Positions 1 to 64,000 of a stretch of 64,000 nucleotides of DNA are shown here, one piece after another. Made by a program: the position numbers and the translations under genes. Origin of the DNA: an uncultured beta proteobacterium (lineage in GTDB: Bacteria > Pseudomonadota > Gammaproteobacteria > Burkholderiales > Burkholderiaceae_C); the NCBI GenBank assembly GCA_903828235.1, contig CAIKLM010000082.1, forward strand, positions 1 through 64,000, read 5' to 3'. The stretch's first letter is position 1. The number at the start of each line of letters is the position of its first letter. The notes beneath the pieces are model-generated. The model searched no databases, was not told where the DNA came from, and saw nothing but the letters and a program-made list of their open reading frames with translations.

Positions 1-458
1 CGCCCGCGCCGCCCGTGGCCGTTGCGCCGCCGCCGGCTCCTCGCGTCGCTCCGCCCCCGCCGCCCCCGCCGCCCCCGCCGCCGCCCGCTCCGGTGACGGA
101 GAAGGTGACCTTCGCGGCCGACTCGTTCTTCGCGACGGGTTCCTCGGTGCTCAACGCCGAGTCGCAGGCCAAGCTGGCCGACCTGGTCGACAAGACCAAG
201 GCGGTGAATCTCGAGGTCATCATCGCCGTGGGTCACACCGACATCACCGGCAGTGCGGCCCTGAACCAGCGTCTGTCGACCCAGCGCGCCGAGAGCGTCA
301 AGAAGTTCCTGGTCAGCAAGGGCGTCGAAGCCAACCGTGTCTACACGGAAGGCAAGGGCTCAGCCAACCCGGTCGCGGACAACAAGACCGCCGAGGGTCG
401 TGCCAAGAACCGCCGCGTGGAAGTGGAAGTGGTCGGCACCCGCACCCGCCGTCCCTGA
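1..458 (+). CDS. OmpA-family outer membrane protein, C-terminal part (5' truncated by window)
   Basis: The first complete codon is at base 3 and the gene begins before the window; about 151 residues are visible. A Pro/Ala-rich linker with an uninterrupted run of prolines leads into an OmpA-like peptidoglycan-binding domain. The domain has a VTFAADSFF strand, the GHTDITGS turn, the NQRLSTQRAESV helix and the closing NRRVEVEV strand. Family knowledge: this fold binds diaminopimelate of peptidoglycan through an Asp and an Arg, here in HTD and NRRVEVE, tethering the outer membrane to the wall. The missing N-terminus is probably a beta-barrel or lipoprotein anchor. The gene ends 42 bp before a strong terminator, so it is the last of its transcript. 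Confidence 0.9.
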   Translation, partial: PAPPVAVAPPPAPRVAPPPPPPPPPPPPAPVTEKVTFAADSFFATGSSVLNAESQAKLADLVDKTKAVNLEVIIAVGHTDITGSAALNQRLSTQRAESVKKFLVSKGVEANRVYTEGKGSANPVADNKTAEGRAKNRRVEVEVVGTRTRRP

Positions 459-500
459 TCGCCAGACGTCCGGCCTCGACGCCGGGTCGCTGCGAACGGA

Positions 501-525
501 GCCCCGCCTCGGCGGGGCTTTTTCT
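501..525 (+). terminator. Rho-independent terminator after the OmpA-family gene
   Basis: A perfect 8-bp stem GCCCCGCC / GGCGGGGC with a 2-base apex (501-518) is followed by TTTTTCT. It lies between the OmpA-family stop (458) and ubiG, so ubiG needs its own promoter. Confidence 0.9.
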
Positions 526-566
526 TGCCCGCGCGTGACGCGGGTTGCGCCGTTACCATGCCCGCC

Positions 567-1268
567 ATGAACAACGTCGACGCCCAGGAACTGGCCAAGT
601 TCAGCGAACTCGCCCACCGCTGGTGGGACCCCGACAGCGAGTTCAGGCCGCTGCATCAGATCAACCCGCTGCGGCTGGAGTGGATCGACGAGCTGGCGTC
701 CCTGAAGGGCAAGCGCGTGCTCGACGTGGGTTGCGGCGGCGGCATCCTGGCCGAAGCCATGGCCCGGCGTGCCGCGCAGGTGACCGGCATCGACCTGGCG
801 GCCCGGCCTCTGGGGGTGGCGCGTTTGCATGCGCTGGAAGCCGGCGTCGAGAACCTCGAATACCGTGAGGTCGCCACCGAGGCGCTGGCGGCCGAGCAGC
901 CCGGGGCCTACGACGTGGTCACCTGCATGGAGATGCTCGAGCACGTGCCCGATCCTTCTGCCGTGGTGCGCGCTTGCGCGCAACTGGCGCGGCCGGGGGG
1001 GTGGGTCTTCTTCAGCACGCTCAATCGAAACCCGAAGTCCTTCCTGTTCGCCATCGTGGGCGCGGAGTACGTGCTGCGCCTGCTGCCGCGCGGCACCCAC
1101 GAGTACGCCAAGTTCATCCGGCCCAGCGAACTGGCCCGCTGGGCCCGCGAGGCGGGCCTGGCCACGCAGGCCAGTCGCGGCATGGAATACAACCCCCTGA
1201 CGCGGCGCTACTGGATGAGCGGCGACACCAGCGTCAACTACCTCATGGCCTGCCGCAAGCCGGGCTGA
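567..1268 (+). CDS. ubiG: Ubiquinone biosynthesis O-methyltransferase UbiG
   Basis: This 233-residue class I SAM-dependent methyltransferase performs both O-methylations of the ubiquinone ring. The N-terminus [15 protein letters not shown] is the UbiG signature. SAM motif I is VLDVGCGGG and is followed by VTGIDLA and the post-motif MEMLEHVP. I start at 567 (MNNVDAQEL) because a -10-like TACCAT (554-559) ends seven bases upstream, consistent with leaderless transcription. ATG 558 is in frame and would add three residues, but lies inside that hexamer. gph follows after 8 bp, as in many betaproteobacteria. Confidence 0.95.
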
Positions 1269-1276
1269 GCCACGCC

Positions 1277-1939
1277 GTGAAGCGCCCGGCTGCGCTGTTG
1301 TTCGACCTCGACGGCACGCTCGTCGACAGCGCGCCCGATCTCGGCGGCGCTGCCAACGACATGCTGCTGGCGCGCGGCCGCGAGCCCTTGCCGCTGGGCG
1401 CGCTGCGCCCGCACGGGGGCTCGGGCGCACGCGGCATGATCGGCGCCGCCTTCGGCCTGGCGCCGGGCGACGCTGGCTACGAGGCGCTGCGAGACGAGTT
1501 CCTGCGCGTCTACGAAGGACGCCTGCTGCGGCACACGGTGCTGTTCGACGAGGTCGACGCGCTGGTGGCCGGGCTGGCCGCCGTCGGCCTGCCTTTCGGC
1601 ATCGTCACCAACAAGGCCGTGCGGCTGGCGGCGCCGTTGGCCGATGGCCTGGGCCTGCGGCCGCCCGCGGCGGTGCTGATCGGCGGCGACAGCACGCCGC
1701 ACGCCAAGCCGCACCCGGCCCCGCTGTGGGCCGCCTGCGCCGCGCTGGGCGTTGCCGCGGCCGACTGCGTGTACGTCGGCGACGACCCGCGCGACATGCG
1801 CGCCGCGGCGGCGGCCGGCATGCCGGGCTGGGCGGCGGCCTGGGGCTACCTGGGCGTGGCCGAGCCGGTGCACGCCTGGGGCGCACAGGCCGTGATCGAA
1901 ACGCCGGCGGCGCTCTTGAAACGGCTCGCGCTGGCCTAA
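1277..1939 (+). CDS. gph: Phosphoglycolate phosphatase, HAD superfamily
   Basis: This 220-residue HAD hydrolase removes phosphate from 2-phosphoglycolate. The nucleophile motif FDLDGTLVDSA gives Asp10 and Asp12. Motif II is IVTNKA, motif III the Lys in AKPHPAP, and motif IV YVGDDPRD. The alpha-helical cap follows motif I and carries GSGARGMIGAAFG. The GTG start at 1277 lies 8 bp after ubiG, suggesting one transcript. Related phosphatases in this position can act on other phosphosugars, so the substrate is assigned from family and context. The TAA stop (1937-1939) forms part of a possible -10 box for the downstream tmRNA gene. Confidence 0.9.
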   Translation: MKRPAALLFDLDGTLVDSAPDLGGAANDMLLARGREPLPLGALRPHGGSGARGMIGAAFGLAPGDAGYEALRDEFLRVYEGRLLRHTVLFDEVDALVAGLAAVGLPFGIVTNKAVRLAAPLADGLGLRPPAAVLIGGDSTPHAKPHPAPLWAACAALGVAAADCVYVGDDPRDMRAAAAAGMPGWAAAWGYLGVAEPVHAWGAQAVIETPAALLKRLALA

Positions 1940-1942
1940 ACT
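1916..1942 (+). promoter_or_regulatory. Possible ssrA promoter overlapping the gph stop codon
   Basis: TTGAAA (1916-1921) and TAAACT (1937-1942) are separated by 15 bp, and the hexamer end lies 9 bp before the mature tmRNA 5' end. The spacing is shorter than the usual 16-18 bp, so this is tentative. Confidence 0.4.
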
Positions 1943-1951
1943 CGAGACTTC

Positions 1952-2326
1952 GGGTCCGACTTGGCTTCGACGTGGGTACGGAGTCGGCGCGGGGCATGCC
2001 GAGCACCAGTTCGCTCGTAAATCCACTGGAAACAAAGTAACTGCGAACGACGAACGTTTCGCCCTCGCCGCTTAAACACCGGTGAGCCTCGCAACAGTTG
2101 GCCGATGGGCTGGGTCTGACGGGTCACACCGAAGGGCTGCGAGGTCATTCACATCGGCTCGTCCCGCCATGAGTCATTCGCGGCGGGCCTAAACCTAAAT
2201 GACTCGGGGCCTCGGTAGCGTGCTGCTGCGCGACCGGAGCCCTCAAATCCAAATCAGACAGCTACGCATGTAGAACCGTCCGGTGATGGCTTGCGGACGG
2301 GGGTTCGATTCCCCCCGGATCCACCA
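1952..2326 (+). ncRNA. ssrA: Transfer-messenger RNA (tmRNA)
   Basis: This is a one-piece tmRNA of 375 nt. The 5' end GGGTCCG pairs with CGGATCC just before the 3' ACCA (7 bp, one G-U pair). The T-arm GGGGGTTCGATTCCCCC is at the 3' end. The tag reading frame runs from GCG (2043) to TAA (2073-2075) and encodes ANDERFALAA, with an ALAA end recognised by ClpXP/ClpAP-type proteases. The CCA end is encoded. tmRNA with SmpB rescues stalled ribosomes and tags the unfinished protein. A perfect terminator follows. Confidence 0.97.
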
Positions 2327-2331
2327 ACCCT

Positions 2332-2364
2332 TGGGCCCAGAGACTTCTCTGGGCCCATTTTTTT
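2332..2364 (+). terminator. Rho-independent terminator of ssrA
   Basis: A perfect 12-bp inverted repeat (TGGGCCCAGAGA, CT, TCTCTGGGCCCA; 2332-2357) is followed by seven T residues. It starts six bases after the tmRNA CCA end. Confidence 0.95.
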
Positions 2365-2535
2365 GCGTGCTGCCTGGTGTCCAGCGCGGCAGTGCCTGAC
2401 GGCGCAACCCGCATCAGGCGGGTTCGGTGTGCCCGAGGCGAACGCAGGCCCGCGCAGCGCGGCGTCTTGCGCTCCGGTGAAGCCGCCGTTCGCCAAGCGG
2501 CAATGGCGATCGGATGCCGGACGCGCCATGCTTTC

Positions 2536-2560
2536 GCACCGCACCGCACCGCACCGCACC
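2536..2560 (+). repeat. Pentanucleotide tandem repeat (GCACC)5
   Basis: Five perfect GCACC copies, followed by a degenerate GCACT, end 16 bp before the chosen start of the CitE-like gene. The array lies in its leader, or inside the coding sequence if the in-frame ATG at 2514 is used. A 5-bp unit changes frame when copies are gained or lost. Confidence 0.85.
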
Positions 2561-2576
2561 GCACTGCGCGCACGAC

Positions 2577-3389
2577 ATGCCCCCCCGTTCCTACCTGTTC
2601 GTTCCGGGCGATCGCCCCGATCGCATCGACAAGGCGTTGTGCTCCGGCGCCGATGCCGTGATCGTCGACCTGGAAGACGCCGTCGCGCCGCCGGACAAGG
2701 ATCGGGCGCGCGATGCGCTGGCGGCGTGGCTGGGCAGCGCCGCCGCCCGTGGGGTGATCGTGCGCGTGAACGCCGCGAACAAGGGCTGGTTCGCCGACGA
2801 CCTGCGGCTGTGCGCGCACCCGGCGGTCGTCGGCGTCGTCGTGCCCAAGGCCGAGGACGCCGAGGTCCTGGGCGCCGTGGCCGCGGTCGCCACGGGCAAG
2901 GCCGTGCTGCCGCTGATCGAGACCGCCGTCGGCTTCGAGGTGATGCGCGCGCTGGCCGGCGCGCCGGCCGTGCAGCGGCTGCTGTTCGGCTCGATTGACT
3001 TCCAGGCCGACCTGGGTATCGAGGGCGACGACGATGCGCTGCTCGCCTTCCGCTCGCGGTTTGTGCTGGTGTCGCGTCTGGCCGGGCTGACGGCGCCGGT
3101 GGATGGCGTGACCACCGCGCTGGGCGACGACGCGGCGGTCGAGCACGACACCGCGCGTGCGCGCCGGCTGGGATTCGGGGCGAAGCTGTGCATCCATCCG
3201 CGCCAGGTCGCGGTCGTCAACCGTGGCTTCCTGCCCGGCGCGGCCGAGATCGACTGGGCGCGGCGCGTGCTGGACGCTGCCGAGGCCGCAGGCGGCGCCG
3301 CCGTGGCCGTCGACGGGCGCATGGTGGACGCGCCCGTGCTGCTGCGCGCGCGGCGCGTGCTGGCGCTCGCCGCGCAGCCGGCCCTCTGA
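2577..3389 (+). CDS. CitE-like HpcH/HpaI aldolase family lyase
   Basis: This 270-residue protein has the citrate-lyase beta/malyl-CoA-lyase barrel. It opens with PRSYLFVPGDRPDRIDKAL, then VDLEDAV, the substrate Arg in VRVN, the acidic metal site near LIETAVGFEV and the LFGSIDFQADLGI strand. Such proteins cleave (3S)-malyl-CoA, citramalyl-CoA or similar 3-hydroxyacyl-CoA esters; stand-alone members are not citrate lyase subunits. I chose ATG 2577 because homologues begin right at PRSYLF. ATG 2514 would add 21 residues, mostly encoded by a GCACC repeat. No partner genes adjoin it: the next gene is convergent 43 bp away, so the exact substrate cannot be set. Confidence 0.8.
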   Translation: MPPRSYLFVPGDRPDRIDKALCSGADAVIVDLEDAVAPPDKDRARDALAAWLGSAAARGVIVRVNAANKGWFADDLRLCAHPAVVGVVVPKAEDAEVLGAVAAVATGKAVLPLIETAVGFEVMRALAGAPAVQRLLFGSIDFQADLGIEGDDDALLAFRSRFVLVSRLAGLTAPVDGVTTALGDDAAVEHDTARARRLGFGAKLCIHPRQVAVVNRGFLPGAAEIDWARRVLDAAEAAGGAAVAVDGRMVDAPVLLRARRVLALAAQPAL

Positions 3390-3432
3390 GCGCGAGCGAC
3401 GCGGGCAGCGGGGCCCGAGTCCGCGCGGGCTC

Positions 3433-4866
3433 CTAGCCGTGGAACTGCACGAGGGTCTTGGTGGTGCTGAGTTCCTCGAGCGCCAGCAGCCCCTTCTCGC
3501 GGCCGTGGCCGCTGCGCTTGGTGCCGCCGAAGGGCAGTTCGACGCCGCCGCCGGCGCCGTAGCAGTTCATGAACACCTGCCCGGCCCGCACGGCCTTGGC
3601 CACGCGCTGCAGGCGGCCGGCGTTCTCGGTCCACACGGCCGCGAGCAGGCCGTAGTCGGTGCCGTTGGCCAGGCGGATCGCGTCGGCCTCGTCGTCGAAC
3701 GGCAGGGCCGCCAGCACCGGGCCGAACACCTCTTCGCGCGCCAGCGCGGCGTCGCGCGGCACCGGGCCGAACAGCGTGGGCTTCACGTAGAAGCCGGTCC
3801 GCGGCGCGTCGGCTTCGATGCGGCCTTCGGCCAGCACCGGGATGCCGGCGGCCCGGGCCTCGTCGATGTAGCGCTGCACGCGGCGCTGCTGCGCGGGGTT
3901 CATCACGGGCCCGCAGTCCAGGTCCATCGCCGGCGTGCCCACGCGCACCCTCGCAAAGGCCTCGGCGACGAGGGACACGAAGCGGTCGTGGATCGAGCGC
4001 TGCACCAGCAGCCGGCTGCCGGCGGTGCAGGTCTGCCCGGCGTTCTGGACGATGGCGCGCACGATGATCGGCACCGCGCGCGCGGCGTCGACGTCGTCGA
4101 ACACGATCTGCGGGCTCTTGCCGCCGAGCTCGAGCACGCACTTCACGGCGTGGCGCGCCGCGGCCTGCTGCACCAGCGTGCCCACCTCGTTGCTGCCCGT
4201 GAAGGAGACGAAGTCGATGCCCGGGTGCGCGGCCAGCGCGGCGCCGGCCTCCTCGCCCAGGCCGGTGACGATGTTCAGCGCGCCCTCTGGCAGCCCGGCG
4301 GCGGTGGCGATCTCGGCGAAGCGCAACGCCGACAGGCTGGTGTCCTCGGCCGGCTTGAGCACCGCTGCGTTGCCCATGGCCAGCGCCGGCGCGACCGTGC
4401 GGCCGAGCATCTGCGCCGGGTAGTTCCACGGGATGATGTGCGCCGTCACGCCCAGCGGCTCGCGCAGCAGGCTCACCTGGTGCCCGGGGAGGAAGGGGAT
4501 GGTCTGGCCGTGCACCTTGTCGGCGGCCGCGCCGTAGAACTCGAAGTAGCGCGCCAGCACCCGGATGTCGTTGCGGGCGGTGCTCGTCGGCTTGCCGGTG
4601 TCCTGCGCCTCGATGCGCGCGAGCTCGTCCTCGTGCGCCAGCACCGCGTCGGCGATCCTGCCCAGGATGCGGCCGCGCTCGGTGGCGCCCAGGCGCCCCC
4701 AGGGCCCGTCGAGCGCAGCGCGCGCCGCGGCCACGGCCCGATCGACCTCGTGCGCGCCGCCGCGCGGAATCTGCTCGAAGGCCTCGCCGTCGGCCGGCGA
4801 CACCACGGGGATCGTGCGCCCGTCCTGCGCCGCCAGCCAGCGGCCACCGATGAACATCTGCTTCAT
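3433..4866 (-). CDS. NAD(P)-dependent aldehyde dehydrogenase
   Basis: This 477-residue ALDH oxidises an aldehyde to an acid. The signature residues are in place: Asn148 in IIPWNYP, Lys171 in LKPAED, the FTGSNEVG cofactor loop, Glu246 in LELGGKSP, and the catalytic Cys280 in AGQTCTAGS, with EEVFGP near the C-terminus. I start at 4866 (MKQMFIGGRW), where ALDHs typically begin; the upstream in-frame extension to 4968 runs through the intergenic region. The gene is divergent from a LysR regulator 122 bp away, with a TTGC-N7-GCAA palindrome between them, so it is probably that regulator's target. The substrate is unknown. Confidence 0.85.
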   Translation of the reverse strand: MKQMFIGGRWLAAQDGRTIPVVSPADGEAFEQIPRGGAHEVDRAVAAARAALDGPWGRLGATERGRILGRIADAVLAHEDELARIEAQDTGKPTSTARNDIRVLARYFEFYGAAADKVHGQTIPFLPGHQVSLLREPLGVTAHIIPWNYPAQMLGRTVAPALAMGNAAVLKPAEDTSLSALRFAEIATAAGLPEGALNIVTGLGEEAGAALAAHPGIDFVSFTGSNEVGTLVQQAAARHAVKCVLELGGKSPQIVFDDVDAARAVPIIVRAIVQNAGQTCTAGSRLLVQRSIHDRFVSLVAEAFARVRVGTPAMDLDCGPVMNPAQQRRVQRYIDEARAAGIPVLAEGRIEADAPRTGFYVKPTLFGPVPRDAALAREEVFGPVLAALPFDDEADAIRLANGTDYGLLAAVWTENAGRLQRVAKAVRAGQVFMNCYGAGGGVELPFGGTKRSGHGREKGLLALEELSTTKTLVQFHG

Positions 4867-4950
4867 GCTGCGCCCTCGGGCGTGGGAGTTCGGATCGCCG
4901 CGACTGTAGGCAGCGGCCGGTGGCGGCGGAATTGGAACTTCGGCAACGGC

Positions 4951-4971
4951 GCCTTGCCGGGAACGCAAGGC
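4951..4971. promoter_or_regulatory. Candidate LysR-type regulator binding site
   Basis: A perfect 7-bp inverted repeat GCCTTGC / GCAAGGC with a 7-base spacer contains the T-N11-A core (T4955, A4967) typical of LysR-type operators. It lies in the 122-bp divergent region, 17 bp before the LysR start codon. Confidence 0.55.
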
Positions 4972-4988
4972 GGCAGAATGGGGTGGCC

Positions 4989-5876
4989 ATGCTGCCGGAC
5001 ATCGACTCGCTCGCCCTCTTCGTGCGCGCCGCCGAGATGGGCAATCTCACGCGCGCGGCCGAGGCCTCGCACATCACGGTGCCGGCCGCCAGCCGCCGGC
5101 TGGCGCTGCTGGAGCACCAGTTCAAGGCCACGCTGTTCGAGCGCCACTCGCGCGGCCTGCAGCTCACGCCGGCGGGCGAGCACCTGCTGGCGATGGCGCG
5201 CGAGATCATCGCCGGCGTCCACCACCTGCGGGCCGAGATGGGCAACTACGCCAGCGGCCGCCACGCCGTGCTGCGCGTGCACGGCAACACCTCGGCGATG
5301 ACGCAGTTCCTGCCCGCCGACGTGGCCGAGTTCCAGGCCGGGCACGACGACCTGCGCATCCTGCTGGAAGAGTGCTGGAGCGACGAGGCCGTGCGCCGCG
5401 TGAAGGCCGGCGCGGCGGACCTGGGCGTCGTGGTCGAGGGCTGCGACCTGGGCGGGCTCTGGCACCGCCCGTACCGCAGCGACCAGCTGGCCGCCGTGAT
5501 CCGCGACGACGATCCCATCCAGGGCGATACGCTGCCCTTCCAGGCGCTGCTCGAGCGCGACCTGGTCGGGCTCGAGGGCGGCAGCACGCTCACCCGCCTG
5601 CTGGCCGAACAGGCGGTGCGGCACGAGCGGCCCATGGCCCTGCGCGTGCAGGTGCGCAGCTTCGAGGCGGTGTGCCGCGCCGTCGAGGCCGGCCTCGGGG
5701 TGGGCGTGCTGCCGCTGGCCGCGGCGCGCGGCTTTGCGCCGGCCATGGGCCTGCGCGCGCTGCCGCTGCAGGACGCCTGGGCCCTGCGCCGCATGGTGCT
5801 GTGCACGCGCGAGGCGCCGCGCGACGGCTCGCCGCTTCAGGCGCTGGTGCGCCACCTCGAGGTCGCCGGCGCCTGA
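4989..5876 (+). CDS. LysR-family transcriptional regulator
   Basis: This 295-residue protein has an N-terminal winged helix-turn-helix (DSLALFVRAAEMGNLTRAAE, then VPAASRRLALLE and LFERHSRGLQLTPAGEHLL). A periplasmic-binding-like effector domain follows from about residue 90. It is transcribed away from the aldehyde dehydrogenase, the classic arrangement in which the regulator autoregulates and activates its neighbour. ATG 4989 is used because the HTH begins directly after it; the longer in-frame extension to 4920 is intergenic. The effector is unknown, although an aldehyde or its precursor would fit the context. Confidence 0.85.
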   Translation: MLPDIDSLALFVRAAEMGNLTRAAEASHITVPAASRRLALLEHQFKATLFERHSRGLQLTPAGEHLLAMAREIIAGVHHLRAEMGNYASGRHAVLRVHGNTSAMTQFLPADVAEFQAGHDDLRILLEECWSDEAVRRVKAGAADLGVVVEGCDLGGLWHRPYRSDQLAAVIRDDDPIQGDTLPFQALLERDLVGLEGGSTLTRLLAEQAVRHERPMALRVQVRSFEAVCRAVEAGLGVGVLPLAAARGFAPAMGLRALPLQDAWALRRMVLCTREAPRDGSPLQALVRHLEVAGA

Positions 5877-5895
5877 GCCACGCCCGCCCTGCGGC

Positions 5896-6516
5896 TCAGG
5901 CCGGGATGTAGGGCCGGGTGCGGTCGAAGGCCGGCAGCGCGTTGCAGGCCTCGGCCAGCGCCTTCAGGCGCGGCGTGGCGGGCAGCCAGGGCTGGTCGGC
6001 GAAGCGCAGCTGCTGGTAGTCGTGCAGCGTGACCGCGGTGATCGCGTCCAGCGCCGGCGAGCCCGTGCGGCCGATGGCGTCGGCCTGCGCCTCCAGGCGC
6101 TGCATGCCCTCGATCATCGAGCGGCGGCGGCGCAGCCCCACCGGCGTCTCGTCGAACAGCACCGGCGCGGTGACCTTGCGCGTGATGATCGTGATGACGG
6201 CGGCCTCGATGGCACCCATCGCGATGCCGCTGCGCGACAGCACGCCGGCCGCATCCGACGCCGGGCCGAACAGGCCGGCCCCACCGGGCGCGGGCCGCGT
6301 GGCCTCGAGCCACTGCACGATCAGCAAGGCCTCGGTGAGCGCGGTGCCGTCGTCCAGCACCAGCGTGGGTACGCGCGTGGCTGCGTTGGCGGCGCGCAGG
6401 CGGGGGTCGTCGGCCCAGGGGTCGACCGGCGTCGGCTCGACGTCGATGCCCTTCAGGAGCAGGGCCGTCCGCGCGATGCGGACGAAGGGCGAGGTGGTGT
6501 TGGCCAGCAGCTGCAT
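5896..6516 (-). CDS. Glutathione S-transferase family protein (206 aa)
   Basis: The N-terminal thioredoxin-like domain starts MQLLANTTSPFVRIARTAL, with the cis-Pro motif RVPTLVLDDG and the glutathione-gamma-glutamyl contact region LTEALLIVQWLE. An all-helical GST domain fills residues 90-206. Known members conjugate glutathione to electrophiles, isomerise substrates or cleave thioethers; the sequence does not decide which. It is the last of four reverse-strand genes (SDR, GST, ester cyclase, GST) with 15-24 bp gaps, so it is probably co-transcribed and serves the same pathway. It ends 20 bp from the convergent LysR gene, with no clear terminator between them. Confidence 0.85.
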   Translation of the reverse strand: MQLLANTTSPFVRIARTALLLKGIDVEPTPVDPWADDPRLRAANAATRVPTLVLDDGTALTEALLIVQWLEATRPAPGGAGLFGPASDAAGVLSRSGIAMGAIEAAVITIITRKVTAPVLFDETPVGLRRRRSMIEGMQRLEAQADAIGRTGSPALDAITAVTLHDYQQLRFADQPWLPATPRLKALAEACNALPAFDRTRPYIPA

Positions 6517-6539
6517 GGCGCCGTCTCCTGTGCCGGGCT

Positions 6540-6956
6540 TCAGTGGATCGCGCCCAGCTGCTTCAGCATGCCCAGGTTGTCCAGCAGCGCCCAGTGCTCG
6601 ACGAGCACGCCGTCGCGGATCTGGAACAGGTCGAGCACGCCGATGTCGATGCGGCGCCCCGTGGCGGCCATGTCGCCGAACGGCCCGGTGTGGGTGGCCT
6701 GCACGCGCAGCCGCACCAGCACCTTCTCACCCTCGGCGACGAAGTCCAGCAGCGGCAGTTCCATGTCGGGGAAGGCCGGCATCAGCGCATCGTGCAGCTG
6801 GGCCACGCCCTCGGGGCCGCGCACCTCGAAGGGCAGGCCGGGGTCGTGGCGCACGAAGTCCGGCGCGATGTGCGCGGCCATCCAGTCGGTGTCGCGGGCG
6901 AGGAAGGCCTTGAAGTAGTCGCGGCAGATCTGCTTGTTGAGTTCCTGGACGCTCAT
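6540..6956 (-). CDS. SnoaL-like ester cyclase family protein
   Basis: This 138-residue single-domain alpha+beta barrel protein has the hallmarks of the SnoaL/ester cyclase branch of the NTF2-like fold. Its N-terminal helix is NKQICRDYFKAFLARDTDWM, followed by APDFVRHDP, VAQLHDALMPAFPDM and a C-terminal strand with DLFQIRDGVLVEHW. Family members catalyse aldol-type cyclisation or other acid-base reactions, and many are small hydrolases or dehydratases of unknown substrate. It lies 23 bp from the downstream GST and 24 bp from the upstream GST in the SDR-GST-cyclase-GST run. His and Asp residues in FVRHDP are plausible active-site residues. Confidence 0.75.
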   Translation of the reverse strand: MSVQELNKQICRDYFKAFLARDTDWMAAHIAPDFVRHDPGLPFEVRGPEGVAQLHDALMPAFPDMELPLLDFVAEGEKVLVRLRVQATHTGPFGDMAATGRRIDIGVLDLFQIRDGVLVEHWALLDNLGMLKQLGAIH

Positions 6957-6980
6957 GATGGGTCTCCTGGGGTTGTGGGT

Positions 6981-7904
6981 TCAGGCCGCGACGACGTCGA
7001 AGCCCAGGCGCGGGAAGTGCAGGTGCAGGTCGCCGGCGCTGGCGTCCCTGCGGTGGATCACGACCTCGCGGTCGCTGGCCGCCACCAGAGTGCCGCTGAC
7101 CGGCACGCGGGCGTTGTCGTCGGGCGTCACGGTCACCGGGCAGCCCGCCTTCAGGCCGCCGGGGTCGCCGTCGGGGTCGAGGTGCGTCACCGCGGCCGGC
7201 GTGGCCTGGCGAGCCACCTCGAAGGCCTGCTCGGCCGTCATCGCCACGGGCCGGCCGTGGCCGAAGGCGGCGATGCGGTCGTACCAGGGCACCAGCGGGG
7301 CCAGGCCGAGCAGCGCGTCGACGTCCGGCGGGCAGTTCTTGCGCAGCAGGAAGATCGTCTGCCAGCAGGCCAGGTCGGCCGCGCTCGGGGCGTCGCCGAA
7401 CAGGAAGGGCCGCGCCGCCAGGGCCTGCTTCAGCCAGGCGAGCTGCGCGCGCACGAACTGCAGGTGCTGCTCGAACTGCGGTGCCATCGCGTCCTTGCTG
7501 ATGTCGATCATCAGGTAGCCCTCCTTGCGGTCCTTGATGAACTCCGGCGGGATGTGCTCGCCGATGTAGTGCACCAGCACGCCGATGGTCGGGATCCACA
7601 TCTGGCGCTCCCACGCGAAGCCCAGCCCCTGCGCAACGCCCTCGCTGCCGGTCGGAACCAGCGTCGGGCCCGGGTGCAACCGGTCCAGAGCCGGCAGGAT
7701 GATGTGGGTGTCGCAGTAGATGTCGGCGCCCACCTGCAGTACCGGCGCCCGCCGGTAGCCGCCGGTCAGCGGGGTCAGCAGCGGGCGCGGCGGCAGGCCG
7801 GCGATCTCGACGGAGCCGTAGGCCAGGCCCTTGTATCCCAGTGCGGTGCGCACCTTCTCGCTGAAGGTCGAGAAGGGGTAGTGGTGCAGGATCGGTTCGC
7901 TCAT
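6981..7904 (-). CDS. Glutathione S-transferase family protein with C-terminal extension (307 aa)
   Basis: Residues 1-80 form a GST thioredoxin-like domain (LHHYPFSTFSEKVRTALGYKGL, RRAPVLQVGADIYCDTHIIL), followed by the helical GST domain with FLFGDAPSAADLACW. At 307 residues it is about 100 longer than an ordinary GST. The last 85 or so residues, after the helical domain, are rich in beta-forming and hydroxyl residues (GCPVTVTPDDNARVPVSG, REVVIHRRD) and look like a separate small beta domain. The start at 7904 gives the standard N-terminus, and the gene lies 15 bp after the SDR stop. Probably the main glutathione-using enzyme of the cluster; its reaction is unknown. Confidence 0.8.
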   Translation of the reverse strand: MSEPILHHYPFSTFSEKVRTALGYKGLAYGSVEIAGLPPRPLLTPLTGGYRRAPVLQVGADIYCDTHIILPALDRLHPGPTLVPTGSEGVAQGLGFAWERQMWIPTIGVLVHYIGEHIPPEFIKDRKEGYLMIDISKDAMAPQFEQHLQFVRAQLAWLKQALAARPFLFGDAPSAADLACWQTIFLLRKNCPPDVDALLGLAPLVPWYDRIAAFGHGRPVAMTAEQAFEVARQATPAAVTHLDPDGDPGGLKAGCPVTVTPDDNARVPVSGTLVAASDREVVIHRRDASAGDLHLHFPRLGFDVVAA

Positions 7905-7919
7905 CGCTGTCTCCTCGGT

Positions 7920-8678
7920 TCAGTACATGATGTGACCGCCGTCGACGACGAGGGTCTGCCCCGACACGAAGGCCGCCAGGTCGCTCAGCAGGTACAGCGC
8001 GGTGCCCACCAGGTCGTCCGGGCGCTGCTCGCGGCTGATCGCGCGGGCCTTCAGGAAGCTCTGCTGCCACTCGACGGGGCGGTTGCGCGTCGCGTCGGTG
8101 ATCACGAAGCCCGGGGCGATGACGTTGACGCGCACGTTGTGCGGGCCGCATTCCTTGGCCAGGCCCTTGGTCATGCTGAGCACGGCGCCCTTGGTCGCCA
8201 CATAGTGCAGGTAGCCCGGCTGCCCGGCCACGGCGACGACCGACGCGATGTTGACGATGGCGCCGTTCTTCTGCTCGCGCATCGCCGGCATCACCGCCTT
8301 GCAGCACTGCCAGACGCCCTTGACGTTGACCGCGAAGATGCGGTCCCACTGACCGGGGTCGAGTTCCTCGAACGGCGTGAGCCTGACTTCGCGGAAGTAG
8401 GCGGCGTTGTTGACGAGCCCGTCGATGCGGCCGAAGCGCTGCAGCGCCGCGGCGGCCATTGCCCGCACCGACGCGTCGTCGGCGACGTCGACGCGCACCG
8501 CCAGCGCCTGGCCGCCGACGGCCTCGACCGCGGCCACGGTCTCGTCGGCGGGGTTCATGTCGGCGACGACGACGTGGGCCCCCTGTGCGGCGGCGCCCAC
8601 GGCGAAGGCCTGGCCGATGCCGGTGGCCGCGCCGGTGACGATGACGGTACGGCCGGCAAGCAGATCGCGGACGGACAT
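7920..8678 (-). CDS. Short-chain dehydrogenase/reductase (SDR)
   Basis: This 252-residue classical SDR interconverts an alcohol and a ketone with NAD(P). The cofactor motif TGAATGIG spans residues 15-22, and NNAA follows at 90-93. The catalytic tetrad reads Asn118, Ser146, Tyr159 and Lys163 (YVATK). The C-terminus has the usual VNVIAPGFV and VSGQTLVVDGGH. Asp40 after VVVA suggests NAD preference, as is known for that position in the family. I start at 8678 (MSVRDLLAGR), since 12 upstream in-frame residues fall in the divergent promoter region. It is the first gene of the SDR-GST-cyclase-GST run and is divergent from a CoA-transferase. Confidence 0.88.
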   Translation of the reverse strand: MSVRDLLAGRTVIVTGAATGIGQAFAVGAAAQGAHVVVADMNPADETVAAVEAVGGQALAVRVDVADDASVRAMAAAALQRFGRIDGLVNNAAYFREVRLTPFEELDPGQWDRIFAVNVKGVWQCCKAVMPAMREQKNGAIVNIASVVAVAGQPGYLHYVATKGAVLSMTKGLAKECGPHNVRVNVIAPGFVITDATRNRPVEWQQSFLKARAISREQRPDDLVGTALYLLSDLAAFVSGQTLVVDGGHIMY

Positions 8679-8890
8679 CTCGGGTCTCCTGGGTGCGTTT
8701 GGCTCGGCGCGCACTGTCGCGGCTGCCCGCCGCGCTGGCCATTCGAAAGAGGTTCAGGCTGCGTTGACGCGGCCGCAACGGCCGGCGCTGGCGGCTTGCC
8801 GCGGGGGCAATGCTGGTTTTGCGGAAAAGCAATGGCGCCGGGTGGCGCGCGCTTCCCACAATCCCGGCCCAGGACATCCACGGAGAACCC

Positions 8891-10066
8891 ATGTCTTCCT
8901 CGCAGGCCCCGCAGGCCATGCCGAGCCCCCGCCCGCTCGACGGCATCCTGGTCGTCGCGCTCGAGCAGGCGGTGGCCGCGCCCTACTGCAGCAGCCGCCT
9001 GGCCGATGCCGGCGCGCGCGTGATCAAGGTCGAGCGCCGCGAGGGCGACTTCGCCCGCGGCTACGACCGCGCCGTGCACGGCGAGTCGTCGTACTGGGTC
9101 TGGATCAACCGCGGCAAGGAGTCGATCGCGCTGGACGTGAAGAACCGCGACGACCTGGCCCTGCTGGAGCGCCTGCTCGCCCGCGCCGACGTCTTCATCC
9201 AGAACCTGGCGCCCGGCGCCACCGAGCGGCTGGGCATCGGTTCGGCGGCGCTGCGGGCACGGCACCCGCGCCTGGTCACCTGCGACATCAGCGGCTACGG
9301 CGACGATGGGCGACCATCCGGCCTGAAGGCCTACGACCTGCTGGTGCAGGCCGAGAGCGGCCTGGTCTCGGTGAGCGGGGCACCCGGGCCGTGGGGCCGC
9401 ATCGGCGTGTCGCTGTGCGACATCAACGCCGGCCTCAATGCGCTGATCGGCATCCAGCAGGCGCTGATGCAGCGCGAGCGCACGGGGCGCGGCTCGGCCG
9501 TGAAGGTGTCGCTGTTCGGCTCGGCCGCGGAGCTGATGGCGGTGCCCTACCTGCAGGCGCGCTATGGCGGCAAGGCGCCGGAGCGCGTGGGCCTGAAGCA
9601 CCCCACGATCGCGCCCTACGGCGCCTTCACCTGCGCCGACGGGCGCGACATCGTCATCTCGATCCAGAACGAGCGCGAGTGGGCCGACTTCTGCCGAACC
9701 GTGCTGCGGCGCCCGGACCTGCTGCAGGAGCCGCGCTGCGCCGGCAACGCCGCGCGCGTGGCCCACCGCGAGTTCGTCGACGGCTGCGTCGCGGCCGTGT
9801 TCGCCGCCCATGCCAGCGCCGAGATGATCGACCGGCTGGTCGAGGCGCAGACCGCCTTCGCGAACGTGAACTCGGTGCACGACCTCGTCGAGCACCCGCA
9901 GCTGCGCACCCGCCGCATGCCGGTGCACGGGCACGGCGTCGAGGTGCCGGCCTCGCCCTGGGGCGTCGAGTGGGAGTCCCCGGTCTTCGGCGAGGCGCCG
10001 GACCTGGACGCGCACGGTCGCGCCATCCGCGCCGAGTTCGGGGCTCCGCAGGACGGCGGCGGCTAG
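8891..10066 (+). CDS. Family III (CaiB/BaiF) CoA-transferase
   Basis: This 391-residue family III CoA-transferase moves CoA between carboxylic acids through an enzyme-bound anhydride. The nucleophilic Asp is Asp149 in KAYDLLVQAESG. Other landmarks are ADAGARVIKVERREGD, WINRGKESIALD and VKVSLFGSAAELM. ATG 8891 is preceded by a GGAG ribosome site; the longer in-frame frame (from 8810) is upstream DNA. A CACAAT hexamer about 30 bp upstream may be the -10. It is transcribed away from the SDR-GST cluster and could activate the acid used there. The substrate is not determinable. Confidence 0.85.
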   Translation: MSSSQAPQAMPSPRPLDGILVVALEQAVAAPYCSSRLADAGARVIKVERREGDFARGYDRAVHGESSYWVWINRGKESIALDVKNRDDLALLERLLARADVFIQNLAPGATERLGIGSAALRARHPRLVTCDISGYGDDGRPSGLKAYDLLVQAESGLVSVSGAPGPWGRIGVSLCDINAGLNALIGIQQALMQRERTGRGSAVKVSLFGSAAELMAVPYLQARYGGKAPERVGLKHPTIAPYGAFTCADGRDIVISIQNEREWADFCRTVLRRPDLLQEPRCAGNAARVAHREFVDGCVAAVFAAHASAEMIDRLVEAQTAFANVNSVHDLVEHPQLRTRRMPVHGHGVEVPASPWGVEWESPVFGEAPDLDAHGRAIRAEFGAPQDGGG

Positions 10067-10252
10067 CGGTCCCGGGCGGCCCCCGGCCCCCCAACTGGGC
10101 CCGCGGCAGCCCGGTGGAGCCTGCAATGCCACCGCAGCACGCGTGGGAACACGGTCGTCCCCGTTGGCGCAGCGGGTGGTCCGGCCGCAGACTGCGGGCG
10201 ATGCGGTGACAGGGGCGCCTCGCCACCGAGCCGCCCGTTGGAGCCACACCCG

Positions 10253-11341
10253 ATGCCGCAGTCACGCACCGCGAACGCTGTCCGCCTGGAGTTCGCGCCG
10301 AACTCCCTCGTGCATGCCAACCTGTCGGGCGCCGCCTTCACCGGCGACTGGCTCTGGGTGGCCGGCGACGAGGCCTGCGGGCTCGACCGCCTGCGCCGGC
10401 TCGATCGCGTGGGCAGCGAGGCCCTGCGCTTCGGCGAGGTGCGCGACTTCCCGCTCGCCGACCTGCTGGACCTGCCTGGCGCTGCCGACGAGGAAGCCGA
10501 CCTCGAGGGCATGGCCGTGGCCGACGGCTACCTGTGGGTGGTGGGTTCGCACGGCCTGAAGCGCAAGAACGCCCGCCCGGACCGGGCACACGCCGACAAC
10601 GCCCGCCGACTGGCCAAGGTGTCGCTCGACGGCAACCGGCGCCTGCTGGCCTGCCTGCCCATCGAGCCCGACGACCAGGGCGCGCCCTGCCTGGTGCGGC
10701 AGGCCCGCGACGGCCGCCAGGCGCGGCGCCTGAAGGGCGACTCGGAGTCGAACCCGCTCACCCGCGCGCTGGCGGACGACCCCCACTTCGGCCCCTACAT
10801 GGCCATCCCGGGCAAGGACAACGGCTTCGACATCGAGGGGCTGGCCGTCGACGGGCGCCGCCTGCTGCTGGGCCTGCGCGGCCCGGTGCTGCGGGGTTGG
10901 TCGGCACTGCTGGAGGTCGAGGTCGAGGCGCGCGGCGACCGCCTTTCCCTGGTGCCGCTGGACGATGCCGGCACGCTGGTCCGCAAGCACTTCCTGCCGC
11001 TCGACGGCCTGGGCGTGCGGGACCTGCACTTCTCGGGCGACGACCTGCACATCCTGGCCGGCCCCACGATGGTGCTGGATGGCGACATCCGTGTCTTCAA
11101 GTGGGCCGGGGCCCGGCCGCTGCTGGCGGCCAATCGCGAGCCGGTGCGGTTCGAGGCGGCGCTGACCGAATCGGCGGCGCTGCCGCACGGGCGCGGCACC
11201 AACCGCGCCGAGGCGATCTGTGCCTTGCCGCCCGGGCTGTCGCGCGGCCGGCCCGGCTGGCTGGTGCTGTACGACGCACCGGGTGCCGACCGCAAGGACG
11301 GCGAGTACACCGTCTTCGGCGACCTGCTGCGGCACGGCTGA
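10253..11341 (+). CDS. DUF3616 domain protein
   Basis: This 362-residue protein has repeated beta-strand units (WLWVAGDEACGLDRLRRL, EGMAVADGYLWVVGSHG, FDIEGLAVDGRRLLLGLRGP, VRDLHFSGDDLHILAGPT) that match the DUF3616 family, probably a beta-propeller. Two acidic DIEG/DLEG motifs recur and could bind metal. No signal peptide is evident, so it should be cytoplasmic. I start at ATG 10253 rather than the TTG at 10238. It is followed 66 bp later by a cupin gene. The function is unknown in the family; some related propellers are phosphatases or lactonases, but nothing here proves that. Confidence 0.75.
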   Translation: MPQSRTANAVRLEFAPNSLVHANLSGAAFTGDWLWVAGDEACGLDRLRRLDRVGSEALRFGEVRDFPLADLLDLPGAADEEADLEGMAVADGYLWVVGSHGLKRKNARPDRAHADNARRLAKVSLDGNRRLLACLPIEPDDQGAPCLVRQARDGRQARRLKGDSESNPLTRALADDPHFGPYMAIPGKDNGFDIEGLAVDGRRLLLGLRGPVLRGWSALLEVEVEARGDRLSLVPLDDAGTLVRKHFLPLDGLGVRDLHFSGDDLHILAGPTMVLDGDIRVFKWAGARPLLAANREPVRFEAALTESAALPHGRGTNRAEAICALPPGLSRGRPGWLVLYDAPGADRKDGEYTVFGDLLRHG

Positions 11342-11407
11342 GTCCGCAGGGCCCGGGCGCGCGGCCTCGCGCGCGACAATCCGCGCCCCAGCCCTGGAGG
11401 CACGCCC

Positions 11408-11773
11408 ATGCTGAAGCTGCAAGCCGCCATGCCCGGCGAGCCCGAGACCGATCACCCGCGCCCGGAGCGGCTCATCGCCGGCAACCCGCGTCGCGACACC
11501 TGGAACCGCGTCGACGCCGACCTCGGCGGCAGCCGGCTGCACTGCGGCGTCTGGCGCTGCGAGCCGGGCCACTGGCGCATCGCCATGGACGAGGGCGAGC
11601 ACGAGCTGTTCACCGTGCTGCAGGGTCGCTGCCGCGTGCACCGCGACGACGGCAGCGTCCTCGAGGCCGGCCCTGGCGAGGCGCTGTTCCTGCCGCCGGG
11701 CTTCCGCGGCTCGTTCGAGGTTCTGGAGACGCTGACCAAGACCTACGCCATCGTCGCCCCCGCGCCGGGCTGA
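11408..11773 (+). CDS. Small cupin-domain protein
   Basis: This 121-residue single-domain cupin resembles the DUF861-type (ureidoglycolate/ethanolamine cupin) group. It has RIAMDEGEHELFTVLQG and a second motif PGEALFLPPGFRGSFEV, with ETLTKTYAIV at the end. The first motif carries the usual Glu and His, but the second lacks the expected His, so metal binding may be weak or absent. A GGAGG ribosome site lies about 9 bp before ATG 11408, and a GACAAT hexamer farther upstream could be the -10. Its stop lies 8 bp from the convergent Bug gene. Role unknown. Confidence 0.75.
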   Translation: MLKLQAAMPGEPETDHPRPERLIAGNPRRDTWNRVDADLGGSRLHCGVWRCEPGHWRIAMDEGEHELFTVLQGRCRVHRDDGSVLEAGPGEALFLPPGFRGSFEVLETLTKTYAIVAPAPG

Positions 11774-11781
11774 GCGCCGCG

Positions 11782-12762
11782 CTACTCCACCTTGGCGCCC
11801 GAGGCCTTCACGACGCCCTCGTAGCGGCGGTGCTCGCGCTGGATGAGCTGCGCGAACTGCTCCGGCGTGCCGCCCACCGGCTCGGCCATCAGCTGCGCGA
11901 AGCGCGACCTCACCTCCGGCGCGGCCAGTGCGGCGGCGAAGGCGGCGTTCAGGCGCTGCACCTCGGCCCGCGGCGTGGCCGCCGGCACCACCAGGCCCCA
12001 CCAGGTGTCGATCTCGAAGCCCGGCAGCGTTTCGGCCAGCGCCGGCACCTCGGGCATCAGCGGGCTGCGCTGCGCGCTGGTGACGGCCAGCGCCAGGATG
12101 CGGCCGGCGCGGATGTTGGCAGCCGCGCCGGCGAGGTTGTCCAGCGTGTAGTCGACCTGGCCCGCCAGCAACGCCTGCTGCGACGGCGCCGCGCCGCCGT
12201 ACGGGATGTGCACCGCGAAGAAGCCGCCGCGCTGCTTGAGGATCTCGCCGCCCAGGTGGCCGGCGCTGCCCATGCCGCCGCTGCCGTAGTTGAGCCTGCC
12301 GGGGTTGGCCTTGGCGTGGGCGAGGAAGCCCTTCAGGTCTGCGATGCCCAGGCGCCGGGCGGTCTCGGCGTTCATCACCAGCACGTTGGGGATGCGCACC
12401 ATTTGCATCACCGGCGCGAAGTCCTTGATCGGGTCGAAGGGCAGCTTGGCGAACAGCCACGGGTTGATGGCGTGCATGGCCGTGGCGGCGATGCCGATGG
12501 TCAGGCCGTCGGGCGGCGCCTTGGCCACGAGGTCGACGCCGAGGTTGCCGCCGGCGCCGGGCCGGTTCTCGACGACGACGTGGCCCAGGCTGTCCTTCAC
12601 CTGCTCGGCCAGCAGCCGCGCCGTCACGTCGATGGGCCCGCCCGGCGCGAAGGGCACGACGATGCGCCGCGTGCCGGCGGCCTGTGCCCGGGCGGCGCCG
12701 GGCAGCGCCGCCGCGGCGGCGAGCCAGGCGAGGGCGGTGGTGGCGGTGCGGCGGCTCGTCAT
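11782..12762 (-). CDS. Bug-family (tripartite tricarboxylate) periplasmic binding protein
   Basis: This 326-residue solute-binding protein begins with a signal peptide (MTSRRTATTALAWLAAAAAL, then ARAQAAG) whose twin Arg suggests Tat export. The Bug landmarks are present: IVVPFAPGGPIDVTAR, VVVENRPGAGGNLG, AKAPPDGLTIG, LNYGSGGMGSAGHL and VPYGG-type IPYGGAAPS. The family binds di- or tricarboxylates and other organic acids. No TctAB-type membrane genes adjoin it, as is common for the many Bug orphans of Burkholderiales. It is divergent from the HMG-CoA-lyase operon (129 bp apart) and may sense or deliver that operon's substrate. Confidence 0.88.
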   Translation of the reverse strand: MTSRRTATTALAWLAAAAALPGAARAQAAGTRRIVVPFAPGGPIDVTARLLAEQVKDSLGHVVVENRPGAGGNLGVDLVAKAPPDGLTIGIAATAMHAINPWLFAKLPFDPIKDFAPVMQMVRIPNVLVMNAETARRLGIADLKGFLAHAKANPGRLNYGSGGMGSAGHLGGEILKQRGGFFAVHIPYGGAAPSQQALLAGQVDYTLDNLAGAAANIRAGRILALAVTSAQRSPLMPEVPALAETLPGFEIDTWWGLVVPAATPRAEVQRLNAAFAAALAAPEVRSRFAQLMAEPVGGTPEQFAQLIQREHRRYEGVVKASGAKVE

Positions 12763-12856
12763 GGGCTCGTCTCCTGTTCGGGGGTGGTTTGGGGGCGCAT
12801 TGTCAGCCGTTGCGCCCCTGCGCCCGGCCGGCCCGCCGATGCTGCCGAAACACCGC

Positions 12857-12884
12857 TTGCGCGACCATCGGGCAGGGCTACAGT
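12857..12884 (+). promoter_or_regulatory. Promoter of the HMG-CoA-lyase operon (leaderless type)
   Basis: TTGCGC (12857-12862) and TACAGT (12879-12884) are 16 bp apart, and only seven bases separate the -10 from the ATG at 12892. Transcription would start at or next to the start codon. Confidence 0.5.
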
Positions 12885-12891
12885 CCCGGCC

Positions 12892-13839
12892 ATGATCCCC
12901 GCCCCCGACGCCGTCGTGGTGCGCGAGGTGGGCCTGCGCGATGGCCTGCAGATCCTCGCCCGCACCGTGCCCACCGCGCACAAGCTCGCCTGGCTGCGCG
13001 GCGCCCACGCCGCGGGGCTGCGGCACTTCGAGGAGGCGAGCTTCGTGCCGCCCAGGCTGATGCCGCAGATGGCCGATGCGGCCGAGGTGGTGGCCGCCGC
13101 GCGGGCGCTGCCGGGCGCCGTGGTCAGCGTGCTGGTGCCCAACCTGCGGGGTGCGGAGCGCGCGCTGGCCAGCGGCGCGCACGCGATGCTGATGCCGGTG
13201 TCGGCCAGCGCCGCGCACAGCCTGGCCAACCTGAAGCGCACGCCCGACGAGGCCCTGGCCGAGTTGGCCGCCGTCGCCGCCGCGCGCGACCGCCACGCCG
13301 CCGAGACCGGCCGGCGCATGCGGCTGGAGGTGGGCATCTCCACCGCCTTCGGCTGCACGATCCAGGGCCGTGTCGACGAGGCCGAGGTGCTGCGCCTGGT
13401 GCAGGCCGCGCTGGATGCCGGCGCCGACGAGCTGGGCCTGGCCGACACCGTGGGGTATGCCGATCCCGAGCAGGTGCAGCGCCTGTTCACCCGGGCCCGC
13501 GCGGTGGCTGGCGAGCGGCTCGCCTTCGGCCACTTCCACGACACGCGCGGCCTGGGCGTGGCCAACGTCTGGGCCGCCTGGAAGGCGGGCGTGCGCGGCT
13601 TCGACGCGTCGCTGGCCGGCCTGGGCGGCTGCCCGCACGCGCCGGGTGCCAGCGGCAACGTAGCCACCGAGGACGTGGCCTACCTGTTTGCCAGCATGGG
13701 CGTGCCCACGGGCCTGGACCTGACCGAACTGCTGCGCCTGCGCGGCGACCTCGCCCACTGGCTGCCCGGCGAGCCGCTGCACGGCGCCATCGCGCGCGCC
13801 GGCTTGCCGAAGACGCTGGCGGCGGAGGCGGTGGCATGA
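12892..13839 (+). CDS. Hydroxymethylglutaryl-CoA lyase-like enzyme
   Basis: This 315-residue TIM-barrel lyase belongs to the HMG-CoA lyase family, which cleaves 3-hydroxy-3-methylglutaryl-CoA to acetyl-CoA and acetoacetate. The entry motif is VREVGLRDGLQ (Asp17 metal ligand). The metal His pair lies in GHFHDTRGLG, and the catalytic-loop Cys in GGCPHAPGASGNVATED. The otherwise typical EVTSFVSP strand reads EEASFVPP here, a small divergence that might reflect a related substrate such as citramalyl-CoA. The start at 12892 follows a -10 box by seven bases. Its stop overlaps the CoA-transferase start (ATGA), so the two are translationally coupled. Confidence 0.85.
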   Translation: MIPAPDAVVVREVGLRDGLQILARTVPTAHKLAWLRGAHAAGLRHFEEASFVPPRLMPQMADAAEVVAAARALPGAVVSVLVPNLRGAERALASGAHAMLMPVSASAAHSLANLKRTPDEALAELAAVAAARDRHAAETGRRMRLEVGISTAFGCTIQGRVDEAEVLRLVQAALDAGADELGLADTVGYADPEQVQRLFTRARAVAGERLAFGHFHDTRGLGVANVWAAWKAGVRGFDASLAGLGGCPHAPGASGNVATEDVAYLFASMGVPTGLDLTELLRLRGDLAHWLPGEPLHGAIARAGLPKTLAAEAVA

Positions 13840-15050
13840 GCGCCGAGGGCCGCCCTGCGAACGCCGCCGCACTGCCCCTGGAGGGCCTGGTCGTCGTCGA
13901 GTTCACGCACATGGTGATGGGCCCCACCTGCGGCATGGTGCTGGCCGACCTAGGCGCCGACGTGATCAAGGTCGAGCCGCTGGGCGGTGACCGCACGCGC
14001 ACGCTGCTGGGCGCGGGGGCCGGCTTCTTCCCGATGTTCAACCGCAACAAGCGCAGCATCACGCTGGACCTGCACCACCCGCAGGGCGCCGCGCTGGCGC
14101 GCGAGCTGTGCGCCACGGCCGACGTCGTGATCGAGAACTTCAAGCCCGGCACGATGGCCAAGTACGGGCTCGACCACGCCGCGCTGGCGGCCGCCAACCC
14201 GCGGGTCGTGGTCGCCAGCCTGAAGGGCTTCCTGCCCGGCCCCTACGAGCACCGCACGGCGCTCGACGAGGTGGTGCAGATGATGGGCGGCCTGGCCTAC
14301 ATGACCGGCCGCCCCGGCGACCCGCTGCGCGCCGGCAGCAGCGTCAACGACATCATGGGCGGCCTGTTCGGCGCCATCGGCATCCTGGCCGCGCTGGTGC
14401 AGCGCGGCATCACCGGGCGCGGGCAGGAGGTGACCAGCGCGCTGTTCGAGAACAACGTGTTCCTCGTCGGCCAGCACATGCTGCAGTACGCGGTGACGGG
14501 GCGCCGGCCGGCGCCGATGCCCGCGCGCGAGAGCCCCTGGGCCGTGTACGACGTGTTCACGGTGGCCGACGGCGAGCAGATTTTCCTGGCCGCGGTGTCC
14601 GACGCGCAGTGGCGCAGCTTCTGCGACGCCCTGGGCCTGGCCGACCTGAAGGCCGACCCGGCGCTGGCCACCAACAACGATCGCGTGAAGGCCCGCGCCA
14701 CGATGATGCCCGTGCTGCGCGAGCGGCTGGCAGCTCGGCGCGCCGACGAACTCGCCGCCACGATGGAGGCCGCGGGCCTGCCCTACGCGCCGATCCGCCG
14801 CCCCGAGGACCTGTACGACGACCCGCACCTCGTGGCCACCGGCGGCCTGGCGCCCATCGTGCTGCCCGACGGCGAGCGCGCCGGGCAGGCGGTGGGCACG
14901 ACGCTGCTGCCCTTCACGCTGGGCGGCGTGCGCCCCGGCGTGCGGCTGGACCCGCCGCGCGTGGGCCAGCACACCCGCGAGACGCTGGCCGCGCTCGGCC
15001 ACAGCGAGGCCGAGATCGACGCCATGCGGGCCGCCGGCTACGTGGCCTGA
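13836..15050 (+). CDS. Family III (CaiB/BaiF) CoA-transferase, coupled to the lyase
   Basis: This 404-residue CoA-transferase starts on an ATGA overlap with the lyase stop. It has the family landmarks VEFTHMVMGPTCGMVLADLG, GADVIKVEPLGGD, FNRNKRSITLDL and VVIENFKPGTMAKYGL, with Asp144 in ALDEVVQMMGG as the expected nucleophile. The product is an acyl-CoA formed from a free acid. Being coupled to an HMG-CoA-lyase-like enzyme, it most plausibly makes that enzyme's substrate, for example from 3-hydroxy-3-methylglutarate or citramalate with succinyl-CoA as donor. This is inference from context. A Bug binding protein follows 43 bp later. Confidence 0.87.
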   Translation: MSAEGRPANAAALPLEGLVVVEFTHMVMGPTCGMVLADLGADVIKVEPLGGDRTRTLLGAGAGFFPMFNRNKRSITLDLHHPQGAALARELCATADVVIENFKPGTMAKYGLDHAALAAANPRVVVASLKGFLPGPYEHRTALDEVVQMMGGLAYMTGRPGDPLRAGSSVNDIMGGLFGAIGILAALVQRGITGRGQEVTSALFENNVFLVGQHMLQYAVTGRRPAPMPARESPWAVYDVFTVADGEQIFLAAVSDAQWRSFCDALGLADLKADPALATNNDRVKARATMMPVLRERLAARRADELAATMEAAGLPYAPIRRPEDLYDDPHLVATGGLAPIVLPDGERAGQAVGTTLLPFTLGGVRPGVRLDPPRVGQHTRETLAALGHSEAEIDAMRAAGYVA

Positions 15051-15093
15051 GAACGCTTTTTCCGCAACCCGACGACAACGAGAAGGAGACGCC

Positions 15094-16077
15094 ATGACCC
15101 ACCCCACCACCCGACGCCGCCTGCTGGCCGCCACCGCCGCTGCCGCCGCCTCCGCCGCCGCGCTGCCCGCCTGGGCGCAGACCCCCGGCGAGAAGACCAT
15201 CCGCTTCGTGCTGCCCAACGCCACCGGTTCGGGCGTGGACGCCATCACGCGCGCCGCGCAGCCGGCGCTGGCCAAGGCGCTGGGCTTCCCGGTGGTGGTG
15301 GAGAACCAGCCCGGCGCCGGCGGCGTGCTGGGCCTGCAGACGCTGGCGCGCTCGGCGCCCGACGGCTTCACGCTCAGCGTAGTCAGCAACAACGTCGTCA
15401 TCTTCCCCAGCGTCATCAAGAGCCTGCCCTTCGACATGCCGGGCGACTTCACGCCCATCGCCATCGTCGGCAGCACGCCCATCGTGCTGGTGGTCAACAA
15501 GAACGTGCCGGCAAGCAACTCCAAGGAGTTCGTGGCGCTGCTCAAGAGCCGGCCGGGCCAGCTGAACTTCGGCTCCGGCGGCAACGGCACCATCCTGCAC
15601 CTGGCCGGCGAGATGTTCCTCGACGAGGCCGGCGCCACCGCCAAGCACATCCCGTACAAGGGCGTGGGCCCGATGGTGACCGACCTCATCGGCGGCCAGA
15701 TCGAGTTCGCCACCGTGGCGCTGCCCAGCGTGCAGCAGCACATCGCCACCGGCGCGGTCAAGGCCATCGGCGTGGGCACGGCGCAGCGCGTCGCGGCGGT
15801 GCCGAACATCCCCACCTTCGTCGAGCAGGGCCTGCCGGGCTACGTGGTGGAGGCCTGGTTCGCGGTGCTCGGCCCCAAGGGCCTGCCGGCGGCCGACGTG
15901 AAGCGCATCCACGAGGCCGTGGTGGCCGCCTTCAACGACCCCGGCGTGAAGGAGACGATGGCCCGGCAGGGCAACACCATCGCCATCTCCACCCCCGAGC
16001 AGGCGGCGCAGGCCTTCCGGCGCGAGCTGGCCAAGTACGCGCAGCTGGTGAAGAAGGCCGGGCTCGAGGCGAACTGA
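15094..16077 (+). CDS. Bug-family periplasmic binding protein of the lyase operon
   Basis: This 327-residue protein opens with a Tat-like signal peptide (TTRRRLLAATAAAAASAAAL, then AWAQTPG). It continues with Bug motifs IRFVLPNATGSGVDAITRAAQ, VVENQPGAGGVLGLQ, LNFGSGGNGTILHLAGEMF and IPYKGVGPMV. AAGGAG lies just before ATG 15094. It is the third gene of the lyase / CoA-transferase / binding protein / aminotransferase operon and probably captures the organic acid that the first two enzymes process. No membrane components are nearby, so it must share a TctAB-type permease encoded elsewhere or act as a sensor ligand. Confidence 0.88.
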   Translation: MTHPTTRRRLLAATAAAAASAAALPAWAQTPGEKTIRFVLPNATGSGVDAITRAAQPALAKALGFPVVVENQPGAGGVLGLQTLARSAPDGFTLSVVSNNVVIFPSVIKSLPFDMPGDFTPIAIVGSTPIVLVVNKNVPASNSKEFVALLKSRPGQLNFGSGGNGTILHLAGEMFLDEAGATAKHIPYKGVGPMVTDLIGGQIEFATVALPSVQQHIATGAVKAIGVGTAQRVAAVPNIPTFVEQGLPGYVVEAWFAVLGPKGLPAADVKRIHEAVVAAFNDPGVKETMARQGNTIAISTPEQAAQAFRRELAKYAQLVKKAGLEAN

Positions 16078-16100
16078 GGCGCCGGGGCGCGCCGGTGGCA

Positions 16101-16117
16101 GCCCGATAGCATCGGGC
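16101..16117 (+). other. Perfect hairpin just before the aminotransferase start codon
   Basis: GCCCGAT, AGC, ATCGGGC forms a 7-bp stem with a 3-base loop that ends one base before ATG 16119, where a ribosome site would be. The same bases contain TAGCAT (16107-16112), a -10-like hexamer six bases before the ATG. Confidence 0.5.
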
Positions 16118-16118
16118 C

Positions 16119-17309
16119 ATGACCGCCCCCGCACTCCGCATCCCTGGCCACCGGCTTCTGCACGCGCCGGGGCCCAGCCCCATCCCCGACGAGGTGCTGC
16201 ACGCGATGAGCGTGCAGAACATGGACCTCGCCGACCCGCGGGTGGACTCTTCCATCGCCGCCTGCGAGGCTGGGCTGCGCACGGTGCTGGGCACGGGTGC
16301 GGCCACGCGCGTGCTGATGTTCATCGCCAACGGGCACGGCGTGTGGGAGTCGGTGGTGCAGAACCTGGCCGCGCCCGGGCAGGCCGTGCTGGTGCCGGGC
16401 ACCGGCCACTTCGCCGACCAGTGGGCGCGCGTGGCCGAGGCGCTGGGCCGCGAGGTGGTGCGGACGCCCTGGCACGAGGGCTTCCCGATCGACGCCGCCG
16501 CCGTGGCCGCGGCGCTGCGCGACGACACCGCGCACCGCATCCGCGCCGTGTTCGCGGTGCACACCGACACCGCCAGCGGCGTCACCAGCGACCTCGCCGC
16601 GCTGCGCCGCGCCATCGACGAGGCGCGCCACCCGGCGCTGCTGGTGGCCGACTGCGTGGCCTCGCTGGCCTGCGAGCCGATCGGCATGGACGCGCTGGGC
16701 CTGGACGTCGTGATCGGCGCCAGCCAGAAGGGGCTGATGTGCCCGCCGGGCCTGGGCATCGTGGCGGTCAACGAGGCCGCCTTCGAGGCCGCGCGGGCCA
16801 ACCCGGCGCCGCGCTTCTACTGGGACTGGGTCGCGCGCCAGGGCCCGATGAACTACCAGAAGTTCTGCGGCACGCCGCCGCTGCCGCTGCTGCACGGCCT
16901 GGCGGCGGCGCTGGCGCTGCTGCAGCGCGAGGGCCTGCCGGCCGTGTACGCCCGCCACCGCCGGCTGGCGGGCGCGGTGCACGCGGCGGTGGCGGGCTGG
17001 GCGGAGGGCGGCGCGCTCGGCTTCGTTGCGCGCGAGCCGGCCGCGCGCTCGGTGAGCGTCACCGCGATCCGCGTGCCCGAGGGCTTCGACGTGAACGGCC
17101 TGCGGACGCTGGCCCGCGAGCGCTTCCAGGTGGCCATGGCCGGCGGCCTGGGCGCGCTGCAAGGGCGGGCCTTCCGCATCGGCCACCTGGGCGACCAGAA
17201 CGAGGCCAACATCCTGGGCGCGCTGGCCGGCGTGGAGTGCGCGCTGCGCGCGATGAACGTGCCGCTGGGCGACGGCGTCGGCCGGGCCGTGCGCCTGCTG
17301 GCCGGCTGA
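16119..17309 (+). CDS. Class V aminotransferase (serine/alanine--glyoxylate type)
   Basis: This 396-residue PLP enzyme has the serine--glyoxylate/alanine--glyoxylate aminotransferase layout. It opens HRLLHAPGPSPIPDEVLHAM, then LMFIANGHGVWES, HTDTASGV and Asp178 in LLVADCVASLA (pairs with the PLP ring nitrogen). Lys204 in GASQKGLM is the Schiff-base lysine, and the C-terminus has FRIGHLGDQNEANIL. It transfers an amino group to glyoxylate in many members; the exact donor cannot be set. It follows the Bug gene by 41 bp. If made from the -10-like hexamer next to its start, it would be leaderless and independently expressed. Confidence 0.87.
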   Translation: MTAPALRIPGHRLLHAPGPSPIPDEVLHAMSVQNMDLADPRVDSSIAACEAGLRTVLGTGAATRVLMFIANGHGVWESVVQNLAAPGQAVLVPGTGHFADQWARVAEALGREVVRTPWHEGFPIDAAAVAAALRDDTAHRIRAVFAVHTDTASGVTSDLAALRRAIDEARHPALLVADCVASLACEPIGMDALGLDVVIGASQKGLMCPPGLGIVAVNEAAFEAARANPAPRFYWDWVARQGPMNYQKFCGTPPLPLLHGLAAALALLQREGLPAVYARHRRLAGAVHAAVAGWAEGGALGFVAREPAARSVSVTAIRVPEGFDVNGLRTLARERFQVAMAGGLGALQGRAFRIGHLGDQNEANILGALAGVECALRAMNVPLGDGVGRAVRLLAG

Positions 17310-17445
17310 GCCCGTCTGCCGCGCGCTCCGAAGGCCGCCGACCCGTGGCGTCCTGGCCGGCAACGGGGCCGGCGCTCGGAAGTGGCCATCGGCGCGCAGC
17401 ATCGGGGCCTTGGCGCCAGCGCCGAGCGCGCCGGGCGCGGCGAAG

Positions 17446-18759
17446 TCAGGCGGGCGCGGGCTGCGGGCGGCGCACGGCCAGGAAGCACAGCGCGGCCAGC
17501 AGGCACAGCAGGCCCGCGAACAGGAAGGCCGGCGAGTAGCTGCCGAGCAGGTCGCGGCTGACCCCGGTGCCGAACGTCATGACGCCGGCCGCGACATGGT
17601 GGGCGGCGAAGATCCAGGCGAACACCGCCGGGCCCATCTCGCGCCCGAAGGTCTGCACCGTCAGGCGCACCGAGGGCGGCACGGTGGCGATGAAGTCCAG
17701 CCCGTACACCACGGCGAAGAGCGTCAGCGCGAACATCGTGGGGTCGGTGTGCACCAGCCACAGCAGCGCCACGCCGCGCAGCGCGTAGTACCAGCCGAGC
17801 AGCCACCGGTTGTCGAAGCGGTCCGACAGCCAGCCCGAGCCGACGGTGCCGATCAGGTCGCACACGCCGATCACCGCCAGCAGCCACGCCGCCGTACCCA
17901 GCGGCACGCCGAGGTCGCCGCAGAACGGCACGAGGTGCGCCTGGGTCAGCCCGAAGCTGGAGATGCCGCAGATCGCGAACGTCAGCGCGAGGATCCAGAA
18001 CACCCCGCTCCGCGAGCCCAGCGCCAGTGCCTGCAGGCTCAGCCGCACGAAGCCTTCTGTGGGCACCGGGGGCACCGGCGCGACGGTCGTCTCGCCCAGC
18101 GCCGGCAGCCCCAGGTCTTGCGGGCGGTCGCGTGCCAGCCACAGGAACGCGAGCCAGGACAGGGCCGCCCCCACGCTCGGGATCAGCAGCGCCACCCGCC
18201 AGCCCCAGCGCTCGCTCACCCAGGCCGCGAGCGGCATGAAGACGAGCGTGCCGGTCGCGATGGCACCGCCGAGCAGGCCCAGCACCAGCCCTCGATGCTG
18301 CACGAACCAGCGCGACGCCACGACCGCGTTGAGCTGCATCGCCGTGATTCCGGGTGCCAGCCCGAGCAGCACGCCCATGCCCAGCCACAGCTGCCACTTC
18401 TCGCGGGTGGTGATGGCGATGAAGAGACCGATCATCAGCAGGGCGCCGGACAGCGCCACCATGCGCCGGGGGCCGTAGCGCAGCATCAGCCCGCCGGCCA
18501 GCGGTGCGGCCAGGCCGAACAGCGCAAGCCTCAGCCCCTGCGGGGCGGAGAGCTCGCCGATCGACCAGCCCAGGTCCTTCGCCATCGGCACGATCAGGAC
18601 GCTGGGCACGCCCATCGCCGAGGCCGAGAACACCGCGTAGACGAAGGTCACCGCGACCATTGCCCAGCCGTAGTGGATGCCGCGGGCGGCCAGGCTCCGG
18701 GCGAGGGCCGGGGGCCGCCCTGGCACGGGGGCGGCTTCGGTCGGTGCGTCTTGTGCCAT
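17446..18759 (-). CDS. Major facilitator superfamily transporter
   Basis: This 437-residue integral membrane carrier has 12 predicted helices in two halves. The first begins IHYGWAMVAVTFVYAVFSA, and the loop RYGPRRMVALSG carries the family's basic motif A remnant. The second half begins near residue 230 (SGVFWILALTFAICGISSFG). It resembles the oxalate/formate antiporter-like or monocarboxylate porter branch (motif ASRWFVQHRGLVLGLLGG). It lies 75 bp downstream of the ETF-ubiquinone oxidoreductase gene on the same strand and converges with the aminotransferase gene. The substrate is unknown; a small organic anion is likely by family. Confidence 0.85.
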   Translation of the reverse strand: MAQDAPTEAAPVPGRPPALARSLAARGIHYGWAMVAVTFVYAVFSASAMGVPSVLIVPMAKDLGWSIGELSAPQGLRLALFGLAAPLAGGLMLRYGPRRMVALSGALLMIGLFIAITTREKWQLWLGMGVLLGLAPGITAMQLNAVVASRWFVQHRGLVLGLLGGAIATGTLVFMPLAAWVSERWGWRVALLIPSVGAALSWLAFLWLARDRPQDLGLPALGETTVAPVPPVPTEGFVRLSLQALALGSRSGVFWILALTFAICGISSFGLTQAHLVPFCGDLGVPLGTAAWLLAVIGVCDLIGTVGSGWLSDRFDNRWLLGWYYALRGVALLWLVHTDPTMFALTLFAVVYGLDFIATVPPSVRLTVQTFGREMGPAVFAWIFAAHHVAAGVMTFGTGVSRDLLGSYSPAFLFAGLLCLLAALCFLAVRRPQPAPA

Positions 18760-18834
18760 CGGGCGATCGTCTCAGCCGGGCTGCCCGCGGTCAAGCCGGA
18801 GCTGCGCCGCTGCGGCCGTGCCCGGCCGCCCGCC

Positions 18835-20505
18835 TCACATCCCCGCGTAGTTCGGGCCGCCGCCGCCCTCGGGCGTGACCCAGACGATGTTCTGCGTCGG
18901 GTCCTTGATGTCGCAGGTCTTGCAGTGCACGCAGTTCTGGGCGTTGATCACCAGCTGCTCGGCGCCGTCCTTCTGCACGTACTCGTACACCCCGGCCGGG
19001 CAGTAGCGGCTCTCGGGGCCGGCATAGCGCTCGAGGTTGACGGCCACCGGCACCGACGCGTCCTTCAGCGTCAGGTGCGCGGGCTGGTTCTCCTCGTGGT
19101 TGGTGTTGCTGATGAACACCGAGCTCAGGCGGTCGAAGGTGAGCTTGCCGTCGGGCTTGGGGTACGCGATCCGCGGCACCTGGCTGGCGGCGTGCAGCCG
19201 GGCGTGGTCGGGCGTCTTGCGGTGGATGGTCCACGGCGGGCTCTTGATGCCCAGCCGCGGCAGCAGCCACTGCTCGACGCCGGTCATCAGCGTGCCGATG
19301 GTGTTGCCCTGCTTGAACCACTGCTTGAAGTTGCGCGTGGCGTGCAGCTCTTCGTGCAGCCAGCTCTTCTCGAAGGCCTCGGGGTAGGCGGCCAGCTCGT
19401 CGTGCGCGCGCCCGGCCTGCAGCGCCGGCGCGATGGCCTCGGCCGCCAGCATGCCGCTCTTGATGGCGGCGTGGCTGCCCTTGATGCGCGCGGCGTTGAG
19501 CATGCCGGCGTCGCAGCCCACCAGGCAGCCGCCGGGGAACACCAGCTTCGGCAGGCTCAGCAGGCCGCCCGCGGTGATGGCGCGCGCGCCGTAGCCGATG
19601 CGCTTGCCGCCCTCGATGTGCGCGCGGATGGCCGGGTGCGTCTTCCAGCGCTGCATCTCCTCGAAGGGGCTGAGCCACGGGTTCTGGTAGTCGAGCCCGG
19701 TGACGAAGCCCAGCGTCACCCGGTTGCCCTCGAGGTGGTACAGGAAGCCGCCGCCGTAGGTGTGCTCGTCCATCGGCCAGCCCGCGGTGTGCACCACCAG
19801 GCCGGGCCGGGCCTTGTCGGCGGGCACTTCCCAGAGCTCCTTCACGCCCAGCGCGTAGCTCTGCGGGTCGCGCCCCTGGTCCAGCCCGAAGCGGGCGATC
19901 AGCTGCTTGCCCAGGTGGCCGCGCGCGCCTTCGGCGAACACGGTGTACTTGCCCAGCAGCTCCATGCCGAGCTGGAAGCTGCTCAAGAGCTGGCCGTCCT
20001 TGCCCACGCCCAGGTTGCCCGTGGCCACGCCTCGCACGCGGCCCTGTTCGTCGTGCAGCACCTCGGCCGCCGTGAAGCCGGGGAAGATCTCCACGCCCAG
20101 CGCATCGGCCTGCTCGCCCAGCCACTTGGTGACGGCGCCCAGGCTGATGACGAAGTTGCCCTCGTTGTGCAGGCAGCCCGGAATCAGCCAGGGCGGCGTG
20201 CGGCGCGCCTCGGTGGCGTCGAGGAACAGCACCTCGTCGTGCGTGACGGGCTGGTTCAGCGGCGCGCCGCGTGCCTGCCAGTCGGGCAGCAGCTCGTTGA
20301 GGGCGCGCGGGTCCATCACGGCCCCGCTCAGGATGTGCGCGCCCGGCTCGGAGCCCTTTTCGAGCACCACCACCGAGAGCGTGGCGTCGAGCTGCTTCAG
20401 GCGGATGGCCGTGGCCAGGCCCGCGGGGCCGCCGCCCACCACGACCACGTCGTACTCCATGGATTCGCGGGGGCCTTGGGCGGCCAGGATCTCGGCGGGG
20501 GTCAT
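18835..20505 (-). CDS. etfD: Electron transfer flavoprotein-ubiquinone oxidoreductase
   Basis: This 556-residue FAD and [4Fe-4S] enzyme passes electrons from ETF, reduced by acyl-CoA dehydrogenases, to ubiquinone at the inner membrane. The FAD-binding motif VVVVGGGPAGLATAIRL is near residue 22, followed by LEKGSEPGAHILSGAVMDPR. Ubiquinone-domain signatures include FPGGCLVGCDAGMLN and KGSHAAIKSGMLAAEAI. The C-terminal cluster Cys residues are in YCPAGVYEY and NCVHCKTCDIKDP. Length and order match the family. etfAB are not in the window. The gene supports the beta-oxidation-like and aromatic acyl-CoA steps seen elsewhere in this segment. Confidence 0.95.
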   Translation of the reverse strand: MTPAEILAAQGPRESMEYDVVVVGGGPAGLATAIRLKQLDATLSVVVLEKGSEPGAHILSGAVMDPRALNELLPDWQARGAPLNQPVTHDEVLFLDATEARRTPPWLIPGCLHNEGNFVISLGAVTKWLGEQADALGVEIFPGFTAAEVLHDEQGRVRGVATGNLGVGKDGQLLSSFQLGMELLGKYTVFAEGARGHLGKQLIARFGLDQGRDPQSYALGVKELWEVPADKARPGLVVHTAGWPMDEHTYGGGFLYHLEGNRVTLGFVTGLDYQNPWLSPFEEMQRWKTHPAIRAHIEGGKRIGYGARAITAGGLLSLPKLVFPGGCLVGCDAGMLNAARIKGSHAAIKSGMLAAEAIAPALQAGRAHDELAAYPEAFEKSWLHEELHATRNFKQWFKQGNTIGTLMTGVEQWLLPRLGIKSPPWTIHRKTPDHARLHAASQVPRIAYPKPDGKLTFDRLSSVFISNTNHEENQPAHLTLKDASVPVAVNLERYAGPESRYCPAGVYEYVQKDGAEQLVINAQNCVHCKTCDIKDPTQNIVWVTPEGGGGPNYAGM

Positions 20506-20555
20506 TCGGTTTTCTCCTGCTGGGGCGGCGCGATTCTAGGAGCCGTGCCGCGGGC

Positions 20556-20936
20556 TCAGCGTCGCCACAGCAGCGGCGTGGCCAGCCCCACCAGCGTCAT
20601 CAGCACCGAGCCCGCCAGGTGCGCGCCCGCGGTGGCCAGCGCCCAGCCGGTGCGGCCCTGCTGCAGCGCGGTCACGACCTCGGCCGAGAAGGTGGAGAAG
20701 GTGGTGAGCCCGCCCAGGAAGCCCGTGATGACGAACAGCCGCCACTCCGGCGACAGGTGCGGCGCCTGCGCGAACAGCGCCATCGCCAGGCCGATGCCCC
20801 AGCCGCCCACCAGGTTGGCCACCAGGGTGCCCGCCGGCATCTGCGGGAACAGCCCGTTCAGCGCGTGTGCCAGGCCCCAGCGGGCCAGCGCCCCGAGCGC
20901 GGCGCCCGTGGCCACGGCGAGGACGGCGCTCCACAT
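20556..20936 (-). CDS. crcB: Fluoride ion channel CrcB
   Basis: This 126-residue Fluc/CrcB protein exports fluoride as a dual-topology dimer in the inner membrane. It has four hydrophobic segments. The signature GALARWGLA is near the N-terminus, the pore Asn is in [14 protein letters not shown], and the Phe-box is in [15 protein letters not shown]. It lies 50 bp upstream of the ETF-ubiquinone oxidoreductase gene on the same strand. I saw no convincing fluoride riboswitch in the 136 bp before its ATG, which it shares with the divergent AIM24-like gene. Confidence 0.93.
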
Positions 20937-21072
20937 GCGGCCGGATTATCCCGCCTGCACGGGGCCCTGGGGCCCGGTGTGCGGCGCTGCCGGCGGGGGC
21001 GCTTCGTCTCGCCGCTTCGGTAGCATCGCGCCCGTCACCCGACGGGGTGGTTTCTTCCACGGAGCAGCCGGC

Positions 21073-21885
21073 ATGGGCATGGACGTCGTCGACTACGAGA
21101 TCAAGGGCGCCGAGATGCAGTTCGTCGAGGTCGAGCTCGACCCTGGCGAGGCCGCGGTCGGCGAGGCCGGCAGCATGTTCTGGATGGACGCCGGCATCGG
21201 CATGGACACCGTCTTCGGCGACGGCAGCCCCCAGACCGGCGGCCTGTTCGGCAAGCTGCTGGGCGCGGGCAAGCGGCTGATCACCGGCGAGAGCCTGTTC
21301 ACCACCGTGTACAGCAACAACGCCACCGTCAAGCAGCGCGTGGCCTTCGCGGCGCCGTACCCGGGCAAGATCCTGCCGATGGACCTGCGCCAGTTCGGCG
21401 GGCTGCTGATCTGCCAGCGCGACGCCTTCCTGTGCGCGGCCCGCGGCGTCAGCCTGGGCGTGGCCCTGCAGCAGAAGCTGTCCACCGGCTTCTTCGGCGG
21501 CGAGGGCTTCATCATGCAGAAGCTCGAGGGCGACGGGATGGCTTTCGTGCACGCCGGGGGCACCGTGCTGCGGCGCGAGCTGCAGCCCGGTCAGACGGTG
21601 TTCGTCGACACCGGTTGCGTCGTGGCCTACACGGGCGGCGTGAACTTCGAGATCCAGTACGTCGGCAAGGTCAAGACCGCGCTGTTCGGCGGCGAGGGCC
21701 TGTTCTTCGCGCGCCTGACCGGCCCGGGCACGGTGTGGCTGCAGAGCCTGCCGTTCAGCCGGCTGGCCAGCCGCGTGTTCGCCGCCGCGCCGCAGATGGG
21801 CGGCCGCTCGGAAGAAAGCTCGCTCGGTGGCCTGGGCTCGGCCGGCTCGATCCTCGGCGACATCCTGGGCGGCGACCGCCGATGA
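21073..21885 (+). CDS. AIM24/TIGR00266 family protein
   Basis: This 270-residue protein consists of beta strands with the family pattern: YEIKGAEMQFVEVELDPGE, AAVGEAGSMFWMDAGIGMDT, GLFGKLLGAGKRLITGESLF, FAAPYPGKILPMDLRQFGG and GVNFEIQYVGKVKTALFGGEG. The C-terminus is Gly/Ser-rich (SSLGGLGSAGSILGDILGG). The family forms a beta-barrel-like fold of unknown role; a yeast homologue acts at the mitochondrial inner membrane. I start at ATG 21073; ATG 21079 is an in-frame alternative. The 4-bp overlap with the next gene (ATGA) begins a chain of six closely packed genes ending at 26341. Confidence 0.85.
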   Translation: MGMDVVDYEIKGAEMQFVEVELDPGEAAVGEAGSMFWMDAGIGMDTVFGDGSPQTGGLFGKLLGAGKRLITGESLFTTVYSNNATVKQRVAFAAPYPGKILPMDLRQFGGLLICQRDAFLCAARGVSLGVALQQKLSTGFFGGEGFIMQKLEGDGMAFVHAGGTVLRRELQPGQTVFVDTGCVVAYTGGVNFEIQYVGKVKTALFGGEGLFFARLTGPGTVWLQSLPFSRLASRVFAAAPQMGGRSEESSLGGLGSAGSILGDILGGDRR

Positions 21886-22922
21886 GCACGGCCCCCGACC
21901 GCACCGCCCCGGGCAGCCGCCGCGCCGTGCTGGCGCAGGCGCCCGCGCTGGCCCTGGCCGCGCTGCTGCCCGTGCGCCCGGCCGGCGCCGTGGCGCCGCC
22001 GACCAGGCCCATCTTCGTGCTCAACTCGCAGGACGCCGACGTCAGCATCGTCGACCCGTCCAGCTGGGCCGTGCGCACGCGGCTGCCCACCGGCAAGGAG
22101 CCGCACCACCTGTACCTGGCGCCCGACGACAAGACGCTGATCGTGGCCAACGCGGCGTCGAACTCGCTGACCTTCATCGACCCCGTCACCGCGGCCGTGC
22201 GCCGCACGCTGCCGGGCATCGTCGACCCCTACCACCTGCGCTTCTCGCCCGACATGCGCTGGTTCGTCACGGCCGCGAACCGGCTCGACCACATCGACCT
22301 GTACCACTGGCAGGGCGTCGGCGCGCCCGAGCCGCTGAAGCTGGTGCGCCGCATCGCCGCGCCCAAGACGCCCAGCCACCTGGCCATCGACAGCGGCAGC
22401 CGCGTGCTCTACGCCACGCTGCAGGACAGCGACGAGTGGGTGGCCATCGACATGACGACGCAGGCCGTGCGCGTCAAGCAGCGCTGCGGCCGCATGCCGG
22501 CCGACGTCTTCCTGGCCGCCGACGACCGCACGCTGCTGGTGGCGCTGACGGGCGACCGCGTCGTCGAGGCCTGGGACGTCTCGGCCGCGGTGCCGCGGCT
22601 GGTGCGCCGCATCGAGACCGGCGCCGGCGCGCACGCCTTCCGGGCGCGCGGCGACGGCCGCCACGTGTTCGTGAGCAACCGCGTCGCCAACACCATCAGC
22701 GAGATCGACCTGCGCACGCTGTCGGTGGTGGGCCAGTGGGACGCCCCCGGCGGCCCCGACTGCATGGAGCTGATGGCCGACGGGCGCACGCTGCTGGTGA
22801 CCTCGCGCTGGGCGCGCAAGCTCAGCGTCATCGACCTGCCCGACAAGCGCCTGGTGCGGCAGGTGCCCGTGGGGCGCTCGCCGCACGGCGTGTGGACGCT
22901 GGACCATGCGCCGCGGCAGTAG
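21882..22922 (+). CDS. Secreted YVTN-type beta-propeller protein
   Basis: This 346-residue protein has an N-terminal export signal (SRRAVLAQAPALALAALLPV then RPAGAVAPP; twin Arg suggests Tat). A seven-bladed-propeller repeat series follows, with blade motifs such as VSIVDPSSWAVRTRLPTGK, NSLTFIDPVTAAVRRTLPG, ANTISEIDLRTLSVVGQWD and KLSVIDLPDKRLVRQVPVG. Family members are periplasmic or surface propellers, often partners of quinoprotein or metal-binding systems, and no enzymatic residues can be pointed to. It starts on ATGA with the AIM24 gene and runs 17 bp into the deacetylase gene. Confidence 0.82.
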   Translation: MSTAPDRTAPGSRRAVLAQAPALALAALLPVRPAGAVAPPTRPIFVLNSQDADVSIVDPSSWAVRTRLPTGKEPHHLYLAPDDKTLIVANAASNSLTFIDPVTAAVRRTLPGIVDPYHLRFSPDMRWFVTAANRLDHIDLYHWQGVGAPEPLKLVRRIAAPKTPSHLAIDSGSRVLYATLQDSDEWVAIDMTTQAVRVKQRCGRMPADVFLAADDRTLLVALTGDRVVEAWDVSAAVPRLVRRIETGAGAHAFRARGDGRHVFVSNRVANTISEIDLRTLSVVGQWDAPGGPDCMELMADGRTLLVTSRWARKLSVIDLPDKRLVRQVPVGRSPHGVWTLDHAPRQ

Positions 22923-23715
22923 GCCGCGCACCGCGGCGTCCGCCGTGCTGGCGGTGCTGGTGCTGCTGGCACCGGCGGCCGCGCGCCCGGCGGCGGGCTG
23001 CGACAAGCTGGTGTACCTGAGCTTCGACACCGGCCACATGGGCGTGGCGCCGCTGGTGGCGAGCGTGCTGCGCGAGGAGGGCGTGAAGGCCACCTTCTTC
23101 CTGGCCGCCGAGCGCACGCGCAGCGGCGGCCACAGCCTCGACGACGAGTGGGCGCCGTGGTGGCGCGCGCTGGCCGCCGAGGGCCACGCCTTCGGCTCGC
23201 ACACCTGGGACCACGACGTCTGGCAGGCCGACACCGCAGCCGGCCACCGCGTGCGGCCCACGCAGGGCCCGCAGGCGGGCCGCGTGCGCGTGCTCGACGC
23301 CGCCGCCTACTGCCGCGAGCTCGAGCGGCCGGCCGAGCGCTTCGCGCAGATCACCGGCCGGCAGATGGGCTCGGTCTGGCGCGCGCCCGGCGGCCGCGTC
23401 TCGCCGGCGCTGCTGCGCACCGCGCAGTCCTGCGGCTGGACGCACGTGGGCTGGACGGACGCCGGCTTCCTGGGCGACGAGCTGCCCAGCGACCGCCACC
23501 CCAACGACGCGCTGCTGCAGCGCGCGCTGCGCCGCGTGAACAGCGGCGACGTGCTGCTGGCGCACCTGGGCATCTGGTCGCGCCAGGACCCCTGGGCGCC
23601 GGCGGTGCTGCAGCCCCTGATCCGCGGCCTGAAGGCGCGCGGCCTGTGCTTCGCCACGCTGGCCGAGCACCCGGTGTACGGCACCGCCGCGGCCACGCCG
23701 CGCGGTGCGCGCTGA
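22906..23715 (+). CDS. Polysaccharide deacetylase family protein, secreted
   Basis: This 269-residue protein has a signal peptide (SAVLAVLVLLAPAAARPAAG) and a NodB-like fold. Motif 1 reads YLSFDTGHMG: the catalytic Asp is kept, but the second Asp of the usual TFDDG, a metal ligand, is Thr. Motif 2 GSHTWDHDVW keeps the two metal His. Motif 3 is VWRAPGGRVSPA, followed by WTHVGWTDAG and DVLLAHLGIW. Substrates of the family are N-acetylated or ester-linked sugars. The start overlaps the propeller stop by 17 bp, giving strong coupling. Because motif 1 is altered, activity on ordinary peptidoglycan or chitin-like substrates is uncertain. Confidence 0.82.
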   Translation: MRRGSRPRTAASAVLAVLVLLAPAAARPAAGCDKLVYLSFDTGHMGVAPLVASVLREEGVKATFFLAAERTRSGGHSLDDEWAPWWRALAAEGHAFGSHTWDHDVWQADTAAGHRVRPTQGPQAGRVRVLDAAAYCRELERPAERFAQITGRQMGSVWRAPGGRVSPALLRTAQSCGWTHVGWTDAGFLGDELPSDRHPNDALLQRALRRVNSGDVLLAHLGIWSRQDPWAPAVLQPLIRGLKARGLCFATLAEHPVYGTAAATPRGAR

Positions 23716-23733
23716 CAACTGGGGGGCGCACGG

Positions 23734-24714
23734 ATGCTGGACGCTCTGATCGACGGCTTCGGCCTGGCGCAGCAGGCGCTGTTCGAAGGCGTGGTGCAGC
23801 CCGTGATGTTTGCGCTGGGCCTGGGCGGGCGGCTCGAGGAGGGCTTCGTCGCCACCGGCTGGCTGCTGGTGGGGCTGGTGCAACTGGCCGTCATCGCGCT
23901 GGGCTTCGGGCTGCTGGAGCGCTGGCGGCCGGTGGAGCCGGTGCTCGACCGCCCGGCCGTGCGCACCGACGTCGTCTACACGCTGATCCACCGCCTGGGC
24001 CTGGTGCGGCTGGCGCTGTTCTTCACGCTCGATCCGCTGTGGCAGGCGGTCTCGGCCTGGCTGGGCCTGCACGGCCTGCGGCCGCTGTCGTTCGAGGGCC
24101 TGTGGCCGGGCGTGACCGACGTCGCCTGGGTCGCCTTCCTGCTGTACCTGCTGCTGTTCGACCTGGTCGACTACGCGCTGCACCGCGCGCAGCACGGGTG
24201 GGACTGGTGGTGGCAGCTGCACGCGCTGCACCACAGCCAGCGCCAGATGACGCGCTGGTCGGACAGCCGCAACCACCTGCTCGACGACGCGCTGCGCGAC
24301 AGCGCCTTCGTGGCCGTGGCGCTGGCGGTGGGCATCGCGCCGGCGCAGTTCGTGGCCGTGGTGGCGCTGACGCAGCTGCTGGAGAGCCTGTCGCACGCCA
24401 ACCTGCGCGGCGACTTCGGCCCGGTGCTGGGCCGCCTGCTGGTGAGCCCGGCCTTCCACCGCACGCACCACGCCATCGGCACCGGACACGAGTCACACGG
24501 CCCGGGCAGCCTGGGCGGCTGCAACTACGCGGTGCTGTTCCCGGTGTGGGACCTGCTGTTCGGCACGGCGCGCTTCGGCCGCGCCCCCGAGCCCACGGGC
24601 GTGCGCGACCAGCTCGACGGCCGCGACTACGGCCGCGGCTTCTGGGCGCAGCAGGCGCTGGGCCTGCGCCGGCTGTTCGACCGCCGCGCCGGCTGGCCCG
24701 GGGGTGCCCGGTGA
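23734..24714 (+). CDS. Sterol desaturase / fatty acid hydroxylase family membrane protein
   Basis: This 326-residue membrane di-iron enzyme has hydrophobic segments near 40-65, 95-125 and 155-180. The eight-His set is visible in DYALHRAQHGWDWWWQLHALHHSQ, in NHLLDDALR, and in FHRTHHAIGTGHESHGPG. The family hydroxylates or desaturates lipids at the membrane. It is 18 bp after the deacetylase and overlaps the next gene by GTGA. An envelope-lipid role would suit neighbours that are secreted or membrane proteins, but no specific substrate is evident. Confidence 0.85.
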   Translation: MLDALIDGFGLAQQALFEGVVQPVMFALGLGGRLEEGFVATGWLLVGLVQLAVIALGFGLLERWRPVEPVLDRPAVRTDVVYTLIHRLGLVRLALFFTLDPLWQAVSAWLGLHGLRPLSFEGLWPGVTDVAWVAFLLYLLLFDLVDYALHRAQHGWDWWWQLHALHHSQRQMTRWSDSRNHLLDDALRDSAFVAVALAVGIAPAQFVAVVALTQLLESLSHANLRGDFGPVLGRLLVSPAFHRTHHAIGTGHESHGPGSLGGCNYAVLFPVWDLLFGTARFGRAPEPTGVRDQLDGRDYGRGFWAQQALGLRRLFDRRAGWPGGAR

Positions 24715-25541
24715 GCCCGCTGCAGGCCTTTTGGCGCGCGCTGGCCACCGTGACGCAGCCGCGCGTGTGGGGCTGGGCGCTGCCGCCGCTGGTGGTGGTG
24801 CTGCTGCTGGTGGGCACGCTTGGCTGGGCGCTGTGGGAACCCTCGCTGGACGCCGTACGCGCGCTGGTGGGCCGCTTCGAGCTGAGCGACGGCGTCTGGC
24901 GCTGGATGCACGACGCCGGCCTGGGCGGCTGGCGCACCGTGCTGGCGCCGATGGTGGTGGTGGTGCTGGCGCTGCCGCTGGTGCTGCTGCTCTCGCTGCT
25001 GGCGGTGGCGCTGCTGGCGGCGCCAGGCATCGCGCGGCACGTGGCCGGCCGCCGCCACCCGGCCCTGCAGGTGCGCGAGGGCTGCGGGCTGGTGCGCCGG
25101 CTGCTGTGGACGGCCGCCACCGCGCTGGCCGCGCTGCTGGCGCTGGTGGCGAGCCTGCCGCTGTGGCTGGTGCCGCCGCTGGTGCTGGTGCTGCCGCCGC
25201 TGATCTGGGGCTGGCTGGCGGCCCGCGTGCTGGGCTACCACGCGCTGGCCGTGCATGCCACGGCCGAGGAGCGGCGCCGCGTGCGCCGCGGCCGCCGCCT
25301 GGCGCTGTGGGCCATGGGCGTGGGCACCGGCTACCTGGCGCTGCTGCCGGCGCTGCTGTGGAGCCTGGGCAGCGTGGCCTTCGTGCTGGCGCCATTCTTC
25401 CTGTTGGCGGCGGCGTTCCTGTTCGTCGTCGTCTTCGTGTTCGCCGCGGCGTGGTTCGCGCACCTGGTGCTGGCCGAGCTGGCGGCGCTGCGGGCGCTGG
25501 AACCGGCGCCCGAGCCCCTCGTCGAAAGCCCTGCACCATGA
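24711..25541 (+). CDS. EI24 domain membrane protein
   Basis: This 276-residue protein begins at GTG 24711 on a 4-bp overlap with the desaturase gene. It starts MSPLQAFWRALATVTQPRVW, typical of the EI24/CysZ-like group, and has about six hydrophobic segments, including long Leu/Val runs around 24-43, 80-107, 131-165 and 205-255. Bacterial members of this family include sulfate permease CysZ, but many are uncharacterised. No cysteine-pathway genes lie nearby, so I do not assign sulfate transport. Confidence 0.75.
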   Translation: MSPLQAFWRALATVTQPRVWGWALPPLVVVLLLVGTLGWALWEPSLDAVRALVGRFELSDGVWRWMHDAGLGGWRTVLAPMVVVVLALPLVLLLSLLAVALLAAPGIARHVAGRRHPALQVREGCGLVRRLLWTAATALAALLALVASLPLWLVPPLVLVLPPLIWGWLAARVLGYHALAVHATAEERRRVRRGRRLALWAMGVGTGYLALLPALLWSLGSVAFVLAPFFLLAAAFLFVVVFVFAAAWFAHLVLAELAALRALEPAPEPLVESPAP

Positions 25542-26341
25542 ACATTGGACTGATCATCGTCGGCGACGAGATCCTCTCCGGCAAGCGCGCCGACAAGCAC
25601 CTGGCCAAGGTCATCGAGCTGCTCGCGGCGCGCGGCCTGGCGCTGTCGTGGGCGCGCTACGCGGGCGACGACCGCGCCCGCCTCACCGCCGACCTGCGCG
25701 ACGCCTTCGCCGGCGGCGAGCTGGTCTTCAGCTGCGGCGGCATCGGCGCCACGCCCGACGACCACACCCGGCAGTGCGCCGCCGCGGCGCTGGGCGTGGA
25801 ACTGGCGCTGCACCCCGAGGCGCGGGCGCTCATCCTGGAGCGCATGGCCGACGTCGCCCGCGAGCAGGGCCAGCCCTTCGAGCCCGAGCGGCCCGACAAC
25901 GTGCACCGCCTGAACATGGGCGTGTTCCCGGCGGGCAGCCGCATCATCCCCAACCCGTACAACAAGATCCCGGGCTTCAGCTGCGGCCACGTGCACTTCG
26001 TGCCGGGCTTCCCGGTGATGGCCTGGCCGATGATCGAGTGGGTGCTGGACACCCACTACCGCCCCCTGCACCGCGCCACGGTGGTGCGCGAGCGCTCGGT
26101 GATCGTGTTCGGTGCGATGGAGGCGGCGCTCACGCCGCTGATGGAGGACATCGAGGCCCGCTTCCCCGGCGTCAAGGTGTTCAGCCTGCCGAGCGTGGAC
26201 CACCCCCAGCACGGCCGCCACATCGAACTGGGCGTCAAGCCGGCGCAGCCGGGGCAGGGCGACGACGCGGCTGCCTTCGCCGCGCTGCGCCAGGGCCTGG
26301 TCGACTTTGGTGCCTCATTGGGCCCCGAAATGGTGCGTTGA
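25538..26341 (+). CDS. Molybdopterin-binding domain protein (CinA/MoaB-like)
   Basis: This 267-residue protein has the MoCF_biosynth fold: MNIGLIIVGDEILSGKRADKH, then DLRDAFAGGELVFSCGGIGATPDDHT, the pterin-binding GGIG and TPDD motifs. The middle has NPYNKIPGFSCGHVHFVPGFPVM. It corresponds to the N-terminal half of CinA without the nicotinamide-nucleotide amidase domain. Family members bind molybdopterin or hydrolyse ADP-ribose or FAD-like pyrophosphates. It starts on an ATGA overlap with the EI24 gene and is the last gene of the six-gene chain; the glnA promoter follows. Confidence 0.85.
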   Translation: MNIGLIIVGDEILSGKRADKHLAKVIELLAARGLALSWARYAGDDRARLTADLRDAFAGGELVFSCGGIGATPDDHTRQCAAAALGVELALHPEARALILERMADVAREQGQPFEPERPDNVHRLNMGVFPAGSRIIPNPYNKIPGFSCGHVHFVPGFPVMAWPMIEWVLDTHYRPLHRATVVRERSVIVFGAMEAALTPLMEDIEARFPGVKVFSLPSVDHPQHGRHIELGVKPAQPGQGDDAAAFAALRQGLVDFGASLGPEMVR

Positions 26342-26354
26342 CGCCCGTTCCGGC

Positions 26355-26369
26355 GCTCGTGAACGGTGC
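26355..26369. promoter_or_regulatory. Possible NtrC-binding site upstream of glnA
   Basis: GCTCG-TGAAC-GGTGC resembles the NtrC enhancer GCACY-N5-GGTGC. One half-site (GGTGC) is perfect, the other is poor. It lies 42 bp upstream of the sigma54 element, closer than most NtrC enhancers. Confidence 0.3.
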
Positions 26370-26409
26370 GCGCCGGTGCCCGCGCGGCCGGTCGGCGCCG
26401 GGCGGGGCA

Positions 26410-26425
26410 AGGCATGGTTTCTGCT
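26410..26425 (+). promoter_or_regulatory. Sigma54-type promoter of glnA
   Basis: AGGCATGGTTTCTGCT fits TGGCAYR-N4-TTGCW, with the invariant -24 GG (26411-26412) and -12 GC (26423-26424) at the correct 12-base register; the mismatches are the first base and one T. The predicted start is near 26437, about 80 bp before glnA. Confidence 0.65.
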
Positions 26426-26518
26426 ACAACCCTCGTGAGCCGCGCCGGGCCCAAGGGGCCCACGCACCGACTCCCACGACCACACCCCACCCCTCGAGCC
26501 CCGCTAGGAGAGATCTGA

Positions 26519-27934
26519 ATGGCAAAGACCGTTGCCGACGTGATGAAGATGGTGAAGGAGAACGAAGTCAAGTTCGTCGACTTCCGCTTCACCGACACCC
26601 GCGGCAAGGAACAGCACGTGAGCGTGCCCGTTTCGCACTTCGACGAAGACAAGTTCACGGCCGGCCACGCCTTTGACGGCAGCTCCATCGCCGGCTGGAA
26701 GGGCATCGAAGCGTCGGACATGCTGCTCATGCCCGATCCCAACACGGCCAACATCGACCCGTTCTTCGAAGAGCCGACGCTGATCCTGACCTGCGACGTG
26801 CTCGAGCCGGGCGACGGCAAGCCCTACGAGCGCGACCCGCGCAGCCTGGCCAAGCGCGCCGAGGCCTACCTGAAGGCCAGCGGCATCGGTGACGCGGCCT
26901 ACTTCGGCCCCGAGCCCGAGTTCTTCATCTTCGACCAGGTCAAGTGGCAGGTCGACATGTCCGGCTGCTTCGTGAAGGTCAGCTCCGAAGAGGCGCCCTG
27001 GAGCACCGGCGCCGATTTCGAAGGCGGCAACATGGGCCACCGCCCGGCCCTCAAGGGCGGCTACTTCCCGGTGCCGCCGGTCGACAGCTTCCAGGACATG
27101 CGCTCGGAGATGTGCCTGATCCTCGAGAGCCTGGGCATCCCGGTCGAGGTGCACCACCACGAGGTGGCGGCCCCCGGCCAGAACGAGATCGGCACCAAGT
27201 TCAGCACGCTGGTGCAGCGCGCCGACTGGCTGCAGCTGCAGAAGTACGTGATCCACAACGTGGCCCACGCCTACGGCAAGACGGCCACCTTCATGCCCAA
27301 GCCCATCGTCGGCGACAACGGCAGCGGCATGCACGTGCACCAGAGCGTGTGGAAGGACGGCAAGAACCTGTTCGCCGGCGACGGCTACGCGGGCCTGTCG
27401 GAGTTCGCGCTGTACTACATCGGCGGCATCATCAAGCACGCCCGTGCGCTGAACGCCATCACCAACCCCGGCACCAACAGCTACAAGCGCCTGGTGCCCG
27501 GCTTCGAGGCGCCGGTGAAGCTGGCCTACTCGGCGCGCAACCGCTCGGCCTCGATCCGCATCCCCTACGTCAGCAACCCCAAGGGCCGCCGCATCGAGGC
27601 GCGCTTCCCCGATCCCCTGTGCAACCCGTACCTGGGCTTCGCGGCGATGCTGATGGCGGGCCTGGACGGCGTCGAGAACAAGATCCACCCGGGCGAGGCC
27701 GCCACGAAGGACCTGTACCACCTGCCGCCCGAAGAGGACGCGAAGATCCCGACCGTCTGCCACAGCCTGGACCAGGCGCTGGACTACCTGGACAAGGGCC
27801 GCGCCTTCCTGACCAAGGGCGGCGTGTTCACCGACGCCTACATCGACGCCTACATCGAGCTGAAGATGCAGGAGGTCACGCGCTTCCGCATGACCACGCA
27901 CCCGCTCGAGTTCGACATGTACTACTCGCTGTGA
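26519..27934 (+). CDS. glnA: Glutamine synthetase type I
   Basis: This 471-residue GSI makes glutamine from glutamate, ammonia and ATP. The beta-grasp [15 protein letters not shown] leads the protein. The catalytic motifs are [39 protein letters not shown] and RSASIRIP, ending in [19 protein letters not shown]. The adenylylation Tyr400 lies in [11 protein letters not shown], so GlnE-type regulation is expected. A GGAG ribosome site precedes ATG 26519 and a sigma54-type promoter lies upstream. It is separated from ntrB/ntrC, which control it, by one DUF4124 gene. Confidence 0.97.
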
Positions 27935-27966
27935 CGCCCGCGCCGGCCCCGGGGGCCGGCATCCGT

Positions 27967-27998
27967 GGAAACGGCCCCCCCTGGGGCCGTTTCCTTTT
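27967..27998 (+). terminator. Rho-independent terminator after glnA
   Basis: A perfect 12-bp stem GGAAACGGCCCC / GGGGCCGTTTCC with a 4-base loop is followed by TTTT. Another GC hairpin (CCGGCCCC / GGGGCCGG) lies just before it. Confidence 0.9.
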
Positions 27999-28033
27999 GG
28001 CGACGCCCGCCCCGGCTGGGCCACAATCCCGCC

Positions 28034-28576
28034 ATGCGCTTCCACGCCCCCCGTGCCGCCGCCTGGTTGCTGCCCGCCGCGGTGTTGACCACGGCGCCGG
28101 CCCTGGCCCAGGACCCGCGCCCCGTCTACCGCTGCCCCGGCCCGCCGGTGCTCTACACCGACGCGCTGTCGGCCGACGAGGCGCGCAGCCGCAACTGCCG
28201 CACCATCGATGGCGCCAGCGTCACCGTGGTGCAGGCGCCGCGGCGGCCGGCGCAGGCCCCTGCGTCTGCGGCTGCCCCGGCCCCGGGTGCGGCCCCGGCC
28301 GCGCGCCCGCCGGGCGACACGCGCATCGACCCGGCCGCGCAGCGCGCGCGCGACGCCGACGCCCGCCGCATCCTGCAGGAGGAACTGCAGCGCGAGGAGC
28401 AGCGCCTGGCGCAGCTGCGTGCCGAGTTCAAAAACGGCGAGCCCGAGCGCCGCGGCGACGAGCGCAACTTCGCCCGCTATCAGGAGCGCGTGGCCGAGAT
28501 GCGTGCCGCGATCCAGCGCAAGGAGGCCGACATCGCGGCGCTCAAGCGCGAGCTGGGCAAGCTCGCGCCGCCCTGA
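28034..28576 (+). CDS. DUF4124 domain exported protein
   Basis: This 180-residue protein has a signal peptide (RAAAWLLPAAVLTTAPALAQ) and a short DUF4124-like segment with VYRCPGPPVLYTDALSADEA and two Cys residues (in YRCPG and RNCRT), which could form a disulphide. A Pro/Ala-rich linker follows, then a long charged C-terminal helix (ILQEELQREEQRLAQLRAEF, later KEADIAALKRELGKL), probably coiled-coil. The function of the family is unknown. ATG 28034 has a CACAAT hexamer six bases upstream. It sits between glnA and ntrB as in several Burkholderiales, which suggests conserved placement. Confidence 0.75.
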   Translation: MRFHAPRAAAWLLPAAVLTTAPALAQDPRPVYRCPGPPVLYTDALSADEARSRNCRTIDGASVTVVQAPRRPAQAPASAAAPAPGAAPAARPPGDTRIDPAAQRARDADARRILQEELQREEQRLAQLRAEFKNGEPERRGDERNFARYQERVAEMRAAIQRKEADIAALKRELGKLAPP

Positions 28577-28598
28577 CCCCGGCCCGCCGGGCCCGCCG

Positions 28599-29681
28599 AT
28601 GACCCCCGCCAGCCCCGAGGCCTACGCCGACGTCGAGCGTTTCGACGCCTTCGACCAGCTGGCCACCATGGTGGCGCTCGTGCACGCCGAGGGCCACGTG
28701 CTGCGCGTCAATGCCGCGCTCGAGAACACGCTGGCGGCATCGCGCCGCTCGCTGCAGCGCGGCTCGCTGCTCGACTGGCTGGCCGACGCCGCGCCCATGC
28801 GCGACACCCTGGCCGCGGTGGCCGGCAACCAGGTGGCCACCAGCCGCTTCGACACCCACCTGCGCCGCGCTGGTGCCAACGACCTGCCGGTGCACGCCAT
28901 CGTCACGCAGTCCGACCTGCCGGGCTGCGTGCTGGTGGAGCTGATCGAGATCGAGCAACAGACGCGACTGGACCGCGAGGAGCGGGCTCAGACGCTGGCG
29001 CAGAGCAGCAAGGACTTGGTCCGCAACCTGGCGCACGAGATCAAGAATCCCTTGGGCGGCATCCGCGGCGCGGCGCAGCTGCTGCAGATGGAGGTGAACT
29101 CGCGCGAGCTCACCGAATACACGCAGGTCATCATCCACGAGGCCGACCGCCTGCAGGCCTTGGTGGACCGGCTGCTCGCGCCGCACCGCCGCCCGCACGT
29201 GGTGGCCGACGTCAACATCCACGAGGTCTGCGAGCGCGTGCGCGCGCTGGTGCTGGCCGAGCACCCGCGCGGCCTGACGGTGGTGCGCGACTACGACGCC
29301 AGCATCCCCGAGTTCCGCGGCGATCGCGAGCAGCTCATCCAGGCCGTGCTGAACATCGCCCACAACGCCACGCAGGCGCTGGCCGAGCGCATCGCCGCCG
29401 GCAGCGCAGAGCTGCGGCTGCGCACGCGGGTGGCGCGCCAGGTCACGTTCGGTCGTCAGCGCTTCCGTCTGGCACTGGAATTGCATATCGAGGACAACGG
29501 CCCCGGCGTGCCCGAGGACATCCGCGAGCGCATCTTCCACCCCCTGGTCAGCGGGCGCGAGGGCGGCAGCGGACTCGGGCTGACGCTGGCGCAGACCTTC
29601 GTGCAGCAGCACAGCGGCACGATCGACTGCGACAGCGTGCCGGGGCGGACGGTGTTCAAGATCCTGATTCCACTGCCCTGA
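28599..29681 (+). CDS. glnL: Nitrogen regulation sensor kinase NtrB
   Basis: This 360-residue cytoplasmic histidine kinase/phosphatase phosphorylates NtrC under nitrogen limitation. Residues 12-110 form a PAS sensor. The phospho-acceptor is His146 in RNLAHEIKNPLGGI. The ATP-binding HATPase domain has the N box NIAHNATQAL, then DNGPGVP and the G box GREGGSGLGLTL. No membrane helix is seen. The start at 28599 leaves 22 bp after the DUF4124 stop. ntrC follows after 43 bp. PII (GlnB), its usual controller, is not in the window. Confidence 0.95.
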   Translation: MTPASPEAYADVERFDAFDQLATMVALVHAEGHVLRVNAALENTLAASRRSLQRGSLLDWLADAAPMRDTLAAVAGNQVATSRFDTHLRRAGANDLPVHAIVTQSDLPGCVLVELIEIEQQTRLDREERAQTLAQSSKDLVRNLAHEIKNPLGGIRGAAQLLQMEVNSRELTEYTQVIIHEADRLQALVDRLLAPHRRPHVVADVNIHEVCERVRALVLAEHPRGLTVVRDYDASIPEFRGDREQLIQAVLNIAHNATQALAERIAAGSAELRLRTRVARQVTFGRQRFRLALELHIEDNGPGVPEDIRERIFHPLVSGREGGSGLGLTLAQTFVQQHSGTIDCDSVPGRTVFKILIPLP

Positions 29682-29724
29682 GGCCACGTTGGCCCCCGGG
29701 CGCAACAGGGAGCGCGGAAGGCTG

Positions 29725-31230
<1,506 letters not shown>

Positions 31231-31233
<3 letters not shown>

Positions 31234-31408
31234 CGGCCCCCAGGCTGCGGGCGCTGCGCGTCCTCGCCACCCCCCGAGGGGGCTCGACGCGGACCGGGGG
31301 ACCCGGATCCGCGTCGGGTTGACGGCCCCCAGGCTGCGGGCGCTGCGCGTCCTCGCCTCCCCCCGAGGGGGCTCGACGCGGACCGGGAGACCCGGATCCG
31401 CGTCGGGT
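31231..31408. repeat. 89-bp tandem duplication of a GC-rich dispersed repeat
   Basis: Two copies (31231-31319 and 31320-31408) differ at about two positions. Each begins TGACGGCCCCCAGGCT and contains CCCCCCGAGGGGG and a near-perfect inverted repeat GACGCGGACCGGG / CCCGGATCCGCGTC. The first copy includes the ntrC stop and the second ends one base before the xth stop, so the array fills the convergent gap and could act as a bidirectional terminator. The core resembles the reverse complement of the repeat at 38065-38143. Confidence 0.85.
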
Positions 31409-31409
31409 G

Positions 31410-32195
31410 TCAGGCGTCGGCCAGCGTCAAGATCACCGGCGCGTGGTCGCTGGGCCGCTCGTTCTTTCGCGGCGCCTTGTCGATGGCGCAGGCGGTGACG
31501 GCGGGCTTGAGCGCCTCGGAGACCAGGATGTGGTCGATGCGCAGACCCTGGTTCTTGCGGAAGGCCAGCATGCGGTAATCCCACCATGAGTACAGCTTGG
31601 GCGGCTGCTCGAACAGCCGGAAGGCATCGACCAGCCCCAGCGCCAGCAGGCGCTGGAACTGCGCGCGCTCCTCGGCCGTGAGGTGGATGGTGCCGGCCAG
31701 GCCCACCGGGTCCCAGGCGTCGCGGTCCTCGGGGGCGATGTTGAAGTCGCCCATCAGCACCAGGCGCGGGTGGGCCGCCAGCTCGGCCTGTACGAAGCCG
31801 TGCAGCGCGTCGAGCCAGGCCATCTTGTAGGCGAACTTGTCGCTGTCGGGCGCCTGCCCGTTGGGAAAGTAGCCGCCGATGACGCGCACGGCGGCATCGC
31901 CCGAGCCCACGGTGCCGGTGATCACGCGCGCCTGCTCGTCGGCAAAGCCGGGGATGTTGCGCACCACGTCGGCAGCCGCGCCGCCGCGGCTGAGCAGGGC
32001 CACGCCGTTGTAGGTCTTCTGGCCGTGGAACGCCACGGCGTAGCCGGCCGCCTCGATCTCGGCGGCGGGGAACTTGTCGTCGCTGAGCTTGGTTTCCTGC
32101 AGCACCACCGCGTCCACGGGGTTGGCCGTGAGCCACGCCAGCAGCTGCGGCAGGCGTACGGCCAGGGAGTTGACGTTCCAGGTGGCGAGTTTCAT
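31410..32195 (-). CDS. xth: Exodeoxyribonuclease III
   Basis: This 261-residue endonuclease/exonuclease/phosphatase-fold enzyme repairs abasic sites and degrades 3' ends. It starts MKLATWNVNSLAVRLPQLL. Motifs include LQETKLSDDKFP (metal Glu), YFPNGQAP, LMGDFNIAPEDRD (Asp-Asn pair), DYRMLAFRKNQGLRIDHIL and the terminal SDHAPVI (catalytic His). Start 32195 is the ATG overlapping the folA stop by 4 bp; the longer in-frame extension to 32276 lies inside folA. With folA it forms the end of the reverse-strand box transcript. Confidence 0.93.
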   Translation of the reverse strand: MKLATWNVNSLAVRLPQLLAWLTANPVDAVVLQETKLSDDKFPAAEIEAAGYAVAFHGQKTYNGVALLSRGGAAADVVRNIPGFADEQARVITGTVGSGDAAVRVIGGYFPNGQAPDSDKFAYKMAWLDALHGFVQAELAAHPRLVLMGDFNIAPEDRDAWDPVGLAGTIHLTAEERAQFQRLLALGLVDAFRLFEQPPKLYSWWDYRMLAFRKNQGLRIDHILVSEALKPAVTACAIDKAPRKNERPSDHAPVILTLADA

Positions 32196-32689
32196 CGGCG
32201 GCGGTAGGTCACGAAGCTGAACGCGGGCGTGGCCGGCACGTCCAGCGCCGGCTGCACGCGTTGTACCTCGATCCACTGCGCGGGGTCGACGGGCGGGAAG
32301 CGCACGTCGCCGTCGAGTGCGGCCTGCACCTCGGTGAGCACCAGTTCGCCGGCGCGCGGCAGCGCCAGCGCGTACAGCTCGCCGCCGCCGATGACGAAGA
32401 CGCGCGGTGCGTCCTGCGCCAGGGCCAGCGCGGCATCCAGGCTGGTGGCCGTCTCGGCGCCTTCGGCGGCGTAGCCCGGCTGCCGCGTGACGACGATGTT
32501 GCGCCGCCCCGGCAGCGGGCGGAACCGCGCCGGCAGCGACTCCCAGGTCTTGCGGCCCATGACCACCGGGGCGCCCATCGTCGTGTCGCGAAAGTGCTTC
32601 GCGTCGGCGCCGTGGCGGAACACCAGCCCGTTGTCGCGGCCGATGACGCCGTTGGCGGCCACGGCCGCCACGAGCACCACTTCGGCCAC
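32192..32689 (-). CDS. folA: Dihydrofolate reductase
   Basis: This 165-residue DHFR reduces dihydrofolate with NADPH. It has VAAVAANGVIGRDNGLVF, then PVVMGRKTWESLP, the cofactor loop IVVTRQPGY and VFVIGGGELYALALP, ending FSFVTYRRR. The substrate Asp of enteric DHFRs (Asp27) aligns with an acidic position in HGADAKHFRDTT. The start is GTG at 32689, four bases after the 3-oxoadipyl-CoA thiolase stop, and it overlaps the xth start (ATGA). thyA, its common neighbour, is absent from the window. Expression may be tied to the box operon unless an internal promoter exists. Confidence 0.93.
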   Translation of the reverse strand: MAEVVLVAAVAANGVIGRDNGLVFRHGADAKHFRDTTMGAPVVMGRKTWESLPARFRPLPGRRNIVVTRQPGYAAEGAETATSLDAALALAQDAPRVFVIGGGELYALALPRAGELVLTEVQAALDGDVRFPPVDPAQWIEVQRVQPALDVPATPAFSFVTYRRR

Positions 32690-32693
32690 GCGA

Positions 32694-33892
<1,199 letters not shown>

Positions 33893-33896
<4 letters not shown>

Positions 33897-34348
33897 GGGG
33901 CGGGGTCTCCAGGGGCAGGCAGGTCGAACAGGCTGGTGGCCTCGACGTCGAGCACCTCGGTGCCGTGCTGGTTGAACATCTGCCAGCGCCAGCGCAGGAT
34001 GCCCAGCGAGCCCTGGCTGCGCGAGCGGCGCGTCTCCAGCACGGTGATCTTCAGGCGCAGCTCGTCGCCGGGGCGCACCGGGTGCAGCCAGCGCAGCGAG
34101 CTCAGGCCGGGCGACGCGAAGGACTCGCTGCCCTCCAGCGCCACCTGCACGGCCAGCCGCATGGCCAGGCCGCAGGTCTGCCAGCCGCTGGCGATGAGCC
34201 CGCCGTGGCGGCCGGCGTTGGCGCGCTCCAGGTCGACGTGGAACCACTGCGGGTCGTACTGGCGCGCGAAGGCCACGATCTCCTCGGCGCTGATGCCCAC
34301 GGGGCCGGCCTCGATGACCTGCCCGGGATGGAATTCGGCGAACTTCAT
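33893..34348 (-). CDS. MaoC-like hot-dog dehydratase
   Basis: This 151-residue single hot-dog protein has the R-hydratase signature: FHPGQVIEAGPVGISAEEIV, FARQYDPQWFHVD (catalytic Asp and His), then GLIASGWQTCGLAMRL and VRPGDELRLKITVLETR. The family adds water to or removes it from enoyl-CoA. It overlaps the dehydrogenase stop and the thiolase start by 4 bp each, so it is a true member of the ring-cleavage lower pathway. It may hydrate 2,3-dehydroadipyl-CoA, a step also open to the neighbouring crotonase-fold protein. The upstream in-frame extension to 34792 lies in another gene. Confidence 0.85.
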
Positions 34349-35886
34349 GGCGCGCGATTGTGGCGGTCGGCCCGCGCGCGGCGCTGCAGCCAGGGGCTGG
34401 TGCGGTAGCGCTCGCCGCGGTAGCAGCCGTCCAGTGCCTGCAACAGGGCCACGACCTCGGCCGCGCTCCAGCGCGCCAGCCACTCGAAGGGGCCGGCGGG
34501 GTAGTTCACGCCCAGCTTCATGGCGGCGTCGGCGCCAGCCGCGTCGCACACGCCCTGCAGCACCGCGTCGGCGGCCTCGTTCACGAGCATGGCCACCGTG
34601 CGCGCCACCACGAGGCCGGGCGTGTCGGCCACGCTCACCGGCGCGAAGCCCAGCGCCTGCAGCCAGCCCGCGGCGTGCGCGTGCCAAGCCGCGCCCGCGC
34701 CGGGGTTCACGGCATAGGCCAGCGCCGCGGGTTCGGCGTGCAGCGGGCGGTCGAACACGGCGACGTCGTCGACGCCGTTGTCGGCCGCCCACTCGGCCGC
34801 CGTGGGGCCGCTGGTGAGCACCAGCCGCGCACCGTCGACGGCCAGCCCCGTCCAGCCGCTGGAAGGCCGGCGTGCCGGGCCGAAGCCCTGCGTCGCCAGC
34901 GCGGCGGCGGCGCGTTCGGCCAGCGCGTCGGCAATGGCGCCGCTGCCGTGAACGGTGACCTCGCGCGCGGCGGCCACGGCGCGCGCGGCGCCGCCGGCGT
35001 CCGTCGCGGGCAGGGCAGGGGCGCCGGCCGGGTGGGCGTAGAAGCCGCGGCCGCTCTTGCGGCCCAGCAGGCCGCCGGCCACCATCTCGGCCTGCACGAG
35101 GCTGGGCGCGAAGCGCTTGTCGAAGAAGTTGGCCTCGTACACGGACTTCGTGACCGCGAAGTTGGTGTCGTGGCCGATCAGGTCCATCAGCTCGCAGGGC
35201 CCCATGCGGAAGCCGGCGCCGCGCAGGCAGGCGTCCAGGGCCTCGGGCGCCGCGGCCTGCTCCAGCAGCAGCGCCAGCGCCTCGGCGTAGAACGGCCGCG
35301 CGATGCGGTTGACGATGAAGCCGGGCGTGCTCTTCGCGTGCACCGGCACCTTGCCCCAGGCCTTGCCGAGCTCGAAGACGGTGGCGGCCACGGCGGGCTC
35401 GGTCCGCAGGCCCGACACCACCTCCACCAGCTTCATCAGCGGCACGGGGTTGAAGAAGTGCATGCCCACCAGCCGGCCGGGGTGCTTCAGCCCGTTGGCG
35501 ATGGCCGTGACGCTGATCGACGAGGTGTTGGTGGCGAGGATGGCGTCGTCGCCCAGCAGCGCCTCGAGGTCGCGGAAGAGGGCGCGCTTGGCGGCGAGAT
35601 CTTCGACGATGGCCTCGATCGCGATGCGGGCGCCGTCGGCCTGCGCCAGCTGCTCGATGGGCGTGATGCGGGCAAGCGTGGCGGCCGCGGACTCGGCGGT
35701 GAGCTTGCCCTTGGCGACGAGGCCGTCGAGGGTGGCCCCCAGCTTGCCCTTGGCCTCCGCGGCGGCGCCGGGGCGGGCGTCGTGCAGCTTCACCGGGTGC
35801 CCGGCCTGCGCGGCCACCTGGGCGATGCCGGCGCCCATGATGCCGGCGCCGATGACGACGATGGGGGTGTTGTTCGGTGCGCTCAT
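34345..35886 (-). CDS. 3-hydroxyacyl-CoA dehydrogenase (3-hydroxyadipyl-CoA type)
   Basis: This 513-residue two-part enzyme resembles PaaH/PaaC/HbdA. The NAD motif VVIGAGIMGAGIAQVAAQAG is near the start, then TNTSSISVTAIA and HFFNPVPLMKLVEVV (catalytic His), with the STPGFIVNRIARPF helix. A second, duplicated C-terminal domain follows (about residues 290-513, with TPGLVVARTVAMLVNEAADA). It oxidises 3-hydroxyadipyl-CoA to 3-oxoadipyl-CoA in this operon. I start at 35886 (MSAPNNTPIV), since 28 upstream in-frame residues extend through the gap toward the hydratase gene. Confidence 0.9.
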   Translation of the reverse strand: MSAPNNTPIVVIGAGIMGAGIAQVAAQAGHPVKLHDARPGAAAEAKGKLGATLDGLVAKGKLTAESAAATLARITPIEQLAQADGARIAIEAIVEDLAAKRALFRDLEALLGDDAILATNTSSISVTAIANGLKHPGRLVGMHFFNPVPLMKLVEVVSGLRTEPAVAATVFELGKAWGKVPVHAKSTPGFIVNRIARPFYAEALALLLEQAAAPEALDACLRGAGFRMGPCELMDLIGHDTNFAVTKSVYEANFFDKRFAPSLVQAEMVAGGLLGRKSGRGFYAHPAGAPALPATDAGGAARAVAAAREVTVHGSGAIADALAERAAAALATQGFGPARRPSSGWTGLAVDGARLVLTSGPTAAEWAADNGVDDVAVFDRPLHAEPAALAYAVNPGAGAAWHAHAAGWLQALGFAPVSVADTPGLVVARTVAMLVNEAADAVLQGVCDAAGADAAMKLGVNYPAGPFEWLARWSAAEVVALLQALDGCYRGERYRTSPWLQRRARADRHNRAP

Positions 35887-35920
35887 GGTCGTGGTGTCGT
35901 CGGGGTGGCGTTGGCGCCGC

Positions 35921-36709
35921 TCAAGCCGGTGGAATCCACAAAGCCGGCCTCTTGGAAAGGAAGGCGGCAAAGCCCTCCCGCGCCTCGTCGGTGCCGCGCA
36001 CGCGGGCGATGGTCTGCGCGGTCAGCTCCACCACCGCGTCCGTCACCGGGCCTTCGTGCAGTTGCGCGAACAGCGCCTTGATCTCGCGCTGGGCGTTCGG
36101 CCCGCCGGCCAGCAGCTGGGCTACGGCCTCGTCGACCGCGGCGTCCAGCGCGTCGGCCGCCACGACGCGCGTGACCAGGCCCATCGACAGCGCCTCGGCC
36201 GCGCCGACGCGCTCGGTGGTCAGTGCCAGCCGCCGCGCCTGCCGCTTGCCCACCGCGTTGGTGACGTACGGCCCGATGACGCTCGGCAGGATGCCGAACT
36301 TCGCCTCGCTCACCGAGAAGCTCGCGTTGTCGGCGGCGATGGCGAGGTCGCAGACGCAGGTGAGCCCCACGCCGCCGCCCAGCGCCGCGCCCTGCACACG
36401 CGCCACGGTGGGCTTCGGCGCGCGCTCGATGCGCGCCAGCATGCCCGCGAATCGCCGCGCATCGGCCACGTTCCACTGCAGGCTGGCCTCGCTGGCGCGC
36501 TGCATCCACTGCAGGTCGGCGCCGGCGCTGAAGTGGCGGCCCTCGCCCGCGAGCACGATCACGCGCACGGCGGGGTCGGCTTCCAGTTGCGCGAAGGCGG
36601 CATCCAGCGCGCCGATCATCGCCTCGTCGAAGGCGTTGAAGACCGCTGGCCGTGCCATCGTCACCTGGGCCACACCCGGGGCGCGGGTGTGGATGCGCAG
36701 CGCGTCCAT
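35921..36709 (-). CDS. Enoyl-CoA hydratase/isomerase, methylglutaconyl-CoA hydratase-like
   Basis: This 262-residue crotonase-fold protein has the oxyanion-hole strands HFSAGADLQWMQ and VQGAALGGGVGLTCVCDLA. The first catalytic Glu of crotonase is replaced by Gly115, while the second (Glu135 in SVSEAKFGILP) is kept. This one-Glu pattern is seen in LiuC-like hydratases and many isomerases. It fits isomerisation of 3,4-dehydroadipyl-CoA to the 2,3-isomer, or hydration with the MaoC-like partner; both are inference. The ATG shares its A with the boxA stop, so the pair is coupled. Confidence 0.87.
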   Translation of the reverse strand: MDALRIHTRAPGVAQVTMARPAVFNAFDEAMIGALDAAFAQLEADPAVRVIVLAGEGRHFSAGADLQWMQRASEASLQWNVADARRFAGMLARIERAPKPTVARVQGAALGGGVGLTCVCDLAIAADNASFSVSEAKFGILPSVIGPYVTNAVGKRQARRLALTTERVGAAEALSMGLVTRVVAADALDAAVDEAVAQLLAGGPNAQREIKALFAQLHEGPVTDAVVELTAQTIARVRGTDEAREGFAAFLSKRPALWIPPA

Positions 36710-37989
36710 CAGTAGGTTTCCAGGTGCAGGCGGCCGTGCGTCTTCATCGACGAACCCACGAGGTCCCAGTCCAGGCCCGCGCCGCGCGCGATGTCGGCCA
36801 GCGCCAGCACCACGCCTTCCTCCATCGACTTCAGGCCGCAGACGTAGAAGTGCGCATCGGGGTCGGCCAGCAGCGGCGCGAGATCCGCCGCGCGCTGCCG
36901 CATCAGGTCCTGCACGTAGGTCTTGGGCTGGCCCGGCGTGCGGCTGAAGGCCAGGTTGATGTCGATGAAGTCCTTGGGCAGGTTCTGCAGCGGGCCGAAG
37001 TAGGGCAGCTCTTCCTGCGTGCGCGCGCCGAAGAACAGCATCAGCTTGCCGCCCTCGAACTTGCCGGACTGTCTGAGCCTGCGGCGCCACTCGGTCATCG
37101 CCCGCATCGGCGCGCTGCCGGTGCCGGTGCAGATCATCACGATGTGGCTCCGGGGGTGGTTGGGCATCAGGAAACTGCTGCCGAACGGGCCGATCACCTG
37201 CACCGTGTCGCCCACCTTCAGGTCGCACACGTAGTTGCTGGCCACGCCACGCACGGGCTTGCCGTCGTGGTCTTCGAGCACGCGCTTCACGGTGAGGCTG
37301 ATGTTGTTGTAGCCCGGCCGCTCGCCGTTGCGCGGGCTGGCGATGCTGTACTGGCGCGCATGGTGGGGGCGGCCGTTGGCGTCGGAACCCGGCGGCACGA
37401 TGCCGATGCTCTGGCCCTCGAGCACGGGGAAGGGCATGGCGCCGAAGTCCAGCACCACGTGGTGCGTGTCGTAGTCGGGGTGGCCGTGCGCGCCGACCTC
37501 GGTGACGCGGTGGTTGCCCACGACGGTGGCGGCGATGCTCTTCTGCGCCGCCTTGGGGCCGTAGAGGTTGGTGTACGCGTGCGCGGCGCTCCAGGGCGGC
37601 AGCGTCGAGCCGTACGAGGCGGCCACGAAGCGCGGCTCGGGTTCGGCAGCCGGTTCGGCCGCGGCGGGCTCGGCCAGGCCCTCGGCCGCGCCGCCGGCCA
37701 GCGCCTGCAGTTCCTCGGGGGGCAGTTCGCCGGGCAGGGTGTCCCAGCCCAGCTGCTCCTCCAGCGTGTAGGCACGCGCCGCCGGCATGCTTCGGTAGTT
37801 GTCGATGCTGCCCGTGGGGCAAGGCGAGATGCAGGCGTTGCACCAGTTGCACTTGCTCGCGTCGACGACGTAGTTGCGCGAGTCGTGCGAGATGGCGCCC
37901 ACCGGGCACATGGTCTCGCAGGTGTTGCAGCGGATGCAGATCTCGGGGTCGATGAGATGCTGCTTGATGACGGTCACGGCCATGTCCAT
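36709..37989 (-). CDS. boxA: Benzoyl-CoA 2,3-epoxidase reductase component BoxA
   Basis: This 426-residue iron-sulfur flavoprotein feeds NADPH electrons to BoxB. An N-terminal 2[4Fe-4S] domain has Cys18, 21, 24 and 28 ([11 protein letters not shown]) and Cys47, 50, 53 and 57 ([11 protein letters not shown]). An Ala/Pro/Glu linker leads to a ferredoxin-NADP reductase-like half with [11 protein letters not shown] (flavin), [14 protein letters not shown] (NADP) and [10 protein letters not shown] near the C-terminus. It is the third enzyme of the boxC-boxB-boxA run. A dispersed repeat lies in the 151-bp gap between it and boxB. Confidence 0.95.
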
Positions 37990-38064
37990 GGGTGTCTCCT
38001 GCCGATGCAGTGTCGCATTGAGCCGACGCCCGCATCAGCGGGCGTCGCGAACCATCAAGCGAAA

Positions 38065-38143
38065 GCCGCGGAACCGGCTTCGCCGGGCCGCTGGCGAACG
38101 GCCCCCTCGGGGGGCGGCGAGCGCCAGTGAGCCTGGGGGCTCA
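38065..38143. repeat. Dispersed GC-rich repeat between boxB and boxA
   Basis: The core GCCGCGGAACCGGCTT, the run to GGCCGCTGGCG, then CCCCCTCGGGGGGCGGCG ends with the boxB stop (38141-38143, reverse). The first 33 bases match the repeat at 39599 with two differences. On the reverse strand the stop is followed by GCCCCCAGGCT, as in the repeat after ntrC. Confidence 0.8.
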
Positions 38144-39574
38144 ATTGAATCGGATGTACTCGAAGTCCACGGGCTGGCGGTTGATGCCCATGACCGGCGG
38201 CGCGATCCAGTTGGCGAACTTGCCCGGCTCCACCACGCGGCCCATCAGGCTCTGCACGAAGGCGCGGTCGCCGGCGCTGGGCAGCCACTCGTCCTGGCGC
38301 GCGGCCCACTCGGCCTCGCTCACCACCTGACCCTCGGGCGAGACCTTCACGCCCGCCAGCGCGCCGATGTTGCGGTGGAAGGCCTTGTGCGGCACCTTCA
38401 GGCGGAAGGGGATGCCCGCCTTCTCGATGATCTTGTTCCAGCGCTCCACGCCGGCGACGCTGTCCTTGATGTAGTCGTCGCGCAGCACCTCGTTCAGCGC
38501 GTTGAGCATCGGCACTTCCTTCTCGACGATCTGGCCGCCCACGGCCTGCAGCACCCGGTACGTCTGGCCGCGCAGCTGGTGGTCGTCGACCCGCTTGCCT
38601 TCCTCGTAGCGGCCCTTCAGGCCGGTGCTGTAGAAGGTGGCGGCGTTGCTGGACTCGTCGGCACCGAACAGGTCGATCGTCACGCTGAAGTGGAAGTTCA
38701 GGTAGCGCTGAATGGTCGGCAGGTCGATGACGCCGGCCTCGCGCAGCTTCTTGGGGTCGTCGGTCTTCAGCTGGGTCATCACCTGGCAGGTGCGGTTGAT
38801 GACGCGGCCGACGCCGCTCTCGCCCACGAACATGTGGTGCGCTTCCTCGGTGAGCATGAACTTCGTCGTGCGGGCCAGCGGGTCGAAGGCGCTCTCGGCC
38901 AGCGCGCAGAGCTGGAACTTGCCGTCGCGGTCGGTGAAGTAGGTGAACATGAAGAAGCTCAGCCAGTCCGGCGTGGGCTCGTTGAAGGCCTGCAGGATGC
39001 GCGGGTTGTCCTGCTGGCCGCTGCGGCGCTCGAGCAGCGCCTCGCCCTCCTCGCGGCCGTCGCGACCGAAGTGCTTGTGCAGCAGGTAGACCATCGCCCA
39101 CAGGTGGCGGCCTTCCTCGACGTTGATCTGGTAGAGGTTGCGCAGGTCGTACATGCTCGGCGCCGTCAGGCCCAGGTGGCGCTGCTGCTCCACGCTGGCG
39201 GGCTCGGTGTCGCCCTGCGTCACGATGATGCGGCGCAGGTTGGCGCGGTACTCGCCGGGCACGTCTTGCCAGGCCTTCTCGCCGAGGTGGTCGCCGAAGT
39301 GGATCTTGCGGTCGGCGTCGCCGGGGTTCAGGAAGATGCCCCAGCGGTAGTCGCGCATCTTCACGTGCCCGAACTGCGCCCAGCCTTGCGGGTCGACGCT
39401 GACGGCCGTGCGCAGGTAGACGTCGTTGCCGGTGCTGCCCTCGGGGCCCATGTCGTCCCACCAGCTCAGGAAGTTGGGCTGCCACTGCTCGAGCGCCCGC
39501 TTCAGGGTGCGGTCCTCGTCGAGGTTGACGTTGTTGGGGATCTTCTCGCTGTAGTTGATCGTGCTCACGTTCAT
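38141..39574 (-). CDS. boxB: Benzoyl-CoA 2,3-epoxidase oxygenase component BoxB
   Basis: This 477-residue class I diiron enzyme uses O2 and BoxA to epoxidise benzoyl-CoA. A plausible diiron ligand set can be read: Glu124 (GDTEPAS), Glu154 and His157 (EEGRHLW), Asp215 (FTDRDG), Glu244 and His247 (TEEAHHMFVGE). These match the ligand pattern known for BoxB. The N-terminus MNVSTINYSEKIPNNVNLDE and the C-terminus HMGVVEP-like MGRVVEPGKFANWI are as expected in the family. The next gene upstream is boxC, with a 99-bp gap holding another repeat copy. Confidence 0.95.
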   Translation of the reverse strand: MNVSTINYSEKIPNNVNLDEDRTLKRALEQWQPNFLSWWDDMGPEGSTGNDVYLRTAVSVDPQGWAQFGHVKMRDYRWGIFLNPGDADRKIHFGDHLGEKAWQDVPGEYRANLRRIIVTQGDTEPASVEQQRHLGLTAPSMYDLRNLYQINVEEGRHLWAMVYLLHKHFGRDGREEGEALLERRSGQQDNPRILQAFNEPTPDWLSFFMFTYFTDRDGKFQLCALAESAFDPLARTTKFMLTEEAHHMFVGESGVGRVINRTCQVMTQLKTDDPKKLREAGVIDLPTIQRYLNFHFSVTIDLFGADESSNAATFYSTGLKGRYEEGKRVDDHQLRGQTYRVLQAVGGQIVEKEVPMLNALNEVLRDDYIKDSVAGVERWNKIIEKAGIPFRLKVPHKAFHRNIGALAGVKVSPEGQVVSEAEWAARQDEWLPSAGDRAFVQSLMGRVVEPGKFANWIAPPVMGINRQPVDFEYIRFN

Positions 39575-39598
39575 CTCCTAGTGGATTTCCAAGTGGCC

Positions 39599-39662
39599 GC
39601 CGCGGAACCGGCTCTGCCGGGCCGCTGGCGGCGCCCCTTGAGGGGAGCGCCGTCAGGCGCTA
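39599..39662. repeat. Dispersed GC-rich repeat between boxC and boxB
   Basis: GCCGCGGAACCGGCTCTGCC, GGCCGCTGGCG and GGCGCCCCTTGAGGGGAGCGCC form a hairpin-rich element followed by GCGCC, GTCA, GGCGC. It matches the repeat at 38065 over its first 33 bases with two differences. It lies between two co-directional box genes. Confidence 0.8.
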
Positions 39663-39673
39663 CGGGGTGGTCG

Positions 39674-41332
39674 TCAGACCCTGTTCCAGTCGAAGGCGGC
39701 CTTGTCGCCCTTGCCGTAGACCTTGAGCGCGCCCTTCTCGCCGACGGCGTTGGGGCGCTGGAAGATCCAGTTCTGCCAGGCGGTGAGGCGGCCGAACACG
39801 CGCGTGGCCATGGTCTCCACGCCGTTGAAGCGCAGGTTGGCCTCCATGCCCGTCAGCGCATCGGGGCTCATGGCCACGCGCTCCTCGATCGCGATGCGGG
39901 TCTCGTCGGCCCAGTCGATGTCGTCGGGGTTGCTGGTGACCAGGCCCAGCGCGAAGGCCGCGTCGGCGTCCAGCGCCTGGCCCAGCGTGGCGCGCACGGC
40001 GGCCAGCGGCGCGGCCTCCTCGTAGAAGCGGCGGCCCAGGCGGCTCTGGCCGGTGGCCATGGGGTAGGTGCCGAAGTTCAGTTCGGTCACCCCCACCTTG
40101 GGCGTGCGCGCGGGCTCGTCGGGCAGCATCAGCATGTAGCTGCGGTCGCAGGCCAGCGCCAGCTCGAGCAGGCTGCCGGTGAAGCACGAGCCCGGCTCGA
40201 TCAGCGCGAACAGGCTGCGGCTCGACACGTCCAGCCGGCTGAAGGTGCGGCGCAGCAGGCCAAGGGTCTCCCGCACGAACCAGTGCTCACGGTTCGCGGC
40301 CAGCACGGCGTCCATCGCCAGCACGGCGGCGGCTTCGCCCTCGGTGCGCAGGAGCCAGGTGCCGATCTCGGGCTCGTTGGTGCGCATCTCCAGGATGGCG
40401 TCGTCGAGTTCGCGGGCCATGGCCAGCGGATACCAGGCGGCGCCGGCGGCCTCGATCTCGGCGACGGTCGTGGGCTGCGCGCCCTGCGGTGCCTTCACGG
40501 TGAAGCTGGCCACGCGCTTGGCGCGGTCGATGCCCACCGTCACGTGCGGGTAGCGCAGCGCGTCGGCCTCGATCGTGCGCTGCAGCGGCGGCAGCGCCAC
40601 GCCGCGGGCGCCGGCCGGCCGGTCGCTCTGCGCGGCCAGTTCGAGCGCGCGCTCCTGCACGCGGGCGGCAAAGGCCGCGGGCTTCGCGATGTCGTCGACC
40701 AGGCGCCAGTCCTTGGCCTTCTGGCCGCGCACGCCCTCGTTGGTGGTGCAGAAGATGTCGGCCAGGTCGTGGCGCACCTTGCGCTTGTCGGTCACGCGGG
40801 TCAGACCACCGGTACCGGGCAGCACGCCCAGCAGCGGCACCTCGGGCAGGCTCACCGCGCTGCTGCGGTCGTCGACCAGCAGGATCTCGTCGCAGGCCAG
40901 CGCGAGCTCGTAGCCGCCGCCGGCGCAGGCGCCGTTGACGGCGGCCAGGAACTTCAGGCCCGAGCGAGCGCTGCTGTCCTCGATGCCGTTGCGCGTCTCG
41001 TTGGTGAACTTGCAGAAGTTCACCTTCCAGGCGTGGCTGCTCACGCCCAGCATGAAGATGTTGGCGCCCGAGCAGAACACCTTGTCCTTGGCGCTGGTGA
41101 CGACCACCGTGCGCACCTCGGGGTGCTCGAAGCGGATGCGGTTGAGCGCATCGTTGAGCTCGATGTCCACGCCCAGGTCGTAGCTGTTGAGCTTGAGCTT
41201 GTAGCCCGGGCGCAGGCCGCCGTCCTCGGCGAAGTCGGCCAGCAGCGTGGCCACCGGGCCTTCGAACTTCAGCTTCCAGTGGCGGTACTGGCTCGGCGAG
41301 GTCTGGTAGTCGACTCGGTCGGTGTGGCTCAC
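39674..41332 (-). CDS. boxC: 2,3-epoxybenzoyl-CoA dihydrolase BoxC
   Basis: This 552-residue protein has two fused crotonase-like domains. It opens the epoxide ring to 3,4-dehydroadipyl-CoA semialdehyde with loss of formate. Domain 1 has WKLKFEGPVATLLADF, CSGANIFMLG and AAVNGACAGGGYELALACDE. Domain 2 has LLRTEGEAAAVLAMDAVL, SCFTGSLLELALACDRSYML and GVTELNFGTYPMATGQSRL. I choose GTG 41332 (VSHTDRVDYQ) because AGGAG lies seven bases upstream; the ATG at 41389 would lie inside the -10 box of the boxC promoter. The first gene after boxR, behind its own control region. Confidence 0.95.
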   Translation of the reverse strand: MSHTDRVDYQTSPSQYRHWKLKFEGPVATLLADFAEDGGLRPGYKLKLNSYDLGVDIELNDALNRIRFEHPEVRTVVVTSAKDKVFCSGANIFMLGVSSHAWKVNFCKFTNETRNGIEDSSARSGLKFLAAVNGACAGGGYELALACDEILLVDDRSSAVSLPEVPLLGVLPGTGGLTRVTDKRKVRHDLADIFCTTNEGVRGQKAKDWRLVDDIAKPAAFAARVQERALELAAQSDRPAGARGVALPPLQRTIEADALRYPHVTVGIDRAKRVASFTVKAPQGAQPTTVAEIEAAGAAWYPLAMARELDDAILEMRTNEPEIGTWLLRTEGEAAAVLAMDAVLAANREHWFVRETLGLLRRTFSRLDVSSRSLFALIEPGSCFTGSLLELALACDRSYMLMLPDEPARTPKVGVTELNFGTYPMATGQSRLGRRFYEEAAPLAAVRATLGQALDADAAFALGLVTSNPDDIDWADETRIAIEERVAMSPDALTGMEANLRFNGVETMATRVFGRLTAWQNWIFQRPNAVGEKGALKVYGKGDKAAFDWNRV

Positions 41333-41382
41333 GGCGGGCTCCTGGGATGAAGTGGGGTTCAGGTGGCGATCGGTGCGTGAGA

Positions 41383-41396
41383 TGAACAATAGTGCT
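41383..41396. promoter_or_regulatory. BoxR operator-like site at the boxC -10 box
   Basis: TGAA-CAATAG-TGCT matches TGCA-N6-TGCA with two changes. It covers the -10 hexamer (41386-41391) of the boxC promoter. The spacing to the next site is 31 bp. Confidence 0.6.
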
Positions 41397-41414
41397 CGTC
41401 TCTGAGGATGTAAA
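41386..41414 (-). promoter_or_regulatory. boxC operon promoter
   Basis: On the reverse strand TTTACA (41414-41409) and TATTGT (41391-41386) are 17 bp apart, five and four matches to the consensus. The -35 touches one BoxR-type site and the -10 lies inside another. The predicted start lies about 45 bp before the boxC GTG. Confidence 0.65.
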
Positions 41415-41427
41415 GCACTTTAATGCA
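41414..41427. promoter_or_regulatory. BoxR operator-like site at the boxC -35 box
   Basis: AGCA-CTTTAA-TGCA matches TGCA-N6-TGCA with one change. On the reverse strand it reads TGCATTAAAGTGCTTTAC, matching 15 of 18 bases with the site at 42372. It ends at the first base of the -35. Confidence 0.65.
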
Positions 41428-41437
41428 TTTCTTGAAG

Positions 41438-42391
41438 TCAAGCCGGCGTCAGGCCCAGCGCCTCGCGCACGCGGGCCCGCAGCAGCGCGAAGGTGGCCGG
41501 CAGGTCCTGGCCGCTGGTGTCCACGTGAAGCTCGGCCTTCGAGTAGAAGGCGGCGCGGCCGGCGAGGATGCCCTTGAGGTCGTCCATTGCCTCGCGGCTG
41601 GCGGCCATGGGGCGCAGGTCGCCCTGGGCCGCGACGCGGCCCATGTGGTCCTCGGGCGAGGCCTGCAGCCACACGGTGGTGCAGTGGGCCAGCAGCAGGT
41701 TGAAGGTGGCGGCGTCGCTGACGAGGCCGCCCGGCGTGGCGATGACGGCCTCGGGGTAGATCTGGATCGCCTCCTCGAGCGCGCGGCGCTCGTAGCGGCG
41801 GTAGGCGTTCTGGCCGTACAGGCCCTGGATCTCGCTGACGCTGCAGCCGGCGAACTTCTCGATCTCGCGACTCAGCTCCACGAAGGGGAAGCCCAGGTCC
41901 TCGGCCAGCATGGCGCCGAGCGTGCTCTTGCCGGCGCCGCGCAGGCCCACCAGCGCCACGCGCGGGCTGCGCGCCACACCTTGTGCAGACTGGCGGGCGT
42001 TGCCGCCGCCGGTGCCCAGCAGCTGGCCCATGGCCTCGCGCACCCGCTTCAGCGTCGCCTCGTCGCGGTGCTCGAGCAGTTCGCGCAGCAGCAGCCACTC
42101 GGGGCTGGAGGTGGTCACGTCGCCCAGCAGCTCCGCCAGGCTGCACTGCAGCGCCTGCGCCACCTGCAGCAGCACCAGGATGCTGGCGTTGCCGATGCCG
42201 TACTCCAGGTTGGCCAGGTGCCGCTCGCTGACGTCGGCCGCCAGGGCCACGGCCTTGCGCGTCATGCCGCGCCGCGCCCGCAGCGCGCGGACGCGCTCGC
42301 CCAGCGCCACCAGGAAGGGGTTCTTGGCCTCGGCCTCGTCCTCGCCGGCTCCCGGGGCAAACCCGGGTGGATGCAATATAGTGCTTGACAT
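41438..42391 (-). CDS. boxR: Benzoyl-CoA-responsive repressor BoxR
   Basis: This 317-residue protein has an N-terminal XRE-type helix-turn-helix (about 24-90: NPFLVALGERVRALRARRG, then VSERHLANLEYG) and, after a linker, a shikimate-kinase-like domain with P-loop GLRGAGKST (149-157). This fusion defines BoxR/BzdR, which represses box or bzd genes until benzoyl-CoA binds the kinase-like domain. It is transcribed toward boxC, 105 bp upstream, and its own promoter carries BoxR-type sites, suggesting autoregulation. The 5' codons 3-7 are themselves part of an operator. Which side of the fusion binds ligand is known from BzdR, not shown here. Confidence 0.93.
   Translation of the reverse strand: MSSTILHPPGFAPGAGEDEAEAKNPFLVALGERVRALRARRGMTRKAVALAADVSERHLANLEYGIGNASILVLLQVAQALQCSLAELLGDVTTSSPEWLLLRELLEHRDEATLKRVREAMGQLLGTGGGNARQSAQGVARSPRVALVGLRGAGKSTLGAMLAEDLGFPFVELSREIEKFAGCSVSEIQGLYGQNAYRRYERRALEEAIQIYPEAVIATPGGLVSDAATFNLLLAHCTTVWLQASPEDHMGRVAAQGDLRPMAASREAMDDLKGILAGRAAFYSKAELHVDTSGQDLPATFALLRARVREALGLTPA
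42372..42385. promoter_or_regulatory. BoxR operator-like site inside the boxR 5' coding end
   Basis: TGCA-ATATAG-TGCT matches TGCA-N6-TGCA with one change. It ends at the first base of the forward -35 box and covers codons 3-7 of boxR. Its arrangement relative to the -35 is the same as for the site at 41414. Confidence 0.65.
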
Positions 42392-42413
42392 GGTGGATCG
42401 GCGGTCGTAAGGT
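42385..42413 (+). promoter_or_regulatory. Promoter of the boxD-ligase-importer operon
   Basis: A perfect -35 TTGACA (42385-42390) and TAAGGT (42408-42413) are 17 bp apart. The predicted start is near 42420, about 55 bp before the first ORF. BoxR-type sites lie at its upstream edge (42372-42385) and just after the start (42421-42434). Confidence 0.65.
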
Positions 42414-42420
42414 GCTGGCG

Positions 42421-42434
42421 CGCACAATAGTGCA
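42421..42434. promoter_or_regulatory. BoxR operator-like site between boxR and the boxD operon
   Basis: CGCA-CAATAG-TGCA matches TGCA-N6-TGCA with one change. It covers the boxR -10 (42424-42429) and the start region of the forward promoter, so one bound site could block both. It is 49 bp from the site at 42372. Confidence 0.65.
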
Positions 42435-42452
42435 TAGCCCGTCCGGCGGCAA
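42424..42452 (-). promoter_or_regulatory. boxR promoter
   Basis: On the reverse strand TTGCCG (42452-42447) and TATTGT (42429-42424) are 17 bp apart. The -10 is the same hexamer as at the boxC promoter and lies inside an operator-like site. Confidence 0.55.
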
Positions 42453-42474
42453 GCCGGGATGTCTGGTCTCCCTC

Positions 42475-42675
42475 ATGAACCCCGACACCTTCCGACAGCA
42501 GATCGCCGCGTTCACCGCGCGGCTGGCCGGCCGGCCGCTCGACACGGCGCTGGACGCCAGGCTCAACGCCGAGTGCGGCCCCGGCAGCACCACCTACCGC
42601 GAGCTCGAGGCCAGCTGTCGCGTGCTGGTGCTCTACCTGCTGCCGCAGGGCCGCATCGACTTCACCCGGGAGTGA
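42475..42675 (+). pseudogene. Short ORF, likely remnant of a DUF4863 protein
   Basis: This 66-residue ORF has the same codon bias as real genes here. Its first two-thirds (FRQQIAAFTARLAGRPLDTAL, then LNAECGPGSTTYRELEASC) resemble the N-terminus of DUF4863 proteins such as the hydroxylaminobenzoate lyase family. The end, LLPQGRIDF, resembles an internal segment of the same family normally about 40 residues further on. I infer an internal deletion joined these pieces and truncated the protein. It is the first ORF of the boxD operon and stops three bases before boxD. It could also be a functional small protein; I saw nothing to prove either. Confidence 0.45.
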
Positions 42676-42677
42676 CC

Positions 42678-44237
42678 ATGAGCGAACTGCTGAACAACTT
42701 CGTGGCCGGCCGCTGGCAGGCCGGCAGCGGCGCGGGCACGCCGCTGTTCGATCCCGTCACCGGCGACGAACTCGTGCGCGTCGACGCCACCGGGCTGGAC
42801 CTGCCCGCCGCCTTCGCCTTCGCGCGCACCACGGGCGGCGCGGCGCTGCGGGCGCTGAACTACGGCCAGCGCGCCGAGCTGCTGGCGCGCGTCGGCGCCG
42901 TGCTGCAGTCGCGGCGCGACGACTACTACGCCCTCTCGCTGGCCAACAGCGGCACGGTGAAGAACGACACCGCGGTCGACGTCGACGGCGCCCTGTACAC
43001 GCTGGCGCAGTACGCGAAGTGGGGCGCCGAGCTGGGCAAGGGCGCGGGCGAGCGCCGCTTCCTGCTCGACGGCGAGGCCGCCCGGCTGGGCAAGGAGCCG
43101 CCGTTCCTGAGCCAGCACGTGCAGGTGCCCACGCCGGGGCTGGCGCTGTTCATCAACGCCTTCAACTTCCCGTCCTGGGGGCTGTGGGAGAAGGCCGCGC
43201 CGGCGCTGCTCAGCGGCGTGCCGGTGGTGGTCAAGCCCGCCACGGCCACGGCCTGGCTGACGCAGCGCATGGTGGCCGACGTGGTCGAGTCCGGCGTGCT
43301 GCCGGCAGGCGCCCTGAGCGTCGTCTGCGGCAGCTCGGCGGGCCTGCTCGACGCGCTGGAGCCCTTCGACGTGTTGTCGTTCACCGGCAGCGCCGACACG
43401 GCCGCCGTGATCCGCCGCCACTCCGCGGTGGCCGAGCGCTCGGTGCGCACCAACATCGAGGCCGACAGCCTCAACAGCGCGCTGCTGATGCCCGGCGAGG
43501 CCCCGGGTTCCGAGGCCTTCGAGCTGCAGGTCAAGGAGGTGGCGCGCGAGATGACGGTCAAGTCGGGGCAGAAGTGCACCGCGATCCGCCGCGTGCTGGT
43601 GCCGGCCGCGCTGTACGGCGCGGTCGCCGAGGCGGTGTCGGCCCGCCTGGCGAAGGTCAGCGTGGGCAACCCGCGCCACGAGGCCGTGCGCATGGGCGCC
43701 CTCGTCAGCCGCGCGCAGAAGGCCGCGGTGCTCGAGGGCCTGGCGCGGCTGAGGACGCAGGCCGAGGTGCTGCACGACGGCGCGCGCCAGCCCCTGGTGG
43801 ACGCCGACCCGGAGCGCTCGTGCTGCGTCGCGCCCACGCTGCTGGGCACGCGCGATGCCGACGGCGCGGCGCTGGTGCACGACCACGAGGTGTTCGGCCC
43901 CGTCAGCACGCTCGTGGCCTACCGCGACCTGCCGCACGCGCTGGCGCTGGCACGGCGCGGCCAGGGCTCGCTGGTGGCCTCGGTGTACGGCAGCGACGCT
44001 GCCGCGCTGGCCGGCGCCGCGCTGGAGCTGGCCGCCAGCCACGGCCGCGTGCACGTGGTCAGCCCCGAGGTGGCGGCCACCCACACCGGCCACGGCAACG
44101 TGATGCCGCAGTCGTTGCACGGCGGCCCCGGCCGCGCTGGCGGCGGCGAGGAGCTCGGCGGCCTGAAGGCGCTGAACTTCTACCACCGCCGCGCCGCGCT
44201 GCAGGCCGGCAGCGCCGTGCTGGGCGCGCTGGGCTGA
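42678..44237 (+). CDS. boxD: 3,4-dehydroadipyl-CoA semialdehyde dehydrogenase
   Basis: This 519-residue NADP-type aldehyde dehydrogenase oxidises the ring-opened semialdehyde to 3,4-dehydroadipyl-CoA. The residues are Asn163 ([10 protein letters not shown]), Lys186 (VVVKPATA), Glu261 (NIEADSLNS) and catalytic Cys300 ([10 protein letters not shown]). The C-terminus has [24 protein letters not shown], typical of the PaaZ/BoxD branch. The protein ends after the ALDH domain, with no fused hydratase as found in PaaZ. ATG 42678 follows the short ORF by two bases. It is linked to boxABC through the shared control region. Confidence 0.93.
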
Positions 44238-44276
44238 GCCCCGCCACCGAGCTGCCCGAAACCCGGAGACAAGCCC

Positions 44277-45853
<1,577 letters not shown>

Positions 45854-45857
<4 letters not shown>

Positions 45858-46648
45858 GCCAGGGCTTCGTCGACATCGACTGGGCCGGCCGCCCGGTGCG
45901 CGTCGAGCACGCCTGGGTGGGCGAGGGCGCCACGACGCTGGTCTTCCTGCACGAGGGCCTGGGCTCGGTGTCGATGTGGCGCGACTTCCCGGCCCGCCTG
46001 TGCGCGGCGCTGGGCTGCCGCGGCCTGGTGTACTCGCGTCCCGGCTACGGCCGCAGCACGCCGCGCGCGGCCGGCGAGCGCTGGGATCCCGACTTCATGC
46101 ACCGCCAGGCGCACGAGGTGCTGCCGGCGCTTCTGCAGGCCCTGGGCGTGCAGGCGCCGTACGCGCTGTTCGGCCACAGCGACGGCGGCTCCATCGCGCT
46201 GCTGCACGCGGCGCGCTGGCCCGCCCGGGTGAGCCGCTGCGTGGTGCTGGCGCCGCACATCCTGGTGGAGGACCTGTCCATCGCCAGCATCGAGAAGGCC
46301 CGCGCCGCCTACGAGACGACCGACCTGCGCCAGCGCCTGGCGCGCCACCACGACGACCCCGATTCCGCCTTCCGGGGCTGGAACGACATCTGGCTGGATG
46401 CGCGTTTTCGCGGCTGGAACATCGCCGCCGAGATCGGCACCATCGCGTGTCCGTTGCTGGCGGTGCAAGGGCTCGACGACGAGTACGGCACGCTGGCGCA
46501 GATCCGCGGCATCCGCGAGCGGGTGCCGCAGACGCAGCTGCTCGAGCTGCCCGCCTGCGGCCACTCGCCGCACCGCGACCAGCCCGAGCGGCTCATCGCC
46601 GCCGTCGGCGCGTTCTTCCAACACCACCACCCGGAGACGACCCCTTGA
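45854..46648 (+). CDS. Alpha/beta hydrolase of the box cluster
   Basis: This 264-residue alpha/beta hydrolase starts at GTG 45854 on a 4-bp overlap with the ligase stop. The oxyanion motif LHEGLGS appears early, the nucleophile elbow is GHSDGGS, and the catalytic Asp and His lie near DDEYG and CGHSPHRDQPE. The family includes esterases, lactonases and thioesterases. Beside a CoA ligase it may be a benzoyl-CoA or intermediate thioesterase that relieves trapped CoA, or an esterase that releases benzoate; either is inference. The next gene starts on TTGA overlap. Confidence 0.8.
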
Positions 46649-47808
46649 ACATCACCCGCATCGCCCTGGCCGCCGCCGTCGCGCTGGCCGCCCCGCTGGC
46701 CGCGCAGGCCCAGCAGGCCAAGCTCAAGGTCGGCCTCATGCTGCCGGCCACCGGCACCTTCGCCGCCCTGGGCACGGCCATCGAGAACGGCTTCCGGCTC
46801 TACGTGGACGAGCAGGGCGGCAAGCTCGCCGGCCGCGAGATCGAATTCGTGCGCGTCGACGACGAGAGCGACCCCTCCAAGGCCACCGACAACGTCAACA
46901 AGCTCATCAAGCGCGACAACGTCGACGTGATCGTCGGCACCGTGCACTCGGGCGTGGCGCTGGCCATGGCGCGCGCCGTGCGCGAGAGCGGCACGCCGCT
47001 GATCGTGCCCAACGCCGGTGCCGACGCCATCACCGGCCCGCTGTGCGCGGCCAACATCGTGCGCAGCAGCTTCAGCAACTGGCAGCCGGGCTTCGCCTCG
47101 GGCGTGATGGCGGCCCAGAAGGGCTACAAGCGCGCGGTCACCATCTACTGGAACTACGCCGCGGGCCAGGAGTCGGCCAAGGGCTTCACCGAGGCCTTCG
47201 AGAAGGGCGGCGGCAAGGTCATCAAGGAGCTCACGCTGCCGTTCCCCAACGTCGAGTTCCAGGCCCTGCTCACCGAGATCGCGGCCCAGAAGCCCGACGT
47301 GGTCTTCGCCTTCTTCGCCGGCGCCGGCGCCGCGAAGTTCGTGAAGGACTACGACGCCGCCGGCCTGCGCCGCAGCACGCCGCTCATCGGCTCGGGTTTC
47401 CTGACCGACGGCGTGCTCGAGGCCCAGGGCGCCTCGGCCCAGGGCCTGCAGACCGCGCTGCACTACGCCGACGGCCTGAACACGCCGCGCGACAACAAGT
47501 TCCGCGCCGCCTACGCCGTTCGCTACAAGCTGCAGCCCGACGTCTACGCCGTGCAGGGCTACGACGCGGCGCAGATCCTGGCCGCCGGCCTCAACGCGGT
47601 GAAGGGCGACGTGAAGAACCGCGACGCCATGCTGACGGCGATGCGCAAGGCCAGCATCGACAGCCCGCGCGGCAAGTACACCCTGGCCGCCGCCGGCAAC
47701 CCGGTGCAGGACTTCTACATCCGCGAGGCCAAGGGCCGCGACAACGCCATGACCGGCATCGCCGTGAAGGTGCTGCCCGACCCGGCCCGCGGCTGCAACC
47801 TGCGCTGA
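46645..47808 (+). CDS. ABC importer periplasmic binding protein, aromatic acid type
   Basis: This 387-residue branched-chain amino acid-type binding protein has a signal peptide (RIALAAAVALAAPLAAQAQQ). It starts at TTG 46645, overlapping the hydrolase stop by 4 bp. Landmarks are LKVGLMLPATGTFAALGTAI, FVRVDDESDPSKATDNVNKL and VDVIVGTVHSGVALAM. The C-terminal lobe has FAGAGAAKFVKDYDAAGL and VQGYDAAQIL. Related proteins (HbaE-like) bind benzoate or 4-hydroxybenzoate. It leads a complete five-gene importer placed behind the benzoate ligase. Confidence 0.88.
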   Translation: MNITRIALAAAVALAAPLAAQAQQAKLKVGLMLPATGTFAALGTAIENGFRLYVDEQGGKLAGREIEFVRVDDESDPSKATDNVNKLIKRDNVDVIVGTVHSGVALAMARAVRESGTPLIVPNAGADAITGPLCAANIVRSSFSNWQPGFASGVMAAQKGYKRAVTIYWNYAAGQESAKGFTEAFEKGGGKVIKELTLPFPNVEFQALLTEIAAQKPDVVFAFFAGAGAAKFVKDYDAAGLRRSTPLIGSGFLTDGVLEAQGASAQGLQTALHYADGLNTPRDNKFRAAYAVRYKLQPDVYAVQGYDAAQILAAGLNAVKGDVKNRDAMLTAMRKASIDSPRGKYTLAAAGNPVQDFYIREAKGRDNAMTGIAVKVLPDPARGCNLR

Positions 47809-47841
47809 GGCGCGGCGCCACGCCCACCACCCCTGCACCGC

Positions 47842-48723
47842 ATGGACTTCGCCACTTTCCTGATCCAGTGCCTGAACGCGGTGCAGTACGGGCTGCTGCT
47901 GTTCCTGGTGGCCAGCGGGCTGACGCTCATCTTCGGGATCATGGGCGTCATCAATCTGGCCCACGGCAGCTTCTACATGATCGGCGCCTACATGGCGTTT
48001 GCGCTGTCGGCGCCGGTGGCCGCCACCTTCGGCGGCGGCTTCTTCTCGGTGCTGGCGGTGGGCGTGGTGCTGGCGGTGCTGCTGGGCTACGTGCTCGAGT
48101 GGGCCTTCTACAGCTACCTCTACGAGCGCGAGCACCTGCAGCAGGTGCTCATGACCTACGGCCTGATCCTCGTGTTCGAGGAGATGCGCAGCCTGATCGT
48201 GGGCGACGACGTGCACGGCGTGAAGGTGCCACCGCTGCTGAGCGCCGCGCTGCCGCTGGGCGAGATGATGACCTACCCGGTCTACCGGCTGTTCATCTCG
48301 GGCGTGTGCATCGCGCTGGCCGTGGGCATGTACCTGGTGTTCACGCGCACTCGGCTGGGCATGATGATCCGCGCCGGCAGCAGCAACCGCGAGATGGTGC
48401 AGTCGCTGGGCGTGGACATCAGCTTCCTGTACCGGGTGGTGTTCGCGGCCGGCGTGGCGCTGGCGGCACTGGCCGGCATGGTGGCGGCGCCCGTGAGCAG
48501 CGTGTACCCGGGCATGGGGCAGTCGGTTCTGATCATCTGCTTCGTGGTGGTGGTGATCGGCGGCATCGGGTCCATCCGCGGCGCGCTGGTGGCGGCGCTG
48601 CTGATCGGCTTCGTCGACACCTTCGGCAAGGTGCTGCTGCCCTCGGCCGCCGGCGTGCTGGTGTACGTGCTGATGGCCTTGATCCTTCTCTGGCGGCCTG
48701 ACGGCCTTTTCAAAGCAGGCTGA
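47842..48723 (+). CDS. ABC importer permease 1 (LivH-like)
   Basis: This 293-residue inner-membrane permease has about eight hydrophobic segments. It has the family core LIQCLNAVQYGLLLFLVASG, IFGIMGVINLAHGSFYMIGAY, RAGSSNREMVQSLGVDIS and the EAA-like GGIGSIRGALVAALLIGF. It follows the binding protein by 33 bp and precedes the second permease by two bases. It pairs with that permease to form the pore of the predicted aromatic-acid importer. Confidence 0.9.
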   Translation: MDFATFLIQCLNAVQYGLLLFLVASGLTLIFGIMGVINLAHGSFYMIGAYMAFALSAPVAATFGGGFFSVLAVGVVLAVLLGYVLEWAFYSYLYEREHLQQVLMTYGLILVFEEMRSLIVGDDVHGVKVPPLLSAALPLGEMMTYPVYRLFISGVCIALAVGMYLVFTRTRLGMMIRAGSSNREMVQSLGVDISFLYRVVFAAGVALAALAGMVAAPVSSVYPGMGQSVLIICFVVVVIGGIGSIRGALVAALLIGFVDTFGKVLLPSAAGVLVYVLMALILLWRPDGLFKAG

Positions 48724-48725
48724 CC

Positions 48726-49751
48726 ATGAGCGACGGCATCCAACGCCCGCGCGCGGGCCAGGTCGGCTTCGTCATCGCGGTGTTCGCCGCGCTCGCGGCC
48801 TACCCGCTGGTGGCGGGCAGCTACGGGCTGGACCTCGTCGCCAAGATCATGATCTTCGCGATCTTCGCGCTGAGCCTGGAGCTGCTGGTGGGCGGCACCG
48901 GCCTGGTGTGCTTCGGCCACGCGGCCTTCTTCGGCATCGGGGCCTACGCGGCGGTGCTGCTGAGCCCGGGCTACGACGCCGCCAACCTGCTGTGGCTGCT
49001 GCCGGCCTGCGTGGCCGCAGCGGCGCTGTACGCGCTGGCCGTGGGCGCGCTGAGCCTGCGCACCAAGGGCGTGTACTTCATCATGGTGACGCTGGCCTTC
49101 GCGCAGATGGCCTACTACGTGGTGCACGACACGCCGCTGGGCGGCGGCACCGACGGCATCTACCTCAACGCCAAGCCGGCGATCCCGGGCGTGTTCGAGC
49201 TCAAGGGCGGCGTCGTCATGTACGGCTTTGCCTGGGGGGCGCTGCTGCTGGTGTTCGCGCTGCTCGCGGTGGTGTCGCGCTCGCGCTTCGGGCGCGCGCT
49301 GGCGGGCATCCGCGTCAACGAGCAGCGCATGCGCGCCACCGGCTTTGCCACCTACCCCTACAAGCTGGCGGCCTTCACGCTCAGCGGCGCCATCGCCGGC
49401 CTGGCGGGCTTCCTCTACGCGGTGAAGGACGGCTACGTGAACCCCGAGCTGATGAGCTGGCACCTCTCGGGCTCGGTGCTGATCATGGTCATCCTCGGCG
49501 GCCTGGGCCACCTGCGCGGCGCGCTGATCGGCGCCTTCGCTTACGTGCTGCTGCAGGAGTTCTTCAAGAGCGAGGCGATCTTCGGCGACTTTGCCCGGCA
49601 CTGGCACCTGGGCATGGGCCTGACCATCATCGCCAGCGTGGCGCTGCTGCCGCGGGGGCTGGTGGGCATCCCTTCGCAGCTGGCGGCGCGGCTGGCCGGG
49701 CGCGCCTCGCGGCGCGCGGAGGCCCAGCCGGGCCTGAAGGAGCAGCGATGA
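48726..49751 (+). CDS. ABC importer permease 2 (LivM-like)
   Basis: This 341-residue permease has about nine hydrophobic segments. The LivM core is IFAIFALSLELLVGGTGLVCF with GHAAFFGIGAYAAVLL, then ALRTKGVYFIMVTLAF-like LSLRTKGVYFIMVTL, RVNEQRMRATGFATYPYKL and GGLGHLRGALIGAFAYVLL. Its stop overlaps the first ATPase gene (ATGA). It is the second half of the importer pore. Confidence 0.9.
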   Translation: MSDGIQRPRAGQVGFVIAVFAALAAYPLVAGSYGLDLVAKIMIFAIFALSLELLVGGTGLVCFGHAAFFGIGAYAAVLLSPGYDAANLLWLLPACVAAAALYALAVGALSLRTKGVYFIMVTLAFAQMAYYVVHDTPLGGGTDGIYLNAKPAIPGVFELKGGVVMYGFAWGALLLVFALLAVVSRSRFGRALAGIRVNEQRMRATGFATYPYKLAAFTLSGAIAGLAGFLYAVKDGYVNPELMSWHLSGSVLIMVILGGLGHLRGALIGAFAYVLLQEFFKSEAIFGDFARHWHLGMGLTIIASVALLPRGLVGIPSQLAARLAGRASRRAEAQPGLKEQR

Positions 49752-50527
49752 GCACCGCGGCGGCATCACCCGGCGAGGTCTTGCTGCGCGGCCGCGGCAT
49801 CACGCGCCGCTGGGGCGGCCTGGTGGCCGTCAACGATGTCTCGCTGGAGCTCTGGCGGGGCGCCTTGCACGCCGTGATCGGCACCAACGGCGCGGGCAAG
49901 AGCACGCTGATCAACATCCTCTCGGGCGAGTTCCCGCCCTCGGCCGGCACGGTCGAGCTGCTGGGGCAGGACATCACCGCCTGGTCGCAGCCGCGCCGCG
50001 CGCGCGCGGGGCTGGGGCGCAGCTACCAGCGCACCACCATCTTCCCGAGCTTCTCGGTGCTCGAGAACTGCCGCCTGGCTGCGCAGGCCCGCACCCCCAG
50101 GCCCTGGGCGCTGTGGGAGCCCGCGGCGCGCTGCAGGGCCAGCAACGCCGCCGCGCGCGAGGCCGCCGAACGCACCGGCCTGGCCGACGTGCTCGAGCGC
50201 CCCGCCGGCCTGCTGAGCCACGGCCAGAAGCGGCAGCTGGAGATCGCCATGTGCCTGGCCACCGCGCCGCAGGTGCTGCTGCTCGACGAGCCGCTGGCCG
50301 GCATGGGCGCCGAGGAGACCGAGCGCATGCTGGCCCTGCTGCACGAGCTGAAGGCCGGTCACGCCATCCTGCTGGTGGAGCACGACATGGACGCCGTGTT
50401 CCGCGTGGCCGACCGCATCACGGTGATGGTCAACGGCGGCGTCATCGCGCACGGCACGCCCGAGGCCGTGCGCGCCGACGCGCAGGTGCAGGCGGCGTAT
50501 CTCGGTGGGCACGATGGCGGGCACTGA
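49748..50527 (+). CDS. ABC importer ATP-binding protein 1 (LivG-like)
   Basis: This 259-residue ATPase has Walker A GTNGAGKST, a Q-loop near ARAGLGRSYQRTTIFPSF, the signature LLSHGQKRQLEIAM, Walker B VLLLDEPLAGMG and the switch His in LVEHDMD. It energises the importer with the second ATPase. The start at 49748 overlaps the permease stop. The signature is SHGQ rather than SGGE, as seen in LivG-type ATPases. Confidence 0.92.
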   Translation: MSTAAASPGEVLLRGRGITRRWGGLVAVNDVSLELWRGALHAVIGTNGAGKSTLINILSGEFPPSAGTVELLGQDITAWSQPRRARAGLGRSYQRTTIFPSFSVLENCRLAAQARTPRPWALWEPAARCRASNAAAREAAERTGLADVLERPAGLLSHGQKRQLEIAMCLATAPQVLLLDEPLAGMGAEETERMLALLHELKAGHAILLVEHDMDAVFRVADRITVMVNGGVIAHGTPEAVRADAQVQAAYLGGHDGGH

Positions 50528-50528
50528 C

Positions 50529-51257
50529 ATGACGACCGCCACCGCCGACCCCATCCTCGACGCGCGAGCCATCCACGCCTGGTACGGCAGCAGCCACGTG
50601 CTGCACGGCGTGGACCTGGTCATCGCCCGCGGCGAGACCGTGGGCCTGCTCGGCCGCAACGGCATGGGCAAGAGCACGCTGATCCGCACGCTGCTGGGCC
50701 ACGTGGCGCAGCGCGAGGGCCAGATCCGCCTGTTCGGCGAGGACTTCTCGCGCGGGCGCCCGCACGAGGTGGCGCGCCGCGGCGTGGCCTACGTGCCCGA
50801 GGGCCGCGGCGTCTTCCCCAACCTGAGCGTGCGCGAGAACCTCGTCATGGCCGCCAAGCCCGCCAAGGTGGCTTCGTGGGGGCGCGGCTGGAGCCTGGAG
50901 CGCGTGCTGGAGACCTTCCCGCGGCTGGCCGAACGCATCGGCCACCCTGGCGGCCAGCTCTCCGGCGGCGAGCAGCAGATGCTGTCGATCGGCCGCGCGC
51001 TGATGACGCAGCCCGAGCTGGTGATCCTCGACGAGGCCACCGAGGGCCTGGCGCCACTGATCGTGGCCGAGATCTGGCGCGTGATCGGCGAGATCCGTGC
51101 CGACGGCATCGCCACGCTGATCGTCGACCGCAACTACCGCAAGGTGCTGGAGCACGCCGACCACGCCGTCGTGCTGCAGAAGGGCACGGTGGTGCTGCAG
51201 GGCGCCAGCGCCGCGCTGCGCGACGATGCCGCGCTGGCGGAGTTCCTCGGCGTCTGA
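50529..51257 (+). CDS. ABC importer ATP-binding protein 2 (LivF-like)
   Basis: This 242-residue ATPase has Walker A GRNGMGKST, the Q-loop RRGVAYVPEGRGVFPNLSV, the signature LSGGEQQMLSIGRAL, Walker B LVILDEATEGLAP and a D-loop. The usual switch His region reads IVDRNYRKVL, with Asn in place of the common His of VEQN, as in LivF. I start at 50529, one base after the first ATPase stop; GTG 50505 and ATG 50514 are in-frame alternatives that overlap it. It ends the importer operon, 3 bp from a convergent gene. Confidence 0.92.
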   Translation: MTTATADPILDARAIHAWYGSSHVLHGVDLVIARGETVGLLGRNGMGKSTLIRTLLGHVAQREGQIRLFGEDFSRGRPHEVARRGVAYVPEGRGVFPNLSVRENLVMAAKPAKVASWGRGWSLERVLETFPRLAERIGHPGGQLSGGEQQMLSIGRALMTQPELVILDEATEGLAPLIVAEIWRVIGEIRADGIATLIVDRNYRKVLEHADHAVVLQKGTVVLQGASAALRDDAALAEFLGV

Positions 51258-51260
51258 CGC

Positions 51261-51959
51261 TCAGGCGGCGGGCGCCGGCTCGCGCGGCTGCTCCGACAAG
51301 CGGCCGGCCTCCATGCGCAGCTGGCGGTCGCAGCGCGCGGCGATGGCGCGATCGTGGGTGACCAGCACCAGCGTCGTGCCGGCCTCGCGATTCATCTCGA
51401 ACATCAGGTCCATCACCTTCGCGCCGGTGGCGAAGTCCAGGCTGCCCGTGGGCTCGTCGGCCAGCAGCAGCGCCGGCCGGGTGACGAAGGCGCGCGCCAG
51501 CGCCACGCGCTGCTGCTCGCCGCCGCTCAACACGCGCGGGTAGTGGCCCAGGCGCTCGGCCAGGCCCACGCGCTGCAGCATCTCGGTGGCCTTGGCGCGC
51601 GCGGCGGCGTCGCCCTTCAGCTCCAGCGGCAGCATCACGTTCTCCAGTGCCGTCAGGTTGGCCAGCAGCTGGAAGCTCTGGAACACGAAGCCCACGCGCT
51701 CCGAGCGCACCGCGGCGCGCGCGTCCTCGTCCATCGCGAACAGGTCGATGCCGGCCAGGCGGACGGTGCCCGAGCTGGGCACGTCCAGCCCCGCCAGGAT
51801 CGACAGCAACGTGCTCTTGCCCGAACCCGAGGCGCCGACGATGGCCACGGATTCCCTGGCCACGAGCCGGAAATCGACCTCATGCAGTATGGTGAGCGTC
51901 CCGGTGGCGTCGGCCACCTGCTTGGTGACTCGTTCCACCGCGATGATGGGTTCATACAT
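51261..51959 (-). CDS. LolD/YbbA-like ABC transporter ATP-binding protein
   Basis: This 232-residue ATPase has Walker A GASGSGKST, the Q-loop Gln in FVFQSFQLL, the signature LSGGEQQRVALARA, Walker B LLLADEPTGSLD and the switch His in LVTHD. It belongs to the MacB/LolD/YbbA export group, which usually works with an FtsX-like permease; no permease gene adjoins it here. The ATG (51959-51957) overlaps the divergent esterase ATG in CATG. In E. coli, ybbA and tesA are also divergent neighbours, which supports the YbbA-like call. Confidence 0.85.
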   Translation of the reverse strand: MYEPIIAVERVTKQVADATGTLTILHEVDFRLVARESVAIVGASGSGKSTLLSILAGLDVPSSGTVRLAGIDLFAMDEDARAAVRSERVGFVFQSFQLLANLTALENVMLPLELKGDAAARAKATEMLQRVGLAERLGHYPRVLSGGEQQRVALARAFVTRPALLLADEPTGSLDFATGAKVMDLMFEMNREAGTTLVLVTHDRAIAARCDRQLRMEAGRLSEQPREPAPAA

Positions 51960-52674
51960 GAAGCTGGAGAGCCGGCTGGCGCAAGGTGCGCGGCGGCGCT
52001 GGGTGGTTGCTGCGGTGCGGCACTGTAGCGCGCTGGCCCTGGCCGGGCCGATGCTGCTGGCCACGGCCGCCCCGGCGCAAGGGACACCTGCCGCGGCTGC
52101 GGCCACGCAGGCGGTGATCCTGATCGTGGGCGACAGCCTGTCGGCCGAGTACGGCCTGGCGCGCGGCACCGGCTGGGTGAACCTGCTCACCCAGCGCCTG
52201 GCGCGCGAGAAGCTGCCGTGGCGCGTGGTCAACGCCAGCATCAGCGGCGACACCACCTCGGGCGGCCGCACGCGGCTGCCGGCGCTGCTGCGCGAACACA
52301 GCCCCCGTGTGGTGGTGATCGAGCTGGGCGGCAACGACGCGCTGCGCGGCCTGCCGCTGGCCATGACGCAGGGCAACCTGACGGCCATGGCGCAGGCCGC
52401 CAAGGCTGCGGGTGCGCGCGTGCTGATCGCCGGCGTGCAGGTGCCGCCCAACTACGGCCGCCCCTACGGCGAGGCGTTCGCGAACCTCTTCGCCACCGTG
52501 GCCAAGGCCGAGGGCACGGCCCTGGTGCCGTTCATATTGGCCGGCGTGGCCGACGTGCCCGACGCCGATCGCTTCTTCCAGCCCGACCGCATCCACCCCA
52601 CGGCCGAGGCACAGCCGCGCATGCTGGACAACGTCTGGCCCGCCCTGCGTCCGCTGCTGCGGGCGCCGGGCTGA
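51958..52674 (+). CDS. tesA: TesA-like SGNH arylesterase/thioesterase, periplasmic
   Basis: This 238-residue SGNH hydrolase has the GDSL block in LIVGDSLSAEYGLARGTGWV, Gly in NASISGDTTSGG, GGND in IELGGNDALRG, and the Asp-His pair in DRIHPTAEA. An N-terminal export signal follows an Arg-rich start (RRRWVVAAVRHCSALALAGP, then ATAAPAQG). The ATG at 51958 overlaps the divergent ABC gene start; GTG 52015 is an in-frame alternative that would leave 55 bp for promoters and still keep most of the signal. The stop is directly adjacent to the stop of the next reverse gene. Confidence 0.85.
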   Translation: MKLESRLAQGARRRWVVAAVRHCSALALAGPMLLATAAPAQGTPAAAAATQAVILIVGDSLSAEYGLARGTGWVNLLTQRLAREKLPWRVVNASISGDTTSGGRTRLPALLREHSPRVVVIELGGNDALRGLPLAMTQGNLTAMAQAAKAAGARVLIAGVQVPPNYGRPYGEAFANLFATVAKAEGTALVPFILAGVADVPDADRFFQPDRIHPTAEAQPRMLDNVWPALRPLLRAPG

Positions 52675-53178
52675 TCAGCGCGCCGCCGCCGGCCGCGCCT
52701 GCAGCCGGAACACCCGTGGCGGCTGGTCCTCCACGGTCAGCGTCAGCACCCAGGTGCCCGGCGGGTCGCCGGTGGTCACCGTCCAGGCGCTTTGCAGCAC
52801 GCCGTCGCGCGGGGCCAGCCGCCATTCGGTGATGGCGGTGCGGCCGTCGGGCGTGGTGCGGCGGCGGATGTCGGGCTCGGGGTCGCCCCAGGTGCGGGGC
52901 TCGGCCGGCAGCGTGAGCTCCTCGCGCACGCGCACGAAGGGCTGGCGCGTCTGCACCACCAGCCGCCAGGCGAACTCCTGGCCGTCGCGCAGCGGCAGCA
53001 ACCCCGCGGGCGTGAAGGCCTGGTGACCGGCGGCGTCGCGCGGCGCCAGCAGGCCGACCTCCGCACGCAGCACCTGCACCCCTTGGGCCACGGCCGTGCC
53101 GGCGGGCAGGCCCGGTGCCACCAAGCCCAGCGCGGCAAGCGCGACGGCGCGGACGTGGGCGGCCAGGCGATGTCTCAT
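52675..53178 (-). CDS. Exported protein of unknown function (167 aa)
   Basis: I do not recognise this protein. It has a signal peptide (RLAAHVRAVALAALGLVAPG, then GTAVAQGV), then a beta-rich mature part of about 135 residues (VLRAEVGLLAPRD, LLPLRDGQEFAWRLVV, TWVLTLTVEDQPPRVFRLQ), which suggests a single beta-sandwich such as an immunoglobulin-like fold. No Cys residues occur after the signal. Base composition matches its neighbours. It is divergent from the Rieske oxygenase (117 bp apart) and end-to-end with the TesA-like gene. A very long in-frame extension (to 54618) lies antisense to the oxygenase and is an artefact. Confidence 0.7.
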   Translation of the reverse strand: MRHRLAAHVRAVALAALGLVAPGLPAGTAVAQGVQVLRAEVGLLAPRDAAGHQAFTPAGLLPLRDGQEFAWRLVVQTRQPFVRVREELTLPAEPRTWGDPEPDIRRRTTPDGRTAITEWRLAPRDGVLQSAWTVTTGDPPGTWVLTLTVEDQPPRVFRLQARPAAAR

Positions 53179-53235
53179 GCCGGCGAGGCTAGCCGCTGCG
53201 CACCTGCGCGTCCACGCCCCGCCGGCGGTGCCCGC

Positions 53236-53265
53236 CCGGCACCCCGGATCACACCGTGGTGCCGG
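53236..53265. promoter_or_regulatory. Inverted repeat upstream of the Rieske oxygenase gene
   Basis: CCGGCACC, a 14-base spacer, and GGTGCCGG form a perfect 8-bp palindrome ending 30 bp before the oxygenase ATG. It lies in the divergent gap and could be an operator. A TAGACT hexamer (53280-53285) is a possible -10. Confidence 0.45.
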
Positions 53266-53295
53266 CCGCGCGCTCGGCCTAGACTGGCTGCCATC

Positions 53296-54699
53296 ATGCA
53301 ATCGCACCTCAACGACCGCATCACCCGCGTCGGCCCCGGCACGCCCTGTGGCGAGCTGCTGCGGCGCTACTGGCAGCCCGCGGCGCTGCTCGACGAGTTC
53401 GACCCGCGCTTCGACCCCCGCATGGCTGGCCGCCCGCTGAAGGCCGTGCGGCTGCTGGGCCAGGACCTGGTGCTGTTCCGCGACGCCGATGGCCGCTGGG
53501 GCCTGCTCGACCGCGACTGCCCGCACCGCGGCGCCGACCTGGCCTTCGCGCGGCACGAGGGCGACCGCATCCGCTGCCCCTTCCACGGCTGGGCCTTCGA
53601 CGCCGAGGGCCGCTGCCTGGAGACGCCCGCCGAGCCTTCCATCAACGGGGTCGGCTCCACCCTTTGCCAGCGCGTGCGCCAGCGCCGCTACCCCACGCAG
53701 GTGGTGGCCGGCGTCGTGTGGGCCTGGCTGGGCCCCGAGGGCCAGGAGCCGCCGGCGCTGCCGGCGCTGGACGCCTTCGTCGCGCCGGCCAGCCACGCCT
53801 TCGCCTTCAAGGGCCAGTGGCACTGCAACTGGCTGCAGGCCGTGGAGGTGGGCATCGACCCCGCGCATCCGAGCTTCCTGCACCGCATGCTCGACGACGA
53901 CCCCGGCGCAGACGCCTACGGCCGCCAGTTCCGCAGCGCCAGCGTGGGCGACGTCGACGGCCAGCGCTGGCCGATGACGCGCGTGATGCGCGAGCGCTGC
54001 AGCCCCGAGATCCGCCACGAGGCCGTCATGCCTGAGATCTCGCCCGGCCTGACGCGCATCACCACGCTGCGCTTGATCGACGAGCGCCACACCCACGTGC
54101 GCGTGACGAACTCGCTGTTTCCGCAGACCTTCGTGATCCCGCTGTCGGACACGCTGACCATCACGCAGTGGCACGTGCCGGTGGACGACACGCACACCTA
54201 CTGGTACAGCTTCTTCACCAGCTTCGGCGCGCCGCTGGACCACGAGACCATGCGCGCGCAGCGCCTGCCGCACCTGCATCTGCCCGACTACGTGCCGCGC
54301 CACGGCCGCCACGACGACTGGGGCTTCAGCCCCGAGGAGCAGCGCACGCGCACCTTCCTCGGCCTGGGCGAGGACGACATCAACCGCCACGACCAGTGGG
54401 CCGTGGAGAGCATGGGCCCGATCCAGGACCGCACGCGCGAGCACCTGGGCACCAGCGACAAGGTCATCATGGCCAACCGGCGGATGCTGCTGGCGGCCAT
54501 CGACGCCGTGCAGGCCGGCGGCACGCCGCCGATGGCGCTGGACGCCGCCGCGGCGGCCGCGCTGACCGGCCCGGCCACCATCGACTGCATCGCCCCGGCG
54601 CAGGGCTGGGAGGCGCACTGGGCCGCCAAGGCCCGCGCGCTGCGCGAGGCCGCTCCCTGGCTGGCCGCGCCGTCGCCCGCCGCGGCCGCGCCGGCATGA
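53296..54699 (+). CDS. Rieske non-heme iron oxygenase, phthalate-dioxygenase-like
   Basis: This 467-residue alpha-subunit-only oxygenase inserts O2 into an aromatic or O/N-substituted substrate. The Rieske ligands are Cys75, His77, Cys94 and His97 (CPHRG and CPFHGW). The mononuclear iron set is Asp188, His191 and His196 (GIDPAHPSFLH). It is closest in layout to phthalate 4,5-dioxygenase and vanillate demethylase-like enzymes. The ATGA overlap couples it to a glutamine-synthetase-like ligase, and a ferredoxin follows. No reductase gene is nearby. Substrate inference is given in the findings. Confidence 0.85.
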   Translation: MQSHLNDRITRVGPGTPCGELLRRYWQPAALLDEFDPRFDPRMAGRPLKAVRLLGQDLVLFRDADGRWGLLDRDCPHRGADLAFARHEGDRIRCPFHGWAFDAEGRCLETPAEPSINGVGSTLCQRVRQRRYPTQVVAGVVWAWLGPEGQEPPALPALDAFVAPASHAFAFKGQWHCNWLQAVEVGIDPAHPSFLHRMLDDDPGADAYGRQFRSASVGDVDGQRWPMTRVMRERCSPEIRHEAVMPEISPGLTRITTLRLIDERHTHVRVTNSLFPQTFVIPLSDTLTITQWHVPVDDTHTYWYSFFTSFGAPLDHETMRAQRLPHLHLPDYVPRHGRHDDWGFSPEEQRTRTFLGLGEDDINRHDQWAVESMGPIQDRTREHLGTSDKVIMANRRMLLAAIDAVQAGGTPPMALDAAAAAALTGPATIDCIAPAQGWEAHWAAKARALREAAPWLAAPSPAAAAPA

Positions 54700-56141
54700 C
54701 GCCGGCCGAGCTGCTGGCCCGCGTCGAGGCCGCGGGCCTCGAGCAGGTGCGCGTGGCCTGGGCCGACCTGCACGGCAGCCACCGCTGCAAGACGCTGGTG
54801 GTGGGCGGGGGCTTCGGCACGCGCGCGCTGGCCGCGGCGCTGGAGGGCGGCGTCGGCCTCGTGAGCACGCTGCTGCTGAAGGACACGGCCGACCGCACGG
54901 CGCTGCCGGTGTTCGAGCCCGGCGCGCTCGACGGCCTGCCCGGCTTCGGCGCCGCCAACAACCTGCTGCTGTGGCCCGAGCCGGCGAGCTTCGTCGTGCT
55001 GCCCTGGGCGCCGCGCACCGGCTGGCTGCGCGCCACGCCGCGCTGGGCTGACGGCCGCCCGGTCGAGGCTGACCCGCGCGGCGTGCTCGAGCGCGCGCTC
55101 GGGCGGCTGGCCGACGCGGGCTACACGCTGCGCGTGGGGCTGGAGGTGGAGTTCCACGTCTACCGCCTCGATGCCGCGCCGCTGCCGGCGGCGGTGCACG
55201 GCTGGCCCGCCGAGCCAGCGGCGGTGCACGCGCTGCACCCGGGCCACGGCCTGCTCAACGAGGCCTGGGCCGACCGCGCCGACGCCGTGTTCGCCACCGT
55301 GCGCCGCGTGGCCGAGGGCCTGGGCCTGCCGCTGGCCAGCCTGGAGGTGGAGTTCGGCCCCAGCCAGCTGGAGGCGGTGTTCTCGGCGACCGACGCGCTG
55401 ACGGCGGCCGATCACCTCGTCGCCTTCCGCAACGGCGTGCGCCAGGCGCTGGCCCGCGAGGGCTGGCACGCCACCTTCATGGCGCGGCCGCCGTTGCCCG
55501 GCGCCATGGCCAGCGGCTGGCACCTGCACCAGAGCCTGGCCACGGCCGACGGCCCGCAGGCCGGCCGGAATGCCTTCGTGCGGGGCGCCGCGGGCGGCGG
55601 CGCGCACGAGGCGCGCGCCGTGCTGTCGGACACCGGCGCGCACTGGCTGGCCGGGCTGCTGGCGCACGCGCCGGCCCTGGCCGCGCTGAGCGTGCCCACC
55701 GCGGTGGGCTTCGAGCGCTTCAAGGGCAGCCCGATGGCGCCCACCGCGGCGCACTGGGGCTTCGACAACCGCGGCGCCATGCTGCGCGTGATCGGTGCGC
55801 CGGGCGACGCCGCCACGCGCATCGAGAACCGCCTGGGCGAGCCGCTGGCCAACCCCTACCTGTGCCTGGCCGGGCAGGTGGGCGCGGGCCTGGACGGGCT
55901 GGCGCGCCGGCTGGAGCCCGGCGCCGCCGTGCGCGCCCCCTACGAGCCGCAGCCCGCGCCGCTGCCGGCCACGCCCGCGGCGGCGCTGGACGCGCTGGCC
56001 GCAGACGCCGTGCTGTGCGAGGCCCTGGGCCCGGCCCTGTGTCGGGTGCACGACGCGGTGCGCCGTGCCGAGATCGCGCGCCGCGCCGCCGCCCCCGACC
56101 CCGCGGAGTGGGACCGCCGCGAGCTGTTCGGCCGCTTCTGA
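54696..56141 (+). CDS. Glutamine-synthetase-like gamma-glutamyl ligase
   Basis: This 481-residue member of the glutamine synthetase superfamily keeps the beta-grasp entry (LEQVRVAWADLHGSHR) and active-site elements: Glu150 and Glu152 in GLEVEFHVYR, Glu219 and Glu226 in LEVEFGPSQLEAV, His276 in SGWHLHQSL, NRGAMLRVI and RIENRLGEPLANPYL. It lacks the GSI adenylylation segment around Tyr400 of GlnA. Such GS-like enzymes glutamylate amines (aniline, isopropylamine, polyamines) rather than ammonia. The start overlaps the oxygenase stop (ATGA), which implies one pathway. GlnA itself is elsewhere in the window, so this is not the housekeeping enzyme. Confidence 0.82.
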   Translation: MTPAELLARVEAAGLEQVRVAWADLHGSHRCKTLVVGGGFGTRALAAALEGGVGLVSTLLLKDTADRTALPVFEPGALDGLPGFGAANNLLLWPEPASFVVLPWAPRTGWLRATPRWADGRPVEADPRGVLERALGRLADAGYTLRVGLEVEFHVYRLDAAPLPAAVHGWPAEPAAVHALHPGHGLLNEAWADRADAVFATVRRVAEGLGLPLASLEVEFGPSQLEAVFSATDALTAADHLVAFRNGVRQALAREGWHATFMARPPLPGAMASGWHLHQSLATADGPQAGRNAFVRGAAGGGAHEARAVLSDTGAHWLAGLLAHAPALAALSVPTAVGFERFKGSPMAPTAAHWGFDNRGAMLRVIGAPGDAATRIENRLGEPLANPYLCLAGQVGAGLDGLARRLEPGAAVRAPYEPQPAPLPATPAAALDALAADAVLCEALGPALCRVHDAVRRAEIARRAAAPDPAEWDRRELFGRF

Positions 56142-56271
56142 CGACCCCCCGGACGCCGCCCACCGAGCCCCGATCCATGCCGCAAGGGCATGGCAGCTAG
56201 TCGGGAATGCCGCAGGGCGGCACCGGCCCGGGTGCCGCGACAATGCAGGGGCGCCTGTCGCCGTGCCCCCG

Positions 56272-56595
56272 ATGCCCACGATCCATTTCGACCACGCCGA
56301 CGGCCACCGCGTCACGATCCAGGGCATGCCGCGCCAGAGCCTGATGAAGGCCGCGGTGGCGGCCGGCGTCGACGCCATCGCCGCCGACTGCGGCGGCACG
56401 CTGAGCTGCGCCACCTGCCACGTGATGATCGACGAGCCCTGGCGCGGCCGGCTGCCGGCGCCGTCTTCCGACGAGGACGCCATGCTCGAACTCACCGCCG
56501 CCCCACGCGAGCCGGGCAGCCGCCTGTCGTGTCAGGTCGTGCTCGACGCCGCGCTCGACGGGCTCGTCGTGCGCCTGCCAGCCCGACAGTACTGA
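56272..56595 (+). CDS. [2Fe-2S] ferredoxin, adrenodoxin/ISC type
   Basis: This 107-residue ferredoxin has the cluster Cys pattern Cys40, Cys46 and Cys49 (DCGGTLSCATCHV), with the fourth at Cys87 (RLSCQVV). A GACAAT hexamer about 30 bp before ATG 56272 may be a -10. It lies 130 bp after the ligase and 13 bp before the TRAP transporter. It would deliver electrons to the Rieske oxygenase; the matching reductase is not in the window. Confidence 0.88.
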   Translation: MPTIHFDHADGHRVTIQGMPRQSLMKAAVAAGVDAIAADCGGTLSCATCHVMIDEPWRGRLPAPSSDEDAMLELTAAPREPGSRLSCQVVLDAALDGLVVRLPARQY

Positions 56596-56608
56596 GACCC
56601 TGCCCACC

Positions 56609-57091
56609 ATGCGCCTGCTGGAAATCCTTGCCAAGGCCGCCGCCGTCCTCGCCGGCGTGCTGCTGACGGCGATCACGATGATGACGGTGGCCAGCGTCGT
56701 CGGCCGCAACACCACCGGCTGGACGCTGGTCGGCGACTTCGAGCTTGCCGGCTCGGCAGCCGGCGCGGCCATCGCGCTGTTCCTGCCCTGGTGCCAGTGG
56801 GAGCGCGGCCACATCATCGTGGACTTCTTCACCACGCGCGCCTCGGACGCCACCCGTGAGCGGCTCGACCGCTTCGGCGCCCTGGTGCTGGCCGCGGTGC
56901 TGGCGCTGATGACCTGGCGCAGCGCGATCGGCGGCCTCAAGGCCTGGGAGTCGCAGACCGGCTCGATGATGCTGGGCCTGCCGGAGTGGATCGTCTACGT
57001 CGGCATCGTGCCCGGGCTCGGCCTGGCGGCCGTGATCGCGCTGGCGCAGGCGGTGCGGGGCTTCGGCCCGGCGGCGGAGGTCCAGCCGTGA
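56609..57091 (+). CDS. TRAP transporter small permease (DctQ type)
   Basis: This 160-residue protein has four hydrophobic segments, as expected of the small TRAP subunit. The family motif is TLVGDFELAGSAAGAAIALFL and the Cys-containing PWCQWERGHIIVDFF that follows. It helps the large permease import a substrate bound by the periplasmic subunit, driven by a sodium or proton gradient. It overlaps the large subunit start (GTGA). Confidence 0.9.
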   Translation: MRLLEILAKAAAVLAGVLLTAITMMTVASVVGRNTTGWTLVGDFELAGSAAGAAIALFLPWCQWERGHIIVDFFTTRASDATRERLDRFGALVLAAVLALMTWRSAIGGLKAWESQTGSMMLGLPEWIVYVGIVPGLGLAAVIALAQAVRGFGPAAEVQP

Positions 57092-58404
57092 GCCCGATGG
57101 TGCTGACCCTGCTGATCTTCGGCACGATGCTGGTGCTGATGGCGATCCGCGTGCCGATCGCGGCGTCGATGTTCGTGGCCGGCGGCCTGGGCTACCTGCT
57201 GCAGTCCGGCTGGCTGCCGCTGGCGAACTTCCTGAACACGCAGGCCTTCGCGCGCTTCGCCAGCTACGACCTCAGCGTCATCCCGCTGTTCATCCTGATG
57301 GGCAACTTCGCCACGCAGGGCGGGCTGAGCCGGGCGCTGTTCGAGTTCGCGGCCGCGGTGATGGCGCGCTTCAAGGGCGGCCTGGCGATGGCCTCGGTGC
57401 TGGCCTGCGCGGCTTTTGGCGCCATCTGCGGCTCCAGCGTGGCCACCGCCGCCACCATCACGCAGGTGGCGCTGCCGGAGATGAAGAAGCACGGCTATTC
57501 CGGACGCCTGGCCACCGGCACGCTGGCCGCCGGCGGCACGCTGGGCATCCTGATCCCGCCGTCGGTGCCGCTGGTGATCTACGCCATCCTCACCGAGCAG
57601 AACATCGCCAAGCTCTTCGCCGCGGCCATGGTGCCGGGTCTGATCGCGATGCTGATGTACATGATCGCCATCGCGATCTACGTGCGCGTGGTGCCCGGCC
57701 ACGCACCCGAGCACGACGAGGCGCCGGCGCTCACGCTCAAGGCGCTGTCGGGCATCGTGCCCATCGCGGTGATCTTCCTCGTGGTGTTCGGCGGCATCTA
57801 CGGCGGCGTGTTCACGCCCACCGAGGGCGCGGGCGTGGGCGTGGCGGCCACTTTCGTGGCGGCGCTGGCCCGGCGCGAGCTGACCTGGGCCAAGTTCGCG
57901 CACTGCTTCACCGCCACGGCGGCGGCCTCGGGGATGATCTTCCTGATCTTCCTGGGTGCCGATCTGATGAACGCCGCGCTGGCGCTGACGCAGGTGCCGG
58001 GGCAACTGGCCGAGGTCGTGAAGGGCTGGGACGTGCCGCCGGTGGCGGTGGTCGGGGCCATCCTGCTGTTCTACGTGGTGCTCGGCGCCGTGATGGACGA
58101 GCTCAGCATGATCCTGCTGACGATCCCGATCTTCTTCCCGGTGGTGATGGGCCTGGACTTCGGACTGCCGCGCGAGAGCGTGGCGCTGTGGTTCGGCGTG
58201 ATGGTGCTGATGACCGTGGGCTTCGGCCTGCTGGCGCCGCCGGTGGGGCTGAACGTCTACATCGTCAACAGCCTCGCCCGCGACGTGCCCATCGCCGAGA
58301 GCTACCGCGGCGTGATGCCCTTCCTGGTGGCCGACACGCTGCGCGCGCTGCTGGTGCTGTTCGTGCCGGCCATCGCGCTGTGGGTGCTGCCCTTCGTCGG
58401 GTGA
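57088..58404 (+). CDS. TRAP transporter large permease (DctM type)
   Basis: This 438-residue permease has about 12 to 13 hydrophobic segments. The DctM blocks include LIFGTMLVLMAIRVPIAASM, IPLFILMGNFATQGGLS, GAICGSSVATAATI, TLGILIPPSVPLVIY, FTPTEGAGVGV and GFGLLAPPVGLNVYIVNS. It starts at GTG 57088, overlapping the small subunit; ATG 57097 is an alternative three codons later. It forms the translocation path. Confidence 0.93.
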   Translation: MSPMVLTLLIFGTMLVLMAIRVPIAASMFVAGGLGYLLQSGWLPLANFLNTQAFARFASYDLSVIPLFILMGNFATQGGLSRALFEFAAAVMARFKGGLAMASVLACAAFGAICGSSVATAATITQVALPEMKKHGYSGRLATGTLAAGGTLGILIPPSVPLVIYAILTEQNIAKLFAAAMVPGLIAMLMYMIAIAIYVRVVPGHAPEHDEAPALTLKALSGIVPIAVIFLVVFGGIYGGVFTPTEGAGVGVAATFVAALARRELTWAKFAHCFTATAAASGMIFLIFLGADLMNAALALTQVPGQLAEVVKGWDVPPVAVVGAILLFYVVLGAVMDELSMILLTIPIFFPVVMGLDFGLPRESVALWFGVMVLMTVGFGLLAPPVGLNVYIVNSLARDVPIAESYRGVMPFLVADTLRALLVLFVPAIALWVLPFVG

Positions 58405-58486
58405 ACCCTGACGGCCAGGGGTTTGGCCGCGCGTTAACTTTCCGGGGCAGGCAACCCGCCCTCATCACCCCCGCCCAGGAGACGAC

Positions 58487-59533
58487 ATGATCCAACGCCG
58501 CACCCTCGTGCAAGGTGCCGCCGCCACGGTGGCCACGCTCGGAACGCCGCTGGCCGCCTTCGGCCAGCAGACCGTGACGCTGAAGTTCCACACCTTCATG
58601 CAGCCGATGAGCAACGTGTGGCTCACGATGCACAAGCCCTGGATGGAAAAGGTCGAGAAGGACAGCGGCGGCCGCATCAAGTTCGAGGCCTACCCGGCCA
58701 TGCAGCTCGGCGGCACGCCCGTGCAGCTGTACGACCAGGCGCGCGACGGCGTCGTCGACATCGTCTGGACGCTGCCGGGCAACACCGCGGGCCGCTTCCC
58801 GCGCATCGAGGTCTTCGAGCTGCCGTTCATCATGAACAACGCCGAGGCCACGTCGAAGGCCTACTGGGAGTACTTCCAGACCCAGTGCCCCGACGAGTTC
58901 AAGGAGACGCACGTCATCGCGCTGCAGGTGCACGGCCCGGGCGTCATCCACACCGCCAACAAGGCCGTCAAGAGCGCGGCCGACCTTCGCGGCCTGAAGA
59001 TGCGCGGCCCGACCCGGCAGGTGACCAAGCTGCTGGGCTCGCTGGGCGCCACGCCGGTGGGCATGCCGCTGCCGGGCATCCCCGACGCGCTGAGCAAGGG
59101 CACGATCGACGGCGCCGTCATCCCCTGGGAGGTGGTGCCCTCGGTCAAGGTGCACGAGCTGACCAAGTTCCACGGCGAGTTCCCGGCCGACATGCCGGCG
59201 ATCTACACCACCACCTTCGTGATGGCCATGAACAAGGCCCGCTACGACGGCCTGTCGGCCGACCTGAAGCGCGTGATCGACGCCAATTCCGGCATGTCGG
59301 CCTCGGCCTTCCTGGGCCGCACGCAGCAGGGCAACGACCCCATCGGCCGCAAGTCGGCCACCGACCGCGGCAACACCATCCACACCTTCACGCGGGCGGA
59401 AACGGAAGACTTCATCAAGCGCTCCGCCGCCATCGACGACGAGTGGGTGGCCGACATGGACAAGCGCGGCTTCAAGGGCGCGCAGCTGCTGTCCAGCGCG
59501 AAGGCGCTGATCGCCAAGCACGGCCGCGGCTGA
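58487..59533 (+). CDS. TRAP transporter periplasmic binding protein (DctP type)
   Basis: This 348-residue protein has a Tat-like signal (MIQRRTLVQGAAATVATLGT, then AAFGQQT). The DctP fold follows, with TLKFHTFMQPMSNVWLTMHK, FEAYPAMQLGGTPVQLYDQA and the substrate Arg in LRGLKMRGPTRQVTKLLGS. It binds a carboxylate-bearing solute for the DctQM pair. A good AGGAG ribosome site precedes ATG 58487. Its gene lies at the end of the oxygenase module, 10 bp from the convergent ROK kinase. Confidence 0.92.
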   Translation: MIQRRTLVQGAAATVATLGTPLAAFGQQTVTLKFHTFMQPMSNVWLTMHKPWMEKVEKDSGGRIKFEAYPAMQLGGTPVQLYDQARDGVVDIVWTLPGNTAGRFPRIEVFELPFIMNNAEATSKAYWEYFQTQCPDEFKETHVIALQVHGPGVIHTANKAVKSAADLRGLKMRGPTRQVTKLLGSLGATPVGMPLPGIPDALSKGTIDGAVIPWEVVPSVKVHELTKFHGEFPADMPAIYTTTFVMAMNKARYDGLSADLKRVIDANSGMSASAFLGRTQQGNDPIGRKSATDRGNTIHTFTRAETEDFIKRSAAIDDEWVADMDKRGFKGAQLLSSAKALIAKHGRG

Positions 59534-59542
59534 CGCGCGGCT

Positions 59543-60481
59543 TCAGGGCAGGGCCTGCCGGCCCAGCCAGGCGGCGCCTCGCACCCCCGAGGCGTCGCCG
59601 TGCAGGCTGTGCCGCAGCCGGGTGCGCACCGGTTCGGTGGTCGAGGCGCCGAAGACCCATCGGTGCCAGGTGGCCGTCACCCGCTCGGCCAGGCCCGCCA
59701 GTTGCGACAGGCCCCCGCCGAGCACGATGACGTCGGGGTCCAGCAGGTTGACCACGCCCGCCAGCGCGCGGGCCAGCCGCTGGCCGTGGCGCTCGAGCGC
59801 GGCCCGTGCGGCCACGTCGCCCGCGGCGGCGGCTTCGGCCACCTGAACCGCGGTGAGGCCCGCGCCGCCGCCCGCGAGCGCGTGGTCGCGCGCCAGGGCC
59901 GGCCCGGCCAGTAGCGTCTCGATGCAGCCGCGCTGGCCGCAGTAGCAGGGCCAGGCCGGGTCTTCGCCGGTGGCCCAGGGCAGCGGGTTGTGGCCCCATT
60001 CCCCGGCCAGCCCGTTGGCACCCTGCAGCACGCGGCCGTGCACCGCGATGCCGGCGCCGACCCCGGTGCCCAGGATCACCGCGAACACCACCGGCGCGCC
60101 GGCCCCGGCGCCGTCGGTGGCCTCCGACAGCGCCAGGCAGTTGGCGTCGTTGGCCAGGGCCACGGGCTGGCCCAGCAGGGCCTGCAGGTCGGCCTGCAGC
60201 GGCCGGCCGTTCAGGCAGGTGGAGTTGCAGTTCTTCATCAGCCCGCCGGCACCGGCCGTGCCGGGCGTGCCGGCGCCGATGCTGAAGCCCTCGCCCGGGG
60301 CGATGCCGGCCAGCGCCGCCCGCGCATCGGCCACCTGCGCGGCCATGGCGGCCAGCGTGCCGGCGTAGTCCCCCTGCGGCGTGGGGCGGCGGTCGCGCCA
60401 GGCCGGCGCGCCGTCGGGGCCCAGCAACTGCGCCTCGATCTTGGTGCCGCCGAGGTCGATGCCCAGCGCGAAGCGCTGCAT
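59543..60481 (-). CDS. ROK-family sugar kinase
   Basis: This 312-residue sugar kinase has the N-terminal phosphate motif GIDLGGTKIEAQ, the substrate segment NDANCLALSEATDG, ILGTGVGAGI, and the zinc-binding GHNPLPW with CYCGQRGCIE. Members phosphorylate glucose, fructose or N-acetylated amino sugars, and the motifs do not separate these. I start at 60481 (MQRFALGIDLGG). It lies 14 bp after the aminopeptidase P gene on the reverse strand. Confidence 0.87.
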   Translation of the reverse strand: MQRFALGIDLGGTKIEAQLLGPDGAPAWRDRRPTPQGDYAGTLAAMAAQVADARAALAGIAPGEGFSIGAGTPGTAGAGGLMKNCNSTCLNGRPLQADLQALLGQPVALANDANCLALSEATDGAGAGAPVVFAVILGTGVGAGIAVHGRVLQGANGLAGEWGHNPLPWATGEDPAWPCYCGQRGCIETLLAGPALARDHALAGGGAGLTAVQVAEAAAAGDVAARAALERHGQRLARALAGVVNLLDPDVIVLGGGLSQLAGLAERVTATWHRWVFGASTTEPVRTRLRHSLHGDASGVRGAAWLGRQALP

Positions 60482-60495
60482 CGCGTCGGCCGGCC

Positions 60496-62331
60496 TCACA
60501 GGGGTTCGGTGCGCTCGATCAGCCAGGCCCGTGCCGCGGCGTGCTCGGGCGCGGCCAGGCGCGGCGCCAGCCGCTCGCGCACCGTGGCGTGGTAGGCGTT
60601 CAGCCAGGCCAGCTCGTCGGCGCGCAGCAGCGCCCGGTCGATGCAGCGCGTGTCGATGGGGCACAGCGTGAGCGTCTCGAACTCGAGGAACTCGCCGAAC
60701 GTCGTGTCTTCGGCCGTGGCCGCGGGCACGTTGAGCACCAGGTTCTCGATGCGCACGCCCCACTGCCCCGGGCGGTACACGCCGGGCTCGATGCTGGTGA
60801 TCATGCCCGGCTCCATGGCCATCTCGGGCGTGGGCACGGCCTTGCTGATGCTCTGCGGGCCCTCGTGCACGGCCAGGAAGTAGCCCACGCCGTGGCCCGT
60901 GCCGTGGCCGAACTCGATGCCCTCGGCCCACAGCGGCGCGCGCGCCAGGCTGTCCAGCATCGGGCTTGGCGTGCCGCGTGGGAAGCGCGCGCGGCTCAGC
61001 TGCATCGTGCCCTTGAGCACCAGCGTGTAGTCGCGCTTCATCGCCGCGCTCACGGTGCCGACGGGCCACACGCGCGTGATGTCGGTGGTGCCGCCCAGGT
61101 ACTGGCCGCCGCTGTCGATGAGCAGCAGGCCGTCGCCCTCGATGACGGCGTGGTGATCGAGCGTGGCGCGGTAGTGCGGCATGGCGCCGTTGGCGTTGTA
61201 GCCGGCGATCACCGGGAAGCTCAGGCCCTTGAAGCCGGGCCGCCGCGCGCGCTCGCCGCTCAGGCGCTCGTCGACCGTCAGCTCGGTGAGGCGTTCGCCG
61301 CGGGCCAGCGCGGCCTCGAACCAGGCGTAGAACGCGCACATCGCCACGCCGTCCTCGATCATGGCCTCGCGCACGTGGGCGGCCTCGGCGGCGCTCTTGC
61401 GGCTCTTCAGCAGCGTGCTGGGGTTGATGGCCTCCTTGACGGCCACGCCCGCGGCCACGGCCTGGCGCAGGCCCAGCGTCACGCGCTTGGGGTCGACCAG
61501 CAGCGTGCCGCCCGCGGGCAGCGCGGCCAGCGCGGCGGCGGCGTCGGGGTAGGGCGCCAGCGCGATGCCGTCCGCGGCCAGCGCCGCGGCCAGCGCGGGG
61601 CCCAGCTTGCCCTCGCCGATGAACAGCGTGCCGCGCAGCGCGGTACCCGTGGCGTCGAGCAGCAGGTGGCCCAGGAACACCGGGTTGTAGTTGACGTCGC
61701 TGCCGCGCAGGTTGGTGATCCAGGCCAGGTCGTCGACCGTGCTGACCAGGTGGTGCGTGGCGCCGTGGGCGCGCAGCGCCTCGTGCACGGCGGCCAGGCG
61801 GGCAGCGCGCGGCGCGGTGGCGTGCGGCGGCTCGTGCTCGTACACGGGTTGCGGCGGCAACGGCGCGCGCCCGGGCCAGATGCGGTCGACGAGGTCGAGG
61901 TCGGTGCGCAGCCGCACGCCGGCCTTGTCGAGCGCGGCGCGCAGTGCGGCGTGCAGGCCCAGGCCCAGCACCTGCCCGTCCACCGCCACCGTGGCGCCGG
62001 GCGGCACGTGTCGCGCCAGCCAGTCGACGTGGTTCAGCGCCGCGCCGGTGGCGATCTTCTCCAGCGCGATGCCGGTGCCGGCGAGCTCGGCCTCGGCCTG
62101 CGTCCAGTAGCGGCTGTCGGCGAACAGCACCGCGGTGTCGGCTGCCACCACCAGCGTGCCCATGCTGCCGGTGAAGCCCGAGAGCCACTCGCGCGCCTGC
62201 CAGCGCTCGGGCAGGTATTCGCTGAGGTGCGGATCGGCGCTGGGCACCACCACGGCGTGCACGCCGGCCTCGGCCATGGCCTCGCGCAGGTGGGCGATGC
62301 GCAGGCGGATCGGGGAGGTGCGGGTGTCCAT
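60496..62331 (-). CDS. Xaa-Pro aminopeptidase (aminopeptidase P family, long form)
   Basis: This 611-residue M24B peptidase removes the N-terminal residue before a Pro. It has two creatinase-like N-terminal domains (IRLRIAHLREAMAEAGVHAV, then LIDSRYWTQAEAEL-like ADSRYW) and the metal peptidase domain. Metal ligands are visible in LIDSGGQYLGGTTDITR (two Asp), HGTGHGVGYFLAVHE (His), and the Glu residues in ITSIEPGVY and IENLV. It starts 64 bp after the kynA stop and precedes the kinase gene by 14 bp. Confidence 0.92.
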   Translation of the reverse strand: MDTRTSPIRLRIAHLREAMAEAGVHAVVVPSADPHLSEYLPERWQAREWLSGFTGSMGTLVVAADTAVLFADSRYWTQAEAELAGTGIALEKIATGAALNHVDWLARHVPPGATVAVDGQVLGLGLHAALRAALDKAGVRLRTDLDLVDRIWPGRAPLPPQPVYEHEPPHATAPRAARLAAVHEALRAHGATHHLVSTVDDLAWITNLRGSDVNYNPVFLGHLLLDATGTALRGTLFIGEGKLGPALAAALAADGIALAPYPDAAAALAALPAGGTLLVDPKRVTLGLRQAVAAGVAVKEAINPSTLLKSRKSAAEAAHVREAMIEDGVAMCAFYAWFEAALARGERLTELTVDERLSGERARRPGFKGLSFPVIAGYNANGAMPHYRATLDHHAVIEGDGLLLIDSGGQYLGGTTDITRVWPVGTVSAAMKRDYTLVLKGTMQLSRARFPRGTPSPMLDSLARAPLWAEGIEFGHGTGHGVGYFLAVHEGPQSISKAVPTPEMAMEPGMITSIEPGVYRPGQWGVRIENLVLNVPAATAEDTTFGEFLEFETLTLCPIDTRCIDRALLRADELAWLNAYHATVRERLAPRLAAPEHAAARAWLIERTEPL

Positions 62332-62395
62332 CGGGCGGGCGTCCTCGGCGGCAGGCGGGGTGACGCCGGATTCTAGGAGCCGGCCCCGGAGAGGG

Positions 62396-63247
62396 TCAGA
62401 GGTCGGTGCGCAGCCGCCAGATCTCGGGGAACAGCACCACGTCGAGCATCTTGCGCAGGTAGCTCACGCCGCCGGTGCCGCCGGTGCCGCGCTTGAAGCC
62501 GATCACGCGCTCCACGGTCGTCAGGTGGCGGAACCGCCACAGGCGGAAGGCGTCCTCCAGGTCGGTGAGCTCCTCGCCGAGCTGGTACAGGTCCCAGTGC
62601 TCGCGCGGCGCGCGGTACACCTGCAGCCAGGCGGCCTCGACCTCGGGGCTCTCGGCGTAGGGCTGCGTCCAGTCGCGCTGCACGTGGCTGGCCGGCACCG
62701 GCAGGCCGCGGCGGGCCAGCAGGCGCAGGCTCTCGTCGTACAGGCTGGGCGCGGTGTACGCGGCATCGACCACGGCCAGCAGGTCGGGCCGGTGGGCGTG
62801 CGGGCGGCGCATCGCGGCGTTCTTGTTGCCCAGCCGGAACTCGATGCAGCGGTACTGCCAGCTCTGGAAGCCGCTGCTCTTGGCCAGCGACGCGCGCATC
62901 GCGCTGTACTCGGGCGGCGTCATCGTGGCCAGCACGTCCCAGGCGTGCACCAGCTGCTCCATGATGCGGCTGACGCGCGCCAGCATCTTGAAGGCGGTGG
63001 GCAGGTCGTCGGCCGCCACGGCGGCGCTGGCCGCGGCCAGCTCGTGCAGCATCAGCTTCATCCACAGCTCGCTGGTCTGGTGCTGCACGATGAACAGCAT
63101 CTCGTCGTGCGCGCCGCTCAGCGGGTGCTGGGCGCCGAGCACGGCGTCGAGGTGCAGGTAGTCGCCGTAGCTCATGCTGCCGGCGAAGTCGAGCTCGGCG
63201 CCGTCGACCGAGGCGGCGTCCGGGGGGTGGAAGGGGCAGCCGCTCAT
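62396..63247 (-). CDS. kynA: Tryptophan 2,3-dioxygenase
   Basis: This 283-residue heme dioxygenase converts L-tryptophan to N-formylkynurenine. The distal His56 lies in [14 protein letters not shown], the substrate-loop motifs [15 protein letters not shown] and SSGF follow, and the heme-iron His is in [11 protein letters not shown] near the C-terminus with [16 protein letters not shown]. The length is normal for the bacterial family. It lies 10 bp downstream of kynU, so the two form a kynurenine-pathway transcript. Confidence 0.96.
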
Positions 63248-63257
63248 GCCGGGTTCC

Positions 63258-64000
63258 TCAGGTCACCGTGAGGCGCTGGTTGAACTCGGGCCGGCGCCAC
63301 TCCTCGCGCTCCAGCACCTGCCGCAGGTGCTCGGCGGCGTCGTAGGCGTCGACGTGGCGCAGGTACAGCGGCGTGAAGCCGAAGCGCAGCACGTCCGGGG
63401 CGCGGAAGTCGCCGATCACGCCGCGCGCGATGAGCGCCTGCACCACCGCGTAGCCGATGTCGGGGTGGCTGAGGCAGACCTGGCTGCCGCGCTCGGCGTC
63501 GGCGGCCGGCGAGGCCAGGGCCAGGCCGGGGCAGGTGGCCTGCACGCGCTCGGCGAACAGCCGCGTCAGCGCCAGGCTCTTGGCGCGCAGCGCGGCCATG
63601 CCGCCCAGTGAGTCGGCCGCGAGCACGGTGTCGACGCCGCACTCCAAGGCCGCCAGGCTCAGCACCGCCGGCGTGCCGCACTGGTAGCGCGCGATGCCCG
63701 GCGCCGGCCGATAGCCACTCATGAACTCGAACGGCGCGGCGTGCCCGATCCAGCCCGCCAGCGGCTGCCAGAAGCGGCCCACGTGGCGCGGGTGCGCCCA
63801 CACGAAGGCCGGCGCGCCGGGGCCGCCGTTGAGGTACTTGTAGCCGCAGCCCACGGCGAAGTCGGCGCCGGCGGCGGTCAGGTCCACCGGCACGGCGCCG
63901 GCGCTGTGCGCCAGGTCCCAGATCACCAGCGCGCCGGCGGCGTGCGCGGCGGCGGTGACGGCGGCCATGTCGTGCATGCGGCCGCTGCGGTAGTTCACGT
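63258..64000 (-). CDS. kynU: Kynureninase, C-terminal part (5' end beyond window)
   Basis: This PLP enzyme splits kynurenine into anthranilate and alanine. About 247 residues are visible. The Schiff-base Lys is in [15 protein letters not shown], followed by [15 protein letters not shown] and the C-terminal [21 protein letters not shown]. The upstream part lies past base 64000; the in-frame ATG at 63998 is internal, not the start. It precedes kynA by 10 bp on the reverse strand. kynB, the formamidase, is not seen. Confidence 0.94.

Follow-up and report, generated by a model that had tools for sequence, protein, structure and literature searches.

The window analyzed here, a 64,000-nucleotide stretch from an uncultured betaproteobacterium, contains a run of six genes (Table 1), all on the plus strand, whose products each score above the curated threshold of a Pfam family. 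They encode a Rieske oxygenase (RO) α subunit, a glutamine synthetase (GS)-like ligase, a [2Fe-2S] ferredoxin, and the three components of a TRAP transporter. An ATGA overlap joins the RO and GS genes, and a GTGA overlap joins dctQ and dctM. A preliminary description of this DNA had placed the genes correctly except for the RO start, given as position 53236; this position is in the RO frame, yet it is not a start codon, and the start was corrected as shown in Table 1. A box (aerobic benzoyl-CoA) island lies upstream of the module, and BoxA is encoded in the window.

Table 1. Genes and features of the RO-GS-TRAP locus
Feature	Position	Strand	Basis
RO α subunit (SadA-like, phthalate-dioxygenase/LigXa type)	53296..54699	+	467 aa; Pfam Rieske 65 bits, LigXa_C 63 bits
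GS-like ligase (SadB-like, glutamyl-organic-amine synthetase)	54696..56141	+	481 aa; Gln-synt_C 231 bits
Lys62 codon of GS (proposed anion clamp; aligns with NpaA1 F75′)	54879..54881	+	Alignment
[2Fe-2S] ferredoxin (Fdx), adrenodoxin/putidaredoxin type, SadD position	56272..56595	+	Fer2 35 bits; PDB 4ltu and putidaredoxins
TRAP small permease DctQ	56609..57091	+	PF04290 74 bits
TRAP large permease DctM	57088..58404	+	GTG start; PF06808 289 bits, TIGR00786 above cut-off
TRAP solute-binding protein DctP	58487..59533	+	PF03480 140 bits; best PDB match 5im2, E 1.8e-153

The RO carries a CPHR...CPFH cluster motif and a D-x2-H-x4-H iron motif. Its best PDB matches and closest solved relatives, 9ina, 7fhr, and 7fjl, belong to the phthalate dioxygenase family, whose members likewise consist of α subunits only; we know of no GS partner in that family. 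No gene for a β subunit was found in the window by gene calls or Pfam, and the RO is a single α subunit. For the ligase, the best solved relative is the 1-naphthylamine ligase NpaA1 (8WWU), which scored 291 bits versus 134 for the next. The catalytic GS residues are conserved, and E217 and E219 match the amine-pocket glutamates E232 and E234 of NpaA1, as in a glutamyl-organic-amine synthetase (GoaS). No Gln-synt_N match was found in the protein with Pfam, and it scored 167 of the 429 bits needed against the GlnA profile, which places it outside the biosynthetic GlnA enzymes. The preliminary description had proposed an amine-glutamylating ligase and named a purely biosynthetic role as the finding that would overturn this idea. 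The kinship with NpaA1 bears out the proposal, and a canonical GlnA-type enzyme is encoded by a separate gene at 26519-27934.

To place the module among its relatives, 78 of 84 places besides the window were fetched. The locus count used 123 of 131 loci: six loci without a GS in the main gene cluster (including L081 to L083) and two with identical GS were left out, and near-copies of one species may remain because only loci with identical GS were removed (L060 and L061 are 99% alike). Upstream genes were scored at the 119 loci with more than 1.6 kb upstream, downstream genes at the 114 with more than 1 kb downstream, and wider neighborhoods at the 85 “wide” loci with more than 8 kb on both sides. 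In these counts, a gene takes the name of its gene cluster, assigned from Pfam or NCBIfam scans of cluster representatives or their near kin; some names (ABM, Liv, and nudix) are our own reading.

With the GS alone as the query, a same-strand RO was found directly upstream of the GS at 109 of the 119 loci, including the window, and the two genes overlap by 4 bases in 57 of these 109 pairs. The RO was absent at 4 of the 119 loci, and locus L048 was counted as having its RO elsewhere because that RO was called in two pieces. The next gene after the GS encodes a ferredoxin at 74 of 114 loci. The pairing is beyond chance, and the RO and GS constitute one system. The preliminary description had assigned them to one pathway and had set a comparison of gene order across genomes beforehand as the test that could refute this; the two genes are indeed neighbors. 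In alphaproteobacterial relatives, the Rieske oxygenase is split into two proteins.

Neither a reductase nor an amidotransferase is present among the gene calls of the window, in agreement with the preliminary description on both counts. In the genome from which the window derives (99.7% complete), Reductase_C had no match at an E value of ≤0.001, and NAD_binding_1 had five matches, one of which is BoxA in the window. A reductase gene directly follows the ferredoxin gene at 14 of the 79 loci listed, and one also comes after the ferredoxin gene in Polaromonas JS666 (L164). The missing amidotransferase is not the anomaly it had been taken for, because the Npa system can do without NpaA2 (PMC11335346). 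An amidotransferase-like gene is present at 4 of the 85 wide loci, and on both grounds we rejected its absence as a diagnostic feature.

The preliminary description had found no described cluster to match this one. We rejected this view, as the arrangement is that of the sad operon of Hydrogenophaga intermedia PBC, which encodes a 4-aminobenzenesulfonate 3,4-dioxygenase (SadA, WP_009515254), a GS-like protein (SadB, WP_009515256), and a ferredoxin (SadD, WP_009515258) and whose natural substrate was called unknown by its authors (PMC5632844). The window likewise has an α-only RO directly before the GS, a [2Fe-2S] ferredoxin in third place, and no amidotransferase. Work by Gan from 2012 is said to describe the sad operon without an amidotransferase and with its reductase encoded elsewhere. 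The GS tree places the window protein in a 12-row group (support 100/99) that includes L049 and two rows taken as Hydrogenophaga; the closer inner fork with Hydrogenophaga is weak (81/59). The GS of the sulfanilate degrader N. resinovorum SA1 falls on the same side as the window GS, and five GS that partner α/β oxygenases form one group apart (1 change, support 97/68). Plasmid pSA3 of SA1 carries an RO and a GS with nearby ferredoxin, FAD oxidoreductase, and glutaminase genes, a set that may act on sulfanilate. The genus Hydrogenophaga was assigned to g132 from shared neighbors and the tree; the genome of the Hydrogenophaga MAG L049 and five genomes taken as the same genus each hold one strong RO. 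Genus, gene order, and tree, rather than the SadA and SadB sequences themselves, thus point to a Sad-type module.

The amine pocket of the ligase suggests what kind of substrate is bound. In docking, F75′ of NpaA1 packs on the ring of the amine and helps to hold it. At the equivalent position, a lysine (Lys62) is present in 119 of 119 Sad-type GS (those longer than 400 amino acids, out of 125), and the five GS with α/β oxygenase partners have F, F, H, F, and V. Similarly, residue 67 is Arg, Lys, or His in all 119 Sad-type GS and A, S, A, T, and G in the other five. Another bearer of the module, JS666, has Gln at position 67, which counts against the explanation given below. We infer that Lys62, together with residue 67, holds an acid group on the substrate ring; the placement of Lys62 in the pocket follows from alignment with NpaA1, for which the pocket assignment itself comes from docking. 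The transporter points in the same direction. DctP is a sequence relative of the solute-binding proteins 5im2, 5i5p, and 7nr2, which presumably bind benzoate-like acids, and DctPQM is predicted to be an aromatic-acid importer. The Lys62 loop and the DctP kinship both favor the acid-bearing aromatic substrate suggested in the preliminary description. TRAP genes are found at only 42 of the 85 wide loci (raw frequency), which counts against the explanation given next.

We consider it probable that the locus encodes a Sad-type, glutamylation-dependent Rieske oxygenase module with an aromatic-acid TRAP importer, and that its substrate is an aminobenzoate, with 4-aminobenzoate as the first candidate. 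DctPQM would import the acidic aromatic amine, and the GS would use ATP to join the γ-carboxyl of glutamate to the aryl amine while Lys62 and residue 67 grip the acid group of the ring. Electrons would pass from a reductase encoded elsewhere to the ferredoxin and on to the single-α RO, which would add hydroxyls to the ring carbon that bears the amine and to the adjacent one, expelling the amide and leaving a catecholic acid. By analogy with the conversion of 4-aminobenzenesulfonate to 4-sulfocatechol by SadABD, 4-aminobenzoate would yield protocatechuate, which could enter the ligA-ligB cluster of the window genome. A literature search at the level of titles and abstract beginnings found no described aminobenzoate pathway with a GS and a Rieske oxygenase.

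The lower pathways encoded in the same genomes bear on this proposal. The LigA and LigB genes lie side by side in the window genome, in which no PcaH was found at an E value of ≤1e-60. LigA or PcaH, taken as a proxy for protocatechuate cleavage (PF07746 is a proxy for 4,5-cleavage only), was counted across the family, which we take to be the “Burkholderiaceae” of GTDB: all 85 GS-bearing genomes have at least one of the two, versus 204 of 313 genomes without the GS. Compared with genomes that have gentisate 1,2-dioxygenase (GDO) and no GS, the difference is 85/85 versus 41/49 (P = 2e-4, with genomes that are not independent). For these counts, five genomes with weakly scoring LigA were dropped (two GS-bearing, both with PcaH), and one GS-less genome with PcaH below the cut-off was kept. 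LigA is common overall (247 of 398 genomes), which lessens its weight, and PcaH alone is not enriched (8/85 with the GS versus 48/313 without). Annotated pca genes lie beside the module in Palleronia, and PcaB-like genes are found at three loci (L053, L055, and L056).

The module might instead feed the gentisate pathway from an aminohydroxybenzoate or a 3-substituted benzoate, with the TRAP transporter importing 3-hydroxybenzoate or gentisate. Gentisate-type genes lie beside RO-GS in many Comamonadaceae-type loci, and NCBIfam names their representatives, above cut-off, as gentisate dioxygenase, 3-hydroxybenzoate 6-monooxygenase, and MaiA-type isomerase. GDO, MPI, or FPH occurs at 31 of the 85 wide loci, and GDO lies within 9.1 kb of the GS on the same strand in 20 of the 38 genomes holding both. 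Such neighbors count against 4-aminobenzoate because its 3,4-dioxygenation cannot give gentisate. GDO is also more frequent in GS-bearing genomes (38/85 versus 49/313, after ten genomes with GDO below the family cut-off, two of them GS-bearing, were dropped from this and the other genome counts involving GDO), which are rich in aromatic catabolism generally. However, a search of the window genome found no GDO at an E value of ≤1e-80, 47 of the 85 GS-bearing genomes have none above cut-off, and a gene for a MarR-type regulator separates RO-GS from the gentisate genes in many such loci. We regard this alternative as unlikely.

Slightly less likely still is that the RO and GS handle anthranilate made from tryptophan via tryptophan 2,3-dioxygenase (TDO) and kynureninase (KynU). 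Genes for both enzymes (Pfam) lie just downstream, from position 62396 onward, and are similarly placed at L040 and L189; at L057, where the first gene calling found no GS, KynU-TDO-RO-GS are collinear with a TDO-RO gap of 94 bp. In the window, however, they are on the minus strand, opposite to the module, and the two matches to intradiol dioxygenases (the type searched) in its genome look exported. Because such neighbors occur at only 2 of the 85 wide loci, we set the adjacent kynurenine genes aside as an explanation. Finally, the LigXa_C domain of the RO and the top NCBIfam names of the GS (gamma-glutamylputrescine synthetase and type III and type I glutamate-ammonia ligase, all far below cut-off) could suggest an O- or N-demethylase of the LigXa/VanA kind and a polyamine or ammonia ligase paired merely for regulation, but this is very improbable given the RO-GS overlap, the recurrent pairing, the lead of NpaA1 by more than 150 bits, the published function of the sad operon, and the separate GlnA gene.

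If the Sad-type aminobenzoate reading is right, many relatives of Rubrivivax and Hydrogenophaga would have a new route for aminobenzoates, including a folate precursor, and a sequence rule would separate acidic-amine from neutral-amine ligases. Gene sets of this type have been described before; the substrate evidence, from Lys62 and the co-occurrence with LigA/PcaH, is new. It narrows the question of what the sad genes act on in nature, named as open (PMC5632844), to a short list and singles out one residue and dozens of genomes for study. More tentatively, and with rather more doubt than confidence, we suggest that the module is a widespread natural deaminating dioxygenase of aminobenzoate (4-aminobenzoate), that its ligase occurs in about one-fifth of the sampled family genomes, and that sulfanilate degradation was recruited from this module. 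Two kinds of pocket would then exist among glutamyl-amine ligases: the kind with F75′ would be hydrophobic and suit neutral aryl amines, for which no importer is required, and the kind with Lys62/Arg67 would be cationic, suit acidic aryl amines, and travel with carboxylate importers. One residue would largely decide between the two.

Among known systems, the sad operon is similar in having its oxygenase, GS-like, and ferredoxin genes together and in the grouping of the window GS with Hydrogenophaga GS. It differs in that the window has TRAP genes directly after these three, and in that the window genome has a LigA/LigB lower route rather than one for sulfocatechol, with a carboxylate as the predicted substrate. 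In the aniline and naphthylamine systems (AtdA, TdnQTA, and NpaA1-A5), a GS-like ligase likewise attaches glutamate to the amine first, with the Rieske oxygenase acting afterward, and the GS residues checked are common to both types. Those systems, in contrast, have an α/β oxygenase, an amidotransferase-like gene beside the GS, and a hydrophobic F75′ pocket loop in place of Lys62, none of which is found in the window, and three of four records of this type have an adjacent reductase gene.

All six plus-strand genes of the set proposed in the preliminary description, encoding an oxygenase, a ligase, a ferredoxin and a TRAP transporter, are present in the window (bases 1 to 64000 of a 79268-base contig). 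An ATGA overlap joins the genes for the Rieske oxygenase alpha subunit and the glutamine synthetase (GS)-like ligase, and a GTGA overlap joins dctQ and dctM. The oxygenase start had been misplaced: position 53236 is in frame and is not a start codon. The closest named matches are Rubrivivax MAGs (87 to 88% at the ligase), and the window genome is Rubrivivax-type. In the upstream benzoate island, BoxC, BoxB, BoxA, 3,4-dehydroadipyl-CoA semialdehyde dehydrogenase, benzoate-CoA ligase and PcaF all score above NCBIfam cut-offs; its Liv-like importer was assigned from gene clustering and our own reading. Downstream, the other strand carries genes for a ROK-type kinase, an aminopeptidase (from ORF reading) and then tryptophan 2,3-dioxygenase and kynureninase. 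The last two also occur near the oxygenase-ligase pair in L040 and L189 and are collinear with it in L057 (L057:3-1913; L-numbers denote loci collected around relatives of the ligase).

Coordinates of the module, its surroundings and one split oxygenase
Feature	Position	Strand or location
Rieske oxygenase alpha subunit	53296-54699	+
GS-like ligase	54696-56141	+
[2Fe-2S] ferredoxin	56272-56595	+
TRAP genes dctQ, dctM, dctP	up to 59533	+
Canonical GlnA (Gln-synt_N + Gln-synt_C)	26519-27934	separate gene of the window
Aerobic benzoyl-CoA (box) island with Liv-like importer (to 51257)	32697-51257	directly upstream of the module
Tryptophan 2,3-dioxygenase and kynureninase	62396-63998	opposite to oxygenase-ligase
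Split Rieske oxygenase, example	L060:12288-13520 and L060:13587-13985 (both on the minus strand)	

Loci were collected with the ligase alone as query, from 52 named loci and from genomes of the window's family, which we take to be Burkholderiaceae in GTDB. A match at E ≤ 1e-100 was found in 85 of 398 family genomes (42 of 135 genera), and the surrounding sequence was taken for 78 of the 84 family places besides the window. Among the 119 loci with enough upstream sequence, the window included, 109 have a Rieske oxygenase gene immediately before the ligase gene in the same orientation, with a four-base overlap in 57 of these. The two genes are thus neighbors in related genomes, which upholds the earlier view of a single system. 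As to a purely biosynthetic role for the ligase, canonical GlnA is another window gene. The ferredoxin gene comes next downstream in 74 of 114 loci. An oxygenase lies elsewhere in the locus in 6 of the 119 (five being a divergent arrangement in Alphaproteobacteria) and is absent from 4; none is among the matches listed for L081 to L083, the most distant ligase relatives (29 to 31% identity).

Where the ligase occurs without the oxygenase, TRAP genes are present in L038, L051 and L077 and gentisate genes in L136; L051 and L077 have an MhpA-like flavin hydroxylase and a 58-aa ORF at the place where the oxygenase is expected. A 100-aa protein follows the ferredoxin in many Comamonadaceae-type loci (L087, L102 and L107, for example) and occurs in 19 of the 85 wide loci, those with more than 8 kb on both sides of the ligase. 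It has no NCBIfam match and by our reading looks like an antibiotic-biosynthesis-monooxygenase-type protein.

As previously described, no electron-supplying reductase adjoins the module in the window. Another type of relative has the order oxygenase, ligase, ferredoxin, ferredoxin reductase, in most cases with a Liv-type ABC importer after it. Of 79 listed loci, 14 have the reductase gene directly after the ferredoxin gene; a named example of this order is Polaromonas JS666 plasmid 1. The window genome has no Reductase_C match and five NAD_binding_1 matches, one of which is BoxA. Therefore, the electron donor may be one of the remaining NAD_binding_1 proteins or belong to another family.

Seven alphaproteobacterial loci (L058, L060, L061, L062, L080, L169 and L196, with L060 and L061 near copies) encode a split Rieske oxygenase: the catalytic chain has the iron site and lacks the segment bearing both Rieske motifs, and a separate Rieske protein of about 130 to 150 aa, called or annotated in six loci and seen in an unannotated frame in L196, has its coding sequence immediately upstream in the same orientation. 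L070 also lacks the Rieske motif, but its gene call begins inside the domain. Flavodoxin and FAD reductase genes lie nearby in L060 and L169. The split oxygenase has a stand-alone Rieske protein, whereas the NdmC/NdmD precedent (PMC4408171) has a Rieske domain fused to a reductase.

The best solved relative of the window ligase is the 1-naphthylamine ligase NpaA1 (PDB 8WWU). According to PMC11335346, NpaA1 glutamylates 1-naphthylamine, the amidotransferase-like NpaA2 is not essential, and the amine pocket is lined by loop V68'-M81' of the neighboring subunit, with A69', I70', G71', P72' and F75' said, from docking, to hold the ring. Two alignments place F75' opposite Lys62 of the window ligase, given an offset of 15 between the paper's numbering and the PDB chain, inferred from E232/E234. 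All 119 Sad-type ligases compared carry Lys62, and at position 67 they have Arg (107), Lys (9) or His (3). The JS666 ligase, outside the 119, keeps Lys62 and has Gln67. At position 62, the five ligases partnered by alpha/beta oxygenases have F, F, H, F and V, and at position 67 they have A, S, A, T and G; these five cluster together in the ligase tree (one change; support, 97/68; 96% of bootstrap trees). The amine-pocket glutamates E217 and E219 and the other checked GS residues are kept. Judged from these alignments, the cationic loop would be compatible with an amine bearing a carboxylate or sulfonate.

Of the 85 wide loci, 59 hold TRAP (42), Liv (18) or TctC (13) genes, counted as a raw frequency only. 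The window DctP has its closest matches in 5im2 and 5i5p, presumably binders of benzoate-like acids. Among the 398 family genomes, LigA or PcaH, markers of protocatechuate cleavage, occurs in 85 of 85 ligase-bearing genomes versus 204 of 313 without the ligase. LigA, a proxy for the route only, accounts for 81 of 85 versus 166 of 313; for PcaH by itself there is no enrichment (8 of 85 versus 48 of 313). The control was genomes with gentisate dioxygenase and without the ligase, which are rich in aromatic catabolism and have either marker in 41 of 49. The p-values, 2e-4 for 85 of 85 against this control and about 7e-5 for the route in all 42 ligase-bearing genera (assuming about 112 of 135 genera with the route, by hand count), are loose because the genomes are related and ligase-bearing genomes are rich in aromatic catabolism. 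In the window genome, LigA and LigB are preceded by an amidohydrolase and followed by an oxidoreductase, which we take to be the order in ligI-ligA-ligB-ligC; this genome has no gentisate dioxygenase at E ≤ 1e-80 and no PcaH at E ≤ 1e-60. An annotated pca set adjoins the ligase in Palleronia, and a PcaB-like gene adjoins the pair in L053 (scoring just below the TIGR02426 cut-off), L055 and L056; L053 and L056 also have a hydrolase/decarboxylase fusion. We consider an acidic aryl amine, namely an aminobenzoate, the probable substrate and put forward 4-aminobenzoate itself only tentatively.

Counter to 4-aminobenzoate, the module is embedded in a gentisate gene set in Comamonadaceae-type loci, and 3,4-dioxygenation of 4-aminobenzoate cannot yield gentisate. 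Of the 38 genomes having both genes, 20 have gentisate dioxygenase within 9.1 kb of the ligase and in the same orientation, and in L047 and L048 the genes for gentisate dioxygenase, flavin hydroxylase, oxygenase, ligase, ferredoxin and TRAP transporter are consecutive on one strand. Either the substrate differs in these lineages or the island has a common importer of benzoate-like acids.

In a 41-row tree, Rubrivivax, Hydrogenophaga and Comamonadaceae-type rows share a 12-row group (100/99) with the window ligase, and the inner node that pairs the window ligase with Hydrogenophaga has weak support (81/59). N. resinovorum SA1, a degrader of sulfanilate, is placed on the same side of the tree by the ligase of its plasmid pSA3. 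A glutaminase gene lies near its oxygenase-ligase pair (L163:16132-17043), as expected if the oxygenase releases glutamine. A small 5-carboxymethyl-2-hydroxymuconate isomerase-like protein is encoded beside ligase or Liv genes in 10 of the 85 wide loci and in SA1 (L058:11380-11721, L140, L163 and others).

The oxygenase-ligase pair is present in a Hydrogenophaga MAG (L049). This genome and five others, taken as Hydrogenophaga from shared neighbors and the tree, each have one strong oxygenase match (65 to 68% to that of the window; E ≤ 7e-206), the second best being no better than 3e-49. In the 2012 work of Gan, deletion of sadB reportedly abolished activity, and the reductase gene sadC is said to be located elsewhere. 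The sad operon of Hydrogenophaga likewise has oxygenase, GS-like and ferredoxin genes; PMC5632844 describes it as deaminating 4-aminobenzenesulfonate and as apparently fairly conserved in all Hydrogenophaga genomes reported by then, and gives the authors' view that it originally acted on a structurally similar natural compound. The window gene set is a member of this already known Sad-type module, to which our analysis adds a better-founded guess at the natural substrate and a one-residue prediction. Conversion of 4-aminobenzoate to protocatechuate would be the carboxylate counterpart of that of 4-aminobenzenesulfonate to 4-sulfocatechol.
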